This document shows positions 1-64,000 of a stretch of DNA of 64,000 nucleotides, in pieces; the stretch's first letter is position 1; each line of letters begins with the position of its first letter. The DNA is from an uncultured Eisenbergiella sp. Its GTDB lineage: Bacteria > Bacillota > Clostridia > Lachnospirales > Lachnospiraceae. The notes below the pieces were generated by a model, which saw nothing but the letters and a program-made list of their open reading frames with translations, made no database searches and was not told the DNA's origin. Location: assembly GCA_947626995.1 (NCBI GenBank), contig CANQUI010000001.1:1-64000 (forward strand), in the 5' to 3' direction. The translations under genes were made by a program, and so were the position numbers.

Positions 1-354
1 CACCGGCGCGGAACACGCCAGAACCATGGATCGGTTGAGATTGGTTTCGTAGGAAATCACAAAACAATCATTTTGTCGCACCCATATAGGCCGATATGCT
101 TCTGAATACAGTTAAACACAAAAAGATTATAGTACGTTAAAGTCCAAATTGCAATATTGACAGCACCGAAAGGCATGGAAAAATAGAGCCACAAAATTGG
201 CAATTTTTCTGTGACTCCGATTTATGTACGCTTTTTTGACGATGACGCATCCCAAAGCCTGTATTCTCCTGACTAAAAGGCAGCAGCCATGCGAAATACA
301 GGACAAAATGATTGTTTCGGGATAAAGCTCAAATAACGCGGCGGCAAACAGGAA

Positions 355-421
355 CAAAGCGAGCTGTCAACGCATCGCTTTGAAATGGAGCGGAAACGCT
401 CCCGTTTGACATAGAAGGAGG
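355..421 (+). promoter_or_regulatory. structured 5' leader (two hairpins plus possible pseudoknot abutting the RBS) of the adhesin gene
   Basis: CAAAGCGA (355-362) pairs with TCGCTTTG (375-382). GGAGCG-GAAA-CGCTCC hairpin at 387-402. Loop TGTCAACG (365-372) is complementary to CG(T)TTGACA (403-411), 3 nt upstream of AAGGAGG (415-421). Confidence 0.45.
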
Positions 422-426
422 CTGTT

Positions 427-3400
427 GTGATGCAATTCAAAATAAAACAATGGTTTGTTTTGTTGCTGGCCCTGACGATGACCTTTATGATCCTGCCGGC
501 GACGGCACTGGCGGAGAGTGTTACACCGACGGAGGAAACAAAAGTCGAGCAGGTGCAGGCCATGATCGACGAACTGCCCGAGGCGGAGGAAATCACAGCC
601 GAGAACCGAAATGACGTGCAGGCGCAGATCGACACCATCGACGAGGCCCTGGCAGAGTTAGTCGAAGAAGAAACGGGGGCGTTGGACACCACCCGCTATG
701 ACGCTGTAGTTGCGGCCCTCTCTGCCTTGGACGCGCAAAATGCAGACCCCGACCCGGAACCCAGCACGGTGGAGCAGGTTCAGACCCTGATCGACGCCCT
801 GCCCGAGGCAGAGGAAATCACCGCCGAAAACCGGGCGGACGTGCAGACGCAGATCGACGCCATTGACGCGGCCATGCTGGAGCTGACCGAGGATCAGGCG
901 GCGACACTGGATACTGCCCGCTATGACGAGGCGGCTGCGGCCCTGCTTGCGCTGGTCACTCCCTCCGCGCTGGAACAAGTGCAGGCCCTCCTCAACGCCC
1001 TGCCCGACGCTGAGGACATAAACGAGGATAACCGCGCCGACGTGGAGGCGCAGCTGGGCGCCATCGACGAGGCGAAGCTGGAACTTACCGACGATGAGAT
1101 GGACGAACTGGACATCTCCCGCTATTTGGCGGCGGTGGAGGCGCTTCTGGCGCTGGACGATATGGCTGGAGCGGATGAGCCCACGCCCATCGCGTTTCTT
1201 GATGATTTGTCTGGTAATGGCTCGTCGGACAGCCCGTATCAGATCTCCACGGCAGAGCAGCTGAGGCAGCTGAGTGAATATGTGAACGCCGGGAACAACT
1301 GCCAGAATATATACTTCCAACTAGCGGCGGACATCGACCTGGGCGGCAGCGCGGATAACCAGTGGACGCCGATCGGAAACGAAAGTAACAAATTCCAAGG
1401 CACTTTCGATGGCGACGGTCATACTGTCAGCGGACTGTATATTGACAGCTTTGATTACAATCTGGGTCTGTTCGGGTGTGTCGATGGAGGCACAGTGAAA
1501 AACCTGGGAGTCAGCGGATACATCAAAGGATCCTCTAATTCTTATGTGGGCGGCATCGCGGGATGGAGCACTGGAACAATCACCGGCTGCAACAGCGCCT
1601 GCAAGATTGAAGGTGGTGACTTTGCAGGCGGCATTGTAGGACGTAACCAAGGCTCGGTGTCAGATTGCTACAATACCGGCTCGATCAGCGGCGCAGACCG
1701 CGCAGGCGGCATTGCAGGGAATAACTCCCGTAATATTTCAAATTGCTATAACGCCGGCGCGGTTAGCGGTGAAGACTACGCAGGCGGCATTGTAGGAAAT
1801 AATGCGGGCGGCTCTATCACAAACAGCTACAATGTTGGTGAAGTTACCGGCACAGGATCACGGGGAGGCATTGCAGGAAATGACGACGGGCATGGTACTT
1901 ACACAAAGTGCTATTTCCTTGGAGGCCCCGGAGATAACGGCGTAGGCAGCGGTAGCGCAACCGGTGTAGAACAAAAATCGGAGGAGGAGTTCAGGGCCCT
2001 TGCTTCAACGCTCGGTGCTGATGAGTGGACGGACGACCCGTTTTTGGGCCGCCCGGTGCTGAATGACAATCAGGAGCCGTCGCCTGTGTCGGGCCAAGGG
2101 ACGGAGGTTGCCCCCTACCTTATCCCCGACAAGGCTACATTGGAGAAGATCCGGGACTATATCAAAAACGACCCTGACCACGGCAAAGACCAGTTTTTCA
2201 AGCTGACGAAAAATATCGACCTGGGCGGCGAGGAATGGACGCCTATTGGGGAGGAATTTGCCGAGTTTAACGGCACCTTCGACGGCGACAATCATACCAT
2301 CAGCGGGTTGTATATCAATGATTCGGCCGGCGAGTATCTGGGCCTGTTCGGATCTGTCGGCGAAAACGGCGCCGTGAAAAATCTGGTTGTCAGCGGCTCT
2401 GTTACAGGAAAGTCCTACGTCGGCGGTATCGCAGGAAGCTGCAAAGGCACCGTGACAAACAGTCGCAATGACGCGATAGTTTCCGGCGAGGATAATGTAG
2501 GCGGCATTGTGGGGAAGATTGAAAGTGGCTATAACGGCAAAGTTACCGGCTGCTGCAATACGGGCACGATCACCGGCCGCAGCGGCGACGTAGGCGGCGT
2601 CGTGGGAGATGGCGGATACAACAGCCAGATCACAAACTGCTGCAACACCGGCGTTGTCACCGGTGACAACGACAGTGTGGGAGGTGTTGTGGGAGACATC
2701 AGCAATGGTTCTGTGTCTAATTGCTATAATACTGGTACGGTCACCTCTCCCGGAAATACCGCTAAGGGTGTTTGCGGGCTGCTGTACAACAGCACGGTGA
2801 CGAACTGTTATTATCTGAATACCGCGCCGGCGGACAGTGACGCGACGTCGAAGACCGTCGAACAGTTTGCCTCCGGGGAGGTGGCGTGGCTGTTGCAAAA
2901 GGATCAAGGCACCCAGGTCTGGGGCCAGACCGTTGGCAATGGAACGCCCGAGCTGACGGACAGCCCGGAGAAAAAGGTTTATCAGATCACCGGCAAGGTC
3001 GAGGATCAGGATGACGTCGTGTGGTACAGCAACAGCTTCGCCTCTCTCCCCGCCGCCCCATCGAAAGCGGGCTTTGCTTTTGCGGGATGGTCCACAGCGG
3101 TGGAACGGACCGAGGCGGATTTCGTGAAGGACTTTCCGGTTAGCGTGGATATGATCGTCTACGCGGTCTTTACGGACAAGAAGGCGGACAACACGGAGAA
3201 TCCCAAAGCGACAAATGAAACGGACGCCATCCACTCCACGGCGCAGAGCCCCTCTCCCATCGCCGTTGACCGGAAAACGGGCAATCTGACCGTTACCGTG
3301 ACGGATACCGGAGAAAACGCCGATTCCACGCAACAGTGGCATTTCCGTGTGGAGCTGGACAATAAAACGATCGGCGGGGAGTACGGCGATATGCGTTTCA

Positions 3401-3795
3401 CGGACGGCGTGGCCGAGTTTACGCTTCAATCAGTCCAGAGCCTCACGGCGCGGGATCTCCCGGAGGGAGCGGCCTATACTGTGACGGAGCTGAACGGGAA
3501 CCAGAACGGCTACGTAACCACCTGTTCGAATGACAGGGGAATCATTACAAGTAAACAGGACATGGTTGCGGCGTTCGTAAACGACAAATCTGTACCGGCA
3601 CAACCGGACAATCCGTCGGACACTCCGACAGAAAGCGAACCCGGTAATACCTCGAAGACCGGGGATGAGAGTCCTCTATTGCTTTGGCTTTCGTTGATGA
3701 TTTTATCGCTGATCGGTATCACAGCAATTGTACGGACTTCGATCACAGGAAGGAAAAAGCCGGTCAGCACGAACGGAGGGCACATAAGAAAATAG
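427..3795 (+). CDS. cell-wall anchored modular surface protein (signal peptide, three helical repeats, GLUG repeats, InlB-type repeat, pilin-like isopeptide domain, sortase-like signal)
   Basis: N-terminal signal peptide ...LLALTMTFMILPATALA; repeats VEQVQ..IDALPEAEEITAENR; many GGIAG/GGIVG GLUG-like units; C-terminal SKTGDES + hydrophobic helix + RKKP. RBS AAGGAGG. Start GTG 427 or ATG 430. Confidence 0.85.
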   Translation: MMQFKIKQWFVLLLALTMTFMILPATALAESVTPTEETKVEQVQAMIDELPEAEEITAENRNDVQAQIDTIDEALAELVEEETGALDTTRYDAVVAALSALDAQNADPDPEPSTVEQVQTLIDALPEAEEITAENRADVQTQIDAIDAAMLELTEDQAATLDTARYDEAAAALLALVTPSALEQVQALLNALPDAEDINEDNRADVEAQLGAIDEAKLELTDDEMDELDISRYLAAVEALLALDDMAGADEPTPIAFLDDLSGNGSSDSPYQISTAEQLRQLSEYVNAGNNCQNIYFQLAADIDLGGSADNQWTPIGNESNKFQGTFDGDGHTVSGLYIDSFDYNLGLFGCVDGGTVKNLGVSGYIKGSSNSYVGGIAGWSTGTITGCNSACKIEGGDFAGGIVGRNQGSVSDCYNTGSISGADRAGGIAGNNSRNISNCYNAGAVSGEDYAGGIVGNNAGGSITNSYNVGEVTGTGSRGGIAGNDDGHGTYTKCYFLGGPGDNGVGSGSATGVEQKSEEEFRALASTLGADEWTDDPFLGRPVLNDNQEPSPVSGQGTEVAPYLIPDKATLEKIRDYIKNDPDHGKDQFFKLTKNIDLGGEEWTPIGEEFAEFNGTFDGDNHTISGLYINDSAGEYLGLFGSVGENGAVKNLVVSGSVTGKSYVGGIAGSCKGTVTNSRNDAIVSGEDNVGGIVGKIESGYNGKVTGCCNTGTITGRSGDVGGVVGDGGYNSQITNCCNTGVVTGDNDSVGGVVGDISNGSVSNCYNTGTVTSPGNTAKGVCGLLYNSTVTNCYYLNTAPADSDATSKTVEQFASGEVAWLLQKDQGTQVWGQTVGNGTPELTDSPEKKVYQITGKVEDQDDVVWYSNSFASLPAAPSKAGFAFAGWSTAVERTEADFVKDFPVSVDMIVYAVFTDKKADNTENPKATNETDAIHSTAQSPSPIAVDRKTGNLTVTVTDTGENADSTQQWHFRVELDNKTIGGEYGDMRFTDGVAEFTLQSVQSLTARDLPEGAAYTVTELNGNQNGYVTTCSNDRGIITSKQDMVAAFVNDKSVPAQPDNPSDTPTESEPGNTSKTGDESPLLLWLSLMILSLIGITAIVRTSITGRKKPVSTNGGHIRK
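544..1160 (+). repeat. three degenerate tandem repeats of about 67-75 aa inside the adhesin
   Basis: Units start at 544 (VEQVQAMIDELPEAEEITAENR), 769 (VEQVQTLIDALPEAEEITAENR) and 970 (LEQVQALLNALPDAEDINEDNR). Confidence 0.85.
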
Positions 3796-3896
3796 TATGA
3801 GAGATGCAGAGAAAACGATTGGAACGATGGAGGTTTTTGTTTTGTAATAATAAAGCAGACAATCGCAGAGATTGAAACGAATACGGTCAGTCTGCC

Positions 3897-3933
3897 AAGC
3901 GGCATTTCCCATAAATCGGAGATGCCGCTTTTT
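3897..3933 (+). terminator. Rho-independent terminator downstream of the adhesin gene
   Basis: AAGCGGCAT ... ATGCCGCTT 9-bp inverted repeat followed by a T run (CTTTTT). Confidence 0.75.
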
Positions 3934-3974
3934 AGTTGTGTCACAGACAGAAACTCCTGTGTTACGACCGGATG

Positions 3975-4090
3975 TCCTTAGTAGAGGCTATAGACCCGTT
4001 TACGGCTGAGTCGGTAGAAGGAAGCACTGAAACGCCTCTGAAAGGGGCAGAGCAGGCTGCCGACTTAGCCGATAGTCGTGACATTAGGGA
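3975..4090 (+). ncRNA. candidate structured RNA (possible orphan RNA or group II intron domain relic)
   Basis: Nested pairing: TCCTTAG 3975-3981/TTAGGGA 4084-4090; GGCTAT 3986-3991/ATAGTC 4072-4077; CGGCTGAGTCGGTAG 4003-4017/CTGCCGACTTAGCCG 4057-4071; inner GCCTC-TGAAA-GGGGC hairpin. Several pairs are G-U only on the + strand. Confidence 0.5.
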
Positions 4091-4097
4091 TTACTAT

Positions 4098-4126
4098 TTT
4101 ACTTATTAAATCTCAAGCGGTATAAT
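4098..4126 (+). promoter_or_regulatory. sigmaA-type promoter for chromate transporter genes
   Basis: TTTACT - 17 nt - TATAAT. Confidence 0.45.
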
Positions 4127-4192
4127 ATGTGCCGGTATCTGATTTGCTGCGGCGTGGTTCGATTCCTGATTGCGTTTCTGTGGGGGATTTGG

Positions 4193-4786
4193 ATGAAAGA
4201 TCGAAGGAAGAAAATAAATAAGCTGTTTTTTATCATGCTGAAAATCGGCCTTTTTACCTTTGGCGGCGGATATGCCATGATTGCACTGTTGGAAAACGAA
4301 TTTGTTTCCAAACGCCGTTTGATGCAGGCAGATGAATTTGCGGATATGGTCGCCATTGCCGAATCCACGCCCGGACCGATTTCCATCAATGCCGCCACCT
4401 ATATCGGCTATCGGCAAAACGGAGTTCTCGGCTCCGCAGCCGCCACAGCAGGCGTCTGTATTCCGTCTTTTGTAATCATCTATTTGATTTCTCTGTTCTT
4501 TGACACTTTTGAGCAGATACAGTGGGTGGCGGCAGCCTTCAGGGGAATCCAGGTTGGCGTAGTCGTTCTGATTCTGTCGGCGGGACTGAAAATGTTACGA
4601 CAAATGCAAAAAACAATTTATAACATGGCGTGCGTCGGCCTGACGATGGCTTGTCTTATAATATGCTCGCTGTTTGCCGTAACCTTTTCGTCCGTTTTCT
4701 ATATTCTTATCGGTGCGATGCTCGGTCTTGGCGCGTATTATGTGAAATGGCTGTGCAAACACAGGAAAACGGAGGCGAAAAAATGA
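4193..4786 (+). CDS. chrA: chromate transporter, single CHR domain (first subunit)
   Basis: MKDRRKKINKLFFIMLKIGLFTFGGGYAMIALLENEF...AESTPGPISINAATYIGY; FGGGYAMI and STPGP CHR motifs; internal ATG after GGGGG RBS preferred over the 4127 start. Confidence 0.85.
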   Translation: MKDRRKKINKLFFIMLKIGLFTFGGGYAMIALLENEFVSKRRLMQADEFADMVAIAESTPGPISINAATYIGYRQNGVLGSAAATAGVCIPSFVIIYLISLFFDTFEQIQWVAAAFRGIQVGVVVLILSAGLKMLRQMQKTIYNMACVGLTMACLIICSLFAVTFSSVFYILIGAMLGLGAYYVKWLCKHRKTEAKK

Positions 4787-5352
4787 TTTTCTTTTGGCTT
4801 TTCCTGACGTTCTTGAAAATCGGAGCGGTATCTTTCGGCGGCGGATATGGAATGATTTCGCTGATACGGGAAGAAGTCCTATCGCATGGCTGGCTGACGG
4901 AAGAACAGCTGCTCCGTTTTATCGCTGTATCCGAAAGCACACCGGGCCCAATCGCCGTCAATATGGCGACATTTATCGGTTCCTCACAGGCGGGATCTGC
5001 GGGTGCGCTTGTTGCCACCTTCGGGGTGATTCTTCCGTCCTTCCTTGTGATTTTGCTGATTGCGGCGTTTTTGAAAAAAGGGATGAAATATGCCGGTGTG
5101 CGGGCCGCATTAAACGGAATACGCCCGGTAATCACAGGACTGGTTTTAGGGACAGCAGGGATCCTGTTTTTGAGTACCATAGCCAATGTTCAAACAATTC
5201 ACGATTCTGTTTTATTGGATTGGAAAGCAGGCATTGTTTTTGCAATTCTCGTTGTATCGTCGACGGCGTATTCTAAATTTCGCAGGAAACCATTTTCTCC
5301 CATTCCATTGCTGCTGCTTTCGGGGATTATGGGGATTTTGTTATATTTATGA
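4783..5352 (+). CDS. chrA: chromate transporter, single CHR domain (second subunit)
   Basis: MIFFWLFLTFLKIGAVSFGGGYGMISLIREEV...SESTPGPIAVNMATFIG; ATGA overlap with the preceding gene. Confidence 0.85.
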   Translation: MIFFWLFLTFLKIGAVSFGGGYGMISLIREEVLSHGWLTEEQLLRFIAVSESTPGPIAVNMATFIGSSQAGSAGALVATFGVILPSFLVILLIAAFLKKGMKYAGVRAALNGIRPVITGLVLGTAGILFLSTIANVQTIHDSVLLDWKAGIVFAILVVSSTAYSKFRRKPFSPIPLLLLSGIMGILLYL

Positions 5353-5415
5353 TTCCGATTACGTAGAAACAAGAAAATTGCCCTGAGAATGAGCGAAGCA
5401 AAAGGCGGATTCTCC

Positions 5416-5444
5416 TTGCTGAATTGACCGGACGGGGGTATAAT
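5416..5444 (+). promoter_or_regulatory. sigmaA-type promoter upstream of the VWA/MoxR operon
   Basis: TTGCTG - 17 nt - TATAAT. Confidence 0.45.
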
Positions 5445-5476
5445 ACCCTTGTTTAAGGGAAAGGAGCGGACCGGTT

Positions 5477-6781
5477 TTGAAAAAGGAGGAGCAGAGCAAA
5501 GTATCCGCGCTGGCCGAACAGGTTCTGGCGCTGGCCAAAGACAGTCTGCTGGTGCATCTGCGTTTTCTGGATGTGGCGGTATCCCAGCTGCTTTGCGTCC
5601 CCCGACAGGGGATATCCGGCGTGGCCACGGATATGGTTTCCTTTTTTTACGATCCGGTTTTTCTTTTGAAACAATATCGCCAGGAACCTCATTTTTGCGC
5701 CAGGGCCTATCTGCACGCGCTGCTGCACTGTATTTTTTCTCATGGGTTTCGATATGAAAAAAAAGAGGCGTCGCTTTGGGATCTTTCGGCGGATCTGGCC
5801 GTGGAGCATACGATCCTGGAAATGGACCTTCCCTTTGCCGGCCTTTCCACGGACGCCCAGGCGCGTCATGTGCTGCAGGAATTGTCCGGACAGGGAAACG
5901 GGCTGACGGCGGAACGCATTTACCGGTATTTTCTTAGCCATCCGCCAAAAGAAGAAGAAAAAAAGCGGCTGCGGACCCTGTTTTTCCGGGACAGCCACGA
6001 TCTTTGGAAACAAAAGCGGCAGCAGGAGCTTACGGTGACGGAGGAGATGTGGAAAAAGATCAGCCGGCGGGTGCAGGCGGATCTGAAAAGCTTTTCCAAA
6101 GGACAGACGGAAGCGGAGAGTTTGATGCAGAATCTGTCGGAGGCCGTCAGAGATCGCTGCGATTATACAAAACTGCTGCGTCGCTTTACGGTGATGGGGG
6201 AGGATCTTTCCGTAAACGAGGAAGAATTCGATTATATTTATTATACCTACGGGCTTTCCCATTACGGGAATCTGCCTCTGATCGAACCGCTGGAATACCG
6301 GGATGTGAAAAAGATCAAGGAGTTTGTTATCGCCCTGGACACGTCCGCGTCCTGCAAAGGCCCCCTGCTGCGCCGGTTTCTGCGCCGCACCTATTCGATT
6401 TTAAAATCCACGGAGCATTTTTTCCAAAAGATCAACGTCCATATCCTGCAATGCGACAGTCAGGTGCGCATGGATACCAGGATCGGCTGTCAGGAGGACC
6501 TGGAAGATTTTTTGCGGCGGGAGAAGCTGCAGGGGTTTGGCTCCACGGATTTCAGGCCGGTGTTTTCCTACGTGGAGCGGCTGCAAGAGTCGGGCGAATT
6601 CGAAAATCTGAAAGGACTGCTTTATTTTACCGACGGCTATGGAGTTTATCCGGAGCGTATGCCGGACTATGACGTGCTCTTCCTTTTCCCGGAGGAGGAC
6701 GACAAACGGCCCCGGGTGCCCTCCTGGGCGATTGGCGCAGTGCTGGAGGAAGAGGAACTGGAGGAAGAAAACGCGGTATGA
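5477..6781 (+). CDS. DUF2201-like protein: putative metallopeptidase-like N-domain + VWA-like C-domain
   Basis: YLHALLHCIFSH in the zincin-like position; MIDAS-like ALDTSAS; adjacent to a MoxR-type ATPase. Confidence 0.75.
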   Translation: MKKEEQSKVSALAEQVLALAKDSLLVHLRFLDVAVSQLLCVPRQGISGVATDMVSFFYDPVFLLKQYRQEPHFCARAYLHALLHCIFSHGFRYEKKEASLWDLSADLAVEHTILEMDLPFAGLSTDAQARHVLQELSGQGNGLTAERIYRYFLSHPPKEEEKKRLRTLFFRDSHDLWKQKRQQELTVTEEMWKKISRRVQADLKSFSKGQTEAESLMQNLSEAVRDRCDYTKLLRRFTVMGEDLSVNEEEFDYIYYTYGLSHYGNLPLIEPLEYRDVKKIKEFVIALDTSASCKGPLLRRFLRRTYSILKSTEHFFQKINVHILQCDSQVRMDTRIGCQEDLEDFLRREKLQGFGSTDFRPVFSYVERLQESGEFENLKGLLYFTDGYGVYPERMPDYDVLFLFPEEDDKRPRVPSWAIGAVLEEEELEEENAV

Positions 6782-8301
6782 ATATCAGACAGGCAAAGGA
6801 ATATATCAGGGATTCCGTAAAAATATATCTGAAAAAGGATGCGGAGGGGGAATATTGCATCCCGCCGGTCTATCAGCGCCCGATTTTCCTGCTGGGCGCC
6901 CCCGGGATCGGCAAGACGGCCATTATGGAACAGGTGGCGCAGGAGATGGGGATCGCGCTGGTCTCCTATTCCATGACGCATCATACCCGGCAGTCGGCCC
7001 TGGGCCTGCCATTTATCCGGCACAGAGTTTACGGCGGGCGGGAGACGGATATTTCCGAATATACCATGAGCGAGATCATCGCCTCCGTATATGATGTGAT
7101 GGAGGAAAGCGGGCTGAAGGAGGGGATCCTGTTTCTGGACGAGATCAACTGCGTTTCGGAAACCCTGGCGCCTTCCATGCTCCAGTTTTTGCAGTATAAA
7201 ACCTTTGGGAAGCATCGCGTACCGGAAGGGTGGGTGATTGTGACCGCGGGGAACCCGCCGGAATATAATAAGTCCGTCCGGGAATTCGACGTGGTGACGA
7301 TGGACCGGCTGCGGGTGATCCGGGTGGAGGAGGATTATGAGGCGTGGAAGGCCTACGCGCAAAAAAAGGGGATTCACAACGCCATCCTCAATTTTCTGGA
7401 TCTGAAGCGGGATTCCTTTTACCGCATCGAAACCACGGTCAACGGCCGTTCTTATGTGACGGCCCGGGGATGGGAGGATCTTTCCGTTGTCCTGACCCTT
7501 TATGAAGAAGAAAAGCTGCCGGTGGAAGAGACGCTGGTGGAACAGTATTTGTGCAATGAGAAAATCGCCCGGGAATTCAGCGCATATTATGATCTGTATC
7601 AAAAATACAAAAAGGATTATCCGCTGGAGGAGATCCTGTTGGGGACGGCCGGAAGGACAGCGGTCGAACGGGCGTCGGCGGCGCCGTTTGACGAACGGCT
7701 GTCTCTTCTGGGGATGCTGTTGGACCGGGTACAGGGTGATATCCGGGAAATCATGGAGCGCTCCGATTTTCTCTCGGATCTGCAGCGTCTTTTGATCACG
7801 GAGCGCAGTCTGGTCCGGGAAAAGCCGGAGACCAAAACGGGGGATCTGCTGGCGCTGTTAAAACAACAGGAAGAGGGCCGGGAAAAGCTCCTGCAATCCA
7901 GGGGAAAAGCAAACGCTTTGTCCGCCGCTGAAAAAAGAAAGCAAAGGGCGGTCATCCGTTTCTTAAAGGAGGCGCGCCAGGCGCTGCAGCAGCAAAACGG
8001 GACGGACGGTCAGGAGGCGTTCCTTTTGTTAAAACAAAGATTTGACAACTGTCTGGAAGAGATGCGCCGGAAGATACGGCGCGCCCAGGAAGAGCTGCAT
8101 CATCTGTTCGTCTTTACGGAGGACGCCTTTTTGGAGGGGAACGAGATGCTGATTCTGACAACGGAGCTGACGGTAAACGAAAACAGCGCCCGTTTCATCG
8201 GGATGTTCGGCTGCGACGATTACCAAAAGCACAGTAAGGAGCTGATGCTGTCCCAGCGGCAGGAGTTTCTGCGAAGGGAAATTGAGGCACTGGCGCTGTA
8301 A
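6778..8301 (+). CDS. MoxR-like AAA ATPase
   Basis: Walker A LLGAPGIGKTAIMEQ, Walker B ILFLDEINC; ATGA overlap with the VWA gene. Confidence 0.85.
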   Translation: MNIRQAKEYIRDSVKIYLKKDAEGEYCIPPVYQRPIFLLGAPGIGKTAIMEQVAQEMGIALVSYSMTHHTRQSALGLPFIRHRVYGGRETDISEYTMSEIIASVYDVMEESGLKEGILFLDEINCVSETLAPSMLQFLQYKTFGKHRVPEGWVIVTAGNPPEYNKSVREFDVVTMDRLRVIRVEEDYEAWKAYAQKKGIHNAILNFLDLKRDSFYRIETTVNGRSYVTARGWEDLSVVLTLYEEEKLPVEETLVEQYLCNEKIAREFSAYYDLYQKYKKDYPLEEILLGTAGRTAVERASAAPFDERLSLLGMLLDRVQGDIREIMERSDFLSDLQRLLITERSLVREKPETKTGDLLALLKQQEEGREKLLQSRGKANALSAAEKRKQRAVIRFLKEARQALQQQNGTDGQEAFLLLKQRFDNCLEEMRRKIRRAQEELHHLFVFTEDAFLEGNEMLILTTELTVNENSARFIGMFGCDDYQKHSKELMLSQRQEFLRREIEALAL

Positions 8302-8327
8302 AGGGGCGATGGGAGCGCGTAAGAACC

Positions 8328-9236
8328 ATGCGGGAGAAAAGTCTGGAAACGGAAAACGGATCGTTTTTCTTTCAGGAATATCCGGATCGGATCGTCATAA
8401 CGGGAACGGCGGGCATTACCCGCCGGCTGGTGATCCCGGAACAAATCGCGGGCCGTCCGGTGAGAGGGATCTATAAAAAGGCGTTTTTTAACCGCTCCGA
8501 TCTTTGCGCGGTGTCCCTGCCCGCTGCGCTTCTGGAGATCGGCGGCTGGGCCTTCGCCCATTGCGTGAATCTGGAACGGGTGGAGCTTGCGGGAAGAAAG
8601 GTGCAAATGGGCAAGGATCCCTTTCTGGGCTGTATGCGGCTAAAGGAGATCTGCCTGCCGGCCGGAGAGACGTCCCGGGACGCAGGACAGGTGGCGCCGC
8701 TGTTGGCGGCCGCGGCGGTCCGGATGGAGGATCCGCACCTGTTTTCCATTGCGGAAGCGGGGGAGCGGGAATGGCTGGATAAGTGGGACGCCAGAATGTT
8801 GGTGATCCTGCGGGAACCGGACGAGAGCGGATTTGAAAAAAACGTGCTGACCGGGGAAGAGGATTATGCCAGCACCGATTTCGAACGGTTTGTCCGGGAA
8901 AAACGCAAAGCAAAGGCCCGGCTGGCCTATCTGCGGCTTTTGAATCCCTGCGGTCTTTCGCAGGACATCCGGCGGGAACTGGAGACGTTTTTGCAAACGC
9001 ATACGAAAGGATGCGCCTCAGAGGAAAGCTGGCAGGTGCTCTGGCAGGAGCACGGCGAGGAACCGCCCTACTATGAACTGTTCGCGGCGCTGGGCTGCGT
9101 CACCCGCCAAAATCTTGACGGACTCCTGCGGGATCTGCAAAAGGAGCATCCGGAAATGAAAGCCTATTTGATGCGGTACCAGGCGGAAACGCTGGGATAT
9201 TCGGATTATTTTTCGTCTTTGTCACTGGACCTGTGA
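8328..9236 (+). CDS. hypothetical protein with BspA-type leucine-rich repeat-like N-terminus
   Basis: IPEQIAGRPVRGIYKKAFFNRSDLCAVSLPAALLEIGGWAFAHCVNLERVEL pattern resembles LRR_5 units; same operon orientation. Confidence 0.6.
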   Translation: MREKSLETENGSFFFQEYPDRIVITGTAGITRRLVIPEQIAGRPVRGIYKKAFFNRSDLCAVSLPAALLEIGGWAFAHCVNLERVELAGRKVQMGKDPFLGCMRLKEICLPAGETSRDAGQVAPLLAAAAVRMEDPHLFSIAEAGEREWLDKWDARMLVILREPDESGFEKNVLTGEEDYASTDFERFVREKRKAKARLAYLRLLNPCGLSQDIRRELETFLQTHTKGCASEESWQVLWQEHGEEPPYYELFAALGCVTRQNLDGLLRDLQKEHPEMKAYLMRYQAETLGYSDYFSSLSLDL

Positions 9237-9265
9237 GAAAAGAAGCGAAAGAAAGGAGAACCGGG

Positions 9266-9481
9266 ATGACGCAGGAAGAAATGGTGGCCGACATTTTAAA
9301 CCATCTGGACAGGGAAACAAAGCTGGGCGCCGCCCGCATGAGCGTGGAAATGCAGCCCGGACGCGCCGGGAGCAAAGAGATTTCCCATAAATGCTGCCAT
9401 GCGTACGGACGGCCTGCCAGCGAGACGGTGGCGCTTCTGGACATGTATACGGATCTTTGCGCGCCAAAAGCGGAACCGTGA
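9266..9481 (+). CDS. small hypothetical protein (71 aa)
   Basis: ATG preceded by GAAAGGAGAA; MTQEEMVADILNHLDRETKLGAARMSVEMQPGRAGSKEISHKCCHAYGRP... Confidence 0.55.
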   Translation: MTQEEMVADILNHLDRETKLGAARMSVEMQPGRAGSKEISHKCCHAYGRPASETVALLDMYTDLCAPKAEP

Positions 9482-9488
9482 GGGACGC

Positions 9489-10490
9489 TTAAGCGTCCTG
9501 CGGTCTGTCGGGAGAACATACTTCATTTTCCAAAGCCTCCTTTTTTGCATAGGAAAGGAGGTTTTTGACCGTGACGGCGGCAATGGCCGAAAGGGCTTCC
9601 CGCGTCAGAAACGCCTGATGGGAAGTGACGATCACGTTGGGCATGGTGATGAGCCGGGCGAGAATATCGTCGTTTACGATATGGCCGGAAAAATCCTCAA
9701 AAAACAGATCGGATTCCTCCTCATAGACGTCAAGGCAGGCCGCGCCGATCCGACGGTCTTTAATGCCGGCCAAAAGATCTTCCGAGTCGATCAGCGCGCC
9801 CCGGGAGGTGTTGATGATCACCACGCCCTTTTTCATTTTGGCGATGCTGTTTTTGCCGATCAGATGCACGGTTTCGGCGGTCAGCGGACAGTGCAGGGAA
9901 AGGATGTCGCTTTCGCGAAACAGCCGGTCCAGATCGGTGTAGGAGACTCCGTCGATCCGGGCGGGGTATTTGTCATAGGCCAGGATTTTCATACCGAATC
10001 CTTTGCACAGATCGATAAAGACCCGCCCGATCTTTCCCGTGCCGATCACTCCCACCGTTTTGCCGTGCAGATCGAATCCGGTCAGACCGGTCAGACTGAA
10101 ATTAAAATCCTTTGTGCGGATATAAGCCTTGTGGATGCGGCGGATGGAGCAAAGCAGCATGGCCATGGCGTGTTCCGCCACGGCGTAGGGAGAATAGGCG
10201 GGGACGCGGACGATCCGGATCCGGTTTCGGGCGGCAGAAAGATCCACATTGTTGTAGCCTGCGCAGCGCAGGGCGATCAGCCCGATTCCTAAGGCGCACA
10301 GCCGGTCGATGACCGCAGCGTTTAAGTCGTCATTGACAAACACGCACACGGCGTCCGCGCCTTTTGCCAGATCCGCCGTATCCTCGTTCAGCTTTGTCTC
10401 ATAGAAATGAAAGTGCAGCCCGTCTTTGCCGTCGTAGGGCTCAAAGGCCTGCCTGTCGTATTCTTTCGTGTCAAAAAAAGCGATCTTCAT
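9489..10490 (-). CDS. D-2-hydroxyacid dehydrogenase (D-lactate dehydrogenase-like)
   Basis: MKIAFFDTKEYDRQAFEP...VGVIGTGKIGRVFIDLCKGFGMKILAYD...NTSRGALIDSEDLL; start set at the internal ATG. Confidence 0.85.
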   Translation of the reverse strand: MKIAFFDTKEYDRQAFEPYDGKDGLHFHFYETKLNEDTADLAKGADAVCVFVNDDLNAAVIDRLCALGIGLIALRCAGYNNVDLSAARNRIRIVRVPAYSPYAVAEHAMAMLLCSIRRIHKAYIRTKDFNFSLTGLTGFDLHGKTVGVIGTGKIGRVFIDLCKGFGMKILAYDKYPARIDGVSYTDLDRLFRESDILSLHCPLTAETVHLIGKNSIAKMKKGVVIINTSRGALIDSEDLLAGIKDRRIGAACLDVYEEESDLFFEDFSGHIVNDDILARLITMPNVIVTSHQAFLTREALSAIAAVTVKNLLSYAKKEALENEVCSPDRPQDA

Positions 10491-10614
10491 ATCCTTTTCC
10501 TTTCCCTGTCTGAAATAAACGGTTTTGAGTTGACCCTTACAGTATGTGCATTTTCGGTACGGCTGCATACGTCCGGACGTTCTTTTTTTGCAAAGAAACG
10601 CGCAGGTAAGGCGG

Positions 10615-10643
10615 TTGCAAAGGATTTTCGGATATGATATGAT
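10615..10643 (+). promoter_or_regulatory. sigmaA-type promoter for the pseB-like gene
   Basis: TTGCAA - 17 nt - TATGAT. Confidence 0.5.
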
Positions 10644-10697
10644 AAAGCAGATAAGGACCCGCCCTGGACAGAGGGCGTGGTGAAAGGAGACGGCTTC

Positions 10698-11702
10698 ATG
10701 TTATTGGACGATAAGGTCATTTTGATTACAGGCGGAACCGGCAGCTTCGGCAAGTGTTTTACCAGATATGTGATGGAGCATTTTCATCCCCGCAAGGTGA
10801 TTATTTATTCCCGGGACGAGTTCAAGCAGTGGATGATGCAGAGCGAATTCAAAGCGTATGAGGACCGGCTGCGTTTCTTTATCGGGGACGTGCGCGATCC
10901 GGAACGTCTGCGCCGCGCCTTCGACGGGGTGGACTACGTGATTCACGCGGCGGCCCTAAAGCAGGTGCCCGCCTGCGAATACAACCCCAACGAGGCCATC
11001 AAGACGAACATCCACGGCGCCATGAATATCATCGAGGCGGCGCTGGATACCGGCGTAAGGAAGGTGGTGGCGCTCTCCACCGACAAGGCGGTCAACCCGG
11101 TGAATCTGTACGGCGGTACGAAGCTGGTCAGCGATAAGCTGTTTATCGCGGCCAATGCCTATGTGGGAAATAAGGACGTGAATTTCTCCATCGTCCGTTA
11201 CGGCAACGTGGCGGGCAGCCGGGGTTCCATCATTCCGGTCTTTCATCAAATCGCCCAAAGCGGCGGCAGAAAGCTGCCCATTACCGATCCCAGAATGACC
11301 CGGTTTTGGATCAGTCTGGAGCAGGGCGTGGAGCTGGTGATCAAGGCGCTGGAGGAAGCCAGGGGCGGCGAAACGTTTATCAGCAAGATCCCTTCCTTTA
11401 AGGTCACGGATCTGGCTGAGGCCATTCTTCCCGGCTGCGAGCTGGAAGTGATCGGCATCCGTCCCGGGGAGAAGCTGCATGAGATCATGGTGACGCCGGA
11501 AGACTCCTTCCATACCTATGAGTATGAAAAACACTTTATCGTCTATCCGCAGATGACCTGGAACAACAAGCAGCAGCCCGACCAAAGGGGCAAAAAGGTA
11601 AAAGAGGGATTTTCTTACAGCTCCGGCAACAATACCGAATGGCTGTCCGTGGAGGATATCCGCAGGCTGCTTGGGAAAATGAATTTGGAATCCAAATCAT
11701 GA
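10698..11702 (+). CDS. pseB: UDP-N-acetylglucosamine 4,6-dehydratase (PseB/FnlA/CapE-type SDR)
   Basis: ILITGGTGSFGKCFTRYV; STDKAVNPVNLYGGTK (Y-x3-K); C-terminal EGFSYSSGNNTEWLSVEDIRRLL; GAAAGGAG RBS. Confidence 0.8.
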   Translation: MLLDDKVILITGGTGSFGKCFTRYVMEHFHPRKVIIYSRDEFKQWMMQSEFKAYEDRLRFFIGDVRDPERLRRAFDGVDYVIHAAALKQVPACEYNPNEAIKTNIHGAMNIIEAALDTGVRKVVALSTDKAVNPVNLYGGTKLVSDKLFIAANAYVGNKDVNFSIVRYGNVAGSRGSIIPVFHQIAQSGGRKLPITDPRMTRFWISLEQGVELVIKALEEARGGETFISKIPSFKVTDLAEAILPGCELEVIGIRPGEKLHEIMVTPEDSFHTYEYEKHFIVYPQMTWNNKQQPDQRGKKVKEGFSYSSGNNTEWLSVEDIRRLLGKMNLESKS

Positions 11703-12730
11703 AACTGAGCGTGATCGTGCCGGTCTATAATATGGCGGCGGAAGGAAAACTGGAGTATTGTCTGGAATCGTTGGTGCATCAGACGCTGGAAGACTATGAG
11801 ATCATCGGGGTGGACGACGCGTCCACGGATGATTCCTATGAGATCCTGCGGCGGTATGAACGGCTGTATCCGCAGAAGGTACGGGCCGCGCGCTCCGAGG
11901 TCAATTTACGGCAGGGAGGCGCGAAAAATATCGGACTGTCTCTGGCGCAGGGCGAGTGGATCGGCTTTATCGACAGCGACGACTGGATCGCGCCGGACAT
12001 GTATGAAAGGCTGCTAAAAAGAGCGGAGGAGACCGGCGCGGATATGGCGGGCTGCGATTATCAGCTGACCTGGGAACACAGTATGGCACCGGGACAGGCG
12101 GTGGCAAACGGGAAAACGGAACAAAGCGGCGTTTTGACAAAAGAAAAGTACCGTTCTTTGATCCTGGACGGCGGCAGCCTGGTGGTCAAGATCTACCGCA
12201 GGGAGATTTTTTTTCGGTCCGGCCTGCGGTTCCCCGAACATATTTTTTATGAGGACAACGCCATTGCCGCGGCTGTGATGCTGCAGGCCAGGCATTATGA
12301 ATATCTTCCGGAACCTTTGTATTACTATTATCAGCATGGCGGTTCCACCGTACACACCATCTCCCGGAAACGATGCGAGGACCGGATGGAAGCGGCCAGG
12401 GGCATTGTGCGGGAAGCAAAACGGCTGGGCTTTTTTTCGGAGTACAGGACAGAACTGTGTTTTTCGTTTACGGTGCTGTTCTATGTGAATACGCTGTTTT
12501 CCTATATGGTGGGAAAAGGGCGCAAGTCCCCGGGATTTGTCCGGAAGATGGGAAAAGAAATGCGGGAGACTTTTCCGGATTTTCAGACCAATCCCTACTA
12601 CAGGGAGCGGATTCATCCGGAGGAGAAAAAGCTGATCGCCATGCAGCAAAAATCCACGCTGTTTTTTTGGGCATATTATAAGCTGCTGTGGGCGTATCGC
12701 AATTTCAGAGCGAAACGGCGCGCGGCATGA
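11699..12730 (+). CDS. glycosyltransferase family 2
   Basis: MKLSVIVPVYNMAAEGKLEYCLESLVHQTLEDYEIIGVDDASTDDSYEIL; overlaps the pseB stop. Confidence 0.85.
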   Translation: MKLSVIVPVYNMAAEGKLEYCLESLVHQTLEDYEIIGVDDASTDDSYEILRRYERLYPQKVRAARSEVNLRQGGAKNIGLSLAQGEWIGFIDSDDWIAPDMYERLLKRAEETGADMAGCDYQLTWEHSMAPGQAVANGKTEQSGVLTKEKYRSLILDGGSLVVKIYRREIFFRSGLRFPEHIFYEDNAIAAAVMLQARHYEYLPEPLYYYYQHGGSTVHTISRKRCEDRMEAARGIVREAKRLGFFSEYRTELCFSFTVLFYVNTLFSYMVGKGRKSPGFVRKMGKEMRETFPDFQTNPYYRERIHPEEKKLIAMQQKSTLFFWAYYKLLWAYRNFRAKRRAA

Positions 12731-12735
12731 CGCGT

Positions 12736-13806
12736 TCAGGACGCCGGCGATTCGCCGGCGTCCTGCGTCAGTGCTTCCGCAATCCGGTCCGCTCCCGCGC
12801 CGTCCACGGTCAGCCGCATGCGAAGGGAGCGTTCCCGGCGCTGATCGGGGTCCCGCGCCAGATCGGACAGCGCATGGCAGGCGTGATCCAAAAAAGAAGG
12901 GTTGTCGCGGATATCGCCCACATAGGGGATCAGCCCCCTGTCGTGAAACGCGCGCGCGCTGTGAATCTGGTTGTCCGCCATGCTGTAGCACACGGACGGG
13001 ACGCCTACGGCGCACAGCTCCTGCAGCGTGGTGCCCGCGGCGGAGAAGGCCAGGTCACATTCCGCCATCAGGGCGGCCATATCCGACACGTTTTCATGCA
13101 AAATCACCCGGTTTTGACGCTGCGCCAGCGCCGTCAGCGCGCTGCGGTCGGCGTGCAAAGGGCCGGTGAGCACATGGAAACGGCAGTCTGGCCAGTCCGG
13201 CGACGGCAGCAGCCGCCGGACCAGCTTTTGGGCGATGCCAAACGGATCGGTGCCGCCGGTGGAAAGAAAAACATCCTTTACCTGATTCCAGACCCTATAA
13301 TGACTTTGGGAAAACTGTCTGCGCAGCGGGGTATAGGCGCAGCCGCCAAGCACCCGTCTGGCGCTTTTGTAAAAGGCCGTATCCACCGCCGGATCGTAGT
13401 TGATCACCAGATCCGCCGGATAATCGAAAGCCTGCAGATCATCCAGAACCGCCACCCGGCATTTTTGCCCCAGGGCGGACAGATAGGACGGGGTGACAAA
13501 GTAGGAGTCCACCAGCAGACAGGAGATGGGATGGGTGGCAAGGATCCCGGTCAGAGTGGGGATTTCCCGGTCCAGATCCCGGTAATCCGTCTGCAGATGA
13601 AGGATGGGAAAGTCGCGGCGGGCCAGTTCGGCTTCCGACATCATCTTGCGCAAAAGCGCGATGGATTCTTCATCGGAAACCACAAATACCGGCCGGGCCT
13701 CCCGGCGTTTTAAGGCTCTGGCAATGGAAAGACAGCGCATCAGGTGGCCGGTGGCAATTTCCTGGTTGCCGTCGGCGCGGATATAAATTATCGGATGAGA
13801 TCCCAT
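12736..13806 (-). CDS. pseG: UDP-2,4-diacetamido-2,4,6-trideoxy-beta-L-altropyranose hydrolase (PseG-like)
   Basis: IIYIRADGNQEIATGHLMRCLSIARAL...VFLSTGGTDPFGIAQKL...AAGTTLQELCAVGVPSV; adjacent to pseI/pseF-like genes. Confidence 0.8.
   Translation of the reverse strand: MGSHPIIYIRADGNQEIATGHLMRCLSIARALKRREARPVFVVSDEESIALLRKMMSEAELARRDFPILHLQTDYRDLDREIPTLTGILATHPISCLLVDSYFVTPSYLSALGQKCRVAVLDDLQAFDYPADLVINYDPAVDTAFYKSARRVLGGCAYTPLRRQFSQSHYRVWNQVKDVFLSTGGTDPFGIAQKLVRRLLPSPDWPDCRFHVLTGPLHADRSALTALAQRQNRVILHENVSDMAALMAECDLAFSAAGTTLQELCAVGVPSVCYSMADNQIHSARAFHDRGLIPYVGDIRDNPSFLDHACHALSDLARDPDQRRERSLRMRLTVDGAGADRIAEALTQDAGESPAS
12737..12765. terminator. strong inverted repeat, probable bidirectional transcription stop between convergent genes
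   Basis: CAGGACGCCGGCGA-T-TCGCCGGCGTCCTG, 14-bp perfect arms, embedded in the 3' end of the pseG-like gene; no U-tract. Confidence 0.5.
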
Positions 13807-14840
13807 GACAGCGGCGTCCCCTTTCCGATGGCGCAGGCGGCCTTCTTGGTGAGAATTTCTTCGTAGTACACAGGGGCAAGTCCCAGATTGGGCCGGATGG
13901 AGCGTACATTTTCCGGCGTGAAGGGCTCTCCGGGCGCCATGTCCTTTACCACAAAGAGGGAACGGGCGTCCTTTCGCTCCGCTTTTTGCACTTTGGTAAG
14001 GCGGTATGCGTCGCTGCCCAGCGCCTTTTCCAGAATACGGATGTTGTCCACCATTTCCTTAAATTCCGCCGGTTCCATGGAAAAGGAACCGTCGGGGCCG
14101 CCGTCTGCGCGGCGCAGGGTCAGATGCTTTTCGATCATGCGGGCGCCCAGGCAGACGGATCCTATGGCGGTGGCGATGCCCATGGTGTGATCGGAAAGGC
14201 CCATGAGACAGTCAAAGGCAGTGTGCAGCGTGGGAATCACCCGCAGGTTTACGTCTTCGTAGGGAGTGGGGTAACCGGAAACGCATTTTAACAGGATCAC
14301 ATCCTCGTTCCCTTCTTCCTGGCAGACCGCCAGGGCCCGCTCAATATCGGCAAGCCGCGCGATGCCGGTGGCGAAGATCATGGGTTTGTGAAGCCGCGCG
14401 GCATACCGGATCAGCGGGAGATCGGTGATCTCGTAGGAGGCGATTTTCACGGCGGGCATATCCAGCTCTGCCATAAAATCCACGGCCGTAGGATCAAAAG
14501 GGGAGGAGAAACAGAGCAGCCCCAGTTTTTTGGCCTCCTCCATCAGCTTCGGATGCCATTCCCAGGGCGTCTGCGCCCGGCTGTAAAGCTGGTGATAGGT
14601 GGCGCCGTCCCAGAGCGTGCCGCCGGAGATGGAAAAATACGGCGCGTCGCCGTCAAAGGTGATGGAGTCGGGCGTAAAGGTCTGCAGTTTGACGGCGTTG
14701 GCGCCGGCTTCTTTGGCGGCATGCAGGATGCGCACGGCCCGGTCATAATCCTGCAGATGGTTCGCGGACATTTCCGCCACGATAAAGACGGGGGAATCGT
14801 TCGCAATGCGTGTGTGGCCCAGATAAATTTCCTGATTCAT
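13788..14840 (-). CDS. pseI: pseudaminic acid synthase (NeuB family, PseI-like)
   Basis: VFIVAEMSANHLQDYDRA...ANAVKLQTFTPDSITF...GTLWDGATYHQLYSRAQTPWEWHPKL; C-terminal SAF region RSIRPNLGLAP. Confidence 0.85.
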   Translation of the reverse strand: MNQEIYLGHTRIANDSPVFIVAEMSANHLQDYDRAVRILHAAKEAGANAVKLQTFTPDSITFDGDAPYFSISGGTLWDGATYHQLYSRAQTPWEWHPKLMEEAKKLGLLCFSSPFDPTAVDFMAELDMPAVKIASYEITDLPLIRYAARLHKPMIFATGIARLADIERALAVCQEEGNEDVILLKCVSGYPTPYEDVNLRVIPTLHTAFDCLMGLSDHTMGIATAIGSVCLGARMIEKHLTLRRADGGPDGSFSMEPAEFKEMVDNIRILEKALGSDAYRLTKVQKAERKDARSLFVVKDMAPGEPFTPENVRSIRPNLGLAPVYYEEILTKKAACAIGKGTPLSWDLIR

Positions 14841-14842
14841 CC

Positions 14843-15547
14843 TCAGCGTTTCCTTTCCTCAGACATTTCCGTCATTTTCTGATATTTCAGTTCCGCGACG
14901 GCCCAGTCCTGCAGGGTATCGATATCCTGCACTTCCATTTCCGGCAGGATCAAAGGGATCATGTCGGCGGTATCCGTAGTGCCCTCCCGCAAAAACGCGT
15001 CGGTGCGGCAGGCGTAAAACTGGCCGCAGTCATGATAGACGGTCTCCAGATCCTGACTGCGGGCGGAGGCGTATTGGGGCCACCGGTATGAGAGGCGTCC
15101 CTCTTTGCTTAAGACCAGTCCGCGCTGCACCGGATAGGAAAAGGGCACCACGGGCATGACCGAATCGGCATCCTTTAGCATCTCCATGGCGGTCCGCAGT
15201 TTTTGCGCCGTGACAAAGGGAGCGGTAGGATAAATACAGCAGAAACGGTCGAAGGTTTTGCCCAGTTTTTCATAGGAAGCAAGGACTTCCCGGATCACGT
15301 CGTCCGTGGAAGCGTAGTCGTCAGCGGCAGCGTCGCTTCGCAGGAAGGGAACCTGGGCGCCCGCCCGCCGGGAAATTTCCGCGATGGCGGGATCGTCGGT
15401 GGAGACCATGACTTCCGCAAAGATCCCGGAAGAGAGCGCCGCCTGAATCGAATATTCGATAATCGGTTTTCCGTTAAAAGGGCGGATATTCTTTTTGGGG
15501 ATCCGTTTGCTCTTTCCCCGGGCGGTGATGATGGCGAGGGCTGACAT
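14843..15547 (-). CDS. pseF: pseudaminic acid cytidylyltransferase (NeuA/PseF-like)
   Basis: AIITARGKSKRIPKKNIRPFNGKPIIEYSIQAAL...MVSTDDPAIAEISRRAGAQVPFLRS. Confidence 0.85.
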   Translation of the reverse strand: MSALAIITARGKSKRIPKKNIRPFNGKPIIEYSIQAALSSGIFAEVMVSTDDPAIAEISRRAGAQVPFLRSDAAADDYASTDDVIREVLASYEKLGKTFDRFCCIYPTAPFVTAQKLRTAMEMLKDADSVMPVVPFSYPVQRGLVLSKEGRLSYRWPQYASARSQDLETVYHDCGQFYACRTDAFLREGTTDTADMIPLILPEMEVQDIDTLQDWAVAELKYQKMTEMSEERKR

Positions 15548-15583
15548 AGTGTTCCTCCTGCAGGGTGATTTTTTGATGGACTT

Positions 15584-15611
15584 ATTATAGCATAGTTTTT
15601 TTATTGTGCAA
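15584..15611 (-). promoter_or_regulatory. promoter of the pseF-pseI-pseG operon
   Basis: Reverse strand TTGCAC - 16 nt - TATAAT. Confidence 0.5.
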
Positions 15612-15694
15612 AGAGAGGGAAAGGGAGTATACTGGTCTGGAACCGTTCGCCGGGGAAGGGAAACGAAAATACCGGAGAAAAACCGCGGGAATAT

Positions 15695-15723
15695 TTGTAA
15701 TTATCCCTGTTTCATGGTAAGAT
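15695..15723 (+). promoter_or_regulatory. candidate promoter for the GT52-like gene and downstream operon
   Basis: TTGTAA - 17 nt - TAAGAT. Confidence 0.35.
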
Positions 15724-15779
15724 AAGAAAACAAAAACAGGCGGCGGCAAAAATGGCGGCGCCTGCAGGGAGACTGGAAA

Positions 15780-16850
15780 ATGAAAGAGCGGATCTATATC
15801 TGCCATACCTACTATCATGTCTATGTGACCTGTTTAAAGGAGCTTACGCTCCCGGCATCCATGCGGGGGCAGGCCACGCTGGTTTTAAGCACCCTGTCCA
15901 ACGATTTCGGGAATCTGAAAAACCGGGCGGAAAAAAGCGGGCTGTTTGAGGCGGTGCTCATGTTTGAGGAAAAACGGGCCGAGTCCTTCCCGCAGCTGGA
16001 CCGGTACCGGGCGGATCACGGGAATCTGGTGGCGAACCTGTTTTCCCGGATGCGTTTTACCAAGCTTTTGGGAAAGCTTCAGGAGCCGTATGTTCCGGTG
16101 AATTTCAAGGAATACGGAGATATTTATGTGTTCTGTGATTCCGATCCCATCGGCTATTATCTGAATGAGAAAAGGATCCCTTATCATGCGCTGGAGGACG
16201 GGCTGGACTGTATCTGTTATTACGATACGGCCCGCTACGACAACCGCGGGCATTTTAAGCTGAAGGCGTTTCTTGCCGCCCACAACCTGATCTTTATTCA
16301 AAACGGGTACAGCAAATACTGTCTGGACATGGAAGTGAACAATACCTCGATCCTGAAATATCCGTGCCCGAAATATATCGAGCAGCCCCGGGAGGTGCTG
16401 GTACGGCGGCTGACGCAGCGGGATAAGGACGTGATCCTGCGTATTTTCCTGGAGGATACGGACAGGCTGTTGCAACAGCTCAAAAGCGGCGCCCATCATG
16501 AGAATAAGGTGCTGGTGCTGTCAGAGCCTCTCTGCGATCTGACCGTGCGCAGACAGATCTTTGCGGATATTATCGCAGCGTACGGACAGGACGCCCAGGT
16601 GCTCATCAAGCCCCACCCCAGAGATGTGCTGGATTATAAAAAAGAATTTCCCCAATATCTTGTGCTGGACGGCATGTTCCCCATGGAGATCCTGAATTTT
16701 GTGGAGGGGCTGGAGTTTGAAAAGGTGGTGTCGGTCTATACGGTGACGGATTCCATTCATTTTGCAAAGGAGAAGATTTTTCTGGGCGACGACTTCATGG
16801 ACCGGTATGAAAATCCGGAGGCGCACCGGTTCAATGAAAAGATCGAATAG
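15780..16850 (+). CDS. GT52 / polysialyltransferase-like glycosyltransferase (candidate nonulosonate transferase)
   Basis: MKERIYICHTYYHVYVTCLKE N-terminus, CDSDPIGYYLNEKRIPYHALEDGLDC, VLIKPHPRD, VVSVYTVTDSIHF: GT52-family style motifs. Confidence 0.65.
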   Translation: MKERIYICHTYYHVYVTCLKELTLPASMRGQATLVLSTLSNDFGNLKNRAEKSGLFEAVLMFEEKRAESFPQLDRYRADHGNLVANLFSRMRFTKLLGKLQEPYVPVNFKEYGDIYVFCDSDPIGYYLNEKRIPYHALEDGLDCICYYDTARYDNRGHFKLKAFLAAHNLIFIQNGYSKYCLDMEVNNTSILKYPCPKYIEQPREVLVRRLTQRDKDVILRIFLEDTDRLLQQLKSGAHHENKVLVLSEPLCDLTVRRQIFADIIAAYGQDAQVLIKPHPRDVLDYKKEFPQYLVLDGMFPMEILNFVEGLEFEKVVSVYTVTDSIHFAKEKIFLGDDFMDRYENPEAHRFNEKIE

Positions 16851-16868
16851 AGAGAGGTCCGTTTTACA

Positions 16869-18620
16869 ATGAAAAAAATCTGGAAAAAAATGATGGTTCT
16901 GATGAACCGGAAACAGAAATGGAAGATGGTGCAGATTCTGATCATGATGGTCATCGGCGCGATTCTGGAGACCGCCAGCATCGGCCTGGTGGTGCCGGCC
17001 ATCCAGATGATTATGAAGCCCTCCAGCGTGGAAGGAGACGGTATCATAGCCAGAGCCTACCGGCTTACCGGGTTTTCCAATCCCACCTATTTCACCGTTC
17101 TGATTCTGGCGCTGATCATTCTGGGATTTGTGCTGAAAAATGTGTTTTTATATTTTCAGAACGTGATCATGCTGCGTTTCGTTTATACCAATCAGTTTGA
17201 GACTTCCCAGCGCATGATGATCAACTTTATGAAACGTCCCTACGAATATTATCTCAACGCGGATACCTCCGTGATCCAACGGGTCATTACCTCCGATGTG
17301 AACAATATGTTCGGTCTGGTGCTGGCCTGTTTGCAGCTGTTGAGCGAAGTCATCATTTTTGCCCTGCTTTCCGTGACGCTGACCACCATCGCGCCGACGA
17401 TGATCCTGACGGTGGCGTCTTTGCTTGTGGTGACGCTTCTGGTCATCAAGTTCGTGTTAAAGCCCATTATGCGGCAGGCCGGGATCGAGAATCAGGAGTA
17501 TTACAGCGGCCTGTATAAGTGGATCGAAGAATCGGTCATGGGGATCAAGGAGATTAAGATCGCCAATAAGGAAAACTACTTTATCGTGGAATACGGCAAA
17601 TGCGGCAAGGGCTATGTCAGCGCCGTGCAGCGGTATAATATCTTTAACGCGACGCCGCGCCTTTTGATCGAAACGGTGTGCATGGCCGGCCTGATCCTGT
17701 ATCTGATGATCATGTTTCTGACCGGACAAAACGTCACCGATATGGTGGCGCAGATCGGCGCCTTCGGCGTGGCGGCCATGCGGCTTTTGCCTTCTGCCAA
17801 CCGGATCAACAACCATCTGACCTCCATCGCCTATTTTGAGCCGTTTTTCATGGGGGTTTCCGACAATCTGCAGGCGGAGATCCACGATGAAAATATGGTT
17901 TACGACGAAGCGTTCTACAGGAAGAAAAAAACGGTGGAGCAGCTTCCGGTCAAGGACAGGATTGTGCTGGACAATATCGTGTATCGGTATCCCAATACAG
18001 ACGTGTGGATCTTTGACCATGCCCACATGGAGATCCCGGTGGGCGCTTCCGTGGGCATTGTGGGCACCTCGGGCGCAGGCAAGACGACCATCGTGGATAT
18101 CCTGCTGGGGCTATTGCAGATCCAGGAGGGGCAGATTCTGGCGGACGGCGTGGAAGTGCGGGATCACTATGAATCCTGGTTAAAAAACATCGGCTATATT
18201 CCCCAGTCCATCTTTATGGTGGACGGTTCCATCCGCAGGAACGTGGCGTTTGGTTACGCGGACGAGGAGATCGACGACGCGCGGGTGTGGGAAGCGCTGC
18301 GCAAGGCGCGGCTGGACGATTTTGTCCGCGGGCTGCCCGAGGGGCTTTCTACCGGCATCGGGGAACGGGGCATCCGTATTTCCGGCGGCCAGCGGCAGCG
18401 CATCGGCATTGCCAGAGCCCTGTTCGAAGATCCGGAGGTGCTGGTTTTGGACGAGGCCACCAGCGCGCTGGATAACGAGACGGAGGCGGCCATCATGGAG
18501 TCCATCAACAGCCTGCATGGCCATAAGACGCTGGTGATCATCGCCCACCGGCTGCAGACCATCGAGAAATGCGATATGGTCTACCGGGTGGAAAACGGGA
18601 CCATCGTGCGGGAACGCTGA
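16869..18620 (+). CDS. ABC transporter, fused TMD-NBD (PglK/MsbA-like flippase)
   Basis: Walker A GTSGAGKTT, signature ISGGQRQRIGIARAL, LVLDEATSALD; N-terminal six-TM exporter. Confidence 0.85.
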   Translation: MKKIWKKMMVLMNRKQKWKMVQILIMMVIGAILETASIGLVVPAIQMIMKPSSVEGDGIIARAYRLTGFSNPTYFTVLILALIILGFVLKNVFLYFQNVIMLRFVYTNQFETSQRMMINFMKRPYEYYLNADTSVIQRVITSDVNNMFGLVLACLQLLSEVIIFALLSVTLTTIAPTMILTVASLLVVTLLVIKFVLKPIMRQAGIENQEYYSGLYKWIEESVMGIKEIKIANKENYFIVEYGKCGKGYVSAVQRYNIFNATPRLLIETVCMAGLILYLMIMFLTGQNVTDMVAQIGAFGVAAMRLLPSANRINNHLTSIAYFEPFFMGVSDNLQAEIHDENMVYDEAFYRKKKTVEQLPVKDRIVLDNIVYRYPNTDVWIFDHAHMEIPVGASVGIVGTSGAGKTTIVDILLGLLQIQEGQILADGVEVRDHYESWLKNIGYIPQSIFMVDGSIRRNVAFGYADEEIDDARVWEALRKARLDDFVRGLPEGLSTGIGERGIRISGGQRQRIGIARALFEDPEVLVLDEATSALDNETEAAIMESINSLHGHKTLVIIAHRLQTIEKCDMVYRVENGTIVRER

Positions 18621-18672
18621 ATCCGCGCGGCAAGATAGTATTTGGCGCCGCAGAAAAGAAGGAGAGGAAACG

Positions 18673-19794
18673 GTGAAGAAAAGACAGGCCAATTTTGAAC
18701 TGCTGCGGATCGTGGCCATGTACATGGTGCTGGTCATGCATTATCTGAATTATCACGTGGGTTCCCTGTTTTTCGATCTGGGGCTGCATACGCTGACCGT
18801 GACGGCGGTGGTGCTGGACTCTTTTTGTATTGTGGCCGTGAACGCGTTTGTGATGCTGAGCGGTTATTTTCTCAGCGTCAAAAGCTTCTCCCTTCGCAGG
18901 TGGATCGGGCTGCTTTGCCAGATGCTCTTTTATACGCTGCTGATTCCTCCGCTGCTGGTCTTTTTGGGAGTGCTCTCTCCTTTGGAGGCGCGCAGCATTT
19001 CTCATATCTGGAACTGCCTGTTTCCCATCCAGTCGGGCCATTACTGGTTTATGAGCTCCTATATGGTGCTGCTTTTGTTTACGCCCTTTTTAAACGTTGC
19101 ACTGGAAAAGCTGGACCAAAAGAAACTCCGAAACGGAATCCTTTTTTTGCTGGTGATTTTCAGCGTGGGCAAATCCCTCAGCCCGCTGTACTTTGCCACG
19201 GACCGCTACGGATACGATCTGGGATGGTTTCTGGTGCTGTATCTGGCCGGCGGGTATTTTCGCCGGTTCGGAGTGCCTTATTTAAAAACCGCGGCCCGGG
19301 GATTTGGCGTATATCTGGCGTCCGTGGGCGTGATTGCGCTTTTGGAAATGGGACTGATGGGGTTTGCGGGCCGCTTGGAAGGGCTGCGTTATTATACCAG
19401 CGTCCCCTTTCATTATAATTTTCTGCCGTGTTTTGTGGGGGCGGTGGGGTTGTTTTCCGGATTTGCGCATCTTCAAATCCAAAACGAACGTCTGGCCGGC
19501 GCGATCCGCCGGGTGAGCCCTGCGGTGCTGGGGGTGTATCTGATCCATGAGCAGATGGATATTGCGCTGCGCTGGTATGACTGGATCGACGCCCTGACGG
19601 CCCCCTTTGGGCTTTCCGTAACAAACGCTTTTCTGGCCGGGGAGGGTCCCACGAAAGCCCTTTGGTTTTTGGCGGCGCTGTTTGTACAGACGGCCATCGT
19701 GTTTGTACTGTGCGTCGGGATCGATGGGCTGCGCGGCCTTTTGTTTGCGTGGATCGGGAAAAAATGGGACAAAAGGAGGACGGAGGGGACATGA
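18673..19794 (+). CDS. acyltransferase 3 family membrane protein (OafA/WecH-like)
   Basis: NFELLRIVAMYMVLVMHYLNYH, multi-TM; GTG start after GGAGAGGAAAC. Confidence 0.8.
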   Translation: MKKRQANFELLRIVAMYMVLVMHYLNYHVGSLFFDLGLHTLTVTAVVLDSFCIVAVNAFVMLSGYFLSVKSFSLRRWIGLLCQMLFYTLLIPPLLVFLGVLSPLEARSISHIWNCLFPIQSGHYWFMSSYMVLLLFTPFLNVALEKLDQKKLRNGILFLLVIFSVGKSLSPLYFATDRYGYDLGWFLVLYLAGGYFRRFGVPYLKTAARGFGVYLASVGVIALLEMGLMGFAGRLEGLRYYTSVPFHYNFLPCFVGAVGLFSGFAHLQIQNERLAGAIRRVSPAVLGVYLIHEQMDIALRWYDWIDALTAPFGLSVTNAFLAGEGPTKALWFLAALFVQTAIVFVLCVGIDGLRGLLFAWIGKKWDKRRTEGT

Positions 19795-21548
19795 GCAACT
19801 CGCTTAGAAAGAAAATATCCGGATATGTGTTTCCCGTGCTGCTTTTTTGCGCTCCGTTTCTAAAGATCAATCAGGGCATCGATCTGACAGATTCCTGTTA
19901 CGGCCTGGTGAATTTCCGGTTTTTCCCGCATGGGGGACAGGAATGGACAATCGCCACCTATCTGGCGAATGTACTGGGCGCGTTTCTGATCCGCCTGCCC
20001 TTTGGGGATACGCTGATCGGAATCCGGTTTTACACGTCGCTTCCGGTGTGCGCCATGGCGCTGTTGTCCTATTATTTCCTGAAAGGGAAGATGCCGGCAT
20101 GGCTGGCCTTTCTGGGAGAGATAACGGCCATCTGCCTGTGCTGGATCCCGTATACCAGCCTGTATAATTATCTGACCTTTGCGCTGTTTCTGGCGGGCTG
20201 CGTCTGTCTGTACCGGGGTCTGGTCTGGCAAAAGCGGCCGCTGATGGCGCTGGCGGGCGTCTGTTTGGGGGCGAATGTGCTGACCCGGCTGCCCAATGTG
20301 CTGGAATGTCTGCTGATTGTGACCGTTTTGTATTATGGGATCCTGGAAAAAAGACCGGCAAAGGAGATCTGGAAAAACGCAGGCGTCTGCGCGGCCGGAT
20401 TTCTGGCAGGGTTTTTGGCCGGATTTGCGGCAATCTGTCTGCAGTTTGGCCCAACCGCCTATGGAAGGATGCTCATGGGTCTGTCCGGTTACGGTGCGAC
20501 GGACGCCACGTATTCCCCGTTTTCCATGGTCGCCTCTATTCTGGACGCTTACGTGGTTTCCCTGAAGTGGGTGCTGTTGCTGGCGGCGGCCGCGGCGATG
20601 GGCTGTGTGTTGTTTTTCCTCTGGCCCGGAAAAGGAGAAAAAATCAAGGCCCTGCTGTATCTGTGTATGCTGCCGGTGCTGCTGCGGCTGTTGTGGGGGC
20701 GCGGCATGTTCGATTTCCAGTATGCGTTTTACTGGTGCGTGTTTGAATGGTGTATGGTATTTTTGTATGTCGCCCTGGGGCTGTGCGTCTGGGCGCTGTG
20801 GGACCGGCGGTTTTTCCGGCGGGATAAGCTGCTGGCGCTGTTTGCGCTTTGCATCATTGTCATCACGCCCATCGGCAGCAACAATGAAACCTATCCGAAC
20901 TTAAACAATCTGTTCTGGGTGGCCCCGGTGACCTTCTGGCTGGAGTACCGCTGGTATCTGCTGATGCGGTCGAAAAAGACGCTGTTTCCTGTCCGCGCCA
21001 TGCTCATTGCAGGCAACGTCTTTTTCCTGGTCCAGAGTCTGGGATTCGGCGTCCGGGCCTCTTTCCGGGACAGCATCCAGGGACAGCCCCGGGACAGTCA
21101 GGTGACGGACTGCGAAAAGCTGGCCGGGGTCTGGACCAACCGGGAGGCCGCCGTCGCCCTGCAGGATGTGGTGGACTTTATGGAGAACGAACCACGATCG
21201 GGAGCGGATTCGATTCTTACGTTTGGGGATGTGCCGGGATTTGGCTGGCTGTTTGATATGCCCTCCGCCCTGTCCCACGACTGGCCGGATCTGGATACCT
21301 ATCCTGCGTCCAGGATGGAAGAGGATCTTCAAAACCTGAAGGAGCGGGGCGGTTTGCCGCCTGTCATTGTGACAAACGCTGCCGGGGTGGATTTGCAGAA
21401 GGAGCAGGAGGCCGTCAAATGGGGGCTTTTGCAGGACTTTGTACAAGAACAGGAGTATACGCTGCGGATGGATAACGGGACCTATCAGATTTATACGGCA
21501 GGACAAAACGGTCCGACAGACGCACAGGGAAAACAGGAAAGGGGATAA
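19791..21548 (+). CDS. multi-TM GT-C-like integral membrane protein
   Basis: Long hydrophobic segments; FLKINQGIDLTDSCYGLVNFRFFP N-terminus; ATG 19791 overlaps the upstream stop. Confidence 0.6.
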   Translation: MSNSLRKKISGYVFPVLLFCAPFLKINQGIDLTDSCYGLVNFRFFPHGGQEWTIATYLANVLGAFLIRLPFGDTLIGIRFYTSLPVCAMALLSYYFLKGKMPAWLAFLGEITAICLCWIPYTSLYNYLTFALFLAGCVCLYRGLVWQKRPLMALAGVCLGANVLTRLPNVLECLLIVTVLYYGILEKRPAKEIWKNAGVCAAGFLAGFLAGFAAICLQFGPTAYGRMLMGLSGYGATDATYSPFSMVASILDAYVVSLKWVLLLAAAAAMGCVLFFLWPGKGEKIKALLYLCMLPVLLRLLWGRGMFDFQYAFYWCVFEWCMVFLYVALGLCVWALWDRRFFRRDKLLALFALCIIVITPIGSNNETYPNLNNLFWVAPVTFWLEYRWYLLMRSKKTLFPVRAMLIAGNVFFLVQSLGFGVRASFRDSIQGQPRDSQVTDCEKLAGVWTNREAAVALQDVVDFMENEPRSGADSILTFGDVPGFGWLFDMPSALSHDWPDLDTYPASRMEEDLQNLKERGGLPPVIVTNAAGVDLQKEQEAVKWGLLQDFVQEQEYTLRMDNGTYQIYTAGQNGPTDAQGKQERG

Positions 21549-21553
21549 CCGTC

Positions 21554-22720
21554 ATGAATCAGAAGAAACCGCCCTTTACCGGACATGAGAAAATCCGGTT
21601 TAACGTACCGCCTTTTACCGGAAAAGAATTTGCGTATATGAAGGAGGCGGTGGAAAATCAGAAGATCTGCGGAGACGGAGAATTTACCGGGCGGGTGAGC
21701 CGGTGGTTTGAAGAACGGACGGGCACGGCAAAATGCCTGCTGACCACCTCCTGCACCCACGCTACGGAGCTGGCGGCGCTTTTATGCGATATCCGGCCCG
21801 GCGACGAGGTGATCATGCCCTCTTTTACGTTCGTTTCCACGGCCAACGCGTTTGTGCTGCGGGGCGCGGTGCCGGTATTTGTGGATGTGCGGCCGGACAC
21901 CATGAATATAGACGAGACCCTCATCGAGGGCGCGGTGACGGAGCGGACCCGGGCGATTGTGCCCGTGCATTACGCCGGGGTTTCCTGTGAAATGGACACG
22001 ATCCTGGACGTGGCCGCGCGGCACGGCCTGTATGTGATCGAAGACGCGGCGCAGGGCGTCATGGCCTCCTATAAGGGAAGGGCGCTGGGGACCATGGGAG
22101 ATTTTGGCTGCTACAGCTTCCATGAGACAAAAAATTACAGCATGGGAGAAGGCGGCGCGCTGCTGATCCGGGAACCCAAAGATGTGGAGATGGCGGAGAT
22201 TTACCGGGAGAAGGGAACCGACCGGAGCAAATACTTCCGGGGGCAGGTGGATAAATACCGCTGGCAGGAATACGGTTCCAGCTATCTGCCCAGCGACCTG
22301 AACGCGGCCTATCTGTGGGCGCAGCTTGAGCAGGCGGAAGAAATCAACCGGCAGCGGCTGGCGCGCTGGCAGGAATATTACGAGATGCTGACGCCTCTGG
22401 CGCGGCAAAACAGGATCGAGCTGCCGTCGGTGCCGGAGGGATGCGTGCACAACGCCCACATGTTTTACCTTAAGACGGCGGACGAAAAGGAGTGCGCCGC
22501 GCTGCGGGCTTACCTGAAGGAGCATGACATTCTGGCGGTGTCCCATTATGTGCCGTTACACTCCGCTCCCGCGGGGAAAAAGTACGGCAGGTTTTTCGGG
22601 GAAGACAGATATACCACAAAGGACAGCGAGCGTCTGCTGCGCCTGCCCATGTACTACGGCCTGACCCGGGAAGACGCCGCGTTTGTGGCCGAGAAGGTAA
22701 AAGCGTTTTATGGAGCGTAA
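21554..22720 (+). CDS. wecE: DegT/DnrJ/EryC1 sugar aminotransferase (WecE/RffA-like)
   Basis: IRFNVPPFTGKEFAYMKEAV...GDEVIMPSFTFVSTANAFVLRGAVPVFVDVRPDTMNIDETLIE...VPVHYAGVSCEMDTI...EDAAQGVMASYKGRALGTMGDFGCYSFHETKNYSMGEGGAL. Confidence 0.8.
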   Translation: MNQKKPPFTGHEKIRFNVPPFTGKEFAYMKEAVENQKICGDGEFTGRVSRWFEERTGTAKCLLTTSCTHATELAALLCDIRPGDEVIMPSFTFVSTANAFVLRGAVPVFVDVRPDTMNIDETLIEGAVTERTRAIVPVHYAGVSCEMDTILDVAARHGLYVIEDAAQGVMASYKGRALGTMGDFGCYSFHETKNYSMGEGGALLIREPKDVEMAEIYREKGTDRSKYFRGQVDKYRWQEYGSSYLPSDLNAAYLWAQLEQAEEINRQRLARWQEYYEMLTPLARQNRIELPSVPEGCVHNAHMFYLKTADEKECAALRAYLKEHDILAVSHYVPLHSAPAGKKYGRFFGEDRYTTKDSERLLRLPMYYGLTREDAAFVAEKVKAFYGA

Positions 22721-24488
22721 GAAAATGGACAGACCGGGAGCTTCAAAGAGGGCGGACGCAGGAAGGATCCAAAACGGGATCGCCGCGTTTTTGCTGACGG
22801 CGGTTTTGTTTGTCCCCATCGTCCTTTGCTATGACTTTTATTATGATCTCAATGACGATGCGCTGATCCGGGATATTTTGTCCGGCGCTTATTCGGGAAG
22901 GCCGGATGCGCATGCCGTGCAGCTTCTGTATCCGTTGGGGCTGTTTTTGAGCCTTTTGTACCGGTGGCTGCCGTCGGCGCCGGTCTTTGGCGTTTTTTTG
23001 CTGCTCTGTCAGTTTGGGAGCCTGTTTCTCATCGGCTGGCGCACTGCGTCCTGTTTTGATTGTTGGAAGGAGAAGGCGCCGGCGCTGGCGGCGGTCTTTG
23101 CCTTTTTTGCGGCGGCCCTTCTCCGGCATCTGGTATTCGTGCAGTATACGGTCACCGCGGGAATGATGGCGGGCGCGGCGATTTTCTGGTTCCTTACGGA
23201 CCGCGGACAGGAGGGGGAGGGCGCGTTTGCTTTTCTGCGCCGCAGCCTGCCGGCGTTTTTCCTCTACTGGCTGGCTTTCTGCCTGCGCTCGGAAATGGCC
23301 CTTTTGCTTTTGCCTCTGGCGGGCGCGGCGGGCCTGTGCCGGTGGGGCGAGGAGAAAAAGATACTGTCTTGGGAGAATCTGAAAAAATACGGGATTTCCC
23401 TGGGCGCGCTGCTGTTGGGCCTGCTGCTTTGCTTTGGCTGGGACAGCCTGGCTTACCGGAACGGGGGCTGGTCAGAATTTCGGCGGCTCTTTCAGGCCCG
23501 GACGGAGCTGTACGATTACCGGATGGATTTTATCAATGACTATAACGCCAACGAGGCGGCCTATCAGGCGCTGGGCGTGTCCCCAAAGCGGCATGCGCTC
23601 CTGAAAACCTATAATTTCGGGGCGGACGATCGGATGGATGCCGGATTTTTCGAGGCGCTGAAAGAGGCGGCCGATGCGCGGGAGGGCGCAGGGGGGCTGT
23701 TTCGAAAGAGCGGCAGGGAAGCCCTGTGGGAGTTGTGTTTCAGACATTGGTTCTCTGCGGCGGATCTGGCGTACAGCCTGCCGTTTCTGCTTTTGGGTGC
23801 GGCGCTGACGGCGCAGGGCATTTGGAAACGGCGGTTTTTTCTGCTTTGGCAGACGGCGCTGACGGTTGCAGTGGGCGCTTTTTTGTGGCTGTTTTTGCTG
23901 CTGCGGGACCGTCCCGTGGACCGGGTCTTTCATCCGCTGTATCTGGCCCAGATCCTTTTGTTTGCCGGACTGCTGTTTCGGCAGCCGGAAAGGACGGACG
24001 GGACAGGACGTCTCTGCCGGAATCTGGCGGCGGTTCTTTTGCTGGGATGCGGACTGGTTTTTTTGCCGGCGAAAATCCGGGATACAACGCTGGAATATGA
24101 ACGGCGCGAAACGGTGAATCCGGTCAACGAGGCGGTGATGACATACTGCCGGGCGCATCCGGAGCGTCTGTTTTTGGAGGACGTGTATTCTACGGTGGCC
24201 TACAGCGAAAAGATTATGCAGGAGACGCAGACCCCCTTCAATTATGATCTGCTGGGAGGATGGCTGATCAAGAGCCCGCTGACGGCGCAAAAACTGTCCG
24301 CGTTCGGCTATGCCTCCATGGGGGAGGCGGTGCGTTCCGAAACCGGCGTCTGTCTGCTGGCGGAAGGAAACGACGGCATGCAGTGGCTTGCGGATTATCT
24401 GGAGGAGGAAAAAACCGGGCTGCTTGTAAGACCGGCGGGACATATCGCACAGGACGTAACGATCTATCAGGTGGAGAGCGGAAAATGA
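22710..24488 (+). CDS. multi-TM GT-C-like integral membrane protein
   Basis: Many TM helices; FYYDLNDDALIRDILSGAYSG motif after the first TM. Confidence 0.6.
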   Translation: MERKKMDRPGASKRADAGRIQNGIAAFLLTAVLFVPIVLCYDFYYDLNDDALIRDILSGAYSGRPDAHAVQLLYPLGLFLSLLYRWLPSAPVFGVFLLLCQFGSLFLIGWRTASCFDCWKEKAPALAAVFAFFAAALLRHLVFVQYTVTAGMMAGAAIFWFLTDRGQEGEGAFAFLRRSLPAFFLYWLAFCLRSEMALLLLPLAGAAGLCRWGEEKKILSWENLKKYGISLGALLLGLLLCFGWDSLAYRNGGWSEFRRLFQARTELYDYRMDFINDYNANEAAYQALGVSPKRHALLKTYNFGADDRMDAGFFEALKEAADAREGAGGLFRKSGREALWELCFRHWFSAADLAYSLPFLLLGAALTAQGIWKRRFFLLWQTALTVAVGAFLWLFLLLRDRPVDRVFHPLYLAQILLFAGLLFRQPERTDGTGRLCRNLAAVLLLGCGLVFLPAKIRDTTLEYERRETVNPVNEAVMTYCRAHPERLFLEDVYSTVAYSEKIMQETQTPFNYDLLGGWLIKSPLTAQKLSAFGYASMGEAVRSETGVCLLAEGNDGMQWLADYLEEEKTGLLVRPAGHIAQDVTIYQVESGK

Positions 24489-25804
24489 CGGATACTACGG
24501 TTTATCAGGTAAAAAACATTTGGGGACAACTGAAAAAAAAGGAGGCGGTGGTGACGGTGCCCGGTTCGAAAAGCATTACCAACCGGGCGCTTTTGCTGGC
24601 GACGCTGGCGGAGGGGGAGAGCCTGTTACAGGGCGCTCTTTTTTCCGACGATTCCCGCTATTTTCTGCAATGTGTGCAGACGCTGGGCTTTGCGGCAAAG
24701 GCGGAAGAAAAAGACAGGACCATCCGCGTTTGCGGGCTGGGCGGGCGCATCCCGAAACGGGACGTATCGCTGTATGTGGGGAGCGCCGGGACGGCGGCCC
24801 GGTTTCTGTCCGCCTTTTTGGGCATGTCCGAGGGCAGCTGGGATCTGGACGCGTCGGAGCAGATGCGGCGCCGGCCGATGGAGCCGCTGTTGGACCGGCT
24901 TTCCTTTCTGGGGGCCGATATCGTATGCGCCGGCCGGCCGGGACATTTCCCCTTCCGGATCATGGGACACGGCGTAAAGGAGAGGGAGGTTTCCGTAAAC
25001 ATCGATCGTTCCAGTCAGTTTTTGAGCGCGCTGCTGATCTCTTCCTGCCTGGCGCCGGAGGGGCTGCGCGTGATCCCGGAAGGCTCTCACGGCATGGCGT
25101 ATGTGGATATGACCGTGGAAATGATGCGGGAATTCGGCGTGTGCTGTGAAAAGAAAGAAGAAGCGGGGCGCATCGTCTATGAGATTGCGCCGGGGCAGTC
25201 CTATCGGGCGCAATCCTATTCGATTGAACCGGACGTTTCGGCGGCGGCCTATTTTTATGCCATGGCCGCGATCCTGGGGATCCGCGTGACGGTAAGGGGC
25301 GTGTTTTTAAACGGCAAACAGGGGGATCTGGCCTTTTTGCGTATTCTGGAGAGGATGGGATGCCGTTTGGAGGAGACCGCAGAGGGCGTGGCGCTGACGG
25401 GGCCGCCCCAGGGAGAGCTGACCGGAATCTGTGCCGATATGAGCGCCTGTTCCGATCAGGCCATTACGCTTGCCGCCATCGCGCCTTTTTCAAACGGGCC
25501 GGTGACCATCCGGGGGATCGGCCACATCCGGTTTCAGGAAAGCGACCGGCTGTCGGCCATCGTGACGGAACTGACCCGGATGGGAATTGCCTGCCAAAGG
25601 AATGAGGACGGCGTCACGATATGGCCCGGCGCCCCTAAGCCTGCGCAAATCGAGACGTACGAGGATCACCGTATGGCCATGGGCTTTGCCCTCACCGGCC
25701 TTCGGGCGCCCGGGATCGGGATCCGGGACTGGCAGTGCTGCAAAAAGACCTTTGAGAATTACTTTGCGGTGCTGGAAGAGACGATCGCAACCCTGATTTC
25801 ATAA
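24485..25804 (+). CDS. aroA: 3-phosphoshikimate 1-carboxyvinyltransferase (EPSP synthase)
   Basis: VPGSKSITNRALLLATLAEGES; GSAGTAARFLSAFL; RRPMEPLLDRL; SSQFLSALLIS; IRFQESDRLSAI; YEDHRMAMGFAL; KKTFENYF. ATGA overlap with the previous gene. Confidence 0.9.
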   Translation: MTDTTVYQVKNIWGQLKKKEAVVTVPGSKSITNRALLLATLAEGESLLQGALFSDDSRYFLQCVQTLGFAAKAEEKDRTIRVCGLGGRIPKRDVSLYVGSAGTAARFLSAFLGMSEGSWDLDASEQMRRRPMEPLLDRLSFLGADIVCAGRPGHFPFRIMGHGVKEREVSVNIDRSSQFLSALLISSCLAPEGLRVIPEGSHGMAYVDMTVEMMREFGVCCEKKEEAGRIVYEIAPGQSYRAQSYSIEPDVSAAAYFYAMAAILGIRVTVRGVFLNGKQGDLAFLRILERMGCRLEETAEGVALTGPPQGELTGICADMSACSDQAITLAAIAPFSNGPVTIRGIGHIRFQESDRLSAIVTELTRMGIACQRNEDGVTIWPGAPKPAQIETYEDHRMAMGFALTGLRAPGIGIRDWQCCKKTFENYFAVLEETIATLIS

Positions 25805-25843
25805 AGCCGCAGCCGTTTCGCGGCCCGGGAATCGAAAAAGAAA

Positions 25844-25872
25844 ATGACAATCCGACGCGAAATGTGTATAAT
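25844..25872 (+). promoter_or_regulatory. near-consensus sigmaA promoter inside the locus
   Basis: ATGACA - 17 nt - TATAAT. Confidence 0.6.
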
Positions 25873-25901
25873 ACAGGTATTGGGAAAGGGGATCAAAAAA
25901 G

Positions 25902-26429
25902 ATGCGCACGGATCGTTTGGAGGCGGAAAAGATCTATCTGCGGCCGATCACCATGGCGGATACCGACCGGATCATTTCCTGGCGGAACCAGGATTGGGTG
26001 CGGCGCAATTTTATCTATCAGGAACCGTTTACGAAGCAGGGGCACGAAACCTGGATGCGTACCCGTGTCGCCACGGGCGACGCCGTGCAGTTTATCATCT
26101 GCGACAAACAGACGGACAGGCCCCTGGGAAGCGTTTATTTCCGGGATATCGACCGCGGTAACCGCAAAGCGGAGTACGGAATCTTTATCGGGGAGGCGGA
26201 CGCTACCGGCCGGGGGATCGGGACGCAGGCCGCGCGGCTGGCGGTGGCCTATGCGAAAGACGTTTTGGGGCTGCACAAGCTGATGCTGCGGGTGTTTGCG
26301 GACAATACGGGCGCCATAAAGAGTTATCAAAACGCCGGATTTGTCCGGGAGGCGTATTTAAAAGACGAGATCCTGCAGGAAGGGGTTTATCGGGATATGC
26401 TCCTGATGGCGGTGATCTTTGAGGATTGA
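25902..26429 (+). CDS. GNAT family N-acetyltransferase (candidate PseH-like)
   Basis: IYLRPITMADTDRIISWRNQDWVRRNFIYQEPFTKQGHETWM...GRGIGTQAARLAVAYA...NAGFVREAY. Confidence 0.8.
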   Translation: MRTDRLEAEKIYLRPITMADTDRIISWRNQDWVRRNFIYQEPFTKQGHETWMRTRVATGDAVQFIICDKQTDRPLGSVYFRDIDRGNRKAEYGIFIGEADATGRGIGTQAARLAVAYAKDVLGLHKLMLRVFADNTGAIKSYQNAGFVREAYLKDEILQEGVYRDMLLMAVIFED

Positions 26430-26442
26430 AGCGGAGGAATCG

Positions 26443-27417
26443 ATGAAAAAGCAGCTGGTTAGTTTTGTCATCCCCTGTTACCGTTCGGCGGGGACCATTG
26501 AAGGCGTGGCGGGGGAAATTAAAGAGGCCATGGAACGGCTGACATCGTATGAATATGAGATCATTTTAGTCAACGACGGTTCCCCGGACGACACCATGGA
26601 CCGGATCCGCGGCCTTTGCGCAAAAAATCCGCGGATTACCGGGGTGAATCTGGCGCGCAATTTCGGACAGCACGCCGCGTTGATGGCGGGATGCCATCAG
26701 GTCAGGGGAGAGATTTTAGTCTGTCTGGACGATGACGGGCAGACCCCCGCCAACGAGGTGGGCAAGCTTTTGGAGGCGCTGGATCAGGGCGCGGACGTCG
26801 TCTACGCCAGGTATGCGCATAAGCACCACAACGCCTTTCGCAACTTCGGCAGCAGGATCAACGATTTTATGCTCCGTTTCATGCTGCACAAGCCCAGGGA
26901 TCTTTATATTTCCAGCTATTTTGCGGCGCGGCGTTTCGTGCTGGAGGAGATGCTGCGTTACGAAAATGCGTTTCCCTATGTGATCGGCCTGGTGCTGCGC
27001 ACCACGCGCAATATCGTAAACGTGACGGTGGAGCACCGCGACCGGCAGACCGGCGTGTCCGGCTATACCTTTGGAAAGCTGTTGGCGCTGTGGCTGAACG
27101 GATTCACCGCGTTTTCCGAAAAACCGCTGCGGATTTCCACGGTGGCCGGCGTCAGCTTTGCAATCATCGGGTTCTTGTACGGGATTTACACCGTGATCAA
27201 AAAACTGACGCTGCCGGGCGTTCCCGTAGGGTTTTCGGCGCTGATGTCGGCGCTGATGTTCATCGGCGGTATGCTGATGCTGATGCTGGGGCTGATCGGC
27301 GAATACATCGGCAGGATGTATATCTGCATGAACCATGCGCCTCAGTTTGTGGTGCGGGAGGTCGTGACCCAAAAAGAGGAAACAGACGAAATAAACGAAA
27401 AAAACGGGGACTGCTGA
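26443..27417 (+). CDS. GT2 polyprenyl-phosphate glycosyltransferase (GtrB/ArnC-like) with two C-terminal TM helices
   Basis: MKKQLVSFVIPCYRSAGTIEGVAGEI...LVNDGSPDDTMDRI...ARNFGQHAALMAGCHQVRG; DDDGQ; C-terminal TMs GEYIGRMYICMNHAP. Confidence 0.85.
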   Translation: MKKQLVSFVIPCYRSAGTIEGVAGEIKEAMERLTSYEYEIILVNDGSPDDTMDRIRGLCAKNPRITGVNLARNFGQHAALMAGCHQVRGEILVCLDDDGQTPANEVGKLLEALDQGADVVYARYAHKHHNAFRNFGSRINDFMLRFMLHKPRDLYISSYFAARRFVLEEMLRYENAFPYVIGLVLRTTRNIVNVTVEHRDRQTGVSGYTFGKLLALWLNGFTAFSEKPLRISTVAGVSFAIIGFLYGIYTVIKKLTLPGVPVGFSALMSALMFIGGMLMLMLGLIGEYIGRMYICMNHAPQFVVREVVTQKEETDEINEKNGDC

Positions 27418-27444
27418 CCGTTTGCACAGCAGGCAAAAAACGCA

Positions 27445-27470
27445 CAGGGCGCAGAGAGATCTGCGCCCTG
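27445..27470. terminator. stem-loop between GT2 and the polymerase gene (possible terminator)
   Basis: CAGGGCGCAGA-GAGA-TCTGCGCCCTG, 11-bp perfect stem; no U tract. Confidence 0.4.
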
Positions 27471-27486
27471 ATCGACGGTTTGGCGG

Positions 27487-27515
27487 TTGTCATCAAATGT
27501 CAAATGTGCTATACT
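27487..27515 (+). promoter_or_regulatory. sigmaA promoter for the Wzy-like gene
   Basis: TTGTCA - 17 nt - TATACT. Confidence 0.55.
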
Positions 27516-27577
27516 GCTATGGATAATGGGAAAAAGTGGGGAGTGCGCCTTGCGCAGTCCCCTCAAAGGAAGGGAAA

Positions 27578-30013
27578 ATGAACCGCAGGATCGGAAAAAG
27601 CCGCGCAATCCTATATGTGATTCTCTTTTATACGGCCGTCGTATGTCTGATACTGGGGCGCAGCAGCCTTTTCAATACGGACCGGCAGACGGCGGGGCGG
27701 GAAGTCGTGCAGGGTACCGTTTCGGTCCGCCTGGATCAGCAGGTCCAGCAGGTCTTTCTTGCGGAAGGGACGAATCTGCGTTATCTGGATCTGTATGTGA
27801 CCTCGGAGGAATCCGCCGGCGAACGGTATCATCTGCTCCTTTATGACGCGCAGAACAACCGGCTGGTGGATCGGGACGTGGACATGCCTGAGACTCCCCT
27901 GCCGGGCTTTTGGCGGATCCCCATAGGCGTTTCCACCACGCCCGGCGACGCATATGTCTGGCAGCTTCAGGGAACGGATACGCCCGTGGAGCTGGCCTAT
28001 GAGAATACGGGCGATACGGGACTTGTCACCTTCGGCAATTATTATCTTCTCCACGACGGGGAAACCAGGATGCAGACGGCGCAGAATATCGTCATGCGTC
28101 TGACCTATACGGACCATCCTTCTGCCGGAAAGCTTCTGCTTGTGTACGGCAGCCTGCTTTTGACGGCGCTTTTGCTGATCGTACTTACCCGGCGGGTGCT
28201 GCGGCCGTCCGGACAGATGACGCTTTCCCGTCTTTTGCAGCTTACGCTGGGGCCGGTTCTTTTGGCCGGCGGGATTTTTCTTGTGTATGAGATCTTTGTC
28301 CGGAATCTGTTCGGGGGCAGGACCGAGGATAAGCTGGTCTATGCGGCGGGCATCGGAATTGCCGCAGCCTGGGCTGGATGGGCGCTTTTTGGAAAAAGAA
28401 AGCAAAAAGAAACGGTCCCGTTTCGAGCGCTTTTGGCTAAAAACGGCATGGACTGGCTGCAGACGGCCTGCTTTGCCGGGGCGCTGATGGGAACCATTCA
28501 TTTTATGAACGCGCAGTTTCAGGCCCGGCAGGATCTGGCCTATCGGGAAGTGCTGTTTTGGGTCTGTCTGGTGCTGCTGACCATGGGGCCGGTGCGCGCG
28601 CTGAAAAACAGATGGGGGCTGATCTGGCTGGTTTTTGCCGGGAGTGTGGGAACGGCCTTCTACCTCTATCAAAAATATGGGGTCAAGCCAGAGAAAACGG
28701 TGCTTTCCATGCGTCTGTATGAGATCCTGATCGCGATCCTGGCGGGATTTTTACTGCTTTCTCTCCGGGAACGCATCCAAAGCGGACGGTTTTCGGTCCG
28801 CGAGGTGAACCGGCCTTATGCGCTGGCGACGGCGCTGCTTTTGTTCCTGCTGGCCGCCCTGCGCAATACCCGGGGATGGCCGCTGTATCTGGCGGCGGTT
28901 TTTGGCCTGTTTTATCTTTTTTATCTCAGTTGGGAAAAACGGGACCGGCTGTTGTATAATTTCTGCAACGGGGTTATCCTAAACTTTACGGCGGCTCTTT
29001 TGTTTGCCCTGGCGCGGCGGCCGTTTCGGGCCTGGGTCTATTTCCGCTATAATTTTGTGTTTCATACCGTGACCATCACGGCCTATTATCTGACGCTGGT
29101 GCTCTGCGCGCTGACGGTCCGTCTGCTGGCGAAGCGTTATCTGGAAAAAGAAGAGCCCATCCGGATGTGGGGCACGCTGCTGCTCTACGGAATAGCCGGA
29201 TCGCTTTTGTTTCTGACCCTGTCCAGGACCGGCTATCTGGCCGTGATCGTCATGAGCGTCATTGTGGTGCCCTTTGCGGTATTGTTCTGTTTCCGGCAGG
29301 GGATAAAAGCGCTTTTTCAAAACGTCCTTCTGATGGCGGCCGCCTTATTGCTCTGCCTGCCGGTGACCTATACGGGGATCCGTATCCTGCCCGCGCTGTA
29401 TAACGATCCCTATCTTTATGAGGTGGAGGATTCCGCCGCGGCGATCCATCGGGACGATCCCAAGGATTCCAGCGCCTATATGTCCGTTTCCTATTTCCGG
29501 TACATGATGCGCAACAAGCTGCTGGGGGAAGAAGAGACAAAGGCCATGGCGCCGCTGCGCAGGGACGGTCTGACCGTGACGGTGTCGCAAGAGCTGCTGG
29601 CGTCCCGGGCGGATTCGGAGCTGTCGGACGTGGAACAGTTTTCCAACGGACGGATGGAGATCTTTAAACGGTATCTGGAGGAGGTCAACTGGTTCGGGCA
29701 TACGGATATGGGCGTTGTGCTTGCGGACGGTTCCGTCAGTATCCATGCGCACAACACGTATCTGCAGGTCATCCACGACCACGGGCTTGTGGCAGGGATC
29801 GTCTATCTGGTCTTTGGGGCAGTCAGCGCCATCCTCCTGTTTGGCTATGCGCGGCGCAATGGCCGCCGGGATCCTTACGCGATCCTGCCTGTGGCGGTGC
29901 TGATCGGCTACGCGGTGGCGGGACTGGTGGAATGGCTGTTCCATCCCTGCAACCCCATGGGATTTTCCGTGATGGTGATATTCGCTCCGCTTTTATGCAA
30001 AAGGAAAAGTTAG
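27578..30013 (+). CDS. O-antigen ligase/polymerase (Wzy_C-like) membrane protein
   Basis: About 14 TM helices; SLLFLTLSRTGYLAVIVMSVIVVPF and VSIHAHNTYLQVIHDHGLVAGIVYLVFG typical of O-antigen ligase domains. Confidence 0.75.
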   Translation: MNRRIGKSRAILYVILFYTAVVCLILGRSSLFNTDRQTAGREVVQGTVSVRLDQQVQQVFLAEGTNLRYLDLYVTSEESAGERYHLLLYDAQNNRLVDRDVDMPETPLPGFWRIPIGVSTTPGDAYVWQLQGTDTPVELAYENTGDTGLVTFGNYYLLHDGETRMQTAQNIVMRLTYTDHPSAGKLLLVYGSLLLTALLLIVLTRRVLRPSGQMTLSRLLQLTLGPVLLAGGIFLVYEIFVRNLFGGRTEDKLVYAAGIGIAAAWAGWALFGKRKQKETVPFRALLAKNGMDWLQTACFAGALMGTIHFMNAQFQARQDLAYREVLFWVCLVLLTMGPVRALKNRWGLIWLVFAGSVGTAFYLYQKYGVKPEKTVLSMRLYEILIAILAGFLLLSLRERIQSGRFSVREVNRPYALATALLLFLLAALRNTRGWPLYLAAVFGLFYLFYLSWEKRDRLLYNFCNGVILNFTAALLFALARRPFRAWVYFRYNFVFHTVTITAYYLTLVLCALTVRLLAKRYLEKEEPIRMWGTLLLYGIAGSLLFLTLSRTGYLAVIVMSVIVVPFAVLFCFRQGIKALFQNVLLMAAALLLCLPVTYTGIRILPALYNDPYLYEVEDSAAAIHRDDPKDSSAYMSVSYFRYMMRNKLLGEEETKAMAPLRRDGLTVTVSQELLASRADSELSDVEQFSNGRMEIFKRYLEEVNWFGHTDMGVVLADGSVSIHAHNTYLQVIHDHGLVAGIVYLVFGAVSAILLFGYARRNGRRDPYAILPVAVLIGYAVAGLVEWLFHPCNPMGFSVMVIFAPLLCKRKS

Positions 30014-30015
30014 AC

Positions 30016-31923
30016 ATGCAGAACAGAAAAACCAATCAGAAAAAAAACAGGATCAATTATCAGAAATTTTACCGAAGAACGGCGCTGGTGGCCTATGATA
30101 TCATCAGCATTGTGGCGTCCAGCTTTCTTGCCCTGCTGTTCCGGTATGATTTTCAGCTGGGAGCGGTGCAGTCGGAATTCCTGCTTTCGGTACGCAACTT
30201 CATCGGGATCAACGTGCTGCTTACTCTTGTGATTTTTTACCTTTTCCGCCTGTACAACAGCCTCTGGGCCTTCGCGGGAGAAACGGAGCTGCAGAATCTG
30301 GTGCTGGCCTGTCTGACCTCCAGCGTGGCCACCGGGATCGGGATCAATTTCTTCCGGGTGGAATCGTCGGCCAAGGCGGTGCCGGACAGTTATTATTTCG
30401 CCTATTTCTTTTTCCTGCTGTTGTTCCTGTTTGCCAGCCGGTTTTCCTATCGTTTCCTGCGCAGCCAAAAGCATAAGATACAAAACCGCAAAAACAGCAT
30501 ATCCGTCATGATCATCGGCGCGGGGGAAGCGGGCAATACGATCATAAAGGAGATTATCACCAGCAATTACTCCACGATGGTGATCCGCTGCATCATCGAC
30601 GACGACCGGAACAAATGGGGGCAGTTCATTCAGGGGATCCGCGTGGTGGGCGGCAGAGAAAAGATCATCGAATCCGTGGATCTTTACAACATCGATGAGA
30701 TCTTTCTGGCGATTCCTTCCGCCACCCCGGCGCAGATCCGGCAGATCCTGGAAATCTGCAAGGAGACCAGCTGTAAGCTGCGTTCCCTGCCCGGCCTGTA
30801 CCAGCTGGTAAACGGAGAGGTCAACGTCAGCAAGCTGCGGGATGTGGAGGTGGAGGATCTTTTGGGCCGGGAGCCGATCCGCGTGGATCTGGATTCCATT
30901 CTGGGCTATGTGCAGAATCAGGTGGTACTGGTAACGGGCGGCGGCGGCTCCATCGGCAGCGAGCTGTGCCGGCAGATCGCCGTCCATAAGCCGGCGCGGC
31001 TGATTATTTTTGATATTTATGAAAACAATGCGTACGATATTCAACAGGAGCTGAAGGAAAAATTCCCGCAGCTGCCGCTCACCGTACTCATCGGCAGCGT
31101 CCGCAATACGAACCGGATCAACGCGGTGTTCGAGACGTGGAAACCGGATATCGTCTACCACGCGGCGGCGCATAAGCATGTGCCGCTGATGGAGGATTCG
31201 CCCAACGAGGCGGTGAAAAACAATGTGTTTGGCACCTGGAAGACGGCCATGGCCGCGGCGGTGAACGGCACGCACAAATTTGTCATGATCTCCACGGACA
31301 AGGCGGTGAATCCCACCAATATCATGGGCGCCAGCAAACGGATCTGCGAGATGATCATCCAGACCTTCAACCGCCATTACGACACGGAATTCGTGGCGGT
31401 CCGCTTTGGCAATGTGCTGGGCTCCAACGGGAGCGTGATCCCGCTGTTTAAAAGGCAGATTGCGGCGGGCGGGCCGGTGACGGTCACCCACCCGGATATC
31501 ATCCGGTATTTTATGACCATTCCCGAGGCGGTGTCTTTGGTGCTGCAGGCGGGCGCCTATGCAAAAGGCGGCGAGATCTTTGTGCTGGATATGGGAGAGC
31601 CGGTACGGATTCTGGATCTGGCCAAAAACCTGATCCGGCTGTCCGGCTATCGGGTGGACGAGGATATCCGGATCGTGTTTACGGGACTGCGCCCCGGAGA
31701 GAAGCTGTACGAGGAGCTTCTGATGAAAGAAGAGGGGATGCAGGATACCCAGAACAGCCTGATCCACATCGGAAGGCCCATTGAAATGGACGAGAAGAAA
31801 TTTTTCGTGCAGCTTAAGGCCCTGGAGGAAGCCTCCAAAAACGAATGTAACGACATCCGTCCCCTGATACGCGAGATCGTGCCCACCTATCACTATCCGG
31901 ACAACGGCGGAAGAAAAGAGTGA
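30016..31923 (+). CDS. pglF: nucleoside-diphosphate sugar 4,6-dehydratase, membrane-anchored (PglF/CapD-like)
   Basis: N-terminal TMs; LVTGGGGSIGSELCRQIAVH; HAAAHKHVPLMEDSPNEAVKNN; STDKAVNPTNIMGASKR (M-x3-K variant typical of PglF/WbpM). Confidence 0.85.
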   Translation: MQNRKTNQKKNRINYQKFYRRTALVAYDIISIVASSFLALLFRYDFQLGAVQSEFLLSVRNFIGINVLLTLVIFYLFRLYNSLWAFAGETELQNLVLACLTSSVATGIGINFFRVESSAKAVPDSYYFAYFFFLLLFLFASRFSYRFLRSQKHKIQNRKNSISVMIIGAGEAGNTIIKEIITSNYSTMVIRCIIDDDRNKWGQFIQGIRVVGGREKIIESVDLYNIDEIFLAIPSATPAQIRQILEICKETSCKLRSLPGLYQLVNGEVNVSKLRDVEVEDLLGREPIRVDLDSILGYVQNQVVLVTGGGGSIGSELCRQIAVHKPARLIIFDIYENNAYDIQQELKEKFPQLPLTVLIGSVRNTNRINAVFETWKPDIVYHAAAHKHVPLMEDSPNEAVKNNVFGTWKTAMAAAVNGTHKFVMISTDKAVNPTNIMGASKRICEMIIQTFNRHYDTEFVAVRFGNVLGSNGSVIPLFKRQIAAGGPVTVTHPDIIRYFMTIPEAVSLVLQAGAYAKGGEIFVLDMGEPVRILDLAKNLIRLSGYRVDEDIRIVFTGLRPGEKLYEELLMKEEGMQDTQNSLIHIGRPIEMDEKKFFVQLKALEEASKNECNDIRPLIREIVPTYHYPDNGGRKE

Positions 31924-31927
31924 GAAC

Positions 31928-32326
31928 ATGAAAATCCATCATATCGGTTATCTGGTCAAAAAACTGGAAAAAGCGGCGGCGGCTTTCGAGGGGCTGGGAT
32001 TTTGCAGGACGGGAGACGTCACCCGCGACGAAGGCAGGGGAGCAGACATCCTGTTTCTGGAAAAGGACGGGTATCAGGTGGAGTTAATCAGTCCCTTCAC
32101 GCCGGAATCGGTGGTGGCGGGCCTGATCAAAACCTATAAAAACGCGCCGTACCATCTCTGCTATGAGGCGCAGGATTTTGAGGCGGACGGGAAGTGGCTG
32201 GAGGAAAACGGCTACACCCGTATCGGAGAGCCCATGGAGGCCCCCGCCATCGGAGGCAGGAAGGTGGTATTTTACCTGCACCCCGCCGCGGGGATGCTGG
32301 AGCTTTTGCAGCAGGCGGCAAAGTAA
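31928..32326 (+). CDS. VOC/glyoxalase superfamily protein (methylmalonyl-CoA epimerase-like fold)
   Basis: MKIHHIGYLVKKLEKAAAAFEGLGF...VELISP...PYHLCYEAQDFE...YLHPAAGMLELLQ. Confidence 0.75.
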   Translation: MKIHHIGYLVKKLEKAAAAFEGLGFCRTGDVTRDEGRGADILFLEKDGYQVELISPFTPESVVAGLIKTYKNAPYHLCYEAQDFEADGKWLEENGYTRIGEPMEAPAIGGRKVVFYLHPAAGMLELLQQAAK

Positions 32327-32351
32327 GAACCACAGAAAGAGGGAAAAGAAA

Positions 32352-33482
32352 ATGGAAGAGAAACGGATTTATCTGTCGTCTCCCACGATGCACGGGGACG
32401 AGCAGCGGTTTGTAAAGGAGGCGTTTGATACCAACTGGGTGGCGCCTTTGGGACCCAACGTGGACGCGTTTGAAAAAGAGATGGAGGCGTATACCGGCTG
32501 CGGCCATGCCGCCGCGCTTTCCTCGGGAACCGCCGCCCTGCACCTTTCTGCGATCCTGGCGGGGGTCAAAGAGGGCGATCTGGTGTTTGCCTCTTCCCTG
32601 ACCTTTTCCGCCAGCGTCAATCCCGCCTGCTATGAAAAGGCGATACCGGTCTTTGTGGATTCGGAGACGGACACCTGGAATATGGATCCTGCGGCGCTGC
32701 GGCTCGCTTTTGAAAAGTATCCGCACCCGGCGGCGGTCATTGCGGTGCATTTGTACGGCACACCGGCTAAGATCGACGAGATCCGGCAGATCTGCCGGGA
32801 ACATGACGTGCCGCTGATTGAGGACGCGGCGGAGTCTCTGGGCGCTTCTCTGAAAGGGCAGATGACCGGGACCTTTGGCGATTTCGGCATTTATTCCTTT
32901 AACGGAAATAAGATCATTACCACCTCCGGCGGCGGTATGCTGGCGGCAAAGGACGAGGCCGTTGTGGCCCGGGCCCGTTTTCTGGCCACGCAGGCCAGGG
33001 ATCCGGCGCGTCATTACCAACATTCCAACATCGGCTATAATTATCGGATGTCCAATGTGGTGGCCGGGATCGGGAGAGGACAGCTTGTGCATTTAAAAGA
33101 GCATATTGCGAAGAAACAGGCCATATACCGTCAGTATCAGGAGGCGTTTGGGGATATCGAAGAAATTTCCATGAATCCCATGAATCCCGACGGCGAGGCC
33201 AACAACTGGCTGTCGTGCATGACCATCGCCCCCGGCTGCCCGGTGACGCCGGTGCAGATCATGGACGCGCTGGCAGAGCACAATATCGAAAGCCGCCCCA
33301 TCTGGAAACCCATGCATTTGCAGCCCGTATTCTCCCATTGTGATCTGATTCAGGTAAAAGAGGGAATCAGCGTTTCGGAGGATATTTTCAACAGAGGTCT
33401 GTGTCTGCCCAGCGACATCAAAAATACGCCGGAGGATATGAACCTGATCTGCGGCATCGTCCGCAGACAGTTTGGCAGATGA
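32352..33482 (+). CDS. epsN: DegT/DnrJ/EryC1 sugar aminotransferase (EpsN/PglE-like)
   Basis: RIYLSSPTMHGDEQRFVKEAFDTNWVAPLGPNVDAFEKEM...EDAAESLGASLKGQMTGTFGDFGIYSFNGNKIITTSGGGML...YQHSNIGYNYRMSNVVAGIGRGQL. Confidence 0.85.
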   Translation: MEEKRIYLSSPTMHGDEQRFVKEAFDTNWVAPLGPNVDAFEKEMEAYTGCGHAAALSSGTAALHLSAILAGVKEGDLVFASSLTFSASVNPACYEKAIPVFVDSETDTWNMDPAALRLAFEKYPHPAAVIAVHLYGTPAKIDEIRQICREHDVPLIEDAAESLGASLKGQMTGTFGDFGIYSFNGNKIITTSGGGMLAAKDEAVVARARFLATQARDPARHYQHSNIGYNYRMSNVVAGIGRGQLVHLKEHIAKKQAIYRQYQEAFGDIEEISMNPMNPDGEANNWLSCMTIAPGCPVTPVQIMDALAEHNIESRPIWKPMHLQPVFSHCDLIQVKEGISVSEDIFNRGLCLPSDIKNTPEDMNLICGIVRRQFGR

Positions 33483-33511
33483 CGTACCGCCCACAGGGCA
33501 GGGGGGATAGA

Positions 33512-34135
33512 ATGTATCAAAAATATGGCAAACGTTTTTTGGATATCGTGATTTCCCTGGCAGTGCTGGTGATTTTAAGTCCCGTTTTGCTGGTGGTGGC
33601 GGCGCTGGTGCGCGTAAAGCTGGGCAGCCCGGTGCTGTTTTGCCAAAAACGGCCGGGCCGGGGAGAAAAAATCTTCCGGCTGTATAAATTTCGAACGATG
33701 ACGGACGAGCGGGACGAGCAGGGCAATCTTTTGCCGGATCAGGACAGACTGACCCGTTTCGGACGGTTCCTGCGCGCCTCCAGCCTGGATGAACTGCCGG
33801 AGTTTTTCAATATCCTGAAAGGGGATATGAGCTTCATCGGCCCCAGGCCGCTGCTGGTGCGCTATCTGCCCTATTACAAACCGGAAGAACGGGCCCGTCA
33901 CAGCGTCCGGCCGGGTCTGACGGGGCTGGCCCAGGTCAACGGGCGCAATGCGCTCAACTGGGAGGCGCGGTTTGCCTATGACCTGCAGTATGTGGAAAAG
34001 TGCAGCCTCGGCCTGGATCTGTCGATCCTGTTTCAAACCGTGGGCAAGGTGTTTCAAAGGGCCGACGTGCTCTCCGGCGCGCAGCAGACGGTGCCGGATC
34101 TGGACGAATACAGAAAGGACATGGTTTCCGGATGA
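33512..34135 (+). CDS. pglC: phosphoglycosyl transferase (PglC/EpsL-like)
   Basis: YGKRFLDIVISLAVLVILSPVLLVVA...GSPVLFCQKRPGRGEKIFRLYKFRTMTD...LPEFFNILKGDMSFIGPRPLLV...RHSVRPGLTGLAQVNGRN. Confidence 0.9.
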   Translation: MYQKYGKRFLDIVISLAVLVILSPVLLVVAALVRVKLGSPVLFCQKRPGRGEKIFRLYKFRTMTDERDEQGNLLPDQDRLTRFGRFLRASSLDELPEFFNILKGDMSFIGPRPLLVRYLPYYKPEERARHSVRPGLTGLAQVNGRNALNWEARFAYDLQYVEKCSLGLDLSILFQTVGKVFQRADVLSGAQQTVPDLDEYRKDMVSG

Positions 34136-35121
34136 AGATAGATGTGTTTGAACGCGGGTTTTCTCCCACACCCATTCAGGAGCTTACGGGCGTCTGCCCA
34201 AAAAACCGGGTCTTTTTGAAGCGGGAGGATTTTCTCCCCTTTTCCTTTGGCGGCAACAAGGTCAGGAAGGCGCGGCATTTCTACCGGGAAATCCAAACGC
34301 AGTCCGCCGATGTGGTGATGACCTACGGCAGCTCCAGTTCCAATCACTGCCGGATCATCGCAAACATGGCCGCCGCCATGGGACTGCCGTGTCATATCAT
34401 TTCCCCGGAGGAAAATTACAAAGACACCCCCAACAGCAGAATGGTGCAACGCTTCGGTGCGGTGGTGGAAAAGGTGCCGCTTTCCGGGATCAGTCAGGCC
34501 ATCGAGGCGCGCAGGGCGGCATATCAAAAAAGCGGAAAAAATCCGTATTTTATTCAGGGCGGCGGCCACGGGGATCCGGGAACGGCGGCCTATGTGGAAT
34601 GTTACGAGGAGATCCGCCGCTGGGAGCAGGAGCGGGAAATTTCCTTCGACTATATTTTCCATGTTTCCGGCACGGGAACGACACAGGCGGGGCTGGTCTG
34701 CGGGCTGCTTGCCTGCGGACGGCAGGCGCACACCCGGATCGTAGGGCTGAGCAACGCCCGTACCCTGGAAAGAGGGCGGCCGGTGGTGGTGCAAAGCGCG
34801 CTGTCCTGGCTGGAACATGTTTATGCCCTGCAGACGGGACGCCGGATTTTGGAAGATACGGTGGAACAGGCCGTCTGCTTTGAGGACGCCTGGCGGCTGG
34901 GCGGATATGGCTGCTATAACAGCGCTGTCCTTGGGACGGTGGATGAAATGATGAAGCGTTACGGCATCCCCATGGATACCACCTATGTGGGCAAGGGGTT
35001 CTGGGCCATGACAGAGTATGTGAAACGGGAAGGACTTACAGGAAAAAAGATCCTGTTTTTGCATACCGGAGGGACGCCGCTGTTTTTTGAGGAACGCCCC
35101 GGAGAGGAGAGGGCAGAATGA
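34132..35121 (+). CDS. PLP-dependent D-cysteine desulfhydrase / ACC deaminase-like enzyme
   Basis: RVFLKREDFLPFSFGGNKVRKARHFYREI...TYGSSSSNHCRIIANMAAAMGL...HVSGTGTTQAGLVCGLL; TGATG coupling with the pglC-like gene. Confidence 0.8.
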   Translation: MKIDVFERGFSPTPIQELTGVCPKNRVFLKREDFLPFSFGGNKVRKARHFYREIQTQSADVVMTYGSSSSNHCRIIANMAAAMGLPCHIISPEENYKDTPNSRMVQRFGAVVEKVPLSGISQAIEARRAAYQKSGKNPYFIQGGGHGDPGTAAYVECYEEIRRWEQEREISFDYIFHVSGTGTTQAGLVCGLLACGRQAHTRIVGLSNARTLERGRPVVVQSALSWLEHVYALQTGRRILEDTVEQAVCFEDAWRLGGYGCYNSAVLGTVDEMMKRYGIPMDTTYVGKGFWAMTEYVKREGLTGKKILFLHTGGTPLFFEERPGEERAE

Positions 35122-36092
35122 ATATTCTGATTCTGAGCGCCGGCACCCGCGATAAAGTGGTGCAGTATTTCAAAAAAGAACTTGCCGGGCAGGGGCGGGT
35201 CATTGCCACGGACTGCAGCAATCTGGCGCCGGCGGTTTATGAGGCGGACGAATTCGTCCTGGTGCCCCGGATCACGGAAGCGGGATATCTGGAAAGGATC
35301 CTGGATCTGTGCCGGGAAAAACGCATCGACGGCGTCCTTTCCCTGATCGATCCGGAGCTGAGCCTGCTGGCCGCGCACCGGGACGAATTTCTGGCCGTGG
35401 GGACGACCCCGATTATTTCGGACCCGGAGGTGGTGGAAACCTGTTTCAACAAGTTTGCCATGTATCAGAAGCTTTGCAGCATGGGATTTCGGACCGCAAA
35501 ATGCTTTCGGGATCCCGACGCGTTTTTCGCCGCGATAGAAGCCGGACAGATGCGTTATCCCGTCTTTTTAAAGCCGGTGTGCGGCAGCGCCAGCTTAAAC
35601 ATCAGCAAGGCCGGCTGTCCCGAAGAAGTGGAGCTGTTATGTAAATTGAACGAAGACCTGCTGATTCAGGAATATATGGACGGACAGGAATACGGCGCCG
35701 ACGTTTATGTGGATCTGATCTCCGGCGAGGTGATCTCTGTCTTTGTGAAAAAAAAGATCAAGATGCGGGCGGGAGAAACGGACAAATCCATCTCCTATAA
35801 GGATCCGGCGCTCTTTGCCCTGATCTGCGATTTCGTAACCCGAATGGGATTTCGCGGCATCCTCGATATCGACCTGTTCCAAATCGGGGACAAGTGGTAT
35901 ATTTCCGAGGTCAACCCCCGCTTCGGCGGCGGGTATCCCCATGCTTACGCCTGCGGCGTGAACGTGCCGGCCATGATTGTAAACAACCTGAGGGGAAAGA
36001 AAAACGAGCCTGCGGTGGGCGCTTATCCGGCCGGCGTGGCGATGATGAAGTACAACGAGATCATGATCCGGGAGATGTCTGACGATGAATGA
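35118..36092 (+). CDS. ATP-grasp domain protein (carbamoyl-phosphate synthase-like ligase fold)
   Basis: MNILILSAGTRDKVVQYFK...CFNKFAMYQKL...YPVFLKPVCGSASLNISKA...LIQEYMDGQEYGADVYVD...ISEVNPRFGGGYPHAYACGVN. Confidence 0.85.
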   Translation: MNILILSAGTRDKVVQYFKKELAGQGRVIATDCSNLAPAVYEADEFVLVPRITEAGYLERILDLCREKRIDGVLSLIDPELSLLAAHRDEFLAVGTTPIISDPEVVETCFNKFAMYQKLCSMGFRTAKCFRDPDAFFAAIEAGQMRYPVFLKPVCGSASLNISKAGCPEEVELLCKLNEDLLIQEYMDGQEYGADVYVDLISGEVISVFVKKKIKMRAGETDKSISYKDPALFALICDFVTRMGFRGILDIDLFQIGDKWYISEVNPRFGGGYPHAYACGVNVPAMIVNNLRGKKNEPAVGAYPAGVAMMKYNEIMIREMSDDE

Positions 36093-37206
36093 AACGATCC
36101 TGATTTTTTCCAACAGCGATTCCGGCCTGTACGATTTCCGCAAAGAGCTGCTGACGGCGCTGCGGGAAAAAGGATACCGCGTCCATGTGTCGGTGCCGGA
36201 TACCGGCTATGTGGAAAAGATCCGGGCGCTGGGGTGCCTGTGCCATCCCACTAAGATGGAGCGGCGGGGCATGAATCCGGCGAAGGATCTGAAACTGTTT
36301 TTCTTCTATCTGCGTCTGATCAAAGAGACGAAACCGGCGGTGGTGCTGACCTATACCATAAAGCCCAACATTTACGGCGGGATCGCCTGCCGTCTGCTGC
36401 GGACACCGTATCTGGCAAACATCACGGGGCTTGGGACCACGCTGGAGCACGGCGGTCTGCTGCAAAAGCTGATTGTGTTTTTGTACCGGGCAGGGCTAAA
36501 GGGCGCGGCCTGCGTTTTCTTTCAAAACCGGCAGAACCGCGATTTTATGCTGGAAAAGGGCTGTGTGAAGGCGGGTGCGGTCACGCAGATTCTTTCCGGT
36601 TCCGGCGTAAACCTCGCCGAGCACCAACAAAAGCCCTATCCGCCTGCGGGAGAGATCCGGTTTTTGTCGATTATGCGCATCATGAAGGATAAGGGGATCG
36701 GGGAGCTGCTGGAGGCCGCCCGGATCATCCATGAGGAAACCCCTGCGGTCCGGTTTGAGATTCTGGGAGCGTATGAAGAAGAAACCCGGGAACGCTATGA
36801 ACCGTTGATTGAGGACTTGCAATCAAAAGGCATTGTGCGGTATTATGGATATCGGGATGATACGCCCGCCTTTTACGAGCGCTGTCAGGCCGTGATCCAT
36901 CCCTCCTATCACGAGGGGATGTCCAATGTACTGCAGGAGGCGGCCGCCGCAGGCCGGCCGGTCATTGCCAGCGATATCGCGGGGTGCCGGGAGATTTTTG
37001 AGGACGGCGTTTCCGGGATCGCTTTTTTGCCCCAAAGCGCGGAAGCGCTGACGGACGCCATCCGGGCGTTCCTTTCCCGTTCCTACGAGGAGCGGACGTT
37101 GATGGGACAAAGGGCCCGGACGTATGTGGAACGCTTCTTTGACCGGAGGAAAGTGGTGGCGGCCTACCTTAAGACAATCGAAGAAATCGGCGAAAGAAAA
37201 AGATAA
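36085..37206 (+). CDS. glycosyltransferase family 4 (PglA/WbpX-like)
   Basis: ILIFSNSDSGLYDFRKELLTALREKGYRVHVSVP...TYTIKPNIYGGIACRLL...HPSYHEGMSNVLQEAAAAGRPVIASDIAGCREI. Confidence 0.85.
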   Translation: MNETILIFSNSDSGLYDFRKELLTALREKGYRVHVSVPDTGYVEKIRALGCLCHPTKMERRGMNPAKDLKLFFFYLRLIKETKPAVVLTYTIKPNIYGGIACRLLRTPYLANITGLGTTLEHGGLLQKLIVFLYRAGLKGAACVFFQNRQNRDFMLEKGCVKAGAVTQILSGSGVNLAEHQQKPYPPAGEIRFLSIMRIMKDKGIGELLEAARIIHEETPAVRFEILGAYEEETRERYEPLIEDLQSKGIVRYYGYRDDTPAFYERCQAVIHPSYHEGMSNVLQEAAAAGRPVIASDIAGCREIFEDGVSGIAFLPQSAEALTDAIRAFLSRSYEERTLMGQRARTYVERFFDRRKVVAAYLKTIEEIGERKR

Positions 37207-37257
37207 AAAATGCGAAGGAAGCGCAAAGGACGCGCTGCCAGCGGAAAAGAGGATAAC

Positions 37258-38574
37258 ATGGGACTGTACGAAAAACTGCTGTCGGGGGAAGAAAAGCTGT
37301 CTCTGGTGGGACTGGGGTATGTAGGGATGCCCATTGCGGTGGCGTTTGCCAGAAAGATCCGGGTAATCGGCTATGATTTAAACGAAAGAAAGATCGGGCT
37401 GTATCGCTCGGGCGTGGACCCGACCCGGGAGGTGGGAGACGAAGTCATTGCCCATACGACGGTGGAATTTACCGCGGACGCCGCAAAGCTTCGGGAAGCA
37501 AAATTCCATATTGTAGCGGTTCCCACGCCGGTCAACGACGACCGGACGCCGGATCTGACCCCGGTGGAAGGAGCCAGCCGCATACTGGGGCAGAACCTGA
37601 CGAAAGGCAGCATAATCGTATTTGAATCCACGGTCTATCCGGGGGTGACGGAGGAAATCTGCGTGCCGATTCTGGAAAAGGAATCCGGGTTAAAATGCGG
37701 CGTGGATTTTAAGGTGGGCTATTCACCGGAACGGATTAATCCCGGCGATCAGGTGCACCGTCTGGAAACCATTACCAAGATCGTCTCCGGCATGGACGAA
37801 GAAACGCTGGAGGTGGTGGCGAAGGTATACGGGCTGGTGGTGGAGGCCGGCGTTTATCGGGCGGAATCCATTAAGGTGGCGGAAGCGGCCAAGGTCATTG
37901 AGAACAGTCAGCGCGACATCAATATCGCCTTTATGAACGAACTGTCCATCATCTTTAATAAGATGGGCATCGATACCAGAAGCGTGCTTCAGGCGGCGGG
38001 GACAAAGTGGAATTTCCTTCCGTTTTTCCCGGGGCTGGTAGGAGGCCACTGCATCGGGGTGGACCCCTATTATCTGACCTATAAGGCCGAGCAGATGGGG
38101 TATCATTCCCAGGTTATCCTGGCGGGACGCCGGATCAACGACAGTATGGGCAAATATGTGGCGGAAAACGTGGTCAAGAACCTGATCCGGGCCGATGTGG
38201 CGGTCAAAAGCGCAAAGGTGGCGATCCTGGGCTTTACCTTTAAGGAAAACTGTCCCGATACCCGCAACACCAAGGTGATCGACATCGTAAAGGAGCTGCA
38301 CGAGTACGGCATCCATCCGCTGATCGTAGACGGGACGGCGGACCGGGAAGAGGCCCGGCATCTTTACGGCGTAGAACTGGCGGATCAAAGCGAGATAAAG
38401 GATCTGGACGCGCTGGTCATCGCCGTGGCTCATAAGGAGTTTGAAAAGATGGACAAGGACGCCATCGACGCCTGCTTTAAGCCTTCCAATGAAAAAAGGG
38501 TGCTGGTGGACGTAAAGGGGATTCTGGACCGGAAGCTGTATCAGGAAGATCCTTACATTTACTGGAGACTGTAA
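37258..38574 (+). CDS. nucleotide sugar dehydrogenase (UDP-GlcNAc 6-dehydrogenase, WbpA/TviB-like)
   Basis: KLSLVGLGYVGMPIAVAFARKIRVIGYDLNERKI...SPERINPGDQVHRLETITKIVSG...GLVGGHCIGVDPYYLTYKAEQMGYHSQVILAGRRINDSM. Confidence 0.88.
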   Translation: MGLYEKLLSGEEKLSLVGLGYVGMPIAVAFARKIRVIGYDLNERKIGLYRSGVDPTREVGDEVIAHTTVEFTADAAKLREAKFHIVAVPTPVNDDRTPDLTPVEGASRILGQNLTKGSIIVFESTVYPGVTEEICVPILEKESGLKCGVDFKVGYSPERINPGDQVHRLETITKIVSGMDEETLEVVAKVYGLVVEAGVYRAESIKVAEAAKVIENSQRDINIAFMNELSIIFNKMGIDTRSVLQAAGTKWNFLPFFPGLVGGHCIGVDPYYLTYKAEQMGYHSQVILAGRRINDSMGKYVAENVVKNLIRADVAVKSAKVAILGFTFKENCPDTRNTKVIDIVKELHEYGIHPLIVDGTADREEARHLYGVELADQSEIKDLDALVIAVAHKEFEKMDKDAIDACFKPSNEKRVLVDVKGILDRKLYQEDPYIYWRL

Positions 38575-38599
38575 CGCGATTCGTAAAGGGAACAACGGG

Positions 38600-39946
38600 A
38601 TGATCAGAAAAAAAGGATATTTGTTCGTATATACGTTCACAGCCCTGTTTTTTGCAGGGCTGTGGCTGTTCGGAAGTACGGGCTTTTACAGCGACAGTCA
38701 TCAATATATCGCCATGCACATCCACAGAGAACCGCTCTATCCTTTTTTTCTGTGGATTTTCCGTATCCTGTTCAAAGAAGAACATTATCTGGAAGTGGTG
38801 CGCTTTTTACAGAACGTGCTGGCGGCGTATTCCGTGATCTGTCTGACGGCCTGCCTGCGGCGGGAATTTCAAATGGGGACGGGCCTTACGGCCGTGTCCG
38901 CCCTGCTTTTGCTGCTGCCCCACGTGATCACGCCCCTTGCTTCGGAGACGCATCTGACGCTTTCCAACGGCATTTTAAGCGAGGCTTTGGGTCTGCCGCT
39001 TTATTACCTGTTTTTTTCCGCCTGCCTTTCCATGATCTTTGGCTGGACGAAACGGCGGGCCATGCTGGCTCTTTTGTATGCGTTTCTGCTGTCCCTGACC
39101 AGAGGGCAGATGATGGCGGCGATCCTTTTGTGGATGGTGACGGTCCTGGCGCTGCAGATCGGGCGCAGGGCAAAAAAACAGGCGGCGCTGACGATCCTGT
39201 GCGTGGTGTTGGCCTTCGGCGGCCGGACGCTGTTGGTCAGAAGCTATAATTACGTATTTAACGGCTATTTTATCAACAATACCTTCGGCACGGTGGGGCT
39301 TTTGGCCAACGTGCTGTATGCGGCCGACCGGGAAGACGGAGAGCGGATTGCAGAGGACGAGGTCCGGGATTACTTTTATTACTCCTATGATCTGGCAATG
39401 GAAAGAGGGGCGAATTACCGCTGCGCGCCGGAGGGCTTTTTGGCCCGGGCGGCCCATCTGGAGCAATGGCACGATCCGCTGAAATTTGAGATCATTGAAG
39501 AACCCTGGCGGGGCCGGCACGACGCCGAGGGACTCTTGGATTATATCCCGGAAAACGTGGAATCCGACCGGTTGGCGGGCGTCATTTTAAAGGCCGTCTG
39601 GCCGGCGGTTTTTGGCCGGTGGCTGTATGATTATCTGGCGCTTTCCGTCTATGGCCTGATCCGTACGGTGGCGTTTGTACATCCCATTTTAAACCTGTAC
39701 GCGCTGCTGGTCTATTTGTTTGTGGCCGTGGGGGCAGGGTATGTCTTTTGGCGCCGCCGGGACTCCAAAGCGGCCCGTTTCGCGGCGTTTGCGCTTACGG
39801 CGGTGGCGGCCAACGTCTATTCCACCTCTCTTTTGATTATGTGTCTGTCCCGCTATATGATCTATGCGTTTCCCGCAGTCTATCTCGCCGCGCTCCTGCT
39901 TTGCCGCGAAGGGCTGACCATGCTGCGCCGCAAAGGGATTGCTTAA
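38600..39946 (+). CDS. multi-TM integral membrane protein, GT-C-like
   Basis: Multiple hydrophobic helices; FYSDSHQYIAMHIHREPLYPFFLWIFR. Confidence 0.55.
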   Translation: MIRKKGYLFVYTFTALFFAGLWLFGSTGFYSDSHQYIAMHIHREPLYPFFLWIFRILFKEEHYLEVVRFLQNVLAAYSVICLTACLRREFQMGTGLTAVSALLLLLPHVITPLASETHLTLSNGILSEALGLPLYYLFFSACLSMIFGWTKRRAMLALLYAFLLSLTRGQMMAAILLWMVTVLALQIGRRAKKQAALTILCVVLAFGGRTLLVRSYNYVFNGYFINNTFGTVGLLANVLYAADREDGERIAEDEVRDYFYYSYDLAMERGANYRCAPEGFLARAAHLEQWHDPLKFEIIEEPWRGRHDAEGLLDYIPENVESDRLAGVILKAVWPAVFGRWLYDYLALSVYGLIRTVAFVHPILNLYALLVYLFVAVGAGYVFWRRRDSKAARFAAFALTAVAANVYSTSLLIMCLSRYMIYAFPAVYLAALLLCREGLTMLRRKGIA

Positions 39947-39962
39947 GATTCTATGAATCCGG

Positions 39963-39991
39963 TTGCACGCCGGAAGAAACGGGATTATACT
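39963..39991 (+). promoter_or_regulatory. sigmaA promoter for the lipoprotein gene
   Basis: TTGCAC - 17 nt - TATACT. Confidence 0.5.
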
Positions 39992-40055
39992 AAGGGACGG
40001 AAATGAAAGTTGGGTTTTCATGGAAATAGAATAGGGAAAGCGAGGTTATACGAAG

Positions 40056-41102
40056 ATGAAAAGAAAAGGGAAGCTGGTCTTTGCTGCGATTCTGGCGGCG
40101 GCAGCGCTTTTGGGAACGACGCTTTTTGGATGCAGCAAATCCGGCGATTATACGGAGGAGATCCGGGAATATCAGGAGAAGCTGGAATCGCTGTCGGCCG
40201 AAAACGAGGCGCTTCAGGCGCAGTTAAACGAGGCGCTGGGGCTTTCCGCTCCCGAGGAGACGGAAACGGAGGAAGAAGCGTCCACGGAAAGCGAGGTTTT
40301 ACCGGAGGAAGGAATCGTATCGGAAAATGAGGCCCCGCCCCAGAACGAAGGAGACGACCTTTGCAAGATCCTGGTGCTGGGCGACAGCATCTGGGGCAAT
40401 TATCGGGACGAAACCGGCGTGGCGGCCAAGGTGGAAACCTATCTGGGCTGGTCCGGTTGTCCCGCCCAGGTTTATAACGCGGCCATCGGAGGCAGCCGCG
40501 CCACCGTCGATTTGGACGACGATCCGAATTCGTTCGGCCCGGCCAGCGACAATTCTCTGGCCAAGATGGTCTCGATCCTGGAGGGGAATACGGATGTGGC
40601 GATGCTGGAAGGAAAACCGGCCTATGAGCCGATGCAGGAGGTGCTGCAGTGCAAGGATGAGATCGACGTGGTCATTCTGGCCTACGGAATGAACGACTTT
40701 TTAAATCAGGCGCCGATCAACAATTCCGACTCGCCCTGGACCGGTTTCGGGACGGCTCTGATCGAGGGAGTCTATAGCATCCAAAGGGTATTTCCCCACG
40801 CGCGGATCCTGATCATTACGCCTACGTACGCCTCCTATTTTTCCATCCCCGTGGCGAATATGGGCGAGAAGGCATTGTATAATTATGCCAGCGTGGCCTG
40901 CGATGTGGCGAAGGGAGAACATCTTCTGTGCATGGACGCGTATAACAATCTGGGGATTGATATGTACAATTCGGACGAATATCTGGAAGACGGCGTACAT
41001 CTGAATGAAAAGGGCAGGGACCTTTACGCCAGAGGCGTGGCGGGCGTATTGCTTTACGGTCAGGCCGGAGAAGTATCCGGCAACGCCATCAATTTTGAAT
41101 GA
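40056..41102 (+). CDS. SGNH/GDSL hydrolase-like lipoprotein
   Basis: Signal peptide with lipobox LFGC; short coiled coil; ILVLGDSIWGNY; YGMNDFLNQ; DGVHLNEKGRDLYA. Confidence 0.75.
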   Translation: MKRKGKLVFAAILAAAALLGTTLFGCSKSGDYTEEIREYQEKLESLSAENEALQAQLNEALGLSAPEETETEEEASTESEVLPEEGIVSENEAPPQNEGDDLCKILVLGDSIWGNYRDETGVAAKVETYLGWSGCPAQVYNAAIGGSRATVDLDDDPNSFGPASDNSLAKMVSILEGNTDVAMLEGKPAYEPMQEVLQCKDEIDVVILAYGMNDFLNQAPINNSDSPWTGFGTALIEGVYSIQRVFPHARILIITPTYASYFSIPVANMGEKALYNYASVACDVAKGEHLLCMDAYNNLGIDMYNSDEYLEDGVHLNEKGRDLYARGVAGVLLYGQAGEVSGNAINFE

Positions 41103-41116
41103 GACCGGAGGATGAA

Positions 41117-42091
41117 ATGGGATATCGGGATCTGAAATTTGACAAAGACAGTATTTTTCTGGTAACGGGAGGCGCGGGCTTTATCGGCTCCAATCTGTGC
41201 GAGGCCATTCTGGATCTGGGCTGTCAGGTCCGGTGCCTGGACGACCTTTCCACCGGAAGCCAGGCCCATGTGGATCTGTTTTTGGGCCGGCCCGGGTATA
41301 CGTTTCTCAAAGGGGATATCAAGGATCCGAAAACCTGTATGGAGGCATGTCAGGGCGTCACCTACGTGCTCAACCAGGCCGCCTGGGGCAGTGTGCCCAG
41401 AAGCATAGAGATGCCTCTTTTTTACGCGCACAACAATATCATCGGCACGCTGAACATGATGGAGGCGGCGCGGCAGTGCGGGGTGAAGAAGTTTGTCTAC
41501 GCTTCCAGCTCCTCCGTGTACGGAGATCATCCGGGGCTTCCCAAGAAAGAGGGGACGGAAGGCAACGTGCTTTCCCCTTACGCGCTGACCAAGCGGACGG
41601 ACGAGGAGTTTGGCAGGCTTTATAAAGAGCTGTACTGCCTGGATACCTATGGGCTGCGTTATTTCAACGTATTCGGCCGCAGGCAGAATCCGGAGGGGAT
41701 GTACGCGGCGGTCATTCCGAAGTTCCTAAAGCTTTTGCTGAGGGGAGAGGCGCCCACCATCAACGGGGACGGCCGGCAGTCCAGGGATTTTACCTATATC
41801 GACAACGTGATCGAGGCGAATCTGAAGGCCTGTCTGGCGCCTTCCGAGGCTGCGGGAAAGGCCTACAACATCGGATCGGGAGGACGGATTTATCTGATCG
41901 ATTTGTATCATACGCTGTGCGACGCGCTGGGCGTACAGATCGAACCGGTCTTCGGACCGCCCCGCAAAGGGGATATCCGGGATTCCAACGCCGATATCAG
42001 CAGGGCGCGGGCGCTTTTGGGATACGATCCGGAGTACGATTTTGAAAAGGGGATCCGGCTGGCCATCGACTGGTACCGGGAGAACCTGTAA
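41117..42091 (+). CDS. NAD-dependent 4-epimerase (WbpP/TviC-like UDP-N-acetylhexosamine(uronate) epimerase)
   Basis: IFLVTGGAGFIGSNLCEAILDLG...NQAAWGSVPRSIEMP...YASSSSVYGDHPGLPKKE...SPYALTKRTDEEFG...RYFNVFGRRQNPEGMYAAVIPKF; GGAGG RBS 5 nt before ATG 41117. Confidence 0.85.
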   Translation: MGYRDLKFDKDSIFLVTGGAGFIGSNLCEAILDLGCQVRCLDDLSTGSQAHVDLFLGRPGYTFLKGDIKDPKTCMEACQGVTYVLNQAAWGSVPRSIEMPLFYAHNNIIGTLNMMEAARQCGVKKFVYASSSSVYGDHPGLPKKEGTEGNVLSPYALTKRTDEEFGRLYKELYCLDTYGLRYFNVFGRRQNPEGMYAAVIPKFLKLLLRGEAPTINGDGRQSRDFTYIDNVIEANLKACLAPSEAAGKAYNIGSGGRIYLIDLYHTLCDALGVQIEPVFGPPRKGDIRDSNADISRARALLGYDPEYDFEKGIRLAIDWYRENL

Positions 42092-42105
42092 GAGGACCGG
42101 GAAAA

Positions 42106-43035
42106 ATGCGGATGCTTTCCTATGTGAAAAAATTTGTGACGGATCCCAGGATGCGGTTTTTCTATCTGTCCAGGCTGGGCCTGCTAAACGGCATGTCCGA
42201 CGAGAACTATCTGCGCCGGCAGTTTCGGCTCTGGACGGGGGAAGAGCTGAATCTGGAGGATCCCAAAGGGTATAATGAAAAGCTGCAGTGGCTCAAAATT
42301 TACGACCACCGGCCGGAATACGCGGTTATGGTGGATAAATACGCGGTAAAGCAGTGGGTGGCGGATCGGATCGGGGACGAGTATCTGATCCCCACGCTGG
42401 GGGTATGGGATCATTTTTCCCAGATTGATTTCGACAGGCTGCCACAGCAGTTCGTCTTAAAATGCACCCACGATTCCGGCAGTATCCTTGTGGTAAAGGA
42501 TAAGCGGACGATGGATCGAAAGGAAGCCGAACGGAAGCTGGAGAGGTGTCTGCGCCGGAGCTGGTATCAGCCGTATCGGGAATGGGCCTATAAAAACGTG
42601 AAGCCCCGCATCATCGCCGAGGCCTATATGACGGACGAATCGGGGACGGAACTGAAGGATTATAAGGTCTTTAATTTTGACGGCGTACCCAAAATGATCC
42701 AGGTGGATTACGGCCGGTTTACGGAGCATAAACGGAATCTGTATACGACGGACTGGGAATATCTTCCGGTTCGGATCATCTATCCTACGGATCCGGGGCA
42801 TCGGATAAAAAGACCTGCGCAGCTGGAAAAAATGCTGGAGCTGGCCCGGCTGCTGTCGGAGGGATATCCGCACATGCGCACGGACTTTTACTGTGTCGGC
42901 GACCGGATTTATTTCGGAGAAATCACGTTCTATCATGAGTCCGGGATGGCGCGGTTTGATCCGCCTTCCTTTAATCTTGAAATGGGCGGCTGGCTGAAGC
43001 TGCCGAAACGAAACAGACGGGAGGACGTTTCATGA
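42106..43035 (+). CDS. TupA-like ATP-grasp family protein (teichuronic-acid type)
   Basis: NYLRRQFRLWTGEELNLEDPKGYNEKLQWLKIYDHRPEYAVMVDKYAVKQWVADRIGDEYLIPTLGVWD...FVLKCTHDSGSILVVKDK. Confidence 0.8.
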   Translation: MRMLSYVKKFVTDPRMRFFYLSRLGLLNGMSDENYLRRQFRLWTGEELNLEDPKGYNEKLQWLKIYDHRPEYAVMVDKYAVKQWVADRIGDEYLIPTLGVWDHFSQIDFDRLPQQFVLKCTHDSGSILVVKDKRTMDRKEAERKLERCLRRSWYQPYREWAYKNVKPRIIAEAYMTDESGTELKDYKVFNFDGVPKMIQVDYGRFTEHKRNLYTTDWEYLPVRIIYPTDPGHRIKRPAQLEKMLELARLLSEGYPHMRTDFYCVGDRIYFGEITFYHESGMARFDPPSFNLEMGGWLKLPKRNRREDVS

Positions 43036-43952
43036 AATACGGTGTGGTGGTTTTTGGCGTGAAGGATACCACGGAAAATATCGTTTCCTTTATTCAGGAG
43101 CAGCTTCGCCCGGTGGATCTGATCATCACCATCAGCCCCGAGGTCACCCGGCACAACCAGGTATCGGGCTATCAGGGGCTTTCGGGAATGACAAAACGCT
43201 ACGGCATCCCCGTACACGAAGCGGACAGCTATTTTCTCACCGATGAGAAGACGCAGCGGTTTCTTTCCGAAAACGAATTTGAGATCGGAATTTCCATGGG
43301 CTGGCAGCGGCTGATCCCGCCCAGCGTGCTGGAACGCTTCCGGTACGGCATTTACGGATTCCACGGCAACTGCGGCTATCTGCCCTTTGGCCGGGGGCGG
43401 TCTCCCTTAAACTGGTCGATCCTCCTGGGAGATACCCGGTTTAACCTGAATCTGTTCCGCTATGATGAAAAAGCCGACAGCCCCAACGTCTTTGCCACCC
43501 AGATGTTTTCCCTCACGCCCCACGACACCATCCGGACGGCCCAGTATAAGAACATGATCTGTTCCAAAAACCTGATCCGCAGGCTGCTTTTGGCCTATGA
43601 GCAGGGCAATATCCCGATCCGCACCGTTTCGGCGGATTTTGACTCCTGGTATTCCAAACGGACGGCGGAGGATGGGAAGGTGGATTTTCATAAGCGGACG
43701 CGGGAAATCTACAATCTGATCCGGAGCGTCTCCGAGCCTTTCCCGGGCGCCTTCGCTTATCTGGGCGGCGAGCGGATCACGCTGTGGGAGGCCCATCCCT
43801 TCGATGAAATCATGGACTTTTCCGCCTTCCGTCCGGGACAGATCATTGATATTTTCGACGAAAAGCTGATCGTCAGGACGGTGGACGGTTCTCTTTTGGT
43901 GGACCGCTATTCCTGCAGCAAAAAACCGGCGGTGAAGGATGTGCTGGAGTAA
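43032..43952 (+). CDS. formyltransferase-family protein (candidate sugar N-formyltransferase)
   Basis: YGFHGNCGYLPFGRGRSPLNWSILLGDTRFNLNLFRYDEKADSPNVFATQMFSLTPHDT; Fmt/ArnA-like N10-formyl-THF transferase pattern. Confidence 0.7.
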   Translation: MKYGVVVFGVKDTTENIVSFIQEQLRPVDLIITISPEVTRHNQVSGYQGLSGMTKRYGIPVHEADSYFLTDEKTQRFLSENEFEIGISMGWQRLIPPSVLERFRYGIYGFHGNCGYLPFGRGRSPLNWSILLGDTRFNLNLFRYDEKADSPNVFATQMFSLTPHDTIRTAQYKNMICSKNLIRRLLLAYEQGNIPIRTVSADFDSWYSKRTAEDGKVDFHKRTREIYNLIRSVSEPFPGAFAYLGGERITLWEAHPFDEIMDFSAFRPGQIIDIFDEKLIVRTVDGSLLVDRYSCSKKPAVKDVLE

Positions 43953-43963
43953 GGGGTGGCCGT

Positions 43964-44770
43964 ATGATCCAAATGACAGTCAGGCTTGACGATATTACGC
44001 CCGATATGGACTGGGAGCGTTTCTGGGAAGTAAAGGCGCTTCTGGACCGCTATGGCATCAAACCGCTCATCGGCGTGGTTCCGGACAACAAGGACGGGAT
44101 GCTGCGGGGCAGCCCGGATACGCTGCGCCGGGCGGCAGAGCGGATCCGGGAAAAAACCGGAGACGATACGGCCGACGATACCGCTCTTTTCTGGCGGTAT
44201 ATCGGCGGGCTTAAGCAAGAGGGCTGGGAGATTTCCATGCACGGCTTTCAGCATCGGTATACGACAAAGAAAAGGGGATGTTTCCCGCTCAATCCCTTTT
44301 CCGAGTTCGCGGGCCTTCCCCTGCAAAAGCAGGAGGCCATGCTGGCGGAGGGAAAACGTCTGCTTAAGGCCCACGGGATCGAAACGGATCTTTTTATGCC
44401 GCCGGCACATTCCTATGACCGGCGCACGCTGCAGGCCTTAAAGCGGACGGGGTTTGCCGGCGTGACGGACGGATTCGGGAAGAGGCCCTATCGCTGGAAA
44501 GGGCTGACCTTTTATCCGATCTCCTTCCATCTTCGCCGTACGCTGAAAAAAAACAGCGGGTTTTCCACCATGGTGATCCATCCGGCCACCGTTTCCAAAG
44601 AGGAGTTAAAGCGCTACGAATCGTATTTTACGATGCCCCATGCAGAATGGATCCCTTACGGGACTTATCTGCGGCAGGAGCCGGTGCGCGCCGGCCTGTT
44701 TTTGCGCTGCAGGGAGTACGGCATGGCGCTTGGCAAGTCTCTGATTGCCGGTCTGCGGCGGCAGCAATGA
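43964..44770 (+). CDS. DUF2334 polysaccharide deacetylase-like protein
   Basis: VRLDDITPDMDWERFWEVKALLDRYGIKPLIGVVPDN...EISMHGFQHRY...FMPPAHSYDRRTLQAL. Confidence 0.75.
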   Translation: MIQMTVRLDDITPDMDWERFWEVKALLDRYGIKPLIGVVPDNKDGMLRGSPDTLRRAAERIREKTGDDTADDTALFWRYIGGLKQEGWEISMHGFQHRYTTKKRGCFPLNPFSEFAGLPLQKQEAMLAEGKRLLKAHGIETDLFMPPAHSYDRRTLQALKRTGFAGVTDGFGKRPYRWKGLTFYPISFHLRRTLKKNSGFSTMVIHPATVSKEELKRYESYFTMPHAEWIPYGTYLRQEPVRAGLFLRCREYGMALGKSLIAGLRRQQ

Positions 44771-44788
44771 AAAAGAGGAGGTAGGCAG

Positions 44789-45910
44789 ATGGCGGAACCG
44801 ATCCGGGTGCTGCATGTTTTTGGCAACACAAATCTGGGCGGCGCGGAAAGCCGTACCATGGATCTGTACCGGCACATGGACAAAAGCCGGGTACAGTTTG
44901 ACTTTCTGGTACACACAAACCGGGAAGGATTTTTCGATCAGGAGATTTTAAAACTGGGAGGACGGATATTCCGTGTTCCCCGTTTTCGATTCTACAACTA
45001 TTTTTCCTACCGCCGGGCGATGCGCTCCTTTTTTTCACAGCATCACGACTTTGCGGCGGTGGAGGGGCATATCACCAGCAGCGCGGCGGTTTATCTGCCC
45101 ATTGCCAAACGCGCCGGCGTCAGGACGACCATTGCGCACGCCCGCAGCGCCGGGGTGGACCGGGGGCTTAAGGGCGCGCTCACCCGGCTCATGCGCTGCC
45201 GGCTTTCAAAACGCGCCGATCATCTGTTTGCCTGTTCCGAACTGGCGGCGCTTTCGGTCTTTGGCAAACGGGCGGTACGGGAGGGACGGACGGTTTTTAT
45301 TCCCAATGCCATCGACTGTCCGGCGTTTGCCTACGACAGAAAGAAACGGGAAGAAATGCGCGCTGCGCTGGGCATAGAGGACCGCTATGTGATCGGGCAT
45401 GTGGGACGGTTTCATTATGCCAAAAACCACGAATATCTGCTTCGGATCTTCGCCGCATTGTGTCAGAGTCAAGGGGGAGAACGCTTTTTGCTTCTGCTTT
45501 TGGGCGAAGGTTCGGGCATGGAGGCGATGAAAGCGCTGGCCGGACAGCTTGGCATCGCAGAGCAGGTCCGTTTTCTGGGCAATCGGAAAAATGTGAACGA
45601 TTATTATCAGGCCATGGATTATTTTGTCTATCCGTCCCGTTATGAGGGGCTGCCGGCCGCCGTGGTGGAGGCGCAGACCGCCGGCCTGCGCTGCCTGATG
45701 TCGGATACCATCTGCCGGGAGGTGCAGATTACGGATCTGGTGGAACCCAAAAACATTCAACAGCCGCCTCAGGAATGGGCCCTCCGCATTGTCCAAACGG
45801 CGCAGTATCCCCGCCGCAGCCGCGTGAAGCAGGTAGAAGAGGCGGGATTTGACGTGAGCCGTCAGGCAGAGCGGCTGATGCGTTTTTATGAAAGCGGGGT
45901 GTTGGAATGA
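44789..45910 (+). CDS. glycosyltransferase family 4
   Basis: RVLHVFGNTNLGGAESRTMDLYRHMDKSRVQFDFLVHT...YPSRYEGLPAAVVEAQTAGLRCLMSDTI. Confidence 0.85.
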   Translation: MAEPIRVLHVFGNTNLGGAESRTMDLYRHMDKSRVQFDFLVHTNREGFFDQEILKLGGRIFRVPRFRFYNYFSYRRAMRSFFSQHHDFAAVEGHITSSAAVYLPIAKRAGVRTTIAHARSAGVDRGLKGALTRLMRCRLSKRADHLFACSELAALSVFGKRAVREGRTVFIPNAIDCPAFAYDRKKREEMRAALGIEDRYVIGHVGRFHYAKNHEYLLRIFAALCQSQGGERFLLLLLGEGSGMEAMKALAGQLGIAEQVRFLGNRKNVNDYYQAMDYFVYPSRYEGLPAAVVEAQTAGLRCLMSDTICREVQITDLVEPKNIQQPPQEWALRIVQTAQYPRRSRVKQVEEAGFDVSRQAERLMRFYESGVLE

Positions 45911-47136
45911 ATCGGATCGAAACGGGCGAACGCAAAAAACTGATGCTGATTTCCCCCATGCTGCACCAGGGGGGCTTCGAGCGGGTCTGCATCACCACGG
46001 CGCGGCTGATGGAGGCCTATTTTGACGTGACCATCGTGATTTTTAACAGCGCCAATATCGCCTACGATGTGACGGGGCTTTCCATCATTGATCTGCAGCT
46101 TGGCGTGCGCAAAGGCAAGGTGGCGAAGATTCTCAATCTTCTCCGGCGCAGCGTCCGGCTTTTTTTCCTGAAAAAGAAACTGCGGCCGGATATCGCCTAC
46201 AGCTTCGGCCCCACCGCCAATCTGGCAAACGCGCTTTCCCGCACCGGCAGGGAAAAGGTGTGGCTGGGACTGCGCAATTACACGGACGTGGAGGAGCACA
46301 TGAAGATCCGCCTGTTTACGCGGCTTTCGGACCGGATGATCTGCTGCTCCAAAACCATTGAACAAAAGCTGCACGACCGCTTTCATTTTGACAGGACCAG
46401 TACCCTGTACAACTTATACGACGTGGAGGCCATCCGCCGGGAAGCCGATGCCAAAGAGCCGAAGCTGCCCTGGGGCAGGACGGCGGAAAACGGCAGGCCC
46501 ATCCGCTGCCTGGTGTCCATGGGCAGGGACGACGATATGAAGGGCTTCTGGCACATGCTCAAGGCATTTTCCCTGATCCACAGGGACGTTCCGGAGGCCC
46601 GGCTGATCCTTTTGGGGGCGGGCAGTTTTGCCCTGTATCAAAAGCTGGCAGAGGATCTGGGGATCTTGGACGCCGTTTATTTTGCGGGGATGCAAAAGGA
46701 ACCGTATCAATATCTGAAAAAAGGGGAAATCTATTTGCTTACCTCCCGGAACGAAGGCTTTCCCAACGCGCTGGTGGAAGGGATGGCGCTGGGGCTTGCG
46801 GCGGTCAGCGTAAACTGTATGACGGGCCCCGCGGAGATCCTTCTGGAAAACGGGGACGTCTCCTGTTTCGAGCGGCAGAAAAGCCGTGGGGAAATGCCGG
46901 TCATTTACGGTGAATACGGGATCCTGGTTCCCGCGATGCAAAGGGAAAGGAACCTAAACGCGCAGGACATTTCTCAGGAGGAACAAAATCTGGCGGCCAT
47001 TGTGACCGGCCTTTTGCAGGACGACGCGCTGCTTTCGCGCTACCGCAGGGCGGCAAAAGAAAGGGCGGGCATCTTTACCTATGAAAGCTATGTGGAACAG
47101 TTCCTTGCGCTTGTGAGACGCGAAAAAATATGCTAG
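45907..47136 (+). CDS. glycosyltransferase family 4
   Basis: LMLISPMLHQGGFERVCITTARLMEAYF...LLTSRNEGFPNALVEGMALGLAAVSVNCMTGPAEIL; ATGA overlap. Confidence 0.85.
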   Translation: MNRIETGERKKLMLISPMLHQGGFERVCITTARLMEAYFDVTIVIFNSANIAYDVTGLSIIDLQLGVRKGKVAKILNLLRRSVRLFFLKKKLRPDIAYSFGPTANLANALSRTGREKVWLGLRNYTDVEEHMKIRLFTRLSDRMICCSKTIEQKLHDRFHFDRTSTLYNLYDVEAIRREADAKEPKLPWGRTAENGRPIRCLVSMGRDDDMKGFWHMLKAFSLIHRDVPEARLILLGAGSFALYQKLAEDLGILDAVYFAGMQKEPYQYLKKGEIYLLTSRNEGFPNALVEGMALGLAAVSVNCMTGPAEILLENGDVSCFERQKSRGEMPVIYGEYGILVPAMQRERNLNAQDISQEEQNLAAIVTGLLQDDALLSRYRRAAKERAGIFTYESYVEQFLALVRREKIC

Positions 47137-47139
47137 AAT
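47111..47139 (+). promoter_or_regulatory. candidate sigmaA promoter before the third consecutive GT4 gene
   Basis: TTGTGA - 17 nt - TAGAAT. Confidence 0.4.
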
Positions 47140-47184
47140 AGGTCATGTCATTTTAAAACGGAAGGGATACGGCGCGGATACGAA

Positions 47185-48282
47185 ATGAGAAAAATTGCGT
47201 TTCATCTGAATTGTCTGGAACAGGGCGGCGCGGAGCGGGTGGTGAGCAATCTGGCCAACCAGTTTGCCAAAAAGGGATATGAAGTGATCGTCGCCACCGA
47301 GTGGTACGGGGAAAATGAATTCCGGCTGGACGAGGCCGTGCGGCGGGTTCACGTGGGCCTGCGGCCAGAGGATGAAAAGAAGGAACGCCTGCGCAAGGCG
47401 TGGCTGCGGATCCGGTTCCTGCAAAACTTCCTGCAAAAAGAAAAGCCGGACGTCCTGCTTTCCTTTGCCCGGAAGGCCAACTATCGCGCGCTGGCGGCGG
47501 CCGGAAGGCGTCTTCCGGTGATCGTTTCCGTCCGCACCAATCCGGTGGGGCATTACGATTCGATGTGGGACAGGCTGCAGACGGCGCTCCTGTTTCCCAA
47601 AGCCGCGGGCTGCGTCTTCCAGACGGAGGGGCAGCGGGCCTTTTTTGCCCCCCCTGTGCAAAAAAAGTCCCGGATCATCCTGAATCCGGTCCATGAAAAA
47701 TATTTAAACGCACAGAACGGGGAACAGCGGAAGGTGGTCATGCAGTCGGGGCGGCTGGTGGATTTTAAAAATCAGCCCATGCTGATCGATGCGTTTTTGA
47801 AGGTCCGAAAAAAACACCCGGACTATGAACTGGAAATTTACGGCGGCGATTCCCATGACGGGACAAAGGAAATTCTGGAGGAAAAGATCGCCCAAAACGG
47901 GGCGGCGGATTTTATCCGCCTGATGGGCGCCAGCGACAGCCTGGAACAACAGCTGACGCAGGCCGCCGTTTTTGCGTTTTCCTCCGACTGGGAGGGGCTT
48001 CCCAATGCGCTTTTGGAGGCCATGGCGCTGGGGCTGCCGGTGGTGGCCACAGACTGTCCCTGCGGCGGGCCGCGGACGGTGATCCGGGACGGGGAAAACG
48101 GGCTTTTGGTTCCCATCCGGGATCCGGAGGCTATGGCTGAGGGAATCTGCCGGCTGATTGAGGACCGACAGCTGGCCCGAAGGCTCGGGCAAAATGCGAA
48201 AGAGATCCGCAGACTGGTGAATCCGGAAGCGGTTTTTGACCAGTGGCGGGATTATATAGAAGAAGTGGTGCAAAAAAACTGA
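47185..48282 (+). CDS. glycosyltransferase family 4
   Basis: IAFHLNCLEQGGAERVVSNLANQFAKKGYEV...FSSDWEGLPNALLEAMALGLPVVATDCPCGGPRTVI. Confidence 0.88.
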   Translation: MRKIAFHLNCLEQGGAERVVSNLANQFAKKGYEVIVATEWYGENEFRLDEAVRRVHVGLRPEDEKKERLRKAWLRIRFLQNFLQKEKPDVLLSFARKANYRALAAAGRRLPVIVSVRTNPVGHYDSMWDRLQTALLFPKAAGCVFQTEGQRAFFAPPVQKKSRIILNPVHEKYLNAQNGEQRKVVMQSGRLVDFKNQPMLIDAFLKVRKKHPDYELEIYGGDSHDGTKEILEEKIAQNGAADFIRLMGASDSLEQQLTQAAVFAFSSDWEGLPNALLEAMALGLPVVATDCPCGGPRTVIRDGENGLLVPIRDPEAMAEGICRLIEDRQLARRLGQNAKEIRRLVNPEAVFDQWRDYIEEVVQKN

Positions 48283-48298
48283 CGGATGGGAGAAAATT

Positions 48299-49075
48299 AT
48301 GTTTTCATTTGACGAATACCGGGAGATCATCCGGATCATTCAGGAGAGCGGCAGGGCCGTAGGGTATGAAGAAGCCCTGCGCCGGGACAGTTTTGTGATC
48401 ATGCGTCACGATGTGGAATACAGCGTGGACAGGGCCTACGCCCTTTCTTTGGTGGAGAGCGAAATGGGATTTACTTCCACCTGGTTTTTCCAGTGGACCA
48501 ACAATTCCTATAACATCCTCTCCAGACGCAGTCAGGAGATGATCCGCGACATGCATGAGAGGGGCCATCAGATCGGTCTGCACTATGCGTTAAACGGACT
48601 GACCGATATGCGTCAGGTGCGTCATCAGATCCTCAAGGAAATGCGGATCCTTTCGGATATGTTCGATTTTGAAATCAACCGTTTTTCCGTCCATCGGCCT
48701 ACGCCTGACATCCTGGCGGAAAACATCAAGCTGCCCAATATTTTAAACGCCTATCAGGACGACTTTTTTACGTTTGCGCCGCAGATCACACCGGAGACTG
48801 TGCTGCACGTAAAATATATGTCCGACGCCAATCATATCTGGCGCTACGGCTATCCCGACCGTAGCACCATCCTGGGCAATCCCCGGGTGCAGATTTTGAC
48901 CCATCCGTTTGCCTGGACGCAGAAGGGATACGATAACCGGAACAATTACGCCACGCTGATTCAGGAAAAGTACAAAGAGATGATCGACAGCATCGACGGG
49001 GAGTGCAAGGATTTCTGCGAATACCGGGACGAGTTTTTGTCCGCGCAGCTGATTTTGGAAGAGCGGAAAGGATAA
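48299..49075 (+). CDS. polysaccharide deacetylase-like (NodB-fold) protein
   Basis: FVIMRHDVEYSVDRAYALSLVESEMGFTSTWFFQ...MHERGHQIGLHY...FSVHRPTPDIL. Confidence 0.6.
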   Translation: MFSFDEYREIIRIIQESGRAVGYEEALRRDSFVIMRHDVEYSVDRAYALSLVESEMGFTSTWFFQWTNNSYNILSRRSQEMIRDMHERGHQIGLHYALNGLTDMRQVRHQILKEMRILSDMFDFEINRFSVHRPTPDILAENIKLPNILNAYQDDFFTFAPQITPETVLHVKYMSDANHIWRYGYPDRSTILGNPRVQILTHPFAWTQKGYDNRNNYATLIQEKYKEMIDSIDGECKDFCEYRDEFLSAQLILEERKG

Positions 49076-49078
49076 GAT

Positions 49079-50962
49079 ATGTGCGGGATATGCGGGGTGC
49101 TCTCGCGAAAAGAGGTAACGCTTTCTCAACTGAAAAAAATGAACGATACCCTGTATCACAGGGGGCCCGACGACGGCGGGGAAGAGATTTCCCACTGGGG
49201 TGGCGGATATACACTGGGGCTGGGACAGAGACGGCTTTCCATTCAGGATCTGTCTCCCCTTGGCCATCAGCCCATGTATTCTGCCGACGGGAAGGTAAGC
49301 GTGGTCTTTAACGGAGAGATCTACAATTTCAAAGATCTGCGCCGGGAATTGCCCGACTACCGTTTTTGCTCCTCCTGCGACACCGAGGTGATCCTGGCGG
49401 CCTATCAGAAATGGGGAATCTCGTGCGTGGAGCGCTTTCAGGGGATGTTTGCCATCGCGCTGGCGGATCACGAGAAAAACCGGCTGTATCTGATCCGGGA
49501 CCGGATCGGGAAAAAGCCGCTTTATTATTGGACCCGGGAAGGGGAACTGGCCTTTGGGTCGGAGTTAAAGCCGCTTCTGGCTTATGGCGGTTTTGAAAAG
49601 GAGATCCGCAGGGAGGTGATTCCGCGGTATCTGTATCAGCAGTATCTCAACGCCCCTCAGACCATCTTTCGGGACGTTTATAAACTGGAGCCCGGCGCGA
49701 TCCTGACCTGGGAGGACGGACGGATCCGCGTGGAAAAATACTGGGATATCCGCGACGTGTTTATCGCCGGGCAAAAGGCTTTGGTGACGGATTATGCGCA
49801 GGCCAGAGAGGGGCTCAAGGAGAGGCTTAAGAGGGCGGTGGCCCAGCGGATGATTGCGGACGTGCCCCTGGGGAGCTTTTTAAGCGGCGGCTACGATTCC
49901 TCCCTGGTCACGGCCATGGCGCAGGAACACGCCGCCGGGCCGGTGAAAACCTTTTCCATCGGGTTCTTTGACAAACGCTACGATGAGGCGGAATATGCCC
50001 GCCGGGTTGCAAATTATCTGGGCTGCGACCATACGGAGCTTTATATCGGCGAGCCGGAGATGTATGAACTGGTGGAGAGTATCCCGCGCTATTATGACGA
50101 ACCGTTTGCGGACAGCTCGCAGATCCCCTCCATGCTGGTTTCCATGCTGGCGAAACGGGATGTGACAGTGGCGCTTTCCGGAGACGGCGGGGACGAGTTT
50201 TTCTGCGGCTACGGCCTCTATCAGAAGGTGGCCCAGGCGCAGCTTCTGGATCTGCCGGGGGAGGCGATCTACCGGATCTGCCGCCTGCCGGGTCTGCGCC
50301 GGCTTTCGCTGCTTAACCGGCTCCCGTTTTCGGTGCGGGTGATTGCAAACAACCGGAACCGGGAGACGAAAACCCAGTTCGGCGCCAGCGACTATGTCCT
50401 CTGTGCGCAGCGCATGGCCGCCCACCGGGAGGAGATTCTGCCGTGCCAGTATGAGACGGAGAGCAGCTATCCTACGGATAACTGGCAGATCCGGCGGATG
50501 CTTCTGGATATGGACACGTATCTGCCCGGGGATATTCTCTGTAAGGTGGACCGGGCCTCCATGAAATATGCGCTGGAAACCAGATGCCCGATTCTGGACC
50601 GGGACGTGATGGAGTATTCCTTCCGTCTGCCCCACTCCTTTAAATATGACAAAGGGGATAAAAAGCACATCCTGAAGGATATCGCTTACGACTATCTGCC
50701 AAAAGACCTTCTGGACCGGCCCAAGACCGGCTTTTCGGTGCCGCTTGACAAGTGGCTGCGCGGGCCGTTAAAATCCCGGCTTTTGGATTATGCCCAGCAG
50801 GATTTTTTAAAAAAGCAGGATCTTTTCGACGCAACGTTTACGGCCGGGCTGATCGGGCGCTTTTTGAAAACGGGAGACGCCGGCCCCTCCACAGGCGCCA
50901 ATTATTCCCGTCTTGTCTGGTCCTTTTTTGTGTTCCAGCAGTGGTACGAGCAGTATCTGTAA
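49079..50962 (+). CDS. asnB: glutamine-hydrolysing asparagine synthetase family protein (copy 1)
   Basis: MCGICGVLSRKEV...YHRGPDDGG...RLSIQDLSPLGHQPM...LSGGYDSSLVTAMAQE...ALSGDGGDEFFCGY. Confidence 0.9.
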   Translation: MCGICGVLSRKEVTLSQLKKMNDTLYHRGPDDGGEEISHWGGGYTLGLGQRRLSIQDLSPLGHQPMYSADGKVSVVFNGEIYNFKDLRRELPDYRFCSSCDTEVILAAYQKWGISCVERFQGMFAIALADHEKNRLYLIRDRIGKKPLYYWTREGELAFGSELKPLLAYGGFEKEIRREVIPRYLYQQYLNAPQTIFRDVYKLEPGAILTWEDGRIRVEKYWDIRDVFIAGQKALVTDYAQAREGLKERLKRAVAQRMIADVPLGSFLSGGYDSSLVTAMAQEHAAGPVKTFSIGFFDKRYDEAEYARRVANYLGCDHTELYIGEPEMYELVESIPRYYDEPFADSSQIPSMLVSMLAKRDVTVALSGDGGDEFFCGYGLYQKVAQAQLLDLPGEAIYRICRLPGLRRLSLLNRLPFSVRVIANNRNRETKTQFGASDYVLCAQRMAAHREEILPCQYETESSYPTDNWQIRRMLLDMDTYLPGDILCKVDRASMKYALETRCPILDRDVMEYSFRLPHSFKYDKGDKKHILKDIAYDYLPKDLLDRPKTGFSVPLDKWLRGPLKSRLLDYAQQDFLKKQDLFDATFTAGLIGRFLKTGDAGPSTGANYSRLVWSFFVFQQWYEQYL

Positions 50963-50994
50963 GACAGCGCGGCAGCGTGGGAAAGGAGCTTTTT

Positions 50995-52104
50995 GTGGAA
51001 GAGAGGAAAAAACATATCGCATTTTATATCGGCTCTCTTTCCAAAGGCGGAGCGGAGCGGGTATTTGTCAATCTTGCCGCATATTTTTTGTCTCAGGGGT
51101 ACCGGGTGACTATGGTGACGCAGTACCGGAGGGAGCAGGAGTACGCGCTGCCTCAGGGCGCCCGCCGCATCCTCTCGGATCTTACGCCGGAAGAATCCGG
51201 CGGCCGTCTGACAAATCTCTGGCGGCGCTACAGAAAGCTGCGCCGGATCTTTAAGACGATCCGGGCGGATCTGGTGCTGTCCGTTTTTGGCAAAAACAAT
51301 TTCATGGCGATTCTGGCCAACGCGTTTTTATCCACCCGGGTGGTGGTTTCCGTGGTGGCGGATCCGGCGGAAGAATATCCCGACGCGCCCATGCGTTTTC
51401 TGGCCCGGACGCTGTTTTTTTTCGCGGACGGGATCGTGATGCAGACCACGGACGCGGTAAAGTGGTTTCCGCGGCGGCTGCAAAAAAAGTGCGTGATCCT
51501 GAAAAATTCGTTAAACCCGGCTTTTGTGCGGCCCCGCTATGAGGGGAGCAAAGAACCGGACATCGTAGCGGTGGGCAGGCTGGATCAAAATAAAAATCAC
51601 AGGATGATTCTGCGGGCCTTTGCCCGGATTGCCGGCCGGTTTCCAAAGAGCCGCCTGATCCTCTACGGCGAGGGACCGGAGAGGCAAAACCTGGAAAAGC
51701 TGGCGAAGGAGCAGGGGCTTTCTGACCGTATCCTGCTGCCGGGGGCGGTGACCGACGTGGCGGACCGCATCGAAAAGGCATACGCGTTCGTGTTGTCTTC
51801 CTTTACCGAAGGGATGCCCAATACGCTGCTGGAGGCCATGTCGCTGGGGCTTGCCTGTATTTCCACGGATTGTCCCTGCGGGGGGCCGAAGGATCTGATC
51901 CAAGACGGCGTCAACGGTTTTTTGGTGCCCCCAAACGACGACGCAGCGCTGGCAAAACGGCTGGAAGAGCTTTTGGCGGATCCTAAAAAGGCCGATTCGC
52001 TGGGCCGGGCGGCTGCCGGACGGATGCGGGAGTATCGCCCGGAGAGGGTGAACAAAGAGTGGGAGACCTATTTTTTAAAGATCATCGGAAAAAAATTTGT
52101 ATGA
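50995..52104 (+). CDS. glycosyltransferase family 4
   Basis: VEERKKHIAFYIGSLSKGGAERVFVNLAAYFLSQGYRV...LSSFTEGMPNTLLEAMSLGLACISTDCPCGGPKDLI; GTG start after GAAAGGAGC. Confidence 0.85.
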   Translation: MEERKKHIAFYIGSLSKGGAERVFVNLAAYFLSQGYRVTMVTQYRREQEYALPQGARRILSDLTPEESGGRLTNLWRRYRKLRRIFKTIRADLVLSVFGKNNFMAILANAFLSTRVVVSVVADPAEEYPDAPMRFLARTLFFFADGIVMQTTDAVKWFPRRLQKKCVILKNSLNPAFVRPRYEGSKEPDIVAVGRLDQNKNHRMILRAFARIAGRFPKSRLILYGEGPERQNLEKLAKEQGLSDRILLPGAVTDVADRIEKAYAFVLSSFTEGMPNTLLEAMSLGLACISTDCPCGGPKDLIQDGVNGFLVPPNDDAALAKRLEELLADPKKADSLGRAAAGRMREYRPERVNKEWETYFLKIIGKKFV

Positions 52105-52125
52105 AGAGTGGTTTCATGATATAAT
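52097..52125 (+). promoter_or_regulatory. candidate promoter of the acyl-carrier/MBOAT module
   Basis: TTGTAT - 17 nt - TATAAT immediately downstream of the GT4 stop. Confidence 0.4.
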
Positions 52126-52149
52126 CATAAAGATATGGAGGGATCACAC

Positions 52150-52389
52150 ATGTCCAGAGAAGAAGTGTTTGAGAGACTGAATGAGGTTTTTCGGGACGTA
52201 TTTGACGACGCGTCCATTACGGTAAACGACGGCACCACATCGGACGATATCGAGGACTGGGATTCCCTGGAGCATATCAATCTGATGGCTGCTGTGGAAT
52301 TCGAATTCGGCGTGAAGTTTTCCATGGGACAGATCGTAACCATGAAAAACGTAGGCGAGATGGTGGATATTATTCTGCAGAAGATCTGA
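52150..52389 (+). CDS. acyl carrier protein
   Basis: MSREEVFERLNEVFRDVFDD...DIEDWDSLEHINLMAAVEFEFGVKFSMGQIVTMKNVGEMVDII; DSL phosphopantetheine site. Confidence 0.88.
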   Translation: MSREEVFERLNEVFRDVFDDASITVNDGTTSDDIEDWDSLEHINLMAAVEFEFGVKFSMGQIVTMKNVGEMVDIILQKI

Positions 52390-52411
52390 GCCGGTTGGGA
52401 GACATGAAAGG

Positions 52412-53896
52412 ATGAGCATAACTTCCTTCTCTTTTCTGTGTTTTTTTGCGGTGGTTTTATTTTTTTACTACCTGATCCCCCAAAAAACGCAGTGGGTCTA
52501 TCTGCTGCTCATCAGCTTTGTTTACTTTATGACTTCCTCGGAAGTGACGGAAGGCGGCTGGTACGTGGCGTTGTATCCGGCGGCCGCGGTGGCAGCGGTT
52601 TATTTTGCGGCGCGATTGATCGACAGGACAAAGGAGCAGAGAATCAAAAAAGCTGCTCTTGTTTGTGCTGTCCTTTTCTGTATCGGGCTTTTGTGCACCC
52701 TGAAATTTTTCCGGCTCCCTCTGCCGGCGCCCATGGGGATCTCCTTTTATACGCTGACGCTGTTGGGCTATCTGTTCGACGTCTACTATGAAATCGGGAC
52801 GGTGCAGAAAAACTATGGGAAGCTTTTGCTGTTCGGATGCTATTTCCCCACGATGATTTCCGGCCCGATCCTCAAATATAAGGAGATGGAAGGGCAGCTG
52901 TTTTTGGGGCATAAGCTGGATTACCGCCGGATCACCTTCGGGATGCAGCGTATGCTGTGGGGGTTTTTTAAGAAGCTGGTGATCGCCGAACGGGCGGCGC
53001 TGATTGCCAACGAGGTGTTTGACCATTACGAAAACTACGCCGGGTTTGAGATCTGGGTGGGGGCGGTGGCCTTTACGTTTCAGCTCTATACGGATTTCGG
53101 GGGCTGCATGGATATTGTGCTGGGCCTTTCGGAGTGCTTTGGCATCGACCTGCCGGAAAACTTCAACGCGCCCTTTCTTTCCCGCAGCATTTCGGAATAC
53201 TGGCGCAGGTGGCACATCTCCCTGGGGAACTGGCTGCGGGAATATCTGTTTTATCCGCTGCTGCGCACCCGGTTTTTCATGGAACTGCCCAAAAAGTTAA
53301 AGCCCCGACTGGGCAAAAAGCGCGCCAAACAACTGACGACGTTTTTGGCCATGTTCCTTCTTTGGTTTGCCATCGGCTACTGGCATGGGGGGACCCTGAA
53401 CTTTATCATCGGTTCGGGACTTTTGCACTGGTTTTATATCGTTTCCGGCGAACTGATGGAGCCGTGGTTCTCCAAATGGAAAGCGGCGCTGCATATCGGC
53501 AGGGACAACCGGGCGTTTGTTCTTTTCCAGCGGCTGCGTACCTTCTTTCTGGTGACGCTGGGCCTTGTCTTTTTCAGAAACGCGGCGGTGCCGGACGCGC
53601 TTGCCATGCTCCGCAGAGGATTTTTAAAATGCAATCCCGGCATCCTGGTGGACGGGACGCTGTTTGGACTGGGACTTGACTGGATCGAGTTTACGATCCT
53701 GGTGGTCTCGCTTTTGATACTTTGCTGCGTCAGCCTGCTGGAGCAGAAGGAAAGCGTGCGGTCGCGGCTGGAACGGTCCGGCCTCCTGCTGCGCTGGATC
53801 GTGCTCTATGCGCTTATTTTCTATGTGATTTTACTGGGACAATACGGGCCGGGATACAGCGCGTCGGAATTCATTTATCAGAAATTCCGGGTGTGA
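52412..53896 (+). CDS. MBOAT family O-acyltransferase (AlgI/DltB-like)
   Basis: MGISFYTLTLLGYLFDVYYE...FNAPFLSRSISEYWRRWHISLGNWLREYLFYPL...WFAIGYWHGGTLNFIIGSGLLHW. Confidence 0.9.
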   Translation: MSITSFSFLCFFAVVLFFYYLIPQKTQWVYLLLISFVYFMTSSEVTEGGWYVALYPAAAVAAVYFAARLIDRTKEQRIKKAALVCAVLFCIGLLCTLKFFRLPLPAPMGISFYTLTLLGYLFDVYYEIGTVQKNYGKLLLFGCYFPTMISGPILKYKEMEGQLFLGHKLDYRRITFGMQRMLWGFFKKLVIAERAALIANEVFDHYENYAGFEIWVGAVAFTFQLYTDFGGCMDIVLGLSECFGIDLPENFNAPFLSRSISEYWRRWHISLGNWLREYLFYPLLRTRFFMELPKKLKPRLGKKRAKQLTTFLAMFLLWFAIGYWHGGTLNFIIGSGLLHWFYIVSGELMEPWFSKWKAALHIGRDNRAFVLFQRLRTFFLVTLGLVFFRNAAVPDALAMLRRGFLKCNPGILVDGTLFGLGLDWIEFTILVVSLLILCCVSLLEQKESVRSRLERSGLLLRWIVLYALIFYVILLGQYGPGYSASEFIYQKFRV

Positions 53897-53921
53897 GGGT
53901 CCGGCAAAACAAGGAGCGGTT

Positions 53922-54995
53922 ATGACCAAAAAACAGGCGGCGAGGGCTTTTATTTTTCTCGCGTTGTTTCTTTTTCTCTTAATGGCGTTGACTTATATCA
54001 TCCGCACCAACGGAGGCGTGAAGGATCGCTTCGTGGGCTTTTACGCGGAAAAAAAGGACACGCTGGACGTGATCCTGGTAGGCTCCAGCCCGGTCTATCC
54101 GACTTACAGCGCGCCCAGGCTCTACGGGGAGTACGGGATTGCCTCCTATCCGCTTTCCTCCAATAACCAGCGTCCCAAGGCGATCCGCTATCTTTTGCAG
54201 GAGGCGCAAAAGACGCAGGATCCGTCCCTTTTTCTCATCGAGCTTAAGATGTTCACCATGCCCGACGAGGAGTGGGAGGACACGATGGTCTTTACCCGGG
54301 GCGTGACGGACAATATGAAATATTCCTTGAACCGGATCGCGGCCATCAACGCGCTGGTCAGCGATAAGAGCCAGCGCTATACCTACTATTTTGACATCTT
54401 CAAATACCATTCCAACTGGAAGACGCTGTTTTTGCCCAGCCAGCTTGCCTGCTGGCGTTATGAAAAGCCGCATCCGCTGAAAGGGCTGGAGATTAAGCGG
54501 GGCGTAGGCCCGGCGGCGGCCGCAGATTTAAGTGGCGTGACACAGAAAAAAAAGCCGGCCCAAAAGCAGGAGGAGGTGCTTTACGACCTGCTTGCGTATC
54601 TGCAAAAGACCGGAAAGGACGCCCTGTTTTTGATTTCTCCCTACACGATGGATGCGGACGAAAAAATGCAGTATAATTATATGATTCCGATCATCGAAGA
54701 GGCGGGGTATGAAGTGCTGGATCTCAACGCGCATACGGCAGAGATGGGACTGGATTTTTCCACGGATTTTTATGATTACGGGGATCATGTAAACGCTCTG
54801 GGCGAGGCGAAGTGTTCCGCGTTTCTCGGCGCGTATCTGGACGAGCATTATGCGCTGCCGGACCGGCGGGGGCAGGAAGGGTATGAAAGCTGGGACGACG
54901 CTTACGCGCTGTATCAGGAAGAACAGCGTCTGGCGGAAGAAAGCTGTCTTTTGGATATCGCCAACGAAAACTGGGCGCCGGAAGTGGTGGAGTAA
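53922..54995 (+). CDS. membrane-anchored SGNH/DltD-like protein
   Basis: Single N-terminal TM; DVILVGSSPVYPTYSAPRLYGEYGIASYPLSSNNQRPKAIRYLLQEA; YGDHVNALGEAKCSAFLGAYL. Confidence 0.75.
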   Translation: MTKKQAARAFIFLALFLFLLMALTYIIRTNGGVKDRFVGFYAEKKDTLDVILVGSSPVYPTYSAPRLYGEYGIASYPLSSNNQRPKAIRYLLQEAQKTQDPSLFLIELKMFTMPDEEWEDTMVFTRGVTDNMKYSLNRIAAINALVSDKSQRYTYYFDIFKYHSNWKTLFLPSQLACWRYEKPHPLKGLEIKRGVGPAAAADLSGVTQKKKPAQKQEEVLYDLLAYLQKTGKDALFLISPYTMDADEKMQYNYMIPIIEEAGYEVLDLNAHTAEMGLDFSTDFYDYGDHVNALGEAKCSAFLGAYLDEHYALPDRRGQEGYESWDDAYALYQEEQRLAEESCLLDIANENWAPEVVE

Positions 54996-55007
54996 AGGAG
55001 TGCGCGT

Positions 55008-56894
55008 ATGTGCGGAATCGCGGGGTTTTGCAACCGGCCGAAAAACTGGAAAAGCGATATAGAGATCATGAAGGCGCAAATGACCCATCGGGGGCCCGAC
55101 GCGGAGGGCGTCTGGGCCAGCGAGCAAAAGGATGTGGTGCTGGGGCACCGGCGGCTTTCGATTCTGGATCTGTCGCCGGGCGGCGCGCAGCCCATGCAGT
55201 CCCACAGCGGCCGGTATGTGATCTGCTACAACGGAGAGATTTATAACTATCAAAAGATCCGGCGCCGGCTGGAAGAGGACGGCTACGGCGCGCCCTGGCG
55301 GGGCAGTTCGGACACGGAGGTGCTGCTGGAGGCGCTGGAAGCCTACGGTGTGCGGCAGGGGATCGCCCTGTGCAAAGGCATGTTTGCCATCGCGCTGTAC
55401 GATAAACAGGAAAAAGAACTCTGGCTTTTGCGGGACCGGATGGGCGAAAAGCCGCTGTATTACGGTTTCGTGGGAGACAGCTTCGTGTTTGCTTCCGAGG
55501 TGAACGAAATCGCCGCGCTGCCCGGATTTCAAAATCCCATCAACCGGGACGTGCTGGGTATTTATCTGATCCACGGCTATATCCCGGCGCCCCATTCCAT
55601 TTACGAGGGAATCTTTAAGCTGGAGCCGGGGAAGCTGCTGCACGCAAAGGCCCCTTTTCGCAGCTTTACCGAGGAAACCTTTTGGTCTGTGGCGGACGTT
55701 GCCAAAAGGGGGCAGGAGCATCCGTTTTCGGGCAGCCGCAAAGAGGCGGCGGAGGAATTGAAGCGGCTTTTGAAAAACGCCGTTTCGGATCAGATGGCGG
55801 CGGATGTGCCGCTGGGCGCGTTTTTGTCCGCGGGCATCGACAGCACCACCGTGGTGGCGCTGATGCAGTCCCAGTCTTTTCGTCCGGTGAAAACCTTTAC
55901 CATCGGCATGCGGGAGGAAGGATACGACGAAGCGGGTTTTGCCGGACAGATTGCGGCATATCTGGGAACGGAGCATACCGAATGGTATATTTCGGAAAAA
56001 GAAGCGCAGGAGGTCCTGCCAAAGCTTTCCGGCATGTTCGGGGAACCCTTCGCGGATTCCTCCCAGATCCCCACGTATCTGGTAAGCAGGCTGACCAGAG
56101 AGCATGTGACGGTTTCTTTAAGCGGCGACGGCGGGGACGAGTTGTTTGGCGGGTACAGCGTTTACGCTTCGCTGCTTGGCGCATGGAACCGGATCCGGAG
56201 AATCCCTTATGGCCTGCGCAGGAGGGCGGGCCGGGCGATGACGGAGGGCTTTTTGTCCGGTCAGGCGCGCAGCCGCGTCCGGGGGATGCTGTTGTCCGCC
56301 CGTTCCATAGAGGAGCTGTACCGGCTTTCCGATCAGTCCGAGCCGTTTCTGGGGGCCATGACCCTGCAGGCAGGGACGGCGGATTGTGCGTTTACCGGGT
56401 ATCCCGACGGTTTTTTGCGGGAAGACGGGCACAATCTGATGCTGATGGATCAGCTGATGTATCTGCCCGACGATATTCTGACGAAGGTGGACCGGACCGC
56501 CATGGCGGTTTCACTGGAAAGCCGCATCCCCCTGCTGGACCGGGATGTGGTGGAATTTGCCTGGACGCTGCCGTTTTCCCTGACGTATCAGGACGGGACA
56601 GGCAAGCTGCCGCTTCGGGAGGTGCTGTACGATTTTGTACCCCAAAAACTGATGGACCGGCCCAAAAAGGGCTTTTCCATACCCGTGCGAAAATGGCTCA
56701 CACAGCCCGGCCTTTCCGAATGGGCCCAGGAGCTTTTGCGCAAAGAGCGGATTGGCCGGGAGGGGTATTTTGATCCGGCGGCGGTCCGGCGACTGTGGGA
56801 GGATTTTACGGTACACGGGATCTGGCGCAGGCAGATCTGGCATTTGCTTATGTTTGAGGACTGGCTGGAAAAAAAGGCCGGCGGAGCGGGATGA
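55008..56894 (+). CDS. asnB: glutamine-hydrolysing asparagine synthetase family protein (copy 2)
   Basis: MCGIAGFCNRPKNW...MTHRGPDAEGVW...FLSAGIDSTTVVALMQ...SLSGDGGDELFGGYSVYAS. Confidence 0.9.
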   Translation: MCGIAGFCNRPKNWKSDIEIMKAQMTHRGPDAEGVWASEQKDVVLGHRRLSILDLSPGGAQPMQSHSGRYVICYNGEIYNYQKIRRRLEEDGYGAPWRGSSDTEVLLEALEAYGVRQGIALCKGMFAIALYDKQEKELWLLRDRMGEKPLYYGFVGDSFVFASEVNEIAALPGFQNPINRDVLGIYLIHGYIPAPHSIYEGIFKLEPGKLLHAKAPFRSFTEETFWSVADVAKRGQEHPFSGSRKEAAEELKRLLKNAVSDQMAADVPLGAFLSAGIDSTTVVALMQSQSFRPVKTFTIGMREEGYDEAGFAGQIAAYLGTEHTEWYISEKEAQEVLPKLSGMFGEPFADSSQIPTYLVSRLTREHVTVSLSGDGGDELFGGYSVYASLLGAWNRIRRIPYGLRRRAGRAMTEGFLSGQARSRVRGMLLSARSIEELYRLSDQSEPFLGAMTLQAGTADCAFTGYPDGFLREDGHNLMLMDQLMYLPDDILTKVDRTAMAVSLESRIPLLDRDVVEFAWTLPFSLTYQDGTGKLPLREVLYDFVPQKLMDRPKKGFSIPVRKWLTQPGLSEWAQELLRKERIGREGYFDPAAVRRLWEDFTVHGIWRRQIWHLLMFEDWLEKKAGGAG

Positions 56895-57850
56895 TGAAGG
56901 GAATCACAGAGGAAAAAAACCGCATATTGATCCTGGGCGCGTCCGGTTTTATCGGCACGAACCTGACGCTGCGCCTGCTTTCCGAACAAAAGCGGCTGAC
57001 GTTGTTTGACCGGCCCGGGGCTTTGTATCCGGATGCGATCAGACAGGCGGCGGCAGCGGGGCGCGTGCGGTTTTATGAGGGGGATTTTGCCCGGACAGAT
57101 CTGTCGGCGGCGCTTGCAGAGACGGAAACGGTCTATCATTTGATCAGCACCACCTGTCCTGCCAATTCCAACCGGGATGTGGCCATGGAAATGGAGGAAA
57201 ATCTGATCGCCACCATCCGTTTTCTGGACGCCTGCGTGGCGGCGGATGTGAAAAAGGTCGTATTTCTTTCCTCCGGCGGCACCGTCTATGGCAAACACCA
57301 TACCGGGATCTGCAGGGAGCAGGAGGAGGCGTTTCCCATCACTTCTTACGGCGTGCAGAAGCTGGCCATTGAAAAAATGCTCTATCTGTACCATGAAATG
57401 CACGGGCTGGATTACCGGATCGTGCGGCTTTCCAATCCCTACGGCCCATATCAGAGGCCGGACGGCGTACAGGGCGTGGTGACCACCTTTACCTGGCGGG
57501 CGATTCAGGGGCTTCCGATCTTAGTCTACGGGGATGGGTCCGTGGTGCGGGATTATATCTATATCGACGACGCGGTGGAGGGCATTTTGAGGATCGCAAA
57601 GCAGGACGGCGGCCATCGGCTTTACAACCTGGGACGCGGGGAGGGCCGTTCGGTGCGGGATGTGATCGCGGCCATCGGAGAAGTGCTGGGAAAAGAACCC
57701 GAAGTGACCTATCTGCCGGGACGGCCGGTGGACGTGCCGGTGAATGTGCTGGATATCAGCAGGTTCCGGCAGGATTTTGGCCCCTTTGACCCGATCTGTC
57801 TTACCGAGGGGATCCGGCGGCTGACGGAATTTTACCGGCACCAGGAATAA
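56891..57850 (+). CDS. NAD-dependent nucleotide-sugar epimerase/dehydratase
   Basis: ILILGASGFIGTNLTLRLL...FLSSGGTVYGKHHTG...SYGVQKLAIEKMLYLY...RPVDVPVNVLDISRFRQDFG. Confidence 0.85.
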   Translation: MMKGITEEKNRILILGASGFIGTNLTLRLLSEQKRLTLFDRPGALYPDAIRQAAAAGRVRFYEGDFARTDLSAALAETETVYHLISTTCPANSNRDVAMEMEENLIATIRFLDACVAADVKKVVFLSSGGTVYGKHHTGICREQEEAFPITSYGVQKLAIEKMLYLYHEMHGLDYRIVRLSNPYGPYQRPDGVQGVVTTFTWRAIQGLPILVYGDGSVVRDYIYIDDAVEGILRIAKQDGGHRLYNLGRGEGRSVRDVIAAIGEVLGKEPEVTYLPGRPVDVPVNVLDISRFRQDFGPFDPICLTEGIRRLTEFYRHQE

Positions 57851-57869
57851 AAAGAGGGGGAACAGTCTG

Positions 57870-58952
57870 TTGAAGATCATAGAACACTATATTCCCGGCC
57901 CCATCCCGGAGGCGGAGCAGACCGAGACGGTTTCCGTGGCGATGGCGGTTTATAACAGCGACGCCTATCTGGACCGGGCCATTGGTTCCGTTCTTGGCCA
58001 GACCTATCGGAACCTGGAGTTGATCCTGGTGGACGACGGGTCCACGGACAACTGTCCGGAGATCTGTGACAGCTATGCGGCCAAAGATTCCAGGGTAAAG
58101 GTGATTCACAAGAAAAACGAGGGCCTTTATTCGAGCCGCAACGTGGGGATCGAGCACGCATCCGGGACCTATCTTACGTTTCTGGACGGGGACGACTGGG
58201 TGGAGCCCGATATGTATGAACGCATGATTTCCTGCCTGAAGGAGCAGGATGCGGATCTGGCGGTCTGCCGGTACAAATGTGTGTATCGAGACGGCGTCAA
58301 GGATCTTTCTACCGGCATGGCCGCCGTGATGGAAGGACAGGAAATGCTGGCAAAGTATCTGGAGGAGGACGAGGCGTTTCAGATTCAAAACGCCGCCTGG
58401 AACAAGCTCTACAAACGTTCGATCCTGGGGGATTTGCGCTTTCCGGCCCGCTGGTATGAGGATATGCTCTATACCATACAGCTTTTAAACCGGACCGGGC
58501 GCAGCGTCTATCTGGACCGGGCGTATCACAATTATATCCGCGACAGAAGCGGCAGTATCATGAACCAGGGGATCCATCCGAGGATCTTTTCGGACCTGAT
58601 CCCCAATCTGTACGACCGGAGCGAATTTTTGCGCGGGATCGGCCGGGAGGATCTGGCCCTTTTGCAGGATTATTTCCTGTATAAGCGGCTGCTGCTTTTT
58701 TATACGGCGGCGCAAAGAAGCGGCGATCCCAAAAAGAAGGAATATCAGGCGTATCTGAAGGAGAAGCTGCGGGAAGGAAAAGACCGGTATCCCGGGATTT
58801 TTTCCATAGCCCAGGCCAATCCCAACGAATACCGCAAAATGAAGCTCTTTCTTTTCTCCCCGGCCCTGTATACGGTATCCATGCGCATCAATGATTCGGT
58901 GCTGATCCCGCTCAAGCGCAGGATCAGAGAGAGGAAGAAAAAGACGCCATGA
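57870..58952 (+). CDS. glycosyltransferase family 2 (TTG start)
   Basis: ETVSVAMAVYNSDAYLDRAIGSVLGQTYRNLELILVDDGSTDNCPEICDSYAAKDSRV. Confidence 0.85.
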   Translation: MKIIEHYIPGPIPEAEQTETVSVAMAVYNSDAYLDRAIGSVLGQTYRNLELILVDDGSTDNCPEICDSYAAKDSRVKVIHKKNEGLYSSRNVGIEHASGTYLTFLDGDDWVEPDMYERMISCLKEQDADLAVCRYKCVYRDGVKDLSTGMAAVMEGQEMLAKYLEEDEAFQIQNAAWNKLYKRSILGDLRFPARWYEDMLYTIQLLNRTGRSVYLDRAYHNYIRDRSGSIMNQGIHPRIFSDLIPNLYDRSEFLRGIGREDLALLQDYFLYKRLLLFYTAAQRSGDPKKKEYQAYLKEKLREGKDRYPGIFSIAQANPNEYRKMKLFLFSPALYTVSMRINDSVLIPLKRRIRERKKKTP

Positions 58953-59815
58953 TTGCAGTGCAGTTATCCGGCGGACTGGGCAATCAGATGTTTGAGTACG
59001 CGCTGTATCTGAAGCTAAAGTCCCTGGGCAAAGCGGTCAAAATTGATGATTTCACCTGTTACGGGGCAGGACAGAGAAGGCAGATGTTGGACGTTTTCGG
59101 CGTCTCCTATGAGAGACTGTCCATGGAAGAATATGTGGCTCTGACGGATTCTAATCTGCGGCTGTCCCATCGGATCCGCCGCAGGCTTACCGGACGCAGG
59201 GATCTGTCCTATCGGGAAAAAAGCGTGAATTTCGATCCCCAGGTCCTGACCCGGGAGCCCGCTCTGCTTTTGGGCTGTTTCCAGTCGGAAAAATATTTTT
59301 CGGATATCGCCGACCGGGTGCGGGAGGCCTTCCGGTTTCGGAATTTCGTCCCCGACGCCAGGACGCTTGACTGGGAGCGGCAGATCCAAAACAGCCTTTC
59401 GGTAGGGGTGCACATTCGCCGGGGAGATTATCTGGACCCCAAATACAGCGCCCTTTATCAGGGCATCTGCGACGACGCTTATTATGAAAGAGCCATCGCG
59501 TATCTGAAAAAGTCGTTGACGGGCGCGCGGTTTTTCTTTTTTTCCAACGACCCGGAATGGGTGAAGGCGCATTACCGGGGAGCGGACTATACGGTGGTGG
59601 AAGGAAACGGGGAGGACGCCGGGTACGCGGATCTGTACCTGATGCGAAGCTGCCGGCATCAGATCATCGCCAACAGCTCCTTTTCCTGGTGGGCGGCCTG
59701 GCTCAACGACGATCCGCACAAGAAGGTGATCGCGCCCGGACGCTGGCTCAATGTGGCGGGGCCCGTACGGGAGCCCTGCGTCGATATTTATACCAAAGAG
59801 ATGATACGGCTGTAA
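58949..59815 (+). CDS. GT11 alpha-1,2-fucosyltransferase-like
   Basis: MIAVQLSGGLGNQMFEYALYLKLKSLG...VGVHIRRGDYLDPKYSALYQGICDDAYYERAI...MRSCRHQIIANSSFSWWAAWLN. Confidence 0.88.
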   Translation: MIAVQLSGGLGNQMFEYALYLKLKSLGKAVKIDDFTCYGAGQRRQMLDVFGVSYERLSMEEYVALTDSNLRLSHRIRRRLTGRRDLSYREKSVNFDPQVLTREPALLLGCFQSEKYFSDIADRVREAFRFRNFVPDARTLDWERQIQNSLSVGVHIRRGDYLDPKYSALYQGICDDAYYERAIAYLKKSLTGARFFFFSNDPEWVKAHYRGADYTVVEGNGEDAGYADLYLMRSCRHQIIANSSFSWWAAWLNDDPHKKVIAPGRWLNVAGPVREPCVDIYTKEMIRL

Positions 59816-59840
59816 ATCCGGTGAAAACAGGAGAGAACAA

Positions 59841-61601
59841 ATGCTTGCGATATTACGAAAACTGATGGGAATTTTAAATAAAAAGCAAAAGGGAAAGGTA
59901 GCGGGCCTTCTGATCATGATTTTTATCGGGGCCATGCTGGAAATGATGGGCGTGGGGCTGATCATTCCCGTGGTGGAAGGCGTCATGGAGCCGAACCGGC
60001 TTTTGCAAAAGGAGTACATTCAGATTCTGGGGCGGTTCCTGCCGTTTGAAAAGGCCGGAGACTGGCTGCTGTTTCTTATCGTGACCATCATCGCCATTTT
60101 CTTCCTGAAAAATTTTTATCTGCTGCTGCAGATCTATGTGCAGAGCAGATTCGTCAACCGCAACCAGTCGGACACCATCAGCTACATGCTGGAGGAGTAC
60201 CTCAACCGCCCCTACGAATATTATCTGAACGCGGATATCCCTACGATCTTTCGGACCATTGACGGCGACGTGCCCAAGGTCTTTTCGGTTCTGATGGAAT
60301 TTATCCAGCTTGCCACGGAGCTGATGGTCTCGGCGGTGCTGGTGGTCACGCTGCTGGTGGTGGACCCGGTGATGACCGTGATGATTATGGTGATCATGGT
60401 GGGCCTGACGATGCTGGTGATCACCGTGTTAAAGCCGACCCTGAACCGCCTGGGAACCGCTTCCCAGAAGCTGCAAAGCCAGATGGGAAAGTGGAGGCTG
60501 CAGTCCATCTATGGCATCAAGGACGTCAAAATCCTCAACAAGGAGCATTATTTCGCCTCCAGCTTCGGAAAGTATTCCGAGCGCAACGCAAACCTGCAGA
60601 CCCGGTACATGGTGCTAAACAATATGCCAAGGCTTTTGATCGAGACCTTCAGCATCAGCGGGATTCTGGGATATCTGGCTTTTTGCATCATCAGCGGCGC
60701 GGATCTGTCGGAACTGGTGCCGCATATTTCCGCTTTCGCCGTGGCGGCGATGCGGCTGATGCCTTCCGTGAACCGGATCAACACCCACATGAGCAATATT
60801 GCCTTTTACGAGCCCAGCGTCAACTATGTCTATGAGAACGTGGACTTTACGTCCTACCGGCTGCACGGAAAGTACCAGAGGGAGGAAACGCATCGGGCGG
60901 AGCCCATGGCTTTGCATACGGAGATCCGGATGGAGGACGTAAGCTATGTGTATCCCGGGACGGATAAGCTGATTTTGGACCATGCGCAGATGGTGGTGCC
61001 CATGGGCAAGTCCGTGGGGATCATGGGCCCTTCGGGAGCGGGAAAATCCACGGCGGTGGACGTGCTTTTGGGGCTGCTTTCCATCCGCGGCGGACGGATC
61101 CTCTGCGACGGCCGGGACATTTTTGAGAATTACGAATCCTGGCTGTCCCATATCGGTTATATTCCCCAGACCATTTATCTGACGGACGATTCCATCCGGG
61201 AGAATATCGCCTTTGGCGTGGGACGGGATCAGATCGACGATAAGAGGATCTGGGAAGTATTAAAAGAGGCGCAGCTGGAGGAATTTGTGCGGGAGCTGCC
61301 GGAAGGGATCCATACCACCATCGGAGATCGGGGCGTCCGTATTTCCGGCGGGCAAAGACAGCGGCTGGGTATTGCGCGGGCGCTGTATCACAATCCGGAA
61401 ATCCTGGTGTTTGACGAGGCCACCAGCGCGCTGGATACGGACACGGAAAGCGCCATCATGGAGGCCATCGACAGCTTCCACGGCCGCAAGACGCTGATCA
61501 TCATCGCCCACCGGCTGCGCACGATTGAAAATTGTGATATCATATATAAGGTGGACAAGGGCAAGATTACGGAGACTACCCTGAGCGCCGAGCAGCATTG
61601 A
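59841..61601 (+). CDS. ABC transporter, fused TMD-NBD (PglK-like flippase, second copy)
   Basis: MGPSGAGKSTAVDVLLGLL, ISGGQRQRLGIARAL, LVFDEATSALD; shares RPYEYYLNAD with the 16869-18620 transporter. Confidence 0.85.
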   Translation: MLAILRKLMGILNKKQKGKVAGLLIMIFIGAMLEMMGVGLIIPVVEGVMEPNRLLQKEYIQILGRFLPFEKAGDWLLFLIVTIIAIFFLKNFYLLLQIYVQSRFVNRNQSDTISYMLEEYLNRPYEYYLNADIPTIFRTIDGDVPKVFSVLMEFIQLATELMVSAVLVVTLLVVDPVMTVMIMVIMVGLTMLVITVLKPTLNRLGTASQKLQSQMGKWRLQSIYGIKDVKILNKEHYFASSFGKYSERNANLQTRYMVLNNMPRLLIETFSISGILGYLAFCIISGADLSELVPHISAFAVAAMRLMPSVNRINTHMSNIAFYEPSVNYVYENVDFTSYRLHGKYQREETHRAEPMALHTEIRMEDVSYVYPGTDKLILDHAQMVVPMGKSVGIMGPSGAGKSTAVDVLLGLLSIRGGRILCDGRDIFENYESWLSHIGYIPQTIYLTDDSIRENIAFGVGRDQIDDKRIWEVLKEAQLEEFVRELPEGIHTTIGDRGVRISGGQRQRLGIARALYHNPEILVFDEATSALDTDTESAIMEAIDSFHGRKTLIIIAHRLRTIENCDIIYKVDKGKITETTLSAEQH

Positions 61602-61611
61602 GCAAAGGAGC

Positions 61612-63183
61612 GTGCGAAACGATCGTATGGATTTTTGGAACAAGGGATGGATGCGAATCAAAAAAGAACCGGACAAACGGATCATGAGGCTGTGGGCGCT
61701 GGCGTTTTTGGGCAGCCTGATCCCGCTTTTGTATCTGGCGCGATACAGTGTGCCGGGCTGCGACGACTATACCTACGGAATCCGGACCCACGGCGCCTGG
61801 CTGGCCGACGGTTCCCTTTTGTCGGTGGGCAGGGCGGCCCTTGAGACCACCGCAGAATACTGGCACAACTGGCAGGGAACCTATTCTTCCATCTTCCTGA
61901 TGACGCTTTCTCCGGGGATCCTGGATGAAAGGTGGTATTTTCTGACGACGTTTCTCATGACGGGGATGCTGTGCGTAAGCCTTGGGACATTGCTGCGCAC
62001 CGTCTTTGAAAAATATGTCTGCAAGCGGCCTGACGGAGAAGAAAAGCCGGAACGGAACCGGGCGCAGTCCTGCCGCATTGCGCTGTGTATTCTGGTGCTT
62101 TGCTTTTTGTCGTTACAGACTATGGTGGCGCCCTCCGACGGACTGTACTGGTATAACGGCGCGGTGCATTATGTGTTTATGGAATCGGTGCTGTTTTTCC
62201 AGGCGGCGGTTCTTCTGACCTTTTGCAGGGCAAAAAAGGGAAGGGCCGGGTGGCTTGCGCTTTCCGTTTTTCTGGCCGCCGTACTGGGAGGCGCCAATCT
62301 GCTCACCGGGCTGCAGTCCTGTATCCTGACGACGTTTCTGGTGCTGTTTTTGTTCGGGAAGCGCTGTAGGGAAAAACGGACCGCCTTTTGGCTCCTTTTG
62401 CCCTGGGGGGTCAATCTTTTGGGCTTTGCTCTGAATGTGCTGGCGCCCGGCAATGCAATTCGGGAAACGACGGCGCAGGGAATGGGGGCCGTGCGCGCCA
62501 TCGCCCTGTCCTTTTACTGGGCCGCGGTTTTTGTGACGGAGTGGATGACCCCCATCGTACTGGCAGGATTTGTGCTGCTGCTTCCCGTGATCTGGAAGTT
62601 GGTGTCCGGCTCTGCAGCCCGGTTCTTTTCCCCGTTTTGGGCGGCGGCGGCCAGCGCCTGCGTCTTTGCCGCCATGTTTACCCCCACCTTGTTTGCCACC
62701 TCCAGCGAGGGACCGGACCGGTGTAAAAACATCATGCGCATCGTCCTTTATTTGCTGGTGTTTTTGAATCTGGTCAACGATCTGGGCTGGCTTGGGGCAA
62801 ACAGGCCCTCCCATCCTTTCTGCCGCCTGCTGCGGATCGTGGAGGAAAGTTACGCGGCCTGGCTTTTGTGCGCCAGCCTGCTGATCGGGCTGATCTTCCT
62901 GCTTCCCGCGGATAAAAACAGTTATACCTCTGTCTCCGCCCTGCGCAGCCTGCTCAATGGGGAAGCGGCGGCGTATTATGAGGAAAACGCGGCGCGGATC
63001 GAGCTGTACCGGGACCCGGCGCAGCCGGATGTGACGATCCGGCCGCTGACGGCCAGACCCTATCTGCTGTTTAAGGCGGACGTGGGGAACGAAGGCAGCA
63101 ACGATTACTGGATCAACCTTTCCATTTTGGGGTATTATGGGAAAAACAGTGTGACGGTGATTGAGACCGACGCGGAGGAATGA
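61612..63183 (+). CDS. multi-TM integral membrane protein (DUF6056-like)
   Basis: YSVPGCDDYTYGIRTHGAWLADGSLLSVGRAALETTAEYWHNWQGTYSSIFLMTLSPGI; multi-TM. Start GTG 61612 or ATG 61627. Confidence 0.6.
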   Translation: MRNDRMDFWNKGWMRIKKEPDKRIMRLWALAFLGSLIPLLYLARYSVPGCDDYTYGIRTHGAWLADGSLLSVGRAALETTAEYWHNWQGTYSSIFLMTLSPGILDERWYFLTTFLMTGMLCVSLGTLLRTVFEKYVCKRPDGEEKPERNRAQSCRIALCILVLCFLSLQTMVAPSDGLYWYNGAVHYVFMESVLFFQAAVLLTFCRAKKGRAGWLALSVFLAAVLGGANLLTGLQSCILTTFLVLFLFGKRCREKRTAFWLLLPWGVNLLGFALNVLAPGNAIRETTAQGMGAVRAIALSFYWAAVFVTEWMTPIVLAGFVLLLPVIWKLVSGSAARFFSPFWAAAASACVFAAMFTPTLFATSSEGPDRCKNIMRIVLYLLVFLNLVNDLGWLGANRPSHPFCRLLRIVEESYAAWLLCASLLIGLIFLLPADKNSYTSVSALRSLLNGEAAAYYEENAARIELYRDPAQPDVTIRPLTARPYLLFKADVGNEGSNDYWINLSILGYYGKNSVTVIETDAEE

Positions 63184-63187
63184 AGCG

Positions 63188-64000
63188 ATGATCGGAACGA
63201 AACTGACAAAAGGGCAGGGGCTGGGCAATCAGCTTTTCTGTTACGTGACCTGCCGGTGCCTGGCCATGAAAAAAGGCGTGGACTTTTCCATTTTGGGGAG
63301 CGATACGCTGGCCAACAATATCCACAGTCAGTGCGGCCTGTATTTCATGGATCTGGACTTTGGAAAGGAAGCGTCGGAACAGGATTTTGCCCGGGTGTAT
63401 CAGGAACGGGAGGACCGCCTTTTTACAGGCGATTCCCGGCACGATATGAAACACGGCTGTTATGTGACCGGCACGGATGAAAAGATGTTGGATGTGCCGG
63501 ACGGCACGTTGGTGATGGGCAACATGCAGGCGGAGGATTATTTTTACGCCTATCGGGACCGGATCCGGGACTGGCTTAAGGTAAAGCCGGAATACGACTG
63601 CCGGGAATATTCCCGGGAGCACCTTTGCATTTTACATCTGCGCTGTTCGGACTATCTGGATTTTCCGGAGATGTATCTGGAAAAAAAGTACTGGCGCAAC
63701 GGCATGAAGCAGATGAAGCGGATCGATCCCAAGATGGAGTTTCTCATCGTCACAAACGATGTGAAGGAGGCCTCCCGGATCCTGCCCGGCGTGGCCGCCT
63801 GTCATTTCGATCTGGCAAAGGACTATACCATTTTAAAAAACGCCCGTTATCTTTTGCTTTCCAACTCGTCCTTCGCGTATTTTCCGGCGCTGTGCTCGGA
63901 TACGGTGCAGTATATCCTGGCCCCCAAATACTGGGCCCGGCACAATGTGTCCGACGGCTACTGGGCGTCCGAGCAGAATATTTATACGGGCTGGCACTAT
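63188..64000 (+). CDS. GT11-like glycosyltransferase, truncated by window end
   Basis: My translation from ATG 63188: MIGTKLTKGQGLGNQLFCYVTCRCLAMKKGVDF...HLRCSDYLDFPEMYLEKKYWRNGMKQMK...LLLSNSSFAYFPALCSD; open to the window edge, absent from the ORF track. Confidence 0.75.
   Translation, partial: MIGTKLTKGQGLGNQLFCYVTCRCLAMKKGVDFSILGSDTLANNIHSQCGLYFMDLDFGKEASEQDFARVYQEREDRLFTGDSRHDMKHGCYVTGTDEKMLDVPDGTLVMGNMQAEDYFYAYRDRIRDWLKVKPEYDCREYSREHLCILHLRCSDYLDFPEMYLEKKYWRNGMKQMKRIDPKMEFLIVTNDVKEASRILPGVAACHFDLAKDYTILKNARYLLLSNSSFAYFPALCSDTVQYILAPKYWARHNVSDGYWASEQNIYTGWHY

Follow-up and report, generated by a model that had tools for sequence, protein, structure and literature searches.

In lipid A modification, ArnA formylates and ArnD deformylates (PMC12650200, PMC12748117). 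In Pseudomonas aeruginosa PAK, GalNFmA is an O-antigen sugar described with wbpO/wbpP, and in the O6-type O antigen WbpO/WbpP, the counterparts of TviB/TviC, lead from UDP-GlcNAc to UDP-GalNAcA, with an N-formyl galactosaminuronic residue present (PMC4773840). The TupA-like domain of Campylobacter jejuni Cj1438C acts in capsule synthesis, where it amidates glucuronic acid at the C6 carboxylate (PMC11800379). HypX carries a modified formyltransferase triad, and formyl transfer is still proposed for it (PMC6802093).

The locus compared here with these systems lies in a window of 64,000 nucleotides from an uncultured Eisenbergiella sp. (GCA_947626995.1, contig CANQUI010000001.1, positions 1 to 64,000). 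The window is a large surface-polysaccharide locus of the Lachnospiraceae, with many GT4 transferases, AsnB-like amidotransferases, a FlaA1-type dehydratase, a LegC-type aminotransferase and a phosphoglycosyl transferase. A sequence-only reading had singled out three plus-strand genes as a coupled module, a TupA-type ATP-grasp protein (42106-43035), a formyltransferase (FT, 43032-43952) and a DUF2334 protein (43964-44770). An ORF check and Pfam searches bear out all three reading frames, their coordinates and their enzyme families. The coupling is also genuine in the source genome, where the end of TupA and the start of FT share 4 bp (ATGA at 43032-43035) and 11 bp separate the FT stop from the DUF2334 start. 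The relevant features of the window are:

29932-31923, 4,6-dehydratase, predicted bacillosamine-type sugar route
32163-33482, LegC-type aminotransferase, predicted bacillosamine-type sugar route
37210-38574, + strand, TviB/WbpO-like UDP-GlcNAc C6-dehydrogenase, predicted UDP-GlcNAc to UDP-GlcNAcA (TviB NF011729, TIGR03026)
41099-42091, + strand, TviC/WbpP-like SDR, predicted C4-epimerase, UDP-GlcNAcA to UDP-GalNAcA (NCBIfam TviC NF011728)
42106-43035, + strand, TupA-like ATP-grasp, probable uronic-acid C6 carboxylate amidoligase (PF14305)
43032-43952, + strand, FT, ArnA-like formyltransferase of a variant subfamily with Gly for the catalytic Asn (PF02911, PF00551 marginal, ArnA match)
43356-43415, + strand, codons of the variant FT motif GFHGNCGYLPFGRGRSPLNW, residues 109-128 (FT frame translation)
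43964-44770, + strand, DUF2334 protein, predicted CE4-fold de-N-acylase (PF10096, predicted structure)
44789-45910, + strand, GT4 glycosyltransferase, the next gene after DUF2334 (PF00534/PF13692)
48299-49075, + strand, second deacetylase-like protein (weak Polysacc_deac_1 PF01522, 14.6 bits, under cut-off)
49079-50962, + strand, AsnB-like amidotransferase, candidate uronamide maker (TIGR01536, 464 bits, passing the cut-off of 267)

The product of 37210-38574 scores 486 bits against TviB NF011729 (cut-off 592) and 388 bits against the nucleotide-sugar dehydrogenase model TIGR03026, passing its cut-off of 189.8, and the product of 41099-42091 has TviC NF011728 as its top NCBIfam match (E=5e-82, under its cut-off). 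Going by family, the two enzymes would together convert UDP-GlcNAc to UDP-GalNAcA, as WbpO/WbpP do in the Gram-negative LPS pathway.

Judged by its sequence, FT most likely works in the cytosol as a folate-dependent N-formyltransferase with the two-domain build of ArnA, and belongs to a variant subfamily with predicted activity. It has the architecture Formyl_trans_N plus Formyl_trans_C, the N domain being marginal (PF02911, E=1.8e-17; PF00551, 24.6 bits, slightly short of the 26.1-bit cut-off), and its fold match spans about 300 columns. The closest sequence match is the ArnA formyltransferase (8gjh_A, E=1e-28), and the ArnA formyltransferase domain is also the top PDB fold match of the predicted structure (pLDDT 84), in which the active-site loop is poor (pLDDT below 50 at residues 117-129). 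Among 397 genomes of the same bacterial family, 14 others hold relatives at 59-75% identity, while no further match exceeds about 30% and the next best is at about 28%, a gap that marks FT as a discrete subfamily. Its closest named relative is an 87% identical FT from an Eisenbergiella MAG, and the nearest named relatives are Lachnospiraceae. No FT relatives were found in the viral contigs searched, and the plasmids searched gave only distant matches, at about 29% identity or less.

The active-site motif had been flagged as unusual, and it is indeed a real and conserved feature of the subfamily, since GFHGNCGYLPFGRGRSPLNW is kept in 15/15 FT genomes and in all 39 aligned members. G109, H111, G115, Y116 and RGRSPLNW are invariant in this alignment, and the mean column identity of the subfamily is 74-77%. 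The catalytic ArnA residues N102, H104 and D140 align with G109, H111 and D149, respectively, and S106 aligns with N113. An alignment of the catalytic Asn, His and Asp, the check proposed in the sequence-only reading, thus gives a divided answer: His111 and Asp149 are invariant across the aligned members, and the position of the Asn is occupied by Gly109 in 39/39. Position 113 is Asn, or Ser in a minority of members, and the loop is two residues longer than that of ArnA, with the insertion directly after N113. FT therefore resembles the N-terminal UDP-L-Ara4N formyltransferase domain of ArnA in its two-domain type, its best sequence and fold match and its retention of His104 and Asp140, but differs from it in the change of Asn102 to Gly, of Ser106 to Asn or Ser, and in the two-residue insertion. 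Further, FT is a stand-alone protein, and its neighbour is a TviC-type epimerase rather than a UDP-GlcA decarboxylase. Gly also replaces the catalytic Asn in six further formyltransferase-like proteins from this bacterial family (L018, L019, L020, L022, L024 and L027, with GFHPA, GFHPT or GAHGS), so that the Asn-less state is not unique to the FT subfamily.

The DUF2334 protein is most likely a metal-dependent de-N-acylase of CE4 fold, as predicted from family and structure (PF10096, E=7.1e-46; PF01522, 26.6 bits, passing the cut-off). Its earlier description as a probable deacetylase fits well with the evidence, as D9, D10, H93, H97 and H206 are invariant among 38 homologues, corresponding to the CE4-type Asp-Asp, His-x3-His and late catalytic His, and the model (pLDDT 93.4) has a CE4 (NodB-like) fold, with polysaccharide deacetylases and the deformylase ArnD as its closest PDB structures. 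By TM-score, ArnD leads the top matches (0.63), and by E-value the generic deacetylase 3rxz comes first; a search of solved structures by sequence matched none. The protein begins at its metal motif and hence has no signal peptide, and is presumably cytosolic. Although fold and metal-site residues are those of ArnD and the CE4 polysaccharide deacetylases, identity to them is about 10-16%, the Pfam family is another one, and many DUF2334 loci lack any formyltransferase.

The TupA-like protein is intact, matches PF14305 over nearly its full length (E=3.4e-76, positions 1-238 of 241) and carries residues conserved in homologues, and no solved structure was matched by sequence. Cj1438C is its closest described counterpart, likewise a TupA-like ATP-grasp of capsule synthesis located beside a uronic-acid pathway (PMC11800379), although the TupA discussed here is a stand-alone protein. 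The amidoligase activity of Cj1438C makes a uronic-acid amidoligase the natural reading, and by this analogy the protein is probably an amidoligase of the uronic-acid C6 carboxylate.

How firmly these genes belong together was examined in 60 FT relatives flanked on both sides of FT by some 10 kb or more, the loci being drawn from the closest 80 of 255 relatives found and hence a biased sample. TviB, TviC and two GT4 genes are each present in 60/60 of these full-flank loci, so the C6-dehydrogenase and C4-epimerase pair (TviB-TviC/WbpO-WbpP) is linked to FT throughout. One of the two GT4 genes, that at 44789-45910, is a conserved partner of both FT (60/60) and DUF2334, and its orthologue lies directly 3' of DUF2334 in many FT-less loci. 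DUF2334 itself is found in 32/60 and absent from 28/60, and TupA is found in 2/60; in all, TupA was seen close to FT only in the window and in L044, L047 and L074. TupA is a lineage-specific insert outside the conserved linkage. Where DUF2334 and FT share a locus, they are within 200 bp of each other in 38 of the 44 loci, with DUF2334 before or after FT, and the presence of DUF2334 switches at least 8 times along the FT tree. The LegC-type aminotransferase occurs in 49/60 full-flank loci, the second deacetylase-like gene in 21/60 and the AsnB-like gene in 19/60. No amine-making enzyme is common to every FT locus: 28/60 lack DUF2334, and several of these also lack the LegC-type aminotransferase. 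The three genes are not conserved as the module that had been claimed. That claim had been staked jointly on the formyltransferase triad and on conserved linkage, and each stands in part, with His and Asp kept and Asn replaced by Gly, and with linkage absent for TupA and partial for DUF2334. The conserved linkage, which the earlier account did not mention, is that of FT to TviB-TviC and, separately, of DUF2334 to TviB-TviC.

Co-occurrence among the 397 genomes, which are largely one per genus and for which the p values ignore shared ancestry, points the same way. FT is present in 14/44 genomes with TviC against 1/353 others (p=7e-14), so that 14 of the 15 FT genomes carry TviC, and DUF2334 is present in 31/44 against 1/353 (p=1e-34). 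The raw association of FT with DUF2334 (p=2e-10) was rejected as evidence of coupling, as it vanishes once TviC is held constant: among TviC-bearing genomes, 11 have both, 3 FT only, 20 DUF2334 only and 10 neither (p=0.50). FT and TupA are likewise independent in this set (p=0.75). Four of the 15 FT genomes lack a PF10096 gene altogether, and the order TviC-DUF2334-GT4 recurs in FT-less genomes; the DUF2334-only loci examined contain no formyltransferase-like ORF near DUF2334. A hidden deacetylase in the FT-only genomes was considered and dismissed, as these have no PF10096 gene and their above-cut-off PF01522 matches are on different contigs or distant from FT; the sampled unidentified ORFs of DUF2334-less FT loci include no deacetylase. 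In the ten TviC-bearing genomes with neither gene, no orthologue of the GT4 at 44789-45910 was seen near TviC in the stretches examined, from which it seems that this glycan type always has one decoration or the other, or both.

On this evidence, we give roughly even odds (about 0.5) to a modular slot for decorating genes next to the UDP-GalNAcA pathway, in which TupA, FT and DUF2334 are independent decorations rather than an obligate pathway. The locus would make a surface polysaccharide for which TviB/TviC supply UDP-GalNAcA, and the stretch from TviC to the GT4 would be the slot, filled by FT alone, DUF2334 alone or both side by side, sometimes by a GT10-like transferase and rarely by TupA. 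Going by gene linkage, FT would N-formylate an amino sugar of the repeat unit, probably the HexNAcA residue from TviB-TviC, acting through His111 and Asp149 with the remodelled loop standing in for the lost Asn, on which sugar N-formyltransferases ordinarily depend. DUF2334 would de-N-acylate this HexNAcA residue, either as such or in lipid-linked form, and TupA would amidate its C6 carboxylate. With FT and DUF2334 together, N-formyl-galactosaminuronic acid is a plausible product. The substrates and the order of steps in this scheme are all inferred.

The sequence-only reading had instead suggested deacetylation followed by formylation or amide ligation. Spelled out for this locus as an obligate sequence, DUF2334 would remove the N-acetyl group from UDP-GalNAcA, FT would formylate the amine freed at C2, yielding UDP-GalNFoA, and C6 would be amidated by TupA or AsnB. 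FT and DUF2334 do adjoin TviC and are usually adjacent when both are present, FT loci show no alternative origin for a 2-amine, and GalNFmA occurs naturally with wbpO/wbpP (PMC4773840). However, the existence of FT-only loci means that deacetylation before formylation cannot be obligatory; the independence of the two genes in TviC-bearing genomes, the four FT genomes without PF10096, the 28/60 loci without DUF2334 and the 20/31 DUF2334-bearing TviC genomes without FT all speak against it, as does the lack of linkage between TupA and FT. Such an obligate order is thus unlikely. The reverse order, in which FT formylates an amino sugar nucleotide to allow its transfer and trapping and DUF2334 then deformylates the lipid-linked sugar to a free amine, would mirror ArnA and ArnD, and these are, respectively, the top match of FT in sequence and fold and the highest-TM match of DUF2334 (0.63). 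A deformylase would be expected to be confined to formyltransferase-bearing loci, but 20/31 TviC-bearing genomes with DUF2334 lack FT, and the DUF2334-only loci examined were free of formyltransferase-like ORFs; FT-only loci exist too, and ArnD is one among many CE4-fold matches, 3rxz having the better E-value. We regard this order as improbable. Its narrower form, a Gram-positive ArnA-ArnD counterpart operating where both genes are present, with transient N-formylation of a galactosaminuronic acid by the Asn-less FT and deformylation on the lipid carrier yielding a free amine beside a carboxylate, and hence a zwitterionic glycan, in gut Lachnospiraceae, appears improbable as well.

FT could also act on another sugar, formylating the 4-amine of UDP-QuiNAc4N (bacillosamine-type) in place of the acetyltransferase PglD, with DUF2334 unrelated. 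This would agree with the independence of FT and DUF2334, with the LegC-type aminotransferase of 49/60 full-flank FT loci, in none of which a PglD-like acetyltransferase was recognised, and with the 4-amine specificity of ArnA, the closest relative. Yet FT adjoins TviC rather than the aminotransferase gene, which is missing from its usual place in at least three FT loci (L035, L045 and L102) and was not seen within 10 kb in several others, and the PylC-like ATP-grasp is a competing acylator, which leaves the proposal doubtful. Finally, the universal Gly for Asn, the loop insertion and the N-domain Pfam score under the cut-off could mean that FT is no longer a formyltransferase, being another folate- or sugar-binding enzyme or a pseudoenzyme. 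Loss of activity is nevertheless a poor bet given the invariant His111 and Asp149, the 74-77% mean column identity, the recurrence of Gly at this position elsewhere among the family's formyltransferase-like proteins, and HypX, for which formyl transfer is proposed despite a modified triad (PMC6802093).

The points of interest are the conserved variant formyltransferase subfamily and a clear modular slot rather than new chemistry. FT represents a previously unremarked and sharply bounded formyltransferase subfamily without a residue held to be catalytic, and, if active, would offer a clean natural test of whether the Asn is dispensable. An active FT would also extend the glycans of gut Gram-positive bacteria to N-formyl uronic acids, and perhaps to uronic acids with a free amine. 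In the slot reading, gut Lachnospiraceae would vary one surface-glycan sugar through swaps of decorating genes at a single position.

Several observations around the slot deserve mention. In many relatives a gene of about 307 aa lies between TviC and FT; first taken for a possible TupA, it proved GT10-like, and this GT10-like (fucosyltransferase family) gene occupies the TviC-FT slot in about 22 relatives (e.g. L052:9064-9984). The window also carries PseG, PseI and PseF pseudaminic-acid genes in a Gram-positive gut bacterium (12736-15547, - strand), each passing its NCBIfam cut-off; a link of FT to these genes was discarded, with NeuB/PseI in 0/60 full-flank FT loci. At 34132-36092, a D-cysteine desulfhydrase-family PLP enzyme is directly followed by the PylC-like ATP-grasp, and the pair may produce an unusual amino acid and join it to the amine of a sugar. 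An ORF at 24260-25804, inside the polysaccharide locus, resembles EPSP synthase (AroA), an assignment made by eye only. Around 30 of the 80 FT loci hold, 6-9 kb downstream of FT, a DUF1574 protein, an AMP-binding ligase and a second formyltransferase (e.g. L105:16468-19241, L086:19517-20377). This second formyltransferase is about 286 aa long (PF00551, E=4e-20), an MBOAT protein is often near, and the group resembles a dlt-like acylation system equipped with a formyltransferase of its own. One FT locus is directly adjoined by an AlwI-type restriction-modification system (L118:16159-19973).
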